Origin: an uncultured Xylophilus sp.
GTDB lineage: Bacteria > Pseudomonadota > Gammaproteobacteria > Burkholderiales > Burkholderiaceae_C
NCBI GenBank assembly: GCA_913776965.1
Contig: CAJYQL010000033.1
Coordinates: forward strand, 1-33,497
Direction of reading: 5' to 3'
Length of the DNA stretch: 33,497 bases
The number at the start of each line of letters is the position of its first letter. Positions within the stretch are counted from its first letter, which is position 1. A model generated the notes under the pieces. It ran no database searches and was not told the DNA's origin. It was given only the letters and a program-made list of their open reading frames with translations. Shown here piece by piece: positions 1 to 33,497 of the stretch. A program made the translations under genes and the position numbers.

Positions 1-60
1 CCACAGCAGGACACACGAGGCCACCGCCGGCCGGGTCGCCCCGCGACGGATCGGCCCGGC

Positions 61-90
61 CGCACCGCACCGCACCGCACCGCACCGCAC
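61..90. repeat. CGCAC x6 pentanucleotide tandem repeat
   Basis: Six perfect head-to-tail CGCAC units, followed by a partial unit (CGCT). The array ends 45 bases before the thiL GTG start. A 5-bp unit can change copy number by slippage. Here it lies outside the coding sequence, so it could only affect promoter spacing or the leader. No clear promoter is visible around it, and no gene is recognisable in bases 1-60. Confidence 0.9.
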
Positions 91-135
91 CGCTATGCTC
101 CCGCGCTCTCTTCCACTCTCCTCAGGACCGCCGGC

Positions 136-1140
136 GTGGGCGAATTCGACCTCATCAACCGCTATTTCCACCGCCCCGCGCACGCCGCACCCGGCGTGCC
201 GCTCGGCATCGGCGACGACTGCGCGCTGCTGCAGCCCGCGCCCGGCCTGCAGCTGGCGGTGTCGTCCGACCTGCTGATCGAGGGCCGGCATTTCCTGTCC
301 ACCGTCGATCCGGCGCGGCTCGGCCACAAGGCGCTGGCGGTCAACCTGAGCGACCTGGCGGCCTGCGGCGCGCGGCCGCTCGCCTTCACGCTGGCGCTGG
401 CGCTGCCGGCGGTGGACGAGCCGTGGCTCGCCGGCTTCGCGTCGGGCCTGTTCGCGCTGGCCGACGCCCACGGCTGCACGCTGGCGGGCGGCGACACGAC
501 GCGCGGCCCGCTCGCGATCTGCATCACCGTCTTCGGCGAAGTGCCCCCCGGCCAAGCGCTGCTGCGCAGCGGCGCCCGGCCGGGCGACGACCTGTGGGTC
601 AGCGGCACCCTCGGCGACGCGCGGCTGGCGCTCGAGGTGTTCCGCGGCACGCTGTCCGTTCCGGCGCCGGTGTTCGACGCCGCGCGGCTGCGCATGGAAA
701 TGCCGAACCCGCGGGTGGCGCTGGGGCAGGCGCTGCGCGGCATCGCCACCAGTGCGGTCGACGTGAGCGACGGGCTGTTGGGCGACCTGGGGCATGTGCG
801 CCGGGCGTCAGGGGTGGGGATGACGGTGAAGGCCGAAGACGCTATCAGATTAATAGCTGCATGCGTAGGTGGGACGGGCGCAGAGGGCACTTTTCCGTCA
901 GAAATGCGTGAGTTGCCGGCAACGCGGCGGTTGGAGTTCGTATTAGCCGGCGGCGACGACTACGAGCTGGCGTTCACCGCGCCGCCGGAGCGCCGTTCGG
1001 CGGTCGAGGCCGCCGGACATGCGGCCGGCACCGCGGTGACGCGCATCGGGCGGATCGACTCGGAGCCGGGCGTGCGGGTGGTCGGCGCGGACGGCACGCC
1101 GGTGCCGGGCCGGTTCGCGTCGTTCGACCATTTCGGATGA
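136..1140 (+). CDS. thiL: thiamine-monophosphate kinase ThiL
   Basis: ThiL phosphorylates thiamine monophosphate to the active cofactor thiamine pyrophosphate in the cytoplasm, the last step of thiamine biosynthesis. The 334-residue protein has the PurM-like AIR synthase architecture. The N-terminus MGEFDLINRYF is typical. The nucleotide/Mg motifs GIGDDCALL (near residue 24) and LAGGDTTRGP (near 115) follow, then VDVSDGLLGDLGHV and AGGDDYELAF. The GTG start at 136 is chosen because translation begins exactly at the conserved N-terminus, with an AGGA eight bases upstream. The usual Burkholderiales neighbours pgpA and cinA are present but lie 13.7 kb downstream. The stretch between ASG and GGDDYE is 45 residues, against about 31 in E. 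coli ThiL as I recall it. The extra residues are encoded by an interspersed repeat (see 841-897). A decayed second copy of the 3' third lies at 11127-11543. Confidence 0.96.
   Translation: MGEFDLINRYFHRPAHAAPGVPLGIGDDCALLQPAPGLQLAVSSDLLIEGRHFLSTVDPARLGHKALAVNLSDLAACGARPLAFTLALALPAVDEPWLAGFASGLFALADAHGCTLAGGDTTRGPLAICITVFGEVPPGQALLRSGARPGDDLWVSGTLGDARLALEVFRGTLSVPAPVFDAARLRMEMPNPRVALGQALRGIATSAVDVSDGLLGDLGHVRRASGVGMTVKAEDAIRLIAACVGGTGAEGTFPSEMRELPATRRLEFVLAGGDDYELAFTAPPERRSAVEAAGHAAGTAVTRIGRIDSEPGVRVVGADGTPVPGRFASFDHFG
841..897. repeat. interspersed repeat captured in frame within thiL
   Basis: GCTAT-cagatta-ATAGC (841-857) is an inverted repeat with a 7-base loop. It is followed by TGCATGCGTAGG and a GGGCGCAG arm. 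The same arrangement recurs in non-coding DNA at 18555-18595 and 25569-25614, in the thiL remnant at 11280, and in degenerate form at 15420. Here it is read through without a stop and encodes roughly IRLIAACVGGTGAEGTF. The family resembles a short intergenic repeat that I recall as widespread in Comamonadaceae; that link is from memory and was not searched. Confidence 0.8.
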
Positions 1141-1183
1141 GTGGTCTGGCCCGATCACCCAGTGCGCTCGGAAGGTGGTCACC

Positions 1184-1205
1184 AGGTCCTGACAGGGCAG
1201 GACCT
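1184..1205. repeat. inverted repeat downstream of thiL
   Basis: AGGTCCTG (1184-1191) and CAGGACCT (1198-1205) form a perfect 8-bp stem around a 6-base loop, 43 bases after the thiL stop. No T-run follows, so a Rho-independent terminator is not well supported. The partly similar strings GGTCACCAGGTCCTGACAG and GGTCACCTGACAG also repeat here. This 120-base spacer is the left junction of the low-GC signalling block and may be debris from the rearrangement. Confidence 0.45.
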
Positions 1206-1264
1206 CGGTCACCTGACAGTACCGAACAGTGGCCGGAAAGTGAGCAAATCGATATCAATGATTG

Positions 1265-1293
1265 TTGACATCGTATTTTTTCAAAAATATCAT
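1265..1293 (+). promoter_or_regulatory. sigma70-type promoter of the MCP-GGDEF operon
   Basis: A perfect -35 hexamer TTGACA (1265-1270) and a -10 hexamer TATCAT (1288-1293, five of six matches) are separated by exactly 17 bases in an AT-rich spacer. Transcription would start near 1300, just upstream of a Shine-Dalgarno AGGAG at 1308-1312. The promoter lies inside the longest possible reading frame of the next gene, which argues for a downstream start codon. Confidence 0.75.
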
Positions 1294-1321
1294 TTGCATC
1301 ACTTCAACAGGAGTGAGTAAA

Positions 1322-2965
1322 TTGATAACCCACTTGTTCCGCCATTTGTCGGTCCGCACCAAACTCAACATTGCGTTCGGCACCCTGATCGCCCTGATGG
1401 TGGCCTTGGCCGCTTTTGCCTTGCTGGGCTTGCAGCAAGCCCACGCTACGTTCAGCAGCTACGTCCACGGGCTCGCTGCGCGGGCCACCGTCGCCGGACA
1501 TATACGCGATGCTGTCGACCGACGGGCTATCGCGGCGCGCAACCTCGTTTTCTTGTCGAACCCCGAAGACGTCGCCACTGAACGCAAGAAAGCACTGGAG
1601 GCATCGACTGACGTGGCGCAACAGATCGCGCGCCTGAGAAGCATGCTGGCAGAAGCACCCGACGCGACGAAGCGGGCCCACGCCCTTTTCGCCGATATCG
1701 AAAAGATTGAACAGGGTTATGCGCCAGTCGCGGCGGAGATAGTCGCCTTGGCGGCCGCCGGACGGCAAGCCGAGGCCCAGCAACATCTTCAGGAACGTTG
1801 CAGACCGCTCCTGGAAGCTTTGGTCGCTGCGACCGGCGAGTACGCTCGCTTCACAGAGGCGCGGGCTCAGCAACTTACCGACGAGGCCACCCAATCCCTT
1901 GCGCATCGGCGCGACACCGTGATCGGTCTTTGCGCATTGGCCCTTGCCGTGGCGGTGGCCGCTGCCTCCTGGATCACGCGCAATATCAGCCGGGGCCTCA
2001 CCAGCGCGGTGGACGTCGCGAACGCCATTGCGACCGGCGATCTTGCGCAGCCCATCGATATTCGGTCGGCCGATGAAATCGGTCGCCTGCTGGAGGCGCT
2101 TGGTCGCATGCAGGACTATCTGAACAGCACCGTGTTGACCGTGCGCTCGAACGCAGAGTCTGTCGCCACCGCAAGCGCCCAGATTGCGCAAGGCAACCAC
2201 GATTTGAGCCATCGCACCGAAGAACAGGCTTCTGCCTTGCAGCAAACGGCGGCGTCGATGGAGCAACTCAGCCACGCGGTGCGGCAGAACGCTGACAGCG
2301 CGCAAGAAGCGAACGCATTGGCGACGCAGACCAGCAATATTGCCAGCCGGTGCGGCATAGCCGTCGGCGACGTGGTGTCGAGCATGCAGCAGATTCAAGG
2401 CAGTGCGCACCGCATCAGCGACATCGTCAGCGTGATCGACAGTATCGCTTTTCAGACCAACATCCTGGCACTCAACGCCGCTGTGGAAGCGGCTCGCGCC
2501 GGCGAGCAAGGGCGGGGGTTCTCGGTGGTTGCCGCAGAGGTTCGCGTCCTTGCGAAGCGAAGTGCGGATGCCGCACGAGAAATCAAAACCCTCATCACCA
2601 GCAGCATGTCCGAGATCCAGCGCGGTGCCGCACTCTCGGATGGTGCCGGCGCCACGATGCAGGAGGTGGTTGCGGCGGTCGGCCGCGTGAGCACGCTGAT
2701 GGGAGAGATCAACGCCGCCTGCCAGGAGCAAAGTGCCGGCGTGGGCCAGATCGGCGCTGCTGTCAACCTGATGGACGGCGCGACCCAACGCAATGCTGCG
2801 TTGGTAGAGGAAAGTGCCGCAGCGGCCAGTAGTCTCCAGCACCAGGCCGAGCAGCTGCTCTCCGCAGTGGCGATCTTCACCTGCGAAAAGCCCAAGATGG
2901 TGCGGATGGCCAGTCTTGGGCGCGGTCCGGCCTACCAGAGCGGGCCACAGCTCGCCCTGACATGA
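1322..2965 (+). CDS. methyl-accepting chemotaxis protein
   Basis: This is a membrane chemoreceptor that would sense periplasmic ligands and control a CheA kinase. The TTG start at 1322 is preferred: AGGAG sits nine bases upstream, and the frame's first possible codon (1262) precedes the predicted transcription start. GTG at 1313 is an alternative. The 547-residue product has TM1 (about 12-35) and a helical periplasmic sensor domain (about 36-198, four-helix-bundle type). TM2 (about 200-219), a HAMP domain (about 220-272) and a signalling coiled coil follow. The hairpin tip near residue 375 contains [20 protein letters not shown] and [12 protein letters not shown]. No C-terminal NWETF-type pentapeptide is present, so no CheR/CheB tether is evident. 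Its stop overlaps the next start (ATGA), giving translational coupling to the GGDEF protein. No cheA or cheW lies in the window, so it must use a core encoded elsewhere or act on its partner directly. Confidence 0.92.
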
Positions 2966-4284
2966 ACGATGTCGCTCCCCACTTCGACGTACGGGCACCA
3001 AGTGCCTCCGATGACGCGCCAGCATCGCATGCCATCGCCACGACCCGATCCCACTTCGAGGCGATCATTGAGTCATCGGACGACGCGATCATCAGTAAAA
3101 CGGTCGAAGGTATCGTGACCAGCTGGAATCCCGCCGCCACACGAATGTTCGGCTACGCCGCCGAAGAGATGATCGGGCAATCCCTGCTGCAGATTTTTCC
3201 GTTGGACAGGGTTGCAGAAGAACAATCCATTCTGCAAAAGATCCTGGTGGGAACGAAGGTCCACCATTTCGAGACCGTCCGACGGCGCAAGGATGGATCA
3301 ACCATTCACGTGTCGGCGACCGTTTCCCCGATCAGAGACGCATCAGGCCGCATCGTCGGTGCGTCCTCCATCACCCGCGACATCACCGAGCGCCACGAGA
3401 GCGAATATCGATTGCGGATGGCGGCCAGCGTCTTCACACACGCATCGGAAGCAATCCTCATCACCGACGGCGCAGGGGTTGTGATGGAGGTCAACGATGC
3501 GTTCGAGGCGATCACCGGCCATGCGCGAATCGACGTCGTGGGCTGCTCTGCGCTGCAGCTGTTGGGCTCCGATGCGGCGAACGGCGATTACGCCGCGATC
3601 GTCGACCTGCTGCGTACGCAGGACCACGGCCGCGGCGAAATCCAGGGACGCCGCAAATGCGGCGGTCATTACGTAGCGCTGGTGACCGTGAACCGGGTGT
3701 CGTCGCCGAGCCATGGAACACAACATGTCGTGTTGATGACCGACATCACGGCCCTCCACAGTCAACAGAAGCTCTTGGAGCGACTTGCGCACGTCGACCC
3801 GCTGACGGGCCTGCCCAACAGACGTGTGCTCCTGGACCGTTTGCAGCAGGTCGTACGTCAGGCGGGCCGCCGCATGGGATGGTCTGCCGTGGTGTACCTC
3901 GATCTCGACGGCTTCAAAGCGGTGAACGACCGCCATGGCCATGCCGGCGGAGACGCCCTTCTTCTCACCCTTGCGCGACGGATGCAGGCTGTTGTGCGTG
4001 AAGGCGACACGCTTGCCCGATTGGGCGGTGACGAATTTGTTTTGCTGTTCACCGACCTCGATTCTCAGGATGTTCCGTCGGGCATTTTGGATCGACTGCT
4101 ACAGGCGTGCGGTGCCCCGGTCGAACTGAACGGGGGCTACGCACAGGTTTCAGCCAGCGTTGGCGTCGTCTTTTGCAACCCGGCCGATAGCGTGGACGCG
4201 GAAGCTCTGCTCAAGCGTGCCGATCAGGCGATGTACGAAGCCAAACAGGCCGGCCGGAACCGGATGAATGTCTGTGTGACCTGA
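2962..4284 (+). CDS. PAS-PAS-GGDEF diguanylate cyclase
   Basis: This 440-residue soluble protein is predicted to make cyclic di-GMP from two GTP. PAS1 spans about residues 30-145 ([22 protein letters not shown] through [10 protein letters not shown], in the usual PAS-PAC layout). PAS2 spans about 150-265 and contains [17 protein letters not shown]. The GGDEF domain (about 270-440) begins [16 protein letters not shown]. The catalytic loop [13 protein letters not shown] is intact (GGDEF at 355-359). An RxxD inhibitory site (R346-D349) sits five residues before it, so product feedback is expected. There are no membrane segments and no EAL domain. The ATG overlaps the chemoreceptor stop by four bases, so the two proteins are probably made together and may act as a sensor-output pair. 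Haem or flavin binding by the PAS domains cannot be judged from sequence. Confidence 0.93.
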
Positions 4285-4337
4285 ACGCTATTGCAGACCG
4301 CCGCGATCCGCATCCGCCACGCTAATGGCACTCGGCC

Positions 4338-5048
4338 TTACACGGCCTCGGCCAACAGGATCGGCCGCAACATATGCCACCAACGAAGCGCCTCCTCCAC
4401 GCGGCCCGAAGCAGCGCTTCGGTCGAGCAGGCGTGCCGTGGCGGCATGCTGTTCGTACCCAAGCAAAGTCAGCACTGTTTTGAGGCTATGGGCGAGCCGC
4501 CGAAGCTCAGCCATGTCCTTCTGCTCGCTGGCTTCGTCGCCAAGGCGAACGTCCTCCAGAAACTGGTGGCGACAACTGCGTTCGAATTCCGCGTACAACT
4601 CCGCTTTGCCACCGAAGAATGAAGCGGTGGCGTCGCCGGAGCGTGCCGTCTCGGCCTGACGAGAGACTTCGCTTTTGAGCGCCCGATCGTTGACGCCCTC
4701 TGCGACGCACGTACGCAACTGTGCCAGCGCAACCGGCTTCTCCAGTATTCGCCAAACCCCTGCTTTCTCCAGGCGCCCCCGCACATCCGGCGTAACCCCC
4801 GCACTGAATACCGCGACGCGGCATCGCTGCGACAGCGCGAGCCATTCGACCAATGGCAAAGCGGATCCATCGGCCAACGAAAGGTCGGTCACTGCCAGGG
4901 AAAAGACAGCTCCGCTCGCCAACGCCGACAGCACGGCCGCCACGGAGTCGCAATGCACCAACTCGATGTCAGCGTCATCCAGCGCCATGGTGACAAAACG
5001 GCGAACCGACGCATCGTCCTCCAGCAGCAGCACACGCTTCAACGACAT
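4338..5048 (-). CDS. response regulator with C-terminal Hpt domain (REC-Hpt)
   Basis: This 236-residue phosphorelay intermediate has a receiver followed by a histidine phosphotransfer domain. The receiver (about 3-115) has acidic residues E10, D11 and D12, phospho-acceptor D55 (AVTDLSL), switch residue S82 and K104 (LEKP). The Hpt region (about 145-235) has H187 in LAHSLKTVLTLLG, matching the Hpt signature HxLK. The start at 5048 is chosen because MSLKRVLLLEDD is where the receiver begins, one base after the stop of the upstream gene (TGA-c-ATG); an upstream ATG at 5111 would overlap that gene. The gene converges on the GGDEF gene with 53 bases between them. With no DNA-binding domain, it most likely passes phosphoryl groups between a kinase and another receiver, plausibly HTH-REC. 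Confidence 0.88.
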   Translation of the reverse strand: MSLKRVLLLEDDASVRRFVTMALDDADIELVHCDSVAAVLSALASGAVFSLAVTDLSLADGSALPLVEWLALSQRCRVAVFSAGVTPDVRGRLEKAGVWRILEKPVALAQLRTCVAEGVNDRALKSEVSRQAETARSGDATASFFGGKAELYAEFERSCRHQFLEDVRLGDEASEQKDMAELRRLAHSLKTVLTLLGYEQHAATARLLDRSAASGRVEEALRWWHMLRPILLAEAV

Positions 5049-5049
5049 G

Positions 5050-5727
5050 TCAGTTCGCGGGCGTCCGTCCACGTTTGGAAAAAGCTTCTGCCAAAAGAAC
5101 CGGCAACTCATGTGCCAACCGCGACTTGTGAACGATCGGAATACCGTCCAGCGCGAATTGATACGGGCTTCGCTCTTCTTCTTCCAATGACGTGACGACG
5201 ATCAAATCACTTCCGCTGAACTGCGGGCTGGTCCGCAGCCCTGCAATCAACGTGGCCCCATCGATACCTGGCAGCAGCAGATCAACCAGCAATACGTCGG
5301 GCTGGAGGCTTCCATACATGGCGAGGCCCGAGATGCCGTCGGATGCCACGTGCAGTTCCACCCCGGGCAGCGTATGTTTGACGACAAGAGACACGAGATT
5401 CTGAAAATGAGCGGAATCTTCGATCAGCAACACACGGCCGGTTGACGTCCCGTGTGCGGGGCTTTTGGGTACTGCAGCAGGGGCAGCAACGTGCTCGCTC
5501 TCTGGGGTAAGCGTGGACACAAGCTCCGGCTTTCGACCATGGCCTTTCTGCCATTCCATGACGGAAGCCCGGGAAATTCGCCGGTGTCCACCCGGGGTTC
5601 GCCACGCCTTCAATTCGCCCCGGTCCACCATGAGTTGCACCGACCGTACCGCTAGCCCCAGCGCACGCGCCACCTCCAGCGTGCTGAGAGTTTCGTCGCC
5701 TTCGCTCAGAAATTGCATTTCGATCAT
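5050..5727 (-). CDS. HTH (excisionase/MerR-like)-receiver fusion regulator
   Basis: This 225-residue protein has an inverted domain order: DNA-binding first, receiver last. Residues about 13-60 are a helix-turn-helix of the excisionase/MerR type: TLSTLEVARALGLAVRSVQ, then the wing RTPGGHRRI (43-51). A Pro/Ala-rich linker (about 66-96) leads to a receiver (about 97-222) with E103 and D104, phospho-acceptor D149 (LLVDLLLPGIDG) and a lysine in VHKSRL. The start at 5727 is used; the reading frame runs much further upstream, but that part is antisense to the REC and HD-GYP genes. ATG at 5718 is an alternative. It is translationally linked to REC-Hpt (one-base gap) and divergent from the REC gene at 5842. 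It probably acts as the transcriptional output of the local phosphorelay and may bind the shared intergenic region; both points are inference. Confidence 0.87.
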   Translation of the reverse strand: MIEMQFLSEGDETLSTLEVARALGLAVRSVQLMVDRGELKAWRTPGGHRRISRASVMEWQKGHGRKPELVSTLTPESEHVAAPAAVPKSPAHGTSTGRVLLIEDSAHFQNLVSLVVKHTLPGVELHVASDGISGLAMYGSLQPDVLLVDLLLPGIDGATLIAGLRTSPQFSGSDLIVVTSLEEEERSPYQFALDGIPIVHKSRLAHELPVLLAEAFSKRGRTPAN

Positions 5728-5789
5728 TTTTTCATTGTAGGGTTTCGGGCAAGCGCCTGCTGTGCGTGACGCGACACCCTCCAAATTAG

Positions 5790-5818
5790 TTGCAAACGCT
5801 CGAATTGATACATATGAT
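5790..5818 (+). promoter_or_regulatory. sigma70-type promoter of the REC / HD-GYP operon
   Basis: TTGCAA (5790-5795) and TATGAT (5813-5818, five of six matches) are separated by 17 bases, with transcription expected near 5825 and a leader of under 20 bases before ATG 5842. The 114-base region between the divergent HTH-REC and REC genes must hold promoters for both directions. On the other strand only an isolated TACAAT close to the HTH-REC start is seen. Confidence 0.65.
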
Positions 5819-5841
5819 AAAGCCTTTGTCACGACGCAAAC

Positions 5842-6216
5842 ATGGCTAAAAAAATACTTCTCGTGGAAGACCAGCCGGACATTCGCCGATTGATCCGCAT
5901 GACGCTGGAGTTCGAGAACTACGACATCACCGAAGCTGCTACGGCAGCCGAGGGGGCGCAGCTGTTCACCGACCTGCAGCCTGATTTGCTGCTGCTTGAC
6001 GTCATGACGCCTGGCGGGATGGACGGACTGGAGTTGTGCAGAAAAGTCCGCAGTCACCACGACGACCTCTACCGGCCGGCCATCGTCATGCTGACAGCTC
6101 GGGGGCAACAGCAGGATATCGATGCGGGCATTGCCGTCGGCGCCGATGCATATCTCGTCAAGCCTTTCAGCCCTTTGCAGTTGCTCGATACGGTGAGCGG
6201 CATGCTCGCGACGTGA
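5842..6216 (+). CDS. stand-alone CheY-like response regulator
   Basis: This 124-residue single-domain receiver has all the usual residues: E9 and D10 (LVEDQPDIRR), phospho-acceptor D53 (LLLLDVMTPGG), a threonine in MLTARG and a lysine in YLVKPFSP. It has no output domain, so it must signal by protein contact. It is the first gene of a probable operon with the HD-GYP gene 54 bases downstream, and the two together resemble a split REC-HD-GYP regulator. I infer that the phosphorylated receiver controls the phosphodiesterase or relays phosphate to REC-Hpt. The ATG is used without a strong Shine-Dalgarno; the upstream sequence is short because the promoter sits at 5790-5818. Confidence 0.92.
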   Translation: MAKKILLVEDQPDIRRLIRMTLEFENYDITEAATAAEGAQLFTDLQPDLLLLDVMTPGGMDGLELCRKVRSHHDDLYRPAIVMLTARGQQQDIDAGIAVGADAYLVKPFSPLQLLDTVSGMLAT

Positions 6217-6270
6217 CGACAGTGAGTCCCAGACCTGTGCATCGTTGCAATTGAAAGGAGCTTCACCGAC

Positions 6271-6999
6271 ATGAGCCACTATGCTCCCGGCGCCATGCAT
6301 CAAATGGAACGCATGGTCCAGGATTTGAAGCAGCTCTATCACGAGCGCAACGCGGCATTGGAAGAGGTATCGCGTGCACACCATGAGGCGTTGTTGAGAC
6401 TCAGCCTGGCCGCCGAGTATCGGGACGACGATACCGGCGTGCATATCGTGCGCATCGGATTTCTTGCAGAAGCCGTAGCCTTGTGTCTTGGGCAATCTGC
6501 CGAATTCGCTAAAAACTTGCGTCTTGCCGCGCCGATGCACGACGTGGGGAAAATCGCAACTCCTGATGCTGTACTGAAGAAGCCCGGACCTCTAGACGCG
6601 TCGGAACGCGCGGTGATGAATACACACCCGGCGAACGGAGCTGCCATCCTAGGCCGTTCGCGTATCCCACTTTTTCAAATGGCTGCGGAGATTGCTCTCA
6701 CACATCACGAGCGCTGGGATGGTCGAGGGTATCCCAGCGGCCTGATGGGCACTGACATTCCGCTATCAGGCCGCATCGTATCCGTCGTCGACTTCTTCGA
6801 CGCCCTCACGATGGACCGCGTCTACCGTCCGGCATATCCCGTAGACACAGCAATCGCCATGTTGCACGACGAACGTGCCAAGGCTTTCGATCCTTCAGTG
6901 GTTGATGCGTTCATGGACCATTCTCAGATGTTGGTGGATTTGCACCGCCACATCACGGAAAACGATGCAACGTTCGAACAGCTCATCGAGGGGTTGTGA
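6271..6999 (+). CDS. HD-GYP domain cyclic di-GMP phosphodiesterase
   Basis: This 242-residue soluble protein is predicted to hydrolyse cyclic di-GMP. An N-terminal helical segment (about 10-45, charged and coiled-coil-like) leads into the HD-GYP core. The metal-binding HD pair is H90-D91 (MHDVGKIATPDAVLKKPGPL). Further ligands lie in NTHP (about 117-120) and in HHERWDGRGYPSGL, which contains the full GYP signature (153-155). SVVDFFDALTMDRVYRPAY is the expected C-terminal motif. The ATG has an AGGAG a little over ten bases upstream. It pairs with the lone receiver upstream, and its activity opposes the GGDEF protein in the same block. As all diagnostic residues are present it should be catalytically competent, although HD-GYP proteins can also act on other cyclic dinucleotides. 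Confidence 0.93.
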   Translation: MSHYAPGAMHQMERMVQDLKQLYHERNAALEEVSRAHHEALLRLSLAAEYRDDDTGVHIVRIGFLAEAVALCLGQSAEFAKNLRLAAPMHDVGKIATPDAVLKKPGPLDASERAVMNTHPANGAAILGRSRIPLFQMAAEIALTHHERWDGRGYPSGLMGTDIPLSGRIVSVVDFFDALTMDRVYRPAYPVDTAIAMLHDERAKAFDPSVVDAFMDHSQMLVDLHRHITENDATFEQLIEGL

Positions 7000-7090
7000 C
7001 GTCGCACGAACGCCATGACTTACGTCCCCTGCGCCTTTTCTATCCCCTCGGAAGAAGAGCGCATGTTCCGTCTTGTTTTTTGCATATGAC

Positions 7091-9208
7091 ATGCGCTTAG
7101 AGTCGATCCGCTGCAAGCTTGGCCCGAAGGTCGGTATTCGTGGTCCATCTGCAGCCGCTGCCGTTGCCGTGCTGGCCTGCTTGCTCACGATTGGGGCGTC
7201 TGCCCTGCTGGTGTGGGCAGAAATTCGACGCACAGAGCATGGTGCCAGGGAGCAGTTGCGCATGCTGGTGCGCATGATCGAGGACGATGTCGTTCGCACA
7301 GCCGATGCTGCTCATGCCGCCCTGTCCACCGTGGTTGCGGCCATCGAGCACCATGTGCCGACGGACGATCCTGCGCTGCTCGGGCCCCTGCTGGCCCAAA
7401 CCCTGGTGGGCCTGCAAAACGTCCGGGCAATCTCGATCGTCGATCTTTCGGGTCGAATTCTTGCCAGTTCCGCGGCTGACGACGTCGACAAGATCATCTC
7501 CCTGGACGCGCTTGGCGGGCCTTTGTCCGGGAGCGGTTCGATGTTGGGTCCGGTCGCACGTGGTTTGACGCTCTCGGATGCTGGCCGAGGCCCGGAGGCG
7601 AAGGCAGACTCCCGCTTCCTTCCCCTGGTGATGCGACAGACCTCTTCTACCGGCCACGATCATTACGTGGTCGTGCAAATCGATCCGACGGGACTCGCCA
7701 GCTATCAGCGCAAGCTTCTCCAAGACGAGCCGCGCATCCAGTCCACCATTCTGCAGAAAGACGGAGCGCTGGTCGCGTCCTCCGGGAAGTTTGCGGACGA
7801 TGTGCAAGCGGGGCCGCCGAACGCCGTCACCGCACGGGCACTGGACGGTGCTCACCGTGGGACGTTCATTCAAGAGGGACAAGAGCGGCGTCTTGTGGCG
7901 TATCGGTCTCTTTCGCGCTACCCGCTCGTGATCGTTGTGCAGCAACCGTACAGCGCCATCGTGGACGATGCACTCGCGAGCCTGCATTGGCTGCTATGGT
8001 CAATGCCTGCCGTGCTGGCAGTGATCGTGGGATCGACGGTACTGGCGTCCCGCACCATTCGGCAACGCGAGCGCACGCGCGTTCTGCTGCGCAGTGCCGA
8101 AGGGCGATTGCAAGACCAGTTGCGGCTGACGCAGCTTCTGCAGGAAATCGCGCCGGTTCCCCTCTGCATGACCGATACGTCGGGACGGTTCCTCATGGTC
8201 AACCGCGCCTGGGAGGAGTTCATGCGTTTGCGTCGTGCAGAGGTGCTAGGGCGGCGGAATGCCGACTTTCTCCCACCGGCCGAGGCCTTCGTGTATGACG
8301 TCCATGATGCACGGCTGCTTCGGGAAGGCGGCGAAGTTCATTTCGAAGATTCTTTTAAGCGTGCCGACGGTACGCGCCGCCATGTGCAGGTCCACAAAGT
8401 CGCCGTTACCCGCGAAGACGGATCGATCGTGGGGTTGCTCGCCGCGAAGCTGGATGTCAGCGATTTCCGTCTAGCGCAGGCGACCGCCGAAACGGCATCC
8501 CGCTCGAAATCCGAATTCGTGGCGAACATCAGCCACGAACTCCGGACACCGCTGCAATCCATCCTCGGATTTTCAGAATTGGGTCTTCATCGGGGGGCGG
8601 AGCATCCGAGACTGGCAGCGATGTTCGAGGACATTCGGGCATCAGGCATCCGAATGCTGGAACTCGTCAACAACCTGCTCGACGTCTCCAAGATTGAAAG
8701 TACGGTGGGTACTTTCAACTTCCGTGCAGTGGATGTCCGGATCTGCATCCAGACCGTGGCCCAGGAACTGGAACCTTTGTTCAATCGCAAACGCCAACGC
8801 CTCGACTTGGTCTGCGGCGATCATCCAATCGTGGCACCGATCGATGCCATTCGCATCCAGCAGGTGATCCGCAATGTCCTGGCGAATGCGATCAAGTTTT
8901 CACCCGAAGAAAGCACGATCACGGTGTCCGTTGAGCTGGCTATTGGGTTGCCCGGATTGCACGAAATTCTCATTGCGGTGCGCGATCAGGGTCCCGGCGT
9001 GCCTGAAGGGGAAAACGACGCCATTTTCGAGCCTTTCGTGCAATCGACACGCACCCAACAGATCGGGGGCGGCACGGGTCTGGGGCTGGCCATCTGCCGC
9101 AAGATCGTCGATGCGCATGGGGGGAGCATCCGTGCGCACAACGCACCAGAGCGCGGTGCGGTATTTGAGATCCGATTGCCGTACGACGATGGTGGAGTCC
9201 GCTCGTGA
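7091..9208 (+). CDS. membrane sensor histidine kinase (periplasmic sensor, PAS, HisKA, HATPase)
   Basis: This 705-residue sensor kinase has TM1 (about 20-42) and a large Cache-like periplasmic domain (about 45-295; VRAISIVDLSGRILASSA). TM2 (about 300-322, WLLWSMPAVLAVIVGSTVLA) and a PAS domain (about 345-460; VPLCMTDTSGRFLMVNRAW) follow. The dimerisation domain carries phospho-acceptor H482 in ANISHELRTPLQSIL. In the ATPase domain the N box is NVLANAIKFS, G1 is RDQGPGVPEG and G2 is GGGTGLGLAICRK. There is no attached receiver, so phosphate must go to separate receivers such as those at 5842, 5050 or 4338. ATG 7091 is chosen over TTG 7073, though neither has a good Shine-Dalgarno. A nine-codon frame (7063-7089, counting its stop) ends one base before it and could couple translation. 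The stop overlaps the next kinase (GTGA). Confidence 0.92.
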   Translation: MRLESIRCKLGPKVGIRGPSAAAAVAVLACLLTIGASALLVWAEIRRTEHGAREQLRMLVRMIEDDVVRTADAAHAALSTVVAAIEHHVPTDDPALLGPLLAQTLVGLQNVRAISIVDLSGRILASSAADDVDKIISLDALGGPLSGSGSMLGPVARGLTLSDAGRGPEAKADSRFLPLVMRQTSSTGHDHYVVVQIDPTGLASYQRKLLQDEPRIQSTILQKDGALVASSGKFADDVQAGPPNAVTARALDGAHRGTFIQEGQERRLVAYRSLSRYPLVIVVQQPYSAIVDDALASLHWLLWSMPAVLAVIVGSTVLASRTIRQRERTRVLLRSAEGRLQDQLRLTQLLQEIAPVPLCMTDTSGRFLMVNRAWEEFMRLRRAEVLGRRNADFLPPAEAFVYDVHDARLLREGGEVHFEDSFKRADGTRRHVQVHKVAVTREDGSIVGLLAAKLDVSDFRLAQATAETASRSKSEFVANISHELRTPLQSILGFSELGLHRGAEHPRLAAMFEDIRASGIRMLELVNNLLDVSKIESTVGTFNFRAVDVRICIQTVAQELEPLFNRKRQRLDLVCGDHPIVAPIDAIRIQQVIRNVLANAIKFSPEESTITVSVELAIGLPGLHEILIAVRDQGPGVPEGENDAIFEPFVQSTRTQQIGGGTGLGLAICRKIVDAHGGSIRAHNAPERGAVFEIRLPYDDGGVRS

Positions 9209-11010
9209 GTGCCACTTTTCCCCGTCATCAAGAAGTTCCAGGAAAAGCATGGTTCAGGCGCATGGGGTTGGCTGCCCGAGCCCCGACGCGACTGCAATGG
9301 TCGACGATCGCGCTGCTCGCGATGGTCGTATGCGCGATATGGATCACGGTATTTGCACTACTCGACTCCTATCGCAAGGGTGCGATCGATGCACAGGTCC
9401 GGCAGAACTCCAATATCGCGCGCGCGCTGCAAGAGCAGACACTTCGTGTCATCGCGGGAGTTGATCAGGCGGTCATCCGATTGGCGCATATGGCAGCAGC
9501 CGGGCCAGTGGCACCCTCAGAGTTTCAGAAACAGGTTGACGCTACCGGCCTGTCGTCCGATATCTTGACCCAGTTGTCGCTCATCGATGGTCAGGGCCGT
9601 TTTGTGGGAAGCAACATCGATCCGTCCGGTCATGCGACTGGGCCGATCAACCTGTCGGACCGGGAGCACGTGAGCGTGCACCTTGCTCCGCCCGGCGCAC
9701 TGCGGGAACACCTGGCGGCAGACGGTTTGTTTATCGGGAAGCCGGTTCTGGGCAAGGTTTCCAAGAAGTGGACGATTCAGCTGTCACGGCCCGTTCTCGA
9801 CGCCGCCGGCAAGTCTGCCGGCGTGGTGGTCGCATCGGTGGATCCCCGGTATTTCGAGGAGGTCTATCAACACGTGCGCCTCGGCACCGGAGGCGGCGTC
9901 AGCCTGGTGGGCGCGGATGGTGTGATACGTGCGCGAGTACTGGGCGGCGTCAGCAGTGGCATGGGTGCTGCCGTGGGCAGCGGAGGCCGTGTGTACCGCA
10001 ACGCCCTTGCACAGGAGGGCGTCATGATCGGCCAGGGGGCTATTGCAAACGCCGGACGCATCGCAGCCTACCACCAAGTCAGCGGTTATCCGCTCTACGT
10101 GTTCACCATCGCCTCTTTGCAGGAAGCTTTGTCCGAATGGTCAAAGGCACGTCGTCTGATCGTGTCTCTGGCCGCTCTGCTCAGCTTGGCCATAGTGGGT
10201 GCGGGGGGGCTGTTCATCTCGGGTGTACGCCATCTGGAGCGCCAGCACCGTGCGTTGCAACGCAGTGAATCGGACGCCCAGGTCGCCAATCGCGCCAAGA
10301 CCGAGTTTCTGGCCGCGATCTCCCATGAACTGCGTACGCCGCTCACGAGCATCCGCGGTTTTGCGGAACTAATGGAGCGAAGAGGCGAAGACAAGCGCTT
10401 CCGCGAACAGGCTTCGCTGATACGGAAATCGTCGGAGCACCTGAACGCCCTGCTGTCGGAAATTCTCGATCTGTCAGCTGTGGAATCGGGCTCGATGCAA
10501 TTCGCACAGGACCAGATCGTTGTCCGCGATCTGGTCGAAGCCACGGTCGAAATTTTCCAAATCACGGCGGCAGCGAAATCGTTGGATTTGCAGATCCGTT
10601 TCGCGCCCGACTTACCACCAACGCTGGAAGTCGACGGCTTCCGGCTACGCCAGATTCTCAACAACCTGCTGTCGAATGCCATCAAATTCACGGCGAACGG
10701 ACGCGTCGATGTGGACGTCCGTATCGATGCAGGATTCTGGACTTTTGCGGTTACCGATATGGGGCCGGGAATCGAACCCGAACTGCACGAGACCGTATTT
10801 GAGAAATTTCGGCAGGGTCATGCACGGGTCAGCTACGAGCATGGAGGAACCGGCCTTGGCCTTGCGCTTTCGCGATCGCTCGCCCGCAGTATGGGTGGCG
10901 ATATCCGCCTGCGATCGGCCAAAGGAGCGGGTGCTTGCTTCACCTTGCTTCTGCCAGCGACATCCCGTGCGCAGGTCGATACAGCCATCTTGGAAGCGCA
11001 CACACACTAA
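9205..11010 (+). CDS. membrane sensor histidine kinase (Cache-like sensor, HisKA, HATPase)
   Basis: This second sensor kinase, 601 residues, starts at GTG 9205 and overlaps the previous stop by four bases (GTGA), so the two are translationally coupled. TM1 is about 32-53 (WSTIALLAMVVCAIWITVFALL in context). A Cache-type periplasmic domain spans about 55-310 and contains LIDGQGRFVGSN and IGKPVLGKVSKKW, typical of double-Cache sensors. TM2 is about 315-337. No PAS domain intervenes before the dimerisation domain, whose phospho-acceptor is H374 in AAISHELRTPLTSIRGF. ATPase motifs are NNLLSNAIKF, TDMGPGIEPE and GGTGLGLALSRS. As with its partner, no receiver is attached. Two adjacent kinases with different sensory input suggest two stimuli feeding one set of receivers, possibly through heterodimers; that is inference. 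It is the last intact gene of the low-GC block. Confidence 0.92.
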   Translation: MSATFPRHQEVPGKAWFRRMGLAARAPTRLQWSTIALLAMVVCAIWITVFALLDSYRKGAIDAQVRQNSNIARALQEQTLRVIAGVDQAVIRLAHMAAAGPVAPSEFQKQVDATGLSSDILTQLSLIDGQGRFVGSNIDPSGHATGPINLSDREHVSVHLAPPGALREHLAADGLFIGKPVLGKVSKKWTIQLSRPVLDAAGKSAGVVVASVDPRYFEEVYQHVRLGTGGGVSLVGADGVIRARVLGGVSSGMGAAVGSGGRVYRNALAQEGVMIGQGAIANAGRIAAYHQVSGYPLYVFTIASLQEALSEWSKARRLIVSLAALLSLAIVGAGGLFISGVRHLERQHRALQRSESDAQVANRAKTEFLAAISHELRTPLTSIRGFAELMERRGEDKRFREQASLIRKSSEHLNALLSEILDLSAVESGSMQFAQDQIVVRDLVEATVEIFQITAAAKSLDLQIRFAPDLPPTLEVDGFRLRQILNNLLSNAIKFTANGRVDVDVRIDAGFWTFAVTDMGPGIEPELHETVFEKFRQGHARVSYEHGGTGLGLALSRSLARSMGGDIRLRSAKGAGACFTLLLPATSRAQVDTAILEAHTH

Positions 11011-11126
11011 TGTCTGCGCTTCCCGGACCTTCTGCTCCCTGATCTCCGCTTGCCGCCGACCGCGTTGACGGTCGCACAGATGGGAGGACCCAGGAAGTCC
11101 GATGCCGGCGCATCATCTGTCACCGT

Positions 11127-11543
11127 GGTCGACGCCGCGCGACGGCGCATGGGATGCCGAACGCGCACGTGGCGCTGGGGGCAGGCGCTACACGGCATCG
11201 CCACCAATGCGATCGACGTGAGCGACGGGCTGGTCGGCGAACTGGGGAATGTACGTTGGGGTAACGGAAGGTCGATGCCGCTATTGGATTGTTAGCTGCA
11301 TGCGGAGGTGGGACCGACGCAGAGGGCACTTTTGCCATCGGACCCGCCAGAAGTATTGGCACCGCAGCGGCTGGCGTTTACGCGCCGCAGGCGCACCGTG
11401 CGGCGGTCGAGGCCGCCGGACGTGCGGCCGGCACCGCCGTGACGCGCATCGGGCGGATCGACGCGGAGCCGGGCGTGCGGGTGGTCGGCGCGGATGGCGC
11501 GCAGGTGCCGGGCCGGTTCGCGTCGTTCGACCACTTCGGATAA
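11127..11543 (+). pseudogene. decayed duplicate of the 3' third of thiL
   Basis: From GTCGACGCCGCGCG at 11127 to the TAA at 11541-11543 the DNA aligns with thiL from about 674 to 1140. The last 140 bases differ at only about nine positions (hand alignment), and both end in the protein string GRFASFDHFG. The upstream part has lost about 16 bases net, which breaks the frame. A further net 36-base loss removes the GGDDYE motif. The copy of the interspersed repeat is retained (GCTAT at 11280, with one stem mismatch). No start codon or N-terminal two thirds exist, so no kinase can be made. With thiL it forms a direct repeat flanking the signalling block. Bases 11011-11126 and 11544-11675 hold no recognisable gene. 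Confidence 0.9.
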
Positions 11544-11675
11544 GCCGACCGATCCTGCGGCGGCGGACGCACGCGGCGCGGGATCGCATGCGAAACGCAT
11601 CGGCGCATCCGGCGCGCGTCCGCAAACCATCGCGCCGCGCCGGCACTTTCCGCCACGACGCGGAGCGACGCCGGT

Positions 11676-13587
11676 TCACGCCGGGTTCGGCGCTCCCTTC
11701 AGGCGGTGGGCCACGTTGAATCCCGTCGCGCTGCCGCTGGTGACGTGGTAGCAGGTGCCGGCGCACTGCGCATGGTGCGACTGCTCCACCCGGCCCTTGA
11801 TCTTGTCGATGGCCTGGTCCGCTGCGCCGCCGGGGGCCGAATAGGCGGTGATCATCTTCTCGACCTGGCCATACAGCTCGTTGTAGAACAGACCCAGGAC
11901 GCTGTTCGCGGCCAGCAGCTTCAGCATGTGCTTCTGCAGCCGGAACAGGTGCTTGGTGGCCGTGACCATGTCGGCATGGGTGGTCTCCTGGCCGCTGCGG
12001 TCCCGGGTGCTGGCGTGGGCGCATGGTGCTGCCGTCGGCATAGAAGGCCTGCAGGGCCGCGATGCTCTCCTGGCACTTGCGGATGCTGTCGGCCATCGCC
12101 TCGATCCGTCCGGCCTTCAGCATCGAGCGCAGCAGCCAGATGCGCTGCGCCGGATCGGTCACCGTGTTGCCGTAGATCGCCTTGATGTTGCTGCGGTCGT
12201 TGAGCATTTCCAGCGCATAGCCGACCAGCGCCGACACCACGATGCCCGCGGCCAGGCCGGCACCGCCGCTGGCGGCGATGTTGACGGTCGACCCGATGGC
12301 GCTGGACCCGAGCGCGGACGATACCGACGCACTGGTCGCGGCGGTCTTGCCTGCGCCCAGCACCACGCCCTGCAGCTGGCTGATGCTGAAGTCCTTCAGG
12401 CTCGTCCCGCCGACATGGCCGCTGCGGGTCGCCGCGGCTTGGTCCCCGAGGTCCACCGGGCCGGCCGCCGCCAGGGCGTCCTGGACCTTGCCGCTGACAT
12501 CGTTGTGGTCGCCGTCGGAGGCGCTCTTGGCTTCCTTCAGGATGGAGGCGAAGGCTTTCTCCATCTCGGCCTTGCCGGACCGGGTCATCATGCGCTGCCG
12601 CAGGGCCATGAGCGGCATCAGGCCCGCGACGTGGGCCCCGGCCGCGCCGGGACGGGCGCCGGTCATGGTCTCGAACCAGGTCTTCCAGGCCAGCGCGTTG
12701 TAGTCGCGGAGGTGGTTCGCCACCGTCACGCTCTTGCCGTAGGCCTTCTTCTGCTCGGGGTTCAGCAGATTCGCATCGGGCTTGGCCAGATGGATGACGA
12801 GGTTGGCGGTATGGATCTCGCCGAGCAGGCTGCACATCTGGCTGGCGGCCGCGATCTTGTTGTCCACCAGGAACACGAAGTTCGACAGGTGGTCCATCTG
12901 CCGGCCCTTGTCGAGCTTTTCTTCCAGCCGGTGCTTGAACCGGAACAGGCCGTAGGCCAGCGTCGCCGCATCGCCGCAGTTGGTCACCGGCGCGGCGACC
13001 ATCCGGTCCAGCAGCTTGCCGGCTTCGATCGCCTTATCCTGGTAGCGGGCGAGCGCTTCCAGGTCGGCGGCGTTCAGCATGTACTCCAGGTCGCTCACCA
13101 TGGCAGAGGTGTCGTAGCGCTCGTCGGCGCTCTGGCCGGAGGTGCGTTCGTGCGCCTGGCCTCGCTGGTAGGCCCCGTAGGCATTGACGCCGACGGCGAT
13201 GCCGATGCCGAGCGCGAAGACGCCCACGGCGATACCGCCGGTGATCGCCGCGGACGCCGCCACCAGCACCACCCCGCCGCCGACCGCCACGCCCACCCCG
13301 ATGCCGGTGCCCACGCTCGCCGCCGTGCCGGCCGCCGTGGTGGCCAGTCCGCGCTTGTTGTGCGAGAAGCTGTTGATCTGGTTCTGGAAGAAATGCCGGG
13401 TGCCGCCGGTCGAGACCGCGCCCGCGAACTCCTTGTTGCCCGCCTTTTCGACCGGCAGCGCGATCGACTTGCGCGCGAAATAGCCCGCATCGTGCAGCAG
13501 CATGGCGGTGCCGCGGGCGGTTCGGCACAGTTCCTCCTCCTTCTGCTTCATGCGGGTGGCGTACTGGGCGAGAAGCTTTCTGGACAT
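11676..13587 (-). pseudogene. frameshifted orphan protein with Gly/Ala-rich hydrophobic stretches
   Basis: I do not recognise this family. ATG 13587 has an upstream AGGAAA and opens a frame of about 522 residues. Near 12017-12019 (GGG on the + strand) sense continues in another frame as STRDRSGQETTHADMVTATK and on to a TGA at 11676. Removing one base would give a protein of about 637 residues. The first frame instead reads on into low-quality sequence and the antisense of the thiL remnant. Visible features: a charged N-terminus without a signal peptide; a long Gly/Ala/Val hydrophobic segment at about 82-140 able to form a membrane hairpin of glycine-zipper type; a mostly helical middle; a second Gly/Ala-rich stretch at about 405-465; a helical C-terminus. 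The layout recalls pore-forming or translocated proteins, but no secretion gene, immunity gene or family motif is seen. A sequencing error is possible. Confidence 0.6.
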
Positions 13588-13820
13588 GTTCCGATTTCCT
13601 GCGCTGCCCGGGCCGGCTGCGTGCCGTGGGGACTGTACCGGCACGGCGGCGTTCGGTCGATGTGCCAGTACCTAATCGACGCGTGAACGCGCTCAGGCCT
13701 ACATCGCCTCGCCGCATGACACAACGGTCGTTTGCCGCCTTGCGGCCACGGCGAAGGCATGCATACGCCCGCAGCTTGAAGCTCGGAGTTCGACGCCCAC
13801 CCGCTGGCGACGGCGCACAT
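13588..13820. other. spacer between paiB-like gene and orphan gene
   Basis: These 233 bases should contain the promoter of the leftward orphan gene. I see no convincing -35/-10 pair, and no plant-pathogen type TTCG-N16-TTCG box on the relevant strand. Nothing else is recognisable. Confidence 0.4.
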
Positions 13821-14492
13821 TCAGACGCGCGTATTAAGTGGGGCTGTCACCTGTGCCATCGTCTCGGCCACCGCCCGGTCCCGCGGATCCGCGCTCCCCG
13901 CCAGCCCGTCGACCACCCCCTGCTGGTCCGCCGCCGTCCGGTTCTGGCTCATCTTCCACTTCCCTTCGACCCGCTCCACCACGATCTCCAGGCCGACGAT
14001 CTGGGCGATCTGCGCCTCCAGATAGTCGGCCGGCGCGTCGCCCATCTTCCAGGGCGCGGGGCGCGCGGCCTCGAAACGGCGGGTCAGGCGGGCGAGCAGG
14101 CCGCGCAGCCAGCGCGGGTCGTCGTGCACCGCGATGCGGCCGTGGGCATGCACCGCGACGTAGTTCCAGGTCGGGACAACCCGGTGGTGGGTCTGCTTGG
14201 ATGGGTACAGGCTGGGGGAGACATACGCGTCCGGCCCGCGGAACACGACCAGCGTGGGCAGCGGCTGCGCCGGATTGGCGGCTGCCGCGTCCTGCCAGAC
14301 CGGGTTGGCGCGGGCGACGTGGCAGCGCAGCACGCCCAGGCCGCCCGCGGCCCGGTCCCATTCGAACGGCAGGTGCTGGGCATCCAGCCCGCCGTCCGCC
14401 GTGTGGGTGACCAGCATGCCGAGCGGCGCACGGGTCGCGGCGGCCTGCAGCAGGTCGGGGTCGTTTTCGGCGAAATGGGCGGGCAGGTACAT
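13821..14492 (-). CDS. FMN-binding split-barrel protein, PaiB-like
   Basis: This 223-residue protein matches the PaiB family, small flavin-binding split-barrel proteins described in Bacillus as negative transcriptional regulators of sporulation and protease genes. Their role in proteobacteria is not established. Characteristic strings in order are MYLPAHFAENDPDLL, PLGMLVTH, LDAQHLPFEWD, CHVARANPVWQ, FRGPDAYVSPSLYPSK, VVPTWNYVAVHAHGRI, APWKMGD, IVGLEIVVERVEGKWKMSQNR and the terminal DQQGVVDGL region. The length is normal and the frame intact. The start is ATG 14492. It stands alone on the minus strand between the orphan gene and the tandem-repeat region, with no operon partner. High GC and codon choice resemble the chromosomal flank rather than the low-GC signalling block. 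DNA-binding activity should not be assumed. Confidence 0.9.
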   Translation of the reverse strand: MYLPAHFAENDPDLLQAAATRAPLGMLVTHTADGGLDAQHLPFEWDRAAGGLGVLRCHVARANPVWQDAAAANPAQPLPTLVVFRGPDAYVSPSLYPSKQTHHRVVPTWNYVAVHAHGRIAVHDDPRWLRGLLARLTRRFEAARPAPWKMGDAPADYLEAQIAQIVGLEIVVERVEGKWKMSQNRTAADQQGVVDGLAGSADPRDRAVAETMAQVTAPLNTRV

Positions 14493-14560
14493 GGCGAACG
14501 GTGCGGGTGAGGAGGTGCGTGCGCAGACGTAGCAGGGCGTGCTTCAGCCGTCAGCGTAGC

Positions 14561-14592
14561 GGAGTGGCGGAGTGGCGGAGTGGCGGAGTGGC
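14561..14592. repeat. GGAGTGGC x4 octanucleotide tandem repeat
   Basis: Four perfect 8-bp units lie 69 bases upstream of the paiB-like start codon on its non-coding side. They are followed by a pyrimidine-rich stretch (CCCCCTACCCCTACCCCCTAC) and then by the array at 14639. An 8-bp unit can slip, and its position would place copy-number change in the promoter region of the leftward paiB-like gene. Confidence 0.9.
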
Positions 14593-14638
14593 GCTAGCCG
14601 CCCCCTACCCCTACCCCCTACATCTACACCTGCCGCGC

Positions 14639-14738
14639 CCTGCTGCCTGCTGCCTGCTGCCTGCTGCCTGCTGCCTGTTGCCTGTTGCCTGTTGCCTGTT
14701 GCCTGTTGCCTGCTGCCCTGCCCTGCCCTGCCCTGCCC
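14639..14738. repeat. CCTGYTG x11 heptamer array followed by CCCTG x4
   Basis: Eleven 7-bp units run from 14639 to 14715: five CCTGCTG, five CCTGTTG and one CCTGCTG. Four CCCTG units (14716-14735) follow, ending in CCCG. The blocks of identical variants suggest repeated slippage or unequal exchange. The 392 bases between the paiB-like gene and pgpA contain this array, the octamer array and about 145 bases (14739-14884) in which I see no further feature. The short frame across it (LLPAACC, LLPVACC) is low-complexity and not a gene. Confidence 0.92.
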
Positions 14739-14884
14739 GTAACCATGCTCACCGCTACCTTGCCGCCCCGGCCACCGGCGAGGCACAGCCGGCTTTTCCG
14801 CGATGATGACGACCCTTGCGGCGGATGCGGCCTGCGCGTCCGCCAGCCGCAGTCCACGCCCCGCTTCGTCGCCTTCCGCCTCCC

Positions 14885-15412
14885 ATGCAGCCCTCCCCCG
14901 CCGCACCCCCCGCGCCCGTGCGCCCTACCGCCCGCTTCATGCTCGCGCATCCGGCGCATTTCATCGCGCTCGGCTTCGGCTCGGGTCTCGCGCCGGTGGG
15001 GCCGGGTACCGCCGGCACGCTCTGGGGCTGGCTCGCGTGGCTGGCGCTGGTGCCCTGGTTCACCACCGCGCAGCTGGGCGGGCTGATCGCCGGCGCCACG
15101 CTCGTCGGCTGGTGGGCCTGCACCGTGACCGCGCGGCGGCTCGGCAGCCTGGACCCGTCCAACATCGTCTGGGACGAGATCGTCGCCTTCTGGCTGGTGC
15201 TGTGGCTGGTGCTGCCGGCGGGGTTGCTCGGGCAGGCGGTCGCGTTCGCGCTGTTCCGCTTCTTCGACGCGGTCAAACCGGGGCCGGTGGGCTGGGCCGA
15301 CCGGGCGTTCCACGGCTTCGGGCCGCGCGGCGGCTTCGGCATCCTGGCCGACGATTTCGCGGCGGCCTTCTGCACGTTGCTGGTGATCGCCGGCTGGAAG
15401 GCGCTGGCATGA
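14885..15412 (+). CDS. pgpA: phosphatidylglycerophosphatase A PgpA
   Basis: PgpA dephosphorylates phosphatidylglycerophosphate to phosphatidylglycerol at the inner membrane. The 175-residue product carries the family signatures: [18 protein letters not shown] near the N-terminus, then [17 protein letters not shown] with the conserved acidic residues, [18 protein letters not shown], and [12 protein letters not shown] at the C-terminus. Three to four hydrophobic segments are visible. ATG 14885 is chosen because it gives a normal N-terminus ([18 protein letters not shown]) a short distance before the conserved [15 protein letters not shown]; an upstream in-frame ATG at 14816 adds only low-complexity residues. 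Its stop overlaps the cinA start (ATGA). In related genomes, as I recall, this gene directly follows thiL; here 13.7 kb intervenes. Confidence 0.94.
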
Positions 15413-15924
15413 GCGATGCGCTATCGAATCAGGAGCACACTGCGCAGGCGGGATGGGCGCGGGTGGCCGATCTGCTGCTTAAAAGAAGCTGGATGCTCGC
15501 CACCGCCGAAAGCTGCACCGGCGGCCTGATCGCCGCCGCCTGCACCGACCTGGCCGGCTCCAGCGCCTGGTTCGAGCGCGGCTTCGTGACCTATTCCAAC
15601 GCCGCCAAGGCCGAGCTGCTCGGCGTCGATGCGGCGTTGATCGCAGCGCACGGCGCGGTGAGCGAGCCGGTGGCGCGGGCGATGGCGGCGGGTGCGGTCG
15701 CGCGCTCGGCGGCGCAGGTGGCGGTCGCGGTCACCGGCATCGCCGGGCCGGGCGGCGGCAGCGCCGACAAGCCGGTCGGCACCGTGTGGTTCGGCTGGTC
15801 GGTCGGCGGTGTGGTCGAGGCCGAGCGCTGCCGCTTCGACGGCGACCGCGCCGCAGTGCGGCAGGCCACCGTCGCGCATGCGCAGCAGGGCCTGCTGGCG
15901 CGGCTGGCGCCAGGCGGCTTCTGA
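15409..15924 (+). CDS. pncC: CinA C-terminal domain protein, NMN amidohydrolase PncC
   Basis: PncC deamidates nicotinamide mononucleotide to nicotinate mononucleotide, recycling NMN released by DNA ligase. The 171-residue protein is the short single-domain form. Diagnostic strings are [72 protein letters not shown] and the C-terminal [12 protein letters not shown] region. ATG 15409 overlaps the pgpA stop by four bases. The N-terminus before [11 protein letters not shown] is somewhat long. Its DNA (15420-15465) matches the interspersed repeat in degenerate form, suggesting that the first 20 or so residues derive from it. The product would feed the same NaMN pool as PncA and PncB, encoded 3-6 kb downstream. 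DNA uptake roles suggested by the name cinA apply to the longer two-domain proteins. Confidence 0.93.
15420..15465. repeat. degenerate interspersed repeat at the 5' end of pncC
   Basis: GCTAT-cgaatc-AGGAGC-acact-GCGCAGG-cgggat-GGGCGCGG aligns block by block with the copy inside thiL (GCTAT-cagatta-ATAGC-tgcat-GCGTAGG-tgggac-GGGCGCAG). The second stem arm is altered and one loop base is missing. It is read in frame as part of the PncC N-terminus. The similarity is clear in the GCGCAGG to GGGCGC half and weaker in the first half. Confidence 0.5.
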
Positions 15925-16015
15925 ACCGCGTCGCAGCCGGCTGGTGGCCAAGCACCGCGGCCGCGCCGGGCCATGCGCCTCGAGCGCCGCGCCGGCCGCG
16001 CACAATTCGGGCGTC

Positions 16016-17671
16016 ATGCTGCTGCGCCCTCCTCCCGTCCTCCTCGCCTGCGGCGCCCTCGGCGCCGCGCTGCTGACGCTGATCGTGCTCGGCCACGACG
16101 GCAAGCGGGTGCTGCAGCTCGCGGGCCTGGCGCTGCCGCTGCTCGCGCTGATGGTCTGGCCGCTGCGCAGTCCGCGGCTGCACCGGCTGCGCAGCGTGGC
16201 GGTGTGGCTCGGCGCGATGGTGTTCGCGCTCGACGGCGTGGTGCGCGCCTACCTGCTCGACACCTACGGCGCCGCGCCCGACAGCACGCTGGTGCTCAGT
16301 GCCGTCGCCAACACCACGGCACGGGAAGGCGCGGAATACCTGTCGATGCACTGGCGCGCGGCCGTCGCCTGGGCGGTCGCGCTGGCCGTGGCGGCGGTGT
16401 TCTGCGCCCGCCAAGCCCGGCGCGGCGCCCGGGGCGGCCCGCATCCGTGGCCGCGCAGCACGGTCGCGCTGCTGTGCGTCGCCCTGCTGGCCGGCAGCCT
16501 GGCGCACGCCGGCACATCGTGGCGCCGGCTGCATCCGGTGGCGTTCTGGAGCCAGTGGGGCCGGTCCGTCGCCGACCTGCGCGCCGGCTGGGCCGACCGC
16601 CAGGCCGAGCGCGAAGCACTGCACGCCCGCGCCCGGGCCGCCGCGCCGACCCTCGCGCGCAGCGGCGCGTCGACGGTGGTGCTGGTGATCACCGACAGCG
16701 TCAACCGCGACAACATGTCGCTCTACGGTTACGGCCGCCCCACCACGCCGCGGCTCGCGGCGCAGAAGTCGCAGCTAGGCGACGCGCTGGTGGTGCTGAA
16801 GAACGCCTGGTCGGTCGACGCGAGCACGCTGCCGGCGATGCGCAGCATCTTCGGCTTCGGCGATACCGGCGACCACGACGACCACGGCACCCGCGACGAC
16901 GGCACGCAGCGCCCGGCCGACCAGCACCTGATCGCTCTGGCGCGTGCGGCCGGCTACAAGGTCTGGTGGATGAGCAACCACGACGACATCGCGATCGAGC
17001 AGCAGCACGCCCGGATGGCCGACGTGGTCGAGATGATGAACCGCACGCCCGGCCGCTCCAGCGCGTCGCTCGACGGCGAGTTGCTTGACTGCATCCAGGA
17101 GGCGATGCACGACCCGGCCGAGCGCAAGCTGGTGATCGTCCACCTGATGGGCGCCCATCCGCACTACCGGCTGCGCTTCCCCGCCGACGCCAACCCGTTC
17201 GACGACGCGCCCGACGCGGTCGAGACCGACCTGCTGCGCCAGGGCCGCGCCGCCTGGGTCCGGCAGTACCGCCACGACTACGACGCCGCGGTGCTCTACC
17301 ACGACTTCGTCGTCGCCGAGACGCTGCAGATCACCCGCCACGCCCGGCCCCGCGCCGGCGAGCAGCGCGCTTGGATGTTCTTGTCGGACCACGGCCAGGA
17401 GGTCGGCCACGGCAGCGACCATGCCGGCCACAGCCCGCGCACCGCCTCGGGCTACCGCATCCCGGCCCTCGTCTGGCGCAGCCGCTGGGACCTGCCGCCC
17501 CCGCCCGGCGCCGCCGCGCAGCCCTTCCGCTCCGATTGGGCCGGCTGGACGCTGGCCGACCTGCTCGACCTGCACTGGCCCGGCCTGCGCGCCGAGCGCG
17601 ACGTGCTGCGCGCCGGCTACCGCTGGGAGCCTCCACGCCTGCCGACGGCGGTGGCGTCGTTCACCGACTGA
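16016..17671 (+). CDS. sulfatase-fold phosphoethanolamine transferase-like membrane protein
   Basis: This 551-residue protein has an N-terminal membrane domain with about five hydrophobic segments (about 5-30, 35-50, 62-80, 118-138, 155-170) and a periplasmic alkaline-phosphatase/sulfatase-fold domain (about 215-530). This is the layout of EptA/CptA-type enzymes that add phosphoethanolamine to lipid A or LPS core. Expected motifs are present: VITDSVNRDNMSLYGYGRPTTP for the first metal site, SVDASTLPAMRSIFGF for the threonine nucleophile region, VHLMGAHPHY, and FLSDHGQEVGHGSDHAGHSP for the metal-binding DH and H. The usual GETxR glutamate is replaced by aspartate (TDSVNR), so this is a divergent member whose substrate cannot be named. 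ATG 16016 is used because the first membrane helix follows at once; the frame is open upstream across pncC DNA. The mntA gene begins 29 bases after the stop. Confidence 0.83.
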   Translation: MLLRPPPVLLACGALGAALLTLIVLGHDGKRVLQLAGLALPLLALMVWPLRSPRLHRLRSVAVWLGAMVFALDGVVRAYLLDTYGAAPDSTLVLSAVANTTAREGAEYLSMHWRAAVAWAVALAVAAVFCARQARRGARGGPHPWPRSTVALLCVALLAGSLAHAGTSWRRLHPVAFWSQWGRSVADLRAGWADRQAEREALHARARAAAPTLARSGASTVVLVITDSVNRDNMSLYGYGRPTTPRLAAQKSQLGDALVVLKNAWSVDASTLPAMRSIFGFGDTGDHDDHGTRDDGTQRPADQHLIALARAAGYKVWWMSNHDDIAIEQQHARMADVVEMMNRTPGRSSASLDGELLDCIQEAMHDPAERKLVIVHLMGAHPHYRLRFPADANPFDDAPDAVETDLLRQGRAAWVRQYRHDYDAAVLYHDFVVAETLQITRHARPRAGEQRAWMFLSDHGQEVGHGSDHAGHSPRTASGYRIPALVWRSRWDLPPPPGAAAQPFRSDWAGWTLADLLDLHWPGLRAERDVLRAGYRWEPPRLPTAVASFTD

Positions 17672-17700
17672 CCGGTCGGCTCGCCGACAATCGACGCCCC

Positions 17701-18132
17701 ATGTCCGCCCGACCGCCCGCCTTTCCTGCCGCCGCACCGGTGCGCGACGCCGTCGTGGCCCGGCTGCGCGCGGAGCTGTCCGGCCTGCTGGGCGTCTATG
17801 CGTTCGGCAGCCGCATCGCCGGGACCGCCGATGCCCGCAGCGACCTGGATCTGGCGGTGCTGGTCGAGGGCTATGCCGACCCGGTGCGCCTGTGGCATCT
17901 GGCCTCCGACCTCGCCGCGTCCGCGGGCTGCGAGGTCGACCTGCTGGACCTGCGGGCCGCGACGACGGTGATGCAGTACCAGGTGCTCACCACCGGCGAA
18001 CGCTGGTGGGCGGCCGACGTGCGCGCGGGCCTGTTCGAGGCCTTCGTGCTGAGCGAGAAGACCGCGCTCGACGAGGCCCGCGCCGATCTGCTGGCCGACA
18101 TCGTCCGGGAGGGGCACGTCCATGGCCGATGA
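17701..18132 (+). CDS. mntA: MntA-type nucleotidyltransferase antitoxin
   Basis: This 143-residue minimal nucleotidyltransferase has the signature FGSRIAGTADARSDLDLAVL. G36-S37, ten residues, then D48-x-D50 match the GSX10DXD motif of MNT antitoxins. In characterised MntA-HepT systems this enzyme adds AMP units to a tyrosine of the HepT RNase and silences it. A further acidic residue lies in CEVDLLDLR. The start at ATG 17701 is chosen over longer frames that run into the upstream gene. It overlaps hepT by 11 bases, the usual tight antitoxin-first arrangement. GC and codon use resemble the chromosomal flank. The function is assigned from motif plus partner, and both are intact. Confidence 0.9.
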   Translation: MSARPPAFPAAAPVRDAVVARLRAELSGLLGVYAFGSRIAGTADARSDLDLAVLVEGYADPVRLWHLASDLAASAGCEVDLLDLRAATTVMQYQVLTTGERWWAADVRAGLFEAFVLSEKTALDEARADLLADIVREGHVHGR

Positions 18133-18544
18133 CGTGCTGCTGAACAAGGCCGCGACGATCGAGCACTGCCTGCGCCGCGTGCGCGAGGAATACGCGGACG
18201 ACCCGGCCGGTTTCGCCGCCGACTTCACGCGGCAGGACGCGGCCATCCTCAGTATCCAGCGCGCCTGCGAGGCCGCGCTCGACATGGGCCAGCATCTCGT
18301 CCGCCGGGAACGCCTGGGGGTGCCGCAGGGCGCGCGCGACGTCTTCGCGCTGGTGGCCCAGGCGGGGATCATCGATGGTCCGCTCTGCACCTCGCTGCAG
18401 CGCATGGTCGGCTTCCGCAACGTGGCAGTGCACGAGTACCAGAAGCTGCAGCTGCCGATCACGCTGGCCGTGATCCGCGACCATTTGCAGGATTTCGCCG
18501 CCTTTTCGGAAACGCTGCTGCGGCGCGAAGCGCGGCCGGACTGA
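18122..18544 (+). CDS. hepT: HepT-type RNase toxin (DUF86)
   Basis: This 140-residue helical protein is of the HEPN superfamily. The catalytic and modification motif RX4HXY is complete: R99-N-V-A-V-H104-E-Y106 in FRNVAVHEYQKL. In known systems R and H form the RNase active site and Y is the residue AMPylated by MntA. Other family strings are ATIEHCLRRVREEY, RACEAALDMGQHLV and FALVAQAGIID. The ATG overlaps the mntA stop by 11 bases, so the two are co-translated. The gene ends 42 bases from the convergent nadM stop, with an interspersed-repeat hairpin between. It is likely a functional toxin-antitoxin unit used in plasmid- or phage-type stress, but nothing nearby shows which. Confidence 0.92.
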   Translation: MADDVLLNKAATIEHCLRRVREEYADDPAGFAADFTRQDAAILSIQRACEAALDMGQHLVRRERLGVPQGARDVFALVAQAGIIDGPLCTSLQRMVGFRNVAVHEYQKLQLPITLAVIRDHLQDFAAFSETLLRREARPD

Positions 18545-18554
18545 ATGGCCGATC

Positions 18555-18595
18555 GCTATCCATTTAATAGCATGATGCGCAGGCTGCTACTGCGC
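18555..18595. repeat. interspersed repeat between hepT and nadM
   Basis: Two hairpins: GCTAT-ccattta-ATAGC (18555-18571) and GCGCAG-gctgcta-CTGCGC (18577-18595). They lie between two convergent genes and could end transcription from both sides. The TAG stop of nadM (18587-18589) falls in the second loop, so the last three codons of NadM lie in or beside the repeat arm. Confidence 0.8.
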
Positions 18596-19678
18596 TGAGT
18601 GCCGAAAACCCTCCGATTTTTCTCCGGTCAGCCCGAAGAAGAAGTCGAGCATGTGGAAATGGTCGTCGTGGAATTCCGCCTCGTGCGCGGCGATGTCCCC
18701 GACCGGCATCCACACCGTCGCGGCGGCGTCGTCGTCGGGTGCCACCTCCGGCAGCCGGCGATCGCCCAAGTCGAAATAGTGGGCGTGGGTGATCACCCGG
18801 CCGCGCTGGCTGCGGTCCGGATGGTCGAACACATGCACCGCCCGCAGCGCGGCGGCGGTGTCCTCGGGCAGCAGGCGCAGGCCGGTTTCCTCGGCGAGTT
18901 CGCGCAGGGCCGACTGGTAGACCGTCTCGCGCGGCTCCAGAAAGCCGCCGGGCACCGCCAGCAGCCCGCGGCCTGGCGCGCGGCCGCGGCGGATCAGCAG
19001 CACCTTGCCGGCGCAGCGGATCACCGCATCGACCGTGACGAACACCGGCGCATAAGGCGCGCCGGCCCAACGGGCCTTTTCCTCGCGCAGCGTGCGCCAT
19101 TCGGCCGCCACGTCGGCGTAGGCCGGCAGTTCGGCCCAGGAGCGCAGGAAGCCGAGCGTCGCCGGCGGCACCTGCGCGACCAGCGTCGCGAGGGCCGGCT
19201 CCAGCGCATGGCCGGCGGCGGCGAAGTACGCGTCGCGCAGGCCGGTGCCGTGCACGTCGCCGAGCAGGCCGGGATCGTCGAGCGTCCAGCCGGGGAAATC
19301 CTCCAGGTAGGCGCTGGTCGCGTCCTTGCGGTGGCCGACCAGCACGATGCGCGCCCGCGGGTCGCCGGCGAGCGCCTCGACGCCCTGGCGCACCGCGCGG
19401 GTCCAGGCGGCCTGGTCGTAGTAGTCCCGCGTCGGAACGAAGTCGATGCGGTCGCGGTCGGCCTCGGGCAGGGCCAGGCGGATCGTCGCGGCCCGCTCTT
19501 CCCAGGTGAACGGGTTGCGCGGCGTGCGCGCCTGGAAGGCCGAGCCGAGCACCACCACGCAGCGCGGCGCGAGCGACAGTGCGCGCCGCAGCATCGCCAG
19601 GTGGCCGTTGTGCAGGATCTGGAAGCGGCCGATGCAGACGGCGATGTCGGGGGCGGGGGTCGTGGCGTTGGTGGTCAT
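18587..19678 (-). CDS. nadM: bifunctional NMN adenylyltransferase / Nudix hydrolase
   Basis: This 363-residue fusion has an NadM-type adenylyltransferase domain (about 10-185) and a Nudix domain (about 200-345). The first has CIGRFQILHNGH (the nucleotidyl-transferase HxGH site at 23-26) and LVGHRKDATSAYL. It joins NMN or NaMN to AMP to give NAD or its acid form. The second has a complete Nudix box, GGFLEPRE then REL and EETGL in the GX5EX7REUXEEXGU pattern, and a VPGG lead-in. Related fusions are reported to hydrolyse ADP-ribose. ATG 19678 is chosen because the upstream part of the frame is unrelated. It lies 163 bases downstream of pncB on the same strand, with a terminator-like hairpin between, so it may be partly transcribed from upstream. 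The product belongs to the NrtR-type salvage regulon. Confidence 0.93.
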   Translation of the reverse strand: MTTNATTPAPDIAVCIGRFQILHNGHLAMLRRALSLAPRCVVVLGSAFQARTPRNPFTWEERAATIRLALPEADRDRIDFVPTRDYYDQAAWTRAVRQGVEALAGDPRARIVLVGHRKDATSAYLEDFPGWTLDDPGLLGDVHGTGLRDAYFAAAGHALEPALATLVAQVPPATLGFLRSWAELPAYADVAAEWRTLREEKARWAGAPYAPVFVTVDAVIRCAGKVLLIRRGRAPGRGLLAVPGGFLEPRETVYQSALRELAEETGLRLLPEDTAAALRAVHVFDHPDRSQRGRVITHAHYFDLGDRRLPEVAPDDDAAATVWMPVGDIAAHEAEFHDDHFHMLDFFFGLTGEKSEGFRHSAQ

Positions 19679-19694
19679 GGCAGAGCCCGAAGAA

Positions 19695-19733
19695 GGAAAA
19701 AAGAAGAGAGACCGGCCGCGATCATGCGGCCGG
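19695..19733 (-). terminator. terminator-like hairpin between pncB and nadM
   Basis: On the minus strand CCGGCCGC-atgatc-GCGGCCGG (19733-19712) is a perfect 8-bp stem. It is followed at once by a T-rich run (TCTCTCTTCTTTTTTCC). It reads in the direction of the pncA-pncB operon and would end or attenuate transcription before nadM. No separate promoter is obvious in the 33 bases between the hairpin and nadM. Confidence 0.7.
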
Positions 19734-19840
19734 GCCTCGGACACGGCTGCGAAGGCTGCGCACACCGGCCTGCGGTCTTTGCATGGAAACCTCCTGCGGC
19801 GACGGCATGGCGCGCCCGTGGCCAACAGACGAAACGTCCC

Positions 19841-21052
19841 TCATGCCGGCACCTCCAGCGCCGCAGGCACCGGCACGCCGAACACCTGCGCCAGGTAGGC
19901 GAGGAAGGTCGGGTCGTTGCAGATCGTCTTGCCGGGCGAGTCCGACAGTTTGGCGACCGCCTGGCCGTTGCAGGCGGTGAGCTTCATCACGATGTTGAGC
20001 GGCGCGAGGCCCATGTCGTTGGTGAGGTTCGTGCCGATGCCGAAGCCGGTCTGGGTGCGGTCGCCGAAGCGGCGGTACAGCGCAATGGCGCGGTCAAGGT
20101 CCAGGCCGTCGGAGAACACCAGCCGCTTGGTGTGCGCGTCGATGCGCAGCTTCGCATAGTGGGAGAGGGCCTTCTCGCCCCAGTCGGCCGGGTCGCCCGA
20201 ATCGTGACGCAGGCCGTCGAACAGCTTGGCGAAATACAGGTCGAAGTCGGCGAGGAAGGCGTCCATGCCGACCACGTCGGTCAGCGCGATGCCCAGGTCG
20301 CCGCGGTACTCCTGCACCCAGTCCTCCAGCGCGGCCTTCTGGAAGTCGCGCAGCCGCACGCCGACGGCCTGGTAGGTCTGCAGGTATTCGTGCGCCATCG
20401 TGCCGATCGGCACCAGCCCCAGGTCGCGCGCCAGCAGCACGTTGGAGGTGCCCTTGAAGAACGCCGGCGCCTCGGCCTGCAGCCGGCCGACCGCCTCGCG
20501 CTGCCAGTCGCGGGAGAAGCGGCGGCGCACGCCGAAATCGAAGAACTCGAACGGATGGCGGCACGGCGGCTCGGCCGCGAAGGCCTGCAGCCGCGCGACC
20601 TTGGCATCCAGCCGGCGGCAGCCCTCGGTCAGCGCCGCCGCGGCGTCGAAGCGGCGGAAGTACAGCTCGTTGACGATCGCGAGCACGAAGATCTCGAACG
20701 CCATCACATGCACCTGCGGGCCGCGGGCGCGGATGCGCAGGTGCGGGCCGTCGGCGGTGGCTTCGACGAATTCGCGCTGGAACGAGAAGATGCGCAGGTA
20801 GTCCACGAAGTCGCCGCGCATGAAGCGCAGGCTGCGCAGGTAGGCCAGTTCGTCCGGCGCGAAGCGCAGCCGGCACAGCGCGTCGAGTTCGGCGTTCACT
20901 GCCGGCAGCAGCTCCGCCAGCGGGTAGTCCGGCGTGTTGCGGCACAGGAAGGTGTATTCGGCCTGCGCCTGCGGATGGCGATGCAGCATCGTCTGCCACA
21001 TCGTGAACTTGTAGAGGTCGGTGTCGAGCAGGCTCTGGACGATCGGGCTCAT
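19841..21052 (-). CDS. pncB: nicotinate phosphoribosyltransferase PncB
   Basis: PncB joins nicotinate to phosphoribosyl pyrophosphate, with ATP hydrolysis, to give nicotinate mononucleotide in the Preiss-Handler NAD salvage route. The 403-residue length matches the E. coli enzyme (about 400). Motifs: [18 protein letters not shown] at the N-terminus, [44 protein letters not shown], and [19 protein letters not shown] with the histidine that is phosphorylated in the family. Then come [19 protein letters not shown] and [23 protein letters not shown] 21052 overlaps the pncA stop (ATGA), so the two are translationally coupled. Nothing is missing or odd. Expression is expected to be controlled by NrtR at the operator sites upstream of pncA. 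Confidence 0.96.
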
Positions 21053-21915
21053 GCGGCGTCCCCCTGCAGCAGGGCGATGGCCTCGGCGGCGGTGGCGACC
21101 GTCGCGCCCTGGGCGCGAAGTGCTTCGACGAAATCGCGGCCCTGGGCCTCGAAGCCGCCGACCGCGCTCATGCAGTCGGACAGCAGCACCAGCTTGTCGA
21201 TCCGGCCCGACGGCAGGTGCTCGACCAGGTGCTCGACCGTCGCCTTCACGCAGTGGCTGCTGGCCTCGCCGGCGACGACGATGCGGTCGGCGTTGTCGAG
21301 CCGCGCGATCAGGCCGCGGTCGAGCTGCGTCTCGGGCGCGTCGGGATCTGTTACCTCGGCCTGCAGCGCGCTGTAGTGCTCGGTCCAGGGGTTGGTGCCC
21401 TTGAACACCGCGCTCGCCGCAGCGAACCGGCGCTCCTCCCAGCGGCCGACCGCGGCCCGGACGGCGGCATGCACGCCGTGGCCCCAGCTGCCGATCTCGC
21501 AGTGCACCGGCCAGACCATCAGCCGGTAGCGGCCCGCCGCCTCCAGCGCATCGAGATACGCCAGCGCCTTGGATTGCCAGGCCGCCGCACGCGGCCGGAA
21601 GGCGCCGGCGCGCACCTGGTCGGCGGCGATGGCGGTGAACGGCGCCACCGGCCCGCCGTCGCCGGTGGTCCAGAACGTGGGGTGGGCGATGTCGAGCCGG
21701 TGGTGCGAGTCGAGCGTCACGGTGATCGCGTCGAGCGCGTCGCCGGCCGCATCGACGAACGCGGCGAGCCGCAGCATGTCGTCGTGGGCGCCGGCCACCG
21801 GCAGCGCGGGCGCGACCGCGCCCTCGGGCAGGTGGGACGGGCACCAGTCGGCCGGCAGGTCGCAGAAGTCGTTCTGCGGGTCGATGGCGAGCAGGTGGGT
21901 GGTCGGGCGCGGCAT
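21049..21915 (-). CDS. pncA: nicotinamidase, cysteine hydrolase family
   Basis: The nicotinamidase converts nicotinamide to nicotinate and ammonia, feeding PncB. The 288-residue protein belongs to the isochorismatase-like cysteine hydrolases. Catalytic D12 lies in [11 protein letters not shown]. Metal-binding residues lie in [16 protein letters not shown]. The catalytic lysine region is [16 protein letters not shown], and the nucleophilic cysteine sits in [16 protein letters not shown]. It is longer than the roughly 210-residue E. coli PncA because of a longer middle region, as in a known long subgroup. ATG 21915 has a strong GGAGG upstream; the frame extends further, through the operator region, and those starts are rejected. 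It is the first gene of the pncA-pncB operon and divergent from nrtR. Annotation as another amidase of the same fold is possible, but the context makes nicotinamidase very likely. Confidence 0.93.
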
Positions 21916-21956
21916 GGCAGGTCCTCCGGCGGTAGCGGCCGTGTAGGCCGCCGTTG

Positions 21957-21977
21957 AAAGTTGTACTGCACAACTTT
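21957..21977. promoter_or_regulatory. palindromic operator 1, probable NrtR site
   Basis: AAAGTTGT-actgc-ACAACTTT is a perfect palindrome with 8-base arms and a 5-base centre. It lies 42 bases upstream of the pncA start, in the divergent pncA-nrtR region. NrtR regulators usually act at palindromes beside their NAD genes. The assignment rests on position and symmetry. Confidence 0.7.
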
Positions 21978-21981
21978 TATG

Positions 21982-21998
21982 GGTTGTATAGTACAACC
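21982..21998. promoter_or_regulatory. palindromic operator 2, probable NrtR site
   Basis: GGTTGTA-tag-TACAACC is a perfect palindrome with 7-base arms and a 3-base centre, only four bases from operator 1. It shares the GTTGTA half-site core and probably covers the nrtR promoter (TATAGT lies inside it). Two sites side by side suit control of both directions, with nrtR autoregulation. Confidence 0.7.
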
Positions 21999-22022
21999 TT
22001 CAAAGGATGCGTCAAGGCCCGC

Positions 22023-22766
22023 ATGCAACACATCGTGTCGAATCCCGCTCCCCCGCCCCCCGGCGCGACCGTCGGCGCAGCGGCGTCGCTCGACTTCCCC
22101 CGGCCGCTGGTAACGGTCGACGTGGCGATCTTCTCGGTGCTGCAGGACGCGCTGCAGGTGCTGCTGGTACGGCGGCCCGACACGCGGGAAGAACCCTTCG
22201 CCGGCCGGTGGGCGCTGCCCGGCGGCTTCGTGGACGTGGCGCGCGACGCCTCGCTGCTCGACTGCGCGCTGCGCAAGCTGCAGGACAAGACCGGTGTCGC
22301 CGCGCCCTACCTGGAGCAGCTCGGCAGCTGGGGCGATGCGCAGCGCGACCCGCGCGGCTGGTGCGCCACCCATGCCTACTTCGCGCTGCTGCCGGTGACC
22401 GGCCCCGCCGCCGCGCAGGACGGCTGGTGGGCGGTGGAGGACGCCTGCCGCCAACCGCTCGCCTTCGACCATGCGACGATCCTCGCGGCAGCGCTGGAGC
22501 GGCTGCGCTCCAAGGTGGAATACACCTCGCTGCCGGCCTTCCTGCTGGGCGAGACCTTCACGCTGCCGGCGCTGCAGCGGGTCTACGAACTGGTGCTCGG
22601 CCGGCCGCTCGACAAGAGCGCCTTCCGGCGGCGCATGCTGGATGCCGGCTACCTGGACGAGGCCGGCCGCGCCGGCGGCACCGCCGGCCGGGCGGCGATG
22701 CACTACCGCCTGCGCGACCGCAGCCGCGCCACCGTATTCCCGCGCGGCTTCCGCTCCGGCGAATGA
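22023..22766 (+). CDS. nrtR: NrtR-type Nudix-related transcriptional regulator
   Basis: NrtR repressors bind ADP-ribose or related nucleotides through a Nudix-like domain and control NAD salvage genes. The 247-residue protein has an N-terminal Nudix fold (about 25-155: VTVDVAIFSVLQDALQVLLVRRP, RWALPGGFVDVA). In its Nudix box the catalytic REUXEE is replaced by RKLQDK, so hydrolysis is not expected, as in typical NrtR. A C-terminal winged helix (about 160-245) contains YTSLPAFLLGETFTLPALQRVYE and KSAFRRRMLDAGYLDE, a pattern typical of the family. ATG 22023 has AAGG upstream; an earlier in-frame TTG lies inside the operators and is rejected. It is divergent from pncA, with two palindromes between, which is strong evidence for control of pncA-pncB(-nadM) and itself. 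Confidence 0.93.
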   Translation: MQHIVSNPAPPPPGATVGAAASLDFPRPLVTVDVAIFSVLQDALQVLLVRRPDTREEPFAGRWALPGGFVDVARDASLLDCALRKLQDKTGVAAPYLEQLGSWGDAQRDPRGWCATHAYFALLPVTGPAAAQDGWWAVEDACRQPLAFDHATILAAALERLRSKVEYTSLPAFLLGETFTLPALQRVYELVLGRPLDKSAFRRRMLDAGYLDEAGRAGGTAGRAAMHYRLRDRSRATVFPRGFRSGE

Positions 22767-22832
22767 ACGGCACCGCGCCGCCGTGAGCGGCCACCCACCT
22801 TGCTACCATCGCACCGCCCTGATGCCCCCGCC

Positions 22833-25550
22833 ATGAGATTTTCATCCGCACCCTCCAGCCTGCCGATGCGGCTGCAGACCCGTATCGGCCTGTCGCTCGG
22901 GGTGCTGATCCTCGGCGTGTCGATCGCCCTGGCCCTGCTGCTCGGCCGCATGGCCGAGGACCGGCTGGTGCGGCTTGGCGCGCAGAACCTGGGCGCGCTG
23001 ACCGACCAGATGGCCCGCGAACTCTCGGCCGGCATGCACCAGTTCGCCCGCGAGGTGCTCAACCAGACCTACCGCGACCGCTACCGCGATCCGGAATCGA
23101 CGCCCGCCCAGCTGCGCGAGGCGCTGGAGGAATTCCAGCGGGCCAATCCCGAGTTCTCCTACGTGTCGATCGTCGACGTCGCCAGCCGCCGGGTGGTGGC
23201 GGCCAACGGCGGCATCTTCGAGGGCGGCCTGGCCACCGGCCGGCCGGTGTTCGAGCAGGGCCAGAAGGGCCTGTTCGTCGGCGACGTGCACGACGCCGTG
23301 CGGCTGGCCGAACTGCTGCCGCGTCCTGCCAGCGGCGAGCCGCTGCGCTTCCTCGATTTCGCGGCGCCGATCCGCGACCCGCAGGGCCGCGCCTTCCGGG
23401 TGTTCGGCACGCACGTAGGCTGGGAATGGGCCGGTCAGGTGCGCGACCATGTGCTCGGCCCCGCCGCCGGGCGGCAGGGCGTGGAACTGCTGCTGGTCGA
23501 TACCCAGGGCAAGGTGGTGCTGGCGGCCGGTCCGCAGGCGGTGCCGGCCGGCACCGACCTGGGCGCGCTGGTCCGGTCGCTGCAGCCGGGCCGCGGCGCC
23601 GTACGGACCGCCTGGCCCGACGGCATCGACTACCTGACCGCCTCGGCGCCGGTGCAGGCCTACGGCCAGTTCCCCGGATTCGGCTGGCGGGTGGTGACAC
23701 GCCAGCCCTACGACCGCAGCCTGGCGCCGGTGCGCCAGCTGCAGATGGGTTTCGTCGGCGGCGGCGCGCTGATCGGCCTGCTCGCCGCCGCGCTGGCGTG
23801 GTTCCTCGCGGGGCGGCTGGTGCGGCCGCTGCGCCGCCTGGCCGACCAGATCGACCGGGCCGAAGCCGCCGCCGGCACCGGCAGCGGCTGGCAGGACACC
23901 CTGCCGGCCGAGGACGAGACCGGCGAGGTGCTGGCCGTCAAGCGGGCACTGGCCCGCATGGCCGACTCCGCCCGCAGCAGCGCCGACGCCTCCTCCACCA
24001 GCGCGCGGCAGTTCGAGGCGCTCGGCCATGCGCTCGACCAGGTGGTCGTCTGGCAGGCCGACGCCTCCGGCCAACTCGGCTACGTCAACCAGGAGTGGCT
24101 GCTGGCCGGCCGCGACGCGGCCGACCGCAGCGTCGCGGCGATCGCCGACCTGCTGCACCCCGAGGACGCGGAGGCGTTCCACGCCGCCTGGCGGCAGAGC
24201 ACCGCCGACGGCACCGACCTGTCCTGCCGGATGCGGCTGCGCCGGCCGGGCGAAGCCGCCTTCCGCTGGTGCGACATCCGGGCGCGCGCGGTGCCTGATA
24301 CCGACGGTACGGTGCAGCGCTGGGTCGGCACCATCTTCGACATCGACGAGATCGTGCGGCTGGCCGACGCCACCCAGCGCGCGCTGGAAGAGGAAAAGGC
24401 GGCCCGCGCCCAGTCCGACCGGCTGGCGCGCATGCGCGACGAATTCCTGGCGACCGTCTCCCACGAGCTGCGCTCGCCGCTGAATGCAATCACCGGCTGG
24501 TCGGAGATCCTCGCGCGCAAGCGCACCGACGATCCGATGATCGTGAAGGCGAGCGAGGCGATCCGCCGCAATGCCCGCCAGCAGGCCGGCCTGATCGACG
24601 ACCTGATGGACATGACCGCGGTGATGGCCGGCAAGATGGTGCTGCAGACCGCGCCGGTGGACTTGGCCGAGGTCGCGCGCAGCGTGTACTTCTCCCATCT
24701 GCCGGCGGCGCAGGCCAAGGGCGTGGCGCTGGCCTGCGCGCCCGGCGGGCCGGTGGTGGTTGAAGGCGAGGCGCGACGGCTGGAACAGCTGCTGTCCAAC
24801 CTGGTGGGCAACGCCGTCAAGTTCACCCCGGCCGGTGGCCGCATCGACCTGAGCGCCGAGGTCGACGGCGCCCATGCGGTGCTGCGGGTCTGCGACACCG
24901 GCCGCGGCATCTCCGCCACCTTCCTGCCGCACGTGTTCGAGCGGCTGCGCCAGGAAGACGGCTCGGTCACCCGTAGTTCCGGCGGCCTGGGCCTGGGCCT
25001 GGCGATCGCGCAGGGGGTGGCGGAGCTGCACGGCGGCCGCATCACCGCCGAAAGCGAAGGGCCCGACCAGGGCGCCTGCTTCACCGTGCGGCTGCCGCTC
25101 GCCGCCGACGGCCCGGACGCCCTGCCGGCCGGCAGCGCACGGGCCGCGGCGCCCGGCGGCATCGGCGACGTGCTGCAGGGCCTGCGGGTGCTGCTGGTGG
25201 ACGACGAGCCCGATGCCCGCGAAGTCGCGCAGGTCGCGCTCGCCTCCTTCGGTGCCGAAGTCCGGGCGGTCGGCTCCGCCGCCGAGGCGCTGGCGATCCT
25301 GGAGACCCACCGCTTCGACCGGCTGGTGTCGGACATCGGCATGCCGGTGATGGACGGACTGACGCTGATCCGCACGCTGCGCCAGCGGCCCGGCGGCAGC
25401 GCGGGCGACCTGCCGGCGGTGGCGCTCACCGCCTTTTCGATGGCGACCGACGTGCGCGCCGGCCTCGACGCCGGCTTCCAGGGCTACGTCGCCAAGCCGA
25501 TCGCGCTGCAGCCGCTCTACGACGCGATCCGGCTGGCGCTACAGCGCTGA
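22833..25550 (+). CDS. hybrid sensor histidine kinase / response regulator
   Basis: This 905-residue membrane hybrid kinase has TM1 (about 12-33) and a periplasmic sensor (about 35-300; FSYVSIVDVASRRVVAANGG, a Cache-like fold). TM2 (about 305-327) and HAMP (about 327-385) follow. The PAS domain (about 395-510) contains VVVWQADASGQLGYVNQEW. The HisKA domain has H544 in ATVSHELRSPLNAI. The ATPase motifs are NLVGNAVKFTPAGG, CDTGRGI and SGGLGLGLAIAQG. A C-terminal receiver (about 785-905) has D834 in LVSDIGMPVMDG and a lysine in YVAKPI. ATG 22833 is chosen over TTG 22800 because it lies close before TM1; ATG 22866 is also possible. There is no DNA-binding domain or Hpt, so it needs a phosphotransfer partner; the REC-Hpt at 4338 is one candidate but is 18 kb away. 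High GC matches the chromosomal flank. Confidence 0.92.
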   Translation: MRFSSAPSSLPMRLQTRIGLSLGVLILGVSIALALLLGRMAEDRLVRLGAQNLGALTDQMARELSAGMHQFAREVLNQTYRDRYRDPESTPAQLREALEEFQRANPEFSYVSIVDVASRRVVAANGGIFEGGLATGRPVFEQGQKGLFVGDVHDAVRLAELLPRPASGEPLRFLDFAAPIRDPQGRAFRVFGTHVGWEWAGQVRDHVLGPAAGRQGVELLLVDTQGKVVLAAGPQAVPAGTDLGALVRSLQPGRGAVRTAWPDGIDYLTASAPVQAYGQFPGFGWRVVTRQPYDRSLAPVRQLQMGFVGGGALIGLLAAALAWFLAGRLVRPLRRLADQIDRAEAAAGTGSGWQDTLPAEDETGEVLAVKRALARMADSARSSADASSTSARQFEALGHALDQVVVWQADASGQLGYVNQEWLLAGRDAADRSVAAIADLLHPEDAEAFHAAWRQSTADGTDLSCRMRLRRPGEAAFRWCDIRARAVPDTDGTVQRWVGTIFDIDEIVRLADATQRALEEEKAARAQSDRLARMRDEFLATVSHELRSPLNAITGWSEILARKRTDDPMIVKASEAIRRNARQQAGLIDDLMDMTAVMAGKMVLQTAPVDLAEVARSVYFSHLPAAQAKGVALACAPGGPVVVEGEARRLEQLLSNLVGNAVKFTPAGGRIDLSAEVDGAHAVLRVCDTGRGISATFLPHVFERLRQEDGSVTRSSGGLGLGLAIAQGVAELHGGRITAESEGPDQGACFTVRLPLAADGPDALPAGSARAAAPGGIGDVLQGLRVLLVDDEPDAREVAQVALASFGAEVRAVGSAAEALAILETHRFDRLVSDIGMPVMDGLTLIRTLRQRPGGSAGDLPAVALTAFSMATDVRAGLDAGFQGYVAKPIALQPLYDAIRLALQR

Positions 25551-25568
25551 GGCCGGAGCCGGCCGATT

Positions 25569-25614
25569 GCTATATTTTCGATAGCTGCTCGCGCAGGCTC
25601 CACCTGCGCGAGCG
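25569..25614. repeat. interspersed repeat with strong hairpin after the hybrid kinase
   Basis: GCTAT-attttcg-ATAGC (25569-25585) is followed by CTCGCGCAGG-ctcca-CCTGCGCGAG (25589-25613), a perfect 10-bp stem. This is the best-preserved copy of the family seen in the window. It lies between convergent genes and could serve as a bidirectional terminator. Confidence 0.85.
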
Positions 25615-25652
25615 ACCCAAAACCATCGGAAATGCCCCGGCGGCAGCGCCGC

Positions 25653-26492
<840 letters not shown>

Positions 26493-26693
26493 GGGCAGCG
26501 GGGTGAAAAGGGGATCGGGGGCGCGGTGTCCGGCAGGGCGCACGGGCCGCGGGACATCGGCCGCGCGATACACGGCCGGCAGAGGCGGCTCTTATCATCG
26601 GCCGGCCGGGCCCGCGCGGGGCGCGGCGCATGCGCATCACGCCGCGGGCGGGCCAGTGTAAGCCGCCATCCCGCCGCCCCCTGAGGAAACCCC

Positions 26694-28469
26694 ATGTCCG
26701 CTGTCCCTTCCGGGCCCTCCCGGCCTTCGCTGCACGGCGCCCGCCGCGGCTGGGGCCGCTATCCGCTGCGCTATGCGACGCTGGCGCTGTGCGCGGCGGC
26801 CTGCGGCATCGCGCTGGCGGTGCTGGCCGCACGCGGCTTCTCCTTCGCCGCTGCCGGCACCGCGCTCGTGGCCGGGCTGCTGGTGCTGGTCGGCCTGCGC
26901 GACCTGCGGCAGCCGAGCCACGCGATCCTGCGCAACTACCCGGTCATCGGCCACCTGCGTTTCCTGTTCGAGTACGTGCGGCCGGAGATCCGCCAGTACT
27001 TCATCGAGAGCGATACCGAATCGCTGCCCTTCTCGCGCGCGCAGCGCTCGCTGGTCTACCAGCGCGCCAAGGGCGAGCCGGACAACCGCCCGTTCGGCAC
27101 CCAGCTCGACGTGGGCCGGCAGGGCTACGAGTGGATCAACCACTCGATGGTGCCGACGCACCTCGACTCGCACGACTTCCGGGTCTGGATCGGCGGCCGG
27201 CCGGATGCGCCGTCGCCCTCGCGCGAGCCCTGCACCCAGCCCTACCACGCGAGCGTGTTCAACATCTCGGCGATGAGCTTCGGCTCGATGTCGGCCAACG
27301 CGATCCTGGCGCTCAACCAGGGCGCCGCGACCGGCGGCTTCGCACACGACACCGGCGAGGGCTCGATGTCGCGCCACCACCGGGTGCACGGCGGCGACCT
27401 GATCTGGCAGGTGGCGTCGGGCTACTTCGGCTGCCGCAACGACGACGGCACGTTCAGCGAAGAAAAGTTCGTGCAGAACGCCCGCGAGCCGCAGGTGAAG
27501 ATGATCGAGATCAAGCTGAGCCAGGGCGCCAAGCCCGGCCACGGCGGCATCCTGCCCGGCACCAAGGTGACGCAGGAGATCGCCGAGGCGCGCGGCGTGC
27601 CGGTGGGCAAGGATTGCATCTCACCCTCCTCGCACAGCGCCTTCCATACGCCGCTGGAGCTGATGGACTTCATCGCGCGGCTGCGGCGACTCTCGGGCGG
27701 CAAGCCGGTAGGGCTCAAGCTGTGCATCGGCCATCCGTGGGAATGGTTCGCCATCGTCAAGGCGATGCTCGCCACAGGCATCACGCCGGACTTCATCGTG
27801 GTCGACGGCGCCGAGGGCGGCACCGGCGCGGCGCCGGTGGAATTCACCGACCACGTCGGCGCGCCGGTGCAGGAGGGGCTGCTGCTGGTGCACAACACGC
27901 TGGTCGGCGTGGGGCTGCGCCGGCAGATCAGCATCGGCTGCGCCGGCAAGGTGATCAGCGCCTTCGACATCGCCCGCTACATGGCGCTCGGCGCCGACTG
28001 GTGCAACGCCGGGCGCGGCTTCATGCTGGCGCTCGGCTGCATCCAGGCGCAGACCTGCCACACCGGCAACTGCCCGACCGGCGTGACCACGCAGGACCCG
28101 CTGCGCCAGCAGGCGCTGGTGGTGCCCGACAAGGCGGCGCGCGTCGCGCACTTCCACCGCAGCACGCTGGAGGCGCTGAAGGAGCTGGTGCAGGCCGCGG
28201 GCCTGGACCACCCGCAGCAGATCAGCGCCCACCACATCGTGCGCCGGCTGACCGACACCGAGGTGCGGCTGCTGTCCAACCTGATCCTGCAGGTGGCGCC
28301 GGGCGCGCTGCTCGGCGACCTGGCCTCGCTGCCGACGGTGTTCCGCCACTACTGGCCGCTGGCCAGCGCCGAGAGCTTCCGCGCGGTGGAGCCGGCGCCC
28401 GGCCCGCCGGCCCAGCATTCCGGCGCGACGGTGGCCACCGGCCTGCTGGCGCCGATTGAGGAACCCTGA
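26694..28469 (+). CDS. FMN-binding glutamate synthase-like membrane-anchored protein
   Basis: This 591-residue protein corresponds to the central FMN / iron-sulfur domain of glutamate synthase without the amidotransferase domain. Two N-terminal hydrophobic segments (about 27-47 and 49-68) should anchor it to the inner membrane. The barrel has FNISAMSFGSMSANAILALNQ, FAHDTGEGSMSRHHR, IEIKLSQGAKPGHGG and LPGTKV. It continues with DFIVVDGAEGGTGAAP and MALGADWCNAGRGFM. The cluster motif is C-x5-C-x4-C in GCIQAQTCHTGNCPTG, as in GltB. The ATG has GAGGAA upstream. With no glutaminase domain or GltD partner, it may use ammonia or another substrate; the reaction is unknown. It is followed after two bases by the kinase-like gene, so the two form an operon. 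Confidence 0.92.
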   Translation: MSAVPSGPSRPSLHGARRGWGRYPLRYATLALCAAACGIALAVLAARGFSFAAAGTALVAGLLVLVGLRDLRQPSHAILRNYPVIGHLRFLFEYVRPEIRQYFIESDTESLPFSRAQRSLVYQRAKGEPDNRPFGTQLDVGRQGYEWINHSMVPTHLDSHDFRVWIGGRPDAPSPSREPCTQPYHASVFNISAMSFGSMSANAILALNQGAATGGFAHDTGEGSMSRHHRVHGGDLIWQVASGYFGCRNDDGTFSEEKFVQNAREPQVKMIEIKLSQGAKPGHGGILPGTKVTQEIAEARGVPVGKDCISPSSHSAFHTPLELMDFIARLRRLSGGKPVGLKLCIGHPWEWFAIVKAMLATGITPDFIVVDGAEGGTGAAPVEFTDHVGAPVQEGLLLVHNTLVGVGLRRQISIGCAGKVISAFDIARYMALGADWCNAGRGFMLALGCIQAQTCHTGNCPTGVTTQDPLRQQALVVPDKAARVAHFHRSTLEALKELVQAAGLDHPQQISAHHIVRRLTDTEVRLLSNLILQVAPGALLGDLASLPTVFRHYWPLASAESFRAVEPAPGPPAQHSGATVATGLLAPIEEP

Positions 28470-28471
28470 CC

Positions 28472-29317
28472 GTGTCCGGCGCCGTCCGCACCGCCCCCAT
28501 CGCGTCCACGCGCTACGACGATTTCCTGCGCGAGCGGCTGCGCGAGCAGACCGAGCCGGTCCAGCACTACCGGCTCGACGACCAGCAGGTCTGGATCAAA
28601 CGCGCCGGCGTGCCGCATGCGCGCTGGCCGTTCTGGCTGCTCGGCCTGCTGGCGCGGGCGGTGCGGCTGCCGCTGCTGGCGCCGGTGCCCAACCCGGGCG
28701 GCCGGGCGTCGATCGACACCGAGGCGCGCCGGCTGCGCGACCTGGCGCTGCGCGGCCTGCGGGTGCCGCCGGTGCTGGCCCAGCAGCCCGACGGCTTCCT
28801 GATGGGCCACCTGGGCACCGCCGGCCAGCCGACGCCGTCGCTCGCCGAGGAAATGAACGAGAACGTGCGCGACGGCCGGCCGCAGGCAGTGCTGCCGCTG
28901 TTCCGTCACGGGCTCGACGCGATCGCGCGGGTGCACCGGGCCGGCACCTGCCTGAGCCAGGCCTTCGCCCGCAACCTGGTGCGCTGCCCGGACGGCGTGG
29001 TCGGCTATGTCGATTTTGAGGACGACCCGCAGGCCGCCCTGCCGCTGGCGCAGTGCCAGGCACGCGACATCCTCTGCTACGCGCATTCGGCCGCCGTGTA
29101 CCTGCTGGAAGCCGGTGCGCTCGACGCGGCCCGGGCGCCGTGGGCAGCCTGGCTGGCGCAGCAGCCGCCGTCGGTACAGGCCCTGGTCGCGCAGGCGATC
29201 CGCCGCATGGGCTGGCTGCGCCGGCTGCCGACCGACCGCCGCTGGGGCCGCGACCTGCAGCGCGCGCGGGCGGCCTGGTCGCTGCTGGCCGAGGGACCGG
29301 CTCGGGAAAACCCCTAG
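28472..29317 (+). CDS. degenerate kinase-like protein (WaaP/RIO-type fold)
   Basis: This 281-residue protein starts at GTG 28472, two bases after the glutamate-synthase-like stop, implying co-translation. It has traces of a protein-kinase-like fold. A candidate ATP-binding lysine is K43 (QQVWIKRAG). The helix/strand region STDTEARRLRDLALRGLRVPPVL has a SIDTEARRLR-type start, and PDGFLMGHLG forms a hinge. VDFEDDP (D181) resembles the metal-binding DFG. The catalytic loop, which would be HGD-x4-N, reads HRAGTCLSQAFARNLV, with asparagine present but no catalytic aspartate. It may be a pseudokinase or a divergent small-molecule or LPS kinase. A hydrophobic stretch at about 53-70 (WPFWLLGLLARAVRLPLLAP) could associate with the membrane. 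I cannot name a substrate. A CCCCTAGGGG palindrome covers its stop codon. Confidence 0.7.
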   Translation: MSGAVRTAPIASTRYDDFLRERLREQTEPVQHYRLDDQQVWIKRAGVPHARWPFWLLGLLARAVRLPLLAPVPNPGGRASIDTEARRLRDLALRGLRVPPVLAQQPDGFLMGHLGTAGQPTPSLAEEMNENVRDGRPQAVLPLFRHGLDAIARVHRAGTCLSQAFARNLVRCPDGVVGYVDFEDDPQAALPLAQCQARDILCYAHSAAVYLLEAGALDAARAPWAAWLAQQPPSVQALVAQAIRRMGWLRRLPTDRRWGRDLQRARAAWSLLAEGPARENP

Positions 29318-29413
29318 GGGCGTGCCACATTCCGTAACAGTTAGCGCGCCTTCACAATCGCTTTACCTGGAGACGGAACCATCGCCGTCTGCGCCCTCGT
29401 TCCCGCACCTCCC

Positions 29414-30706
29414 ATGACCTTCGTTTTCCCGCTGCGTGCAGTAGCGTACGGCCCGCTCCTGCCGGCGCTGGCCCTCACCCTGGCGCTGGCCGCCTGCTCG
29501 CGCAAGCAAGAGGCACCGCCGCCGGCGGGCCCCCAGGAAGTCGGCGTCGTCACGCTGAAGCCGCAGCGCCAGACCTTCACCACCGAACTGCCCGGCCGCA
29601 CCAGTGCCTACCTGACCGCCGACATCCGGCCGCAGGTCGGCGGCATCGTGCAGAAGCGGCTGTTCACCGAAGGCGAGACGGTGCGCACCGGGCAGGCGCT
29701 CTACCAGCTCGATCCCTCGATCTTCCAGGCCACGCTCGCCAGCGCCCAGGCCGCGCTGCAGCGCAACCGCGCCACCGCCGGCGCCGCCGAAGTCACCGCC
29801 GGCCGCAATGCCGAGCTGGTGAAGATCGAAGCGGTCAGCAAGCAGGTCAACGACCAGAGCCAGGCCGCACTTGCGCAGGCGCGAGCCGACGTGGCGACCG
29901 CCCAGGCGACGGTCGAGACGGCCCGGATCAACGTCGGCTTCACCCGCATCACCTCGCCGATCTCGGGGCGCATCGGCATGTCCAGCGTCACGCCGGGCGC
30001 GCTGGTCACCGCTAACCAGGCGACCGCGCTCGCCACGGTTCAGCAGATCGACCCGCTCTACGTGGACATCACCCAGTCCAGCGCCGAGCTGCTGCGCCTG
30101 AAGCGCGACTTCGCCGCCGGCCGGCTGGTGCGCAGCGGCGCCGATGCCGCGCGCATCCGGCTGCTGCTGGAAGACGGCAGCGCCTACGGCCGCGACGGCC
30201 GGCTGCAGTTCGCCGGACTGAGCGTCAACCCGACGACCGGCGCCGTCACTCTGCGCGGCACCGTCCCCAACCCCGACGGCCTGCTGCTGCCCGGCATGTA
30301 CGTGCGGGCGGTGCTGGAGGAAGGCGTGGACGAGGACGCGCTGCTGGTGCCGCAGCAGGGCGTGGTGCGCGATGCGGTCGGCCGTGCCACCGCGCTGGTG
30401 GTGGACGGCCAGGGCAAGGTCGCGCGCCGCACCGTCACGCTCGGCCGTGCGGTCGGCAACCGCTGGGTGGTGGCGAACGGGCTGGCGGCGGGCGACCGGG
30501 TGCTGGTCGACGGCCTGCAGAAGGTGCGGCCGGGCGATGCGGTCCGGCCGACCGAGGTGTCGCCCGACACGCCGCCGCCGGCCCGCAACGGGCAGCGGCC
30601 GGGCGGCAACGGCAACGGCAGCCCCGCGCCGGGCGCGGCGCCCGGGGCGCCTGCCGCGGCAGCGGCCTCCGCGCCGGCGGCGGCCCCCGCCGCGCCGGCC
30701 CGCTGA
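29414..30706 (+). CDS. RND efflux periplasmic adaptor lipoprotein (AcrA/MexA family)
   Basis: This membrane-fusion protein would link an inner-membrane RND pump to an outer-membrane channel. The 430-residue product has a lipoprotein signal with lipobox LAAC (C28). The lipoyl halves include AYLTADIRPQVGGIVQKRLFTEGETVRTGQALYQLD and, after the alpha-hairpin (about 100-165), FTRITSPISGRIGMSSVTPGALVTANQ. The beta-barrel and membrane-proximal domains include GAVTLRGTVPNPDGLLLPGMYVRA and VVANGLAAGDRVLVDGLQKVRPGD. The C-terminus (about 385-430) is a Pro/Ala/Gly-rich tail, longer than in MexA. ATG 29414 is used. The pump gene starts 16 bases downstream. No TetR-type repressor lies beside it; the 96-base upstream spacer must hold the promoter, but no strong hexamers are visible. 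Confidence 0.95.
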   Translation: MTFVFPLRAVAYGPLLPALALTLALAACSRKQEAPPPAGPQEVGVVTLKPQRQTFTTELPGRTSAYLTADIRPQVGGIVQKRLFTEGETVRTGQALYQLDPSIFQATLASAQAALQRNRATAGAAEVTAGRNAELVKIEAVSKQVNDQSQAALAQARADVATAQATVETARINVGFTRITSPISGRIGMSSVTPGALVTANQATALATVQQIDPLYVDITQSSAELLRLKRDFAAGRLVRSGADAARIRLLLEDGSAYGRDGRLQFAGLSVNPTTGAVTLRGTVPNPDGLLLPGMYVRAVLEEGVDEDALLVPQQGVVRDAVGRATALVVDGQGKVARRTVTLGRAVGNRWVVANGLAAGDRVLVDGLQKVRPGDAVRPTEVSPDTPPPARNGQRPGGNGNGSPAPGAAPGAPAAAAASAPAAAPAAPAR

Positions 30707-30721
30707 CGGAGCGCCCGCCCC

Positions 30722-33497
30722 ATGGCACGCTTCTTCATCGACCGGCCCATCTTCGCGTGGGTGATCGCGATCGTCATCATGCTGGCCGGCGCGGTGTCCA
30801 TTACCACGCTGCCGCTGGAGCAGTACCCCAACATCGCGCCGCCCGCGGTGTCGATCACCGCCAACTACAACGGCGCCTCCGCCAAGACGGTGGAGGATTC
30901 GGTCACCCAGGTGATTGAGCAGCAGCTCAAGGGCCTGGACAACCTGATCTACATGGCCGCGACCAGCAGCTCGTCCGGCCAGTCGCGCACCACCCTCACC
31001 TTCAACGCCGGCACCAACCCCGACGTGGCGCAGATGCAGGTGCAGAACAAGCTGCAGCAGGCGATGCCGCGGCTGCCGCAGGCGGTGCAGAGCCAGGGCG
31101 TGACGGTCACCAAGGCCGGCAACGACTTCCTGATGATCGTGTCGCTGTTCTCCGAGAACCCGGCGCTCACCCGCACCGACGTCGGCGACTACATCGCGAG
31201 CAACCTGGTCGACGTGATCGGCCGGATCGACGGCGTGGCCGAGGTGCAGGTGCTCGGCTCCGGCTACGCGATGCGCATCTGGCTCGACGCCCGCAAGCTC
31301 GAGAAATACGCGCTGATCCCGTCGGACGTGAGCGCCGCGCTCAACGCCCAGAACGCGCAGGTCTCGGCCGGCCAGCTCGGCGGCCTGCCGTCGCTGCCGG
31401 GCCAGCAGCTGAATGCGACCGTCACCGCCCGCAGCAAGCTCAACACGCCGGCGCAGTTCGAGAACGTGGTGCTGCGCACCGCGACCGACGGATCGCTGGT
31501 GCTGCTGAAGGACGTCGCCCGGGTCGAGCTCGGCGCCGAGAGCCTGACGATCCAGTCGCGGCTGGCCGGCCAGGCGTCGGCCGGCATGGGCATCGTGCTG
31601 GCCAACGGCGCCAACGCGCTCAAGGTGTCGGAAGCGGTGGTGGCGCGGGTGAAGGAGCTGGAGCCCTTCTTCCCGAACCAGATGAAGGCGATCGTCAACT
31701 ACGACACCACGCCCTTCGTGCAGGCCTCGATCCACGAGGTGGTGAAGGCGCTGCTGGAAGCGATGGTGCTGGTCGTGCTGATCATGTACATCTTCCTGCA
31801 GAACTTCCGCGCCACGCTGATTCCGGCGATCGCGGTGCCGGTGGTGCTGCTCGGCACCTTCGGCGTGCTGTCGGTGCTCGGCTACTCGATCAACACCCTC
31901 ACCATGTTCGGCATGGTGCTGGCGATCGGCCTGCTGGTGGACGACGCGATCGTGGTGGTGGAGAACGTCGAGCGGGTGATGACCGAGGAGGGCCTGTCGC
32001 CCAAGGAGGCCACCCGCAAATCGATGGACGAGATCACGCCGGCGCTAGTCGGCATCGCGCTGGTGCTGTCGGCGGTGTTCATCCCGATGGCCTTCTTCGG
32101 CGGCTCCACCGGCATCATCTACCGGCAGTTCTCGATCACCATCGTCTCGGCGATGGCGCTGTCGGTGCTGGTGGCGCTGACCCTCACGCCGGCGCTGTGC
32201 GCGACGATGCTCAAGCATGTGGAGCACGACGAGGGCGGCCACCGCCGCATCCGGCGCGGGCCGCTCGGCTGGGCCGACCGGTTCTTCCGCTGGTTCAACC
32301 GGGTGTTCGACCGCACCGCCGCCGGCACCGAAGGCATCGTCGGGAAGATCATTCGCCGCAGCGGCCGCACGATGGTCGTCTACCTGCTGCTCGCGGGCGG
32401 CATGGCGGTGCTGTTCCTGCGGCTGCCGACCTCCTTCCTGCCGGTAGAAGACCAGGGCATCCTGACCGTCGACATCCGCCTGCCGCCGGGCGCCACCGAC
32501 ACCCGCATCCAGCAGGTGGTCGCGCAGTTCGAGGACTACATCCGCCAGCAGCCGGAAGTGGTGACCTACAACGTCTCCACCGGCACCGGCGGCGACCAGG
32601 GTTCGGGCCGCGCCTTCATCAAGCTGAAGCCCTGGGAGGAACGGCCCGGCGCCGAGCACACCGCCGAGGCGATCGCGCGCCGTGCCAATGCGGCGCTGTC
32701 GAAGATCCGCGACGCGCGGGTGCTGGTGCTGCTGCCGCCGGCGGTGCGCGGGCTGGGCTCCAGCGCCGGCTTCAACTTCCACATCCAGGACACCGGCGGC
32801 CTCGGCCACGACGCGCTGGTGCAGGCCCGCGACCGCTTCATCGGCGAAAGCCGCAAGGATGCGCAGTTGACCGGCGTGCGCACCAACAACCTGGAGGACG
32901 CCGCGCAGTTCGCGGTCGACATCGACGACCGCCGTGCCGGCGCGCTCGGCCTGGCGACGGCCGACATCAACTCCACCCTGTCGAGCGCCCTGGGCGGCAC
33001 CTACGTGAACGACTTCATCGACCGCGGCCGCGTCAAGCGGGTCTACATCCAGGGCGACGCGCCCTACCGCATGCTGCCCGACGACGTCGGCCGCTGGTCG
33101 GTGCGCAACAACGCCGGCCTGATGGTGCCCTTCTCCTCCTTCTCCAGCCAGCGCTGGGACTTCGGCTCGCCGCAGCTGCAGCGCTTCAACGGCAAGCCGT
33201 CGTACGAGATGCAGGGCAGCGCGGTGGCGGGCGTCAGCTCGGGCGTCGGCATGCAGAAGGTCGAGGAGATCATGAAGGGCATGCCGCCCGGCATCGGCTA
33301 CGAATGGACCGGCGCCTCCTTCGAGGAACGCCGCTCCGGCGCGCAGGCGCCGCTGCTCTATGCGGTATCGATCCTGTTCGTGTTCCTGTGCCTGGCCGCG
33401 CTGTACGAGAGCTGGTCGGTGCCGTTCTCGGTGATCCTGGTGGTGCCCCTGGGCATCGTCGGGGCGCTGCTGGGCATCGGCATCCGTGGGATGTCGA
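30722..33497 (+). CDS. RND efflux pump inner-membrane transporter (AcrB/MexB family), 3' end cut by window
   Basis: The open frame runs from ATG 30722 to the window edge, 925 codons of an expected roughly 1,050. It starts MARFFIDRPIFAWVIAIVIM, as in AcrB/MexB. Hydrophobe/amphiphile pump features are present: LEQYPNIAPP after TM1, and VTQVIEQQLKGLDNLIYMAATSSS in the porter domain. The proton-relay aspartates lie in TM4 (GLLVDDAIVVVENVERV). FIPMAFFGGSTGIIYRQFSIT and LTLTPALCATMLK follow, with FLPVEDQGIL in the second half. The last visible residues, near SILFVFLCLAALYESWSVPFSV, are in the TM8-TM10 region. Proton-driven export of antibiotics, dyes or solvents is expected; the substrates cannot be named. 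The outer-membrane factor would be expected just past the window. Confidence 0.96.
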   Translation, partial: MARFFIDRPIFAWVIAIVIMLAGAVSITTLPLEQYPNIAPPAVSITANYNGASAKTVEDSVTQVIEQQLKGLDNLIYMAATSSSSGQSRTTLTFNAGTNPDVAQMQVQNKLQQAMPRLPQAVQSQGVTVTKAGNDFLMIVSLFSENPALTRTDVGDYIASNLVDVIGRIDGVAEVQVLGSGYAMRIWLDARKLEKYALIPSDVSAALNAQNAQVSAGQLGGLPSLPGQQLNATVTARSKLNTPAQFENVVLRTATDGSLVLLKDVARVELGAESLTIQSRLAGQASAGMGIVLANGANALKVSEAVVARVKELEPFFPNQMKAIVNYDTTPFVQASIHEVVKALLEAMVLVVLIMYIFLQNFRATLIPAIAVPVVLLGTFGVLSVLGYSINTLTMFGMVLAIGLLVDDAIVVVENVERVMTEEGLSPKEATRKSMDEITPALVGIALVLSAVFIPMAFFGGSTGIIYRQFSITIVSAMALSVLVALTLTPALCATMLKHVEHDEGGHRRIRRGPLGWADRFFRWFNRVFDRTAAGTEGIVGKIIRRSGRTMVVYLLLAGGMAVLFLRLPTSFLPVEDQGILTVDIRLPPGATDTRIQQVVAQFEDYIRQQPEVVTYNVSTGTGGDQGSGRAFIKLKPWEERPGAEHTAEAIARRANAALSKIRDARVLVLLPPAVRGLGSSAGFNFHIQDTGGLGHDALVQARDRFIGESRKDAQLTGVRTNNLEDAAQFAVDIDDRRAGALGLATADINSTLSSALGGTYVNDFIDRGRVKRVYIQGDAPYRMLPDDVGRWSVRNNAGLMVPFSSFSSQRWDFGSPQLQRFNGKPSYEMQGSAVAGVSSGVGMQKVEEIMKGMPPGIGYEWTGASFEERRSGAQAPLLYAVSILFVFLCLAALYESWSVPFSVILVVPLGIVGALLGIGIRGMS

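Follow-up and report, generated by a model that had tools for sequence, protein, structure and literature searches.

The window, i.e., the whole stretch of 33,497 nucleotides analysed from an uncultured Xylophilus sp., probably records the horizontal acquisition of a c-di-GMP/phosphorelay gene cassette at the thiL-pgpA hotspot, by a one-sided homologous recombination within thiL that would have displaced the native tail of this gene.

The intact thiL gene (thiamine-monophosphate kinase; 136..1140, + strand) is an open frame of 334 amino acids that matches TIGR01379 with 295.7 bits (cut-off 184.15). Its 3' third (copy 1, ~668..1141, +) is directly repeated, in decayed form, at ~11123..11544 (copy 2, +), as the initial annotation had recognised by placing the repeat near 11127-11543. 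The two copies are identical at 356 of 420 aligned bases (85%) and are separated by five indels: copy 1 has two single-base gaps, and copy 2 has three, of 1, 16, and 37 bases. The local alignment between thiL and copy 2 reached a score of 440; among 200 segments of the same length taken from position 15000 of the window onward, the highest score was 49. The visible homology is confined to the stretch from ~668 through the stop codon, and the longest exact match is 31 bases. Copy 2 also has an in-frame stop: it was recovered as two overlapping tblastn pieces, one of which contains a TAG. In the rest of its own genome, its sole further match is a 39-base stretch on contig C45.

Between the copies lie eight genes, all assigned to signalling by Pfam/NCBIfam (with weaker evidence for 4338-5048), in agreement with the earlier reading that nothing else is present there; only 547 of the 9983 bases are non-coding. 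On the + strand, a methyl-accepting chemotaxis protein (1262..2965, although the gene finder suggests that the start may be 1313; Pfam 4HB, HAMP, and MCPsignal; GC3 0.727) is followed by a PAS-PAS-GGDEF diguanylate cyclase (2962..4284; Pfam and NCBIfam), with its GGDEF motif and an RxxD five residues upstream. Two genes lie on the - strand: a receiver with an Hpt-like C-terminal part (RR-Hpt, 4338..5048; NCBIfam receiver matches below cut-off, AHSLK motif), and a MerR/excisionase-type HTH joined to a receiver (HTH-RR, 5050..5709, start approximate), which we used as marker gene of the cassette. For the latter, HTH_17 and Response_reg were found in the longer frame 5050-6540, and TIGR01764 was above cut-off. 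The + strand then carries a single-domain response regulator (RR, 5842..6216; Response_reg), an HD-GYP phosphodiesterase (6271..6999; HD_5 and HD, motifs HDVGK and HHERWDGRGYP), the PAS histidine kinase HK1 (7073..9208, start uncertain; Pfam), and the histidine kinase HK2 (9205..11010; Pfam), whose sensor part is dCache-like below the Pfam cut-off. Both kinases have the SHELRTP motif.

The eight signalling genes are strongly foreign in composition. Indeed, their GC3 ranges from 0.63 to 0.74, against 0.89-0.95 for the host genes of the window, and the block has a GC content of 60.5%, while the stretch that runs from pgpA to the end of the contig has 72.1%. The GC of the block is also below that of each of 184 overlapping 10-kb windows drawn from its own genome. 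The GC and GC3 profiles thus bear out the drop that had been proposed from hand counts of three 60-mers; two of these counts were exact (55% and 83%), while 6361-6420 is 58% rather than 60%.

The decayed tail lies downstream of the cassette, on the side with host-like composition. As initially annotated, the intact thiL copy is the upstream one; copy 2, however, does not adjoin pgpA (14939..15412, +; NF008288 match below its cut-off), the right-hand conserved flank of the hotspot, as two genes intervene. The first is the orphan gene U (11676..13587, -), without family match and with its frame broken around 12040 (GC3 0.926 and 0.902 in the two frames). The second (13821..14492, -) is shared with the thiL-pgpA interval of G006, a genome of the same genus (66.8% protein identity); it had no family match in the scans, and its product is putatively PaiB/FMN-binding. 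The GC3 of both genes is host-like (0.90-0.93).

In the phylogenetic tree of the thiL ends, copies 1 and 2 are sisters (100/100) to the exclusion of ten relatives, and not on different branches as the insertion of an element had been expected to produce. The branch of copy 2 (0.12) is longer than that of copy 1 (0.039) and, at the columns where ten outgroups all agree, the change was confined to copy 2 in 12 cases and to copy 1 in three. The differences between the copies are flat over the codon positions (19/139, 20/136, and 23/139), while those between copy 1 and G005 are 31/132, 21/129, and 55/132; when restricted to conserved blocks, the codon-position contrast with the ten relatives is weak (Fisher p from 0.027 to 0.335, one of ten below 0.05). 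Since the tails are sisters and their differences lack a third-position bias, the incoming tail probably derived from this lineage or from one very close to it. The cargo is foreign, yet the thiL end that accompanies it is not distantly foreign. The last 160 compared bases differ less between the copies (11/160) than the remainder (51/254), an unevenness that is left unexplained by a single clean event and might reflect gene conversion or the naturally variable thiL loop.

The block is missing from the thiL-pgpA interval in all five readable genomes of the same genus, as predicted for an insertion; the same-genus sample consisted of six genomes, the sixth of which stops at a contig edge. More in general, this interval is a family-wide hotspot of gene exchange. 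pgpA is the same-strand neighbour of thiL in 72 loci, where the gap between the two genes spans 52-9988 bp (under 300 bp in 16 and at least 4 kb in 24), against at most 68 bp between pgpA and cinA in 74/74 loci. The flanking core genes are the same across relatives and the cargo differs: the 137 proteins from 32 relatives' intervals and the 10 of the window fall into 78 clusters, 58 of which have a single member. Among the relatives examined, no empty thiL-U-pgpA site was found.

The core of the cassette recurs elsewhere in the family. Of 399 family genomes, its own included, 101 had HTH-RR at E 1e-30, and at this threshold it was absent from G001, G002, G003, G005, and G006. In all five relative loci that we retrieved because they matched (G104, G120, G285, G294, and G247), RR-Hpt and HTH-RR are adjacent and divergent from RR or HD-GYP, an arrangement shared with the window. 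HD-GYP is present in four of the five and unseen in G247, and RR is set apart in G294. A related kinase is also present, the matched pieces are 24-66% identical, and locus GC is 0.664-0.734. Four of the loci have, before the kinase, a short extra gene (solute-binding, as judged by eye) that is absent from the window. No thiL match was found in the five cassette stretches, and no adjacent counterpart of HK2 and PAS-GGDEF was recognised in them. Both the hotspot and the recurrent cassette cargo had escaped the initial annotation.

For the block DNA, no donor appeared among the matches listed from 299 family genomes, which were shorter than ~1 kb, 67-72% identical, and located in the end of the chemotaxis gene and the RR/HD-GYP portion. 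HK2 had three matches at E 1e-60 in 299 phylum genomes, its own genome counted, and no donor among them. In a 34-row tree of HTH-RR, the protein of the window stands on a long branch (1.01) without supported neighbour. The best plasmid match of the HD-GYP protein (188 records) was 67.1%, on an Ideonella plasmid, and the non-coding flanks gave short weak matches only in 204 retrieved loci. A donor with the cassette directly behind thiL was not found in the same-genus and family genomes searched, and no published account of the thiL-pgpA site or of the cassette was recognised among the literature matches listed.

The initial annotation had favoured an incoming element that replaced the end of thiL. 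Of this proposal, the foreign block, its absence in relatives, and the pairing of an intact with a decayed end hold, while divergent tails and an integrase were not found. More precisely, a site-specific integrative element with a thiL tail of its own would have inserted at the thiL 3' end, its attachment site, and its integrase would have been lost afterwards. The intact gene, the displaced tail at the far end, and the homology ending at the stop codon are what such an element leaves, and prophage e14, with its 163-bp icd' copy, is a precedent (PMC6379469). Nevertheless, we consider this scenario unlikely: the repeat of ~470 bases is longer than that of e14, and the interior is nearly all coding, with eight genes all for signalling. 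Furthermore, PF00589 has eight matches in the genome but none on the window's contig, C33, and no integrase was found among the block genes (scanned with Pfam and, in part, PHROGs and NCBIfam; the search by recombinase family covered PF00589), consistent with what had been noted by inspection. None was noticed by eye among the 137 genes of the 32 relatives' intervals either. Inverted repeats were not found at the left end of the block, and those at the right end were short and of no use. As the tails are sisters and no integrase was found, the element is weaker than homologous recombination with DNA bearing a thiL end, which the initial annotation had given as its alternative.

The sister tails, whose divergence looks mostly later than the duplication, would also fit a rearrangement within the lineage, in which the cassette settled behind thiL, tail and cassette were duplicated in tandem, and the second cassette copy was lost. 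We regard this as unlikely, as it would need two more events plus a deletion with its endpoint at the second tail, and would still require the horizontal entry of a foreign cassette. That a clearly distinct species supplied the thiL end together with the foreign DNA agrees with the composition of the cassette, but this is very improbable given the 100/100 grouping of the tails and the lack of third-position bias. A misassembly or binning error that attached foreign sequence to thiL seems extremely improbable: the genome is a draft of 136 contigs and the 31-base exact match could mislead a small k-mer, but thiL sequence of the same lineage stands at both ends of the block, the only other genomic match of copy 2 is the one on C45, and copy 2, being diverged and decayed, is not a collapsed repeat. 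Finally, it is quite improbable that recombination between the thiL ends, as long direct repeats, makes the cassette an integrase-free, RecA-driven module, whose excised circle with a thiL end could re-enter behind any thiL; if this were true, tail-carrying circles could be one feed of the hotspot across the family.

Under one-sided recombination in thiL, incoming DNA with a thiL 3' end would pair with the resident thiL. This DNA may have come from a member of this species, or of one very closely related, that already had the cassette behind thiL; a circle with a thiL end would be another source. Its other end would be joined by illegitimate recombination or via the same single crossover. The intact thiL would then combine the resident 5' part with the incoming tail, and the resident tail, pushed to the far side, would decay there as a pseudogene while selection kept the cassette intact. 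Coherently, the ~470 bases of copy 2 carry five gaps, against eight open reading frames in the cassette: the decay of the displaced tail may serve as a rough clock, suggesting that the foreign cassette was maintained by selection.

According to Oliveira et al. 2017 (PMC5635113), hotspots of horizontal transfer without recognizable mobile elements are common. The thiL-pgpA interval resembles the hotspots described there in its variable cargo between core genes, in having no integrase seen, and in the recombination scar in a flanking core gene; those hotspots are within species, while this one is seen across species of the family. Homology-facilitated illegitimate recombination is put forward as a proposal, in PMC5361080, for Vibrio T6SS immunity arrays and orphan Rhs ends, and we infer it at thiL. 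One homologous anchor, one non-homologous join, and an old 3' part downstream of new cargo would be common to both systems, but here the anchor is a housekeeping gene, the displaced piece a pseudogene, and the cargo signalling genes. Prophage e14, as described in PMC6379469, supplies the icd 3' end and leaves icd' behind, so that the target is intact at one end with the old end at the other, as at thiL, where copy 2 would be the old one; unlike that prophage, which integrates site-specifically with a duplicated end of 163 bp, the block has ~470 bases repeated and no integrase found. The event was most likely an ordinary acquisition driven by recombination, and the block probably belongs to the known kind of hotspot acquisition without visible mobile elements, with an unusually clear scar. 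Readable scars should be rare because double crossovers in core genes would be clean; here a thiL end, apparently the displaced one, has persisted and shows which gene was the anchor, in which direction the replacement probably went, and how old it is in relative terms.

Two features of the thiL tail have ordinary explanations. The weak conservation of the C-terminal half of the protein could be taken for repeated replacement, but the same drop occurs among the relatives themselves (0.180 on average across all pairings of ten relatives; 0.135-0.207 for the window). Similarly, an AT-richer stretch within the tail, a candidate for foreign DNA, corresponds to a variable loop for which G005 and G006 have similar sequence.

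The thiL gene (136–1140) is intact, and its last third (copy 1) recurs at 11123–11544 (copy 2); the two agree at 356 of the 420 bases aligned, with five gaps. The local alignment score between thiL and copy 2 was 440, against a maximum of 49 among 200 other segments of the window, and thus the decayed repeat described in the initial annotation is present. The tblastn search split copy 2 into two pieces, one of which contains a stop. The visible homology between the copies ends at the stop codon, past which the flanks are dissimilar.

Eight signalling genes fill positions 1262–11010, and only 547 of the 9,983 bases of 1141–11123 are non-coding. An MCP and a PAS-PAS-GGDEF gene are followed on the minus strand by RR-Hpt (a receiver with an Hpt-like part) and HTH-RR (a MerR-type HTH with a receiver), and on the plus strand by a receiver, an HD-GYP protein, and two histidine kinases. 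The motifs of the cyclase, the HD-GYP protein, and the kinases are all present. The HTH part of HTH-RR matches the excisionase-type DNA-binding model TIGR01764 and PHROG 66 (excisionase and transcriptional regulator; E 6e-8); an excisionase role was set aside because this HTH is fused to a receiver and the gene belongs to the cassette at other loci too.

The GC content of the block is 0.605, and none of 184 overlapping 10-kb windows, sampled across 360 kb of this genome (4.05 Mb in 136 contigs, the window being one complete contig) in 20 stretches, 18 of them long enough, was as GC-poor (minimum 0.613, from one stretch). The lower GC suspected from hand counts is therefore borne out. GC3 is 0.63–0.74 in the eight genes, against 0.89–0.95 in thiL and the examined genes right of copy 2, so the foreign composition stops at copy 2. 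All eight frames are open, whereas at the rate seen in copy 2 (five indels per about 470 bases) an equally old, unselected 9.4-kb stretch would have gathered roughly a hundred; this suggests that selection has maintained the cassette, provided that the decay of copy 2 dates from the entry of the block.

Then, we compared the thiL–pgpA interval among relatives. Within the same genus (six genomes, G001–G006), it was readable in five, the G005 contig ending within the locus, and it measured 6,151 bp (G001), 222 (G002), 82 (G003), 66 (G004), and 9,988 (G006). The block is absent from this interval in all five, as the initial annotation had anticipated for an insertion; G001, G002, and G004 do have distant matches for kinase and GGDEF, all of them outside it. 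Among 90 loci taken as best thiL matches (Variovorax-rich), 72 were measurable once four duplicates were dropped, with gaps of 52–9,988 bp: 16 under 300 bp, 11 of 300–1,000 bp, 21 of 1–4 kb, and 24 of at least 4 kb. The adjacent pgpA–cinA gap is at most 68 bp in 74 of 74 loci (duplicates counted), and the variable interval beside this invariant junction is a family-wide hotspot. Genes called in 32 intervals gave 137 proteins, which together with ten window proteins formed 78 clusters, 58 of them singletons. Just one thiL-tail match per locus was found at E 1e-5 in all 90 loci, several of which stop shortly past thiL. In the one-contig genome G009 (C1:2759037-2760004), thiL is read as two overlapping frames (frameshift or error) that diverge near residue 176, roughly where the window's repeat starts.

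At E 1e-30, 3 of the 399 genomes sampled from the order and 101 of the 399 sampled from the family gave an HTH-RR match, our genome being counted both times; G001, G002, G003, G005, and G006 gave none. In five cassette loci, fetched because they matched, RR-Hpt and HTH-RR were always adjacent, with a receiver and a related kinase nearby (the G247 kinase match is weak, 24%); HD-GYP occurred in four and an MCP, farther out, in two. The core of the cargo is therefore a cassette that recurs with a patchy distribution. These five loci gave no thiL match. No donor was found for the cassette, HTH-RR identity being 55–63% across 33 fetched loci (up to 68% by another measure), and in the HTH-RR tree the window protein is a long branch without placement. 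An HD-GYP gene 67% identical to that of the cassette (NZ_CP088082.1:688094-688777) lies on a 709-kb plasmid of Ideonella dechloratans.

Entry of the block by recombination anchored in thiL is the reading we favour, with moderate confidence. The anatomy is consistent with homology-facilitated illegitimate recombination, in which one end is homologous and the other illegitimate (PMC3240628; PMC5361080); alternatively, a circle bearing a thiL end could have entered through one crossover. Likewise, the site is consistent with hotspots lacking recognizable mobile elements, where the flanking core genes show recombination (PMC5635113). The block resembles e14 in icd in anatomy (PMC6379469), but no integrase was found in it: a PF00589 profile search of 18 genomes, with full match lists for ours and for G009, gave eight matches in our genome, none on this contig, and nine in G009, none in its thiL–pgpA interval.

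A distant donor for the thiL end, for which the two ends were expected on different branches, is disfavoured: in a tree with ten relatives they are sisters (100/100), with branch lengths of 0.039 (copy 1) and 0.12 (copy 2). Their differences are even across codon positions (19, 20, and 23; chi-square p 0.81), compared with 31, 21, and 55 between copy 1 and G005; against the ten relatives, on conserved blocks alone, this contrast is suggestive rather than firm (p 0.027 to 0.335). At columns unanimous in ten outgroups, 12 changes are in copy 2 alone and 3 in copy 1 alone. Taken together, sister tails, even differences, and this asymmetry indicate that much of the divergence probably postdates copy 2's loss of function; the two ends were probably close to each other at the time of the event. 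The divergence is uneven, with 11/160 differences in the last part (978–1141 versus 11381–11544) and 51/254 ahead of it, which speaks against a single clean event; gene conversion in the last part is possible.

Between copy 2 and pgpA (14939–15412, plus strand), the reading frame of an orphan gene (11676–13587, minus strand) is interrupted near 12040, by a frameshift or a sequencing error. Its product, which has a long hydrophobic stretch rich in glycine and alanine, had no match in Pfam, PHROG, or NCBIfam, and at E 1e-10 no relative turned up among 249 other genomes of the family. Short tandem repeats lie upstream of thiL (58–92, GCACC units) and of pgpA (about 14555–14745, GGAGTGGC-like and CTGCCTG-like units). 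Finally, a gene at 29414–30706 resembles, by eye, a membrane-fusion protein, and the frame after it, open to the contig end (33497; about 930 aa), an RND pump.
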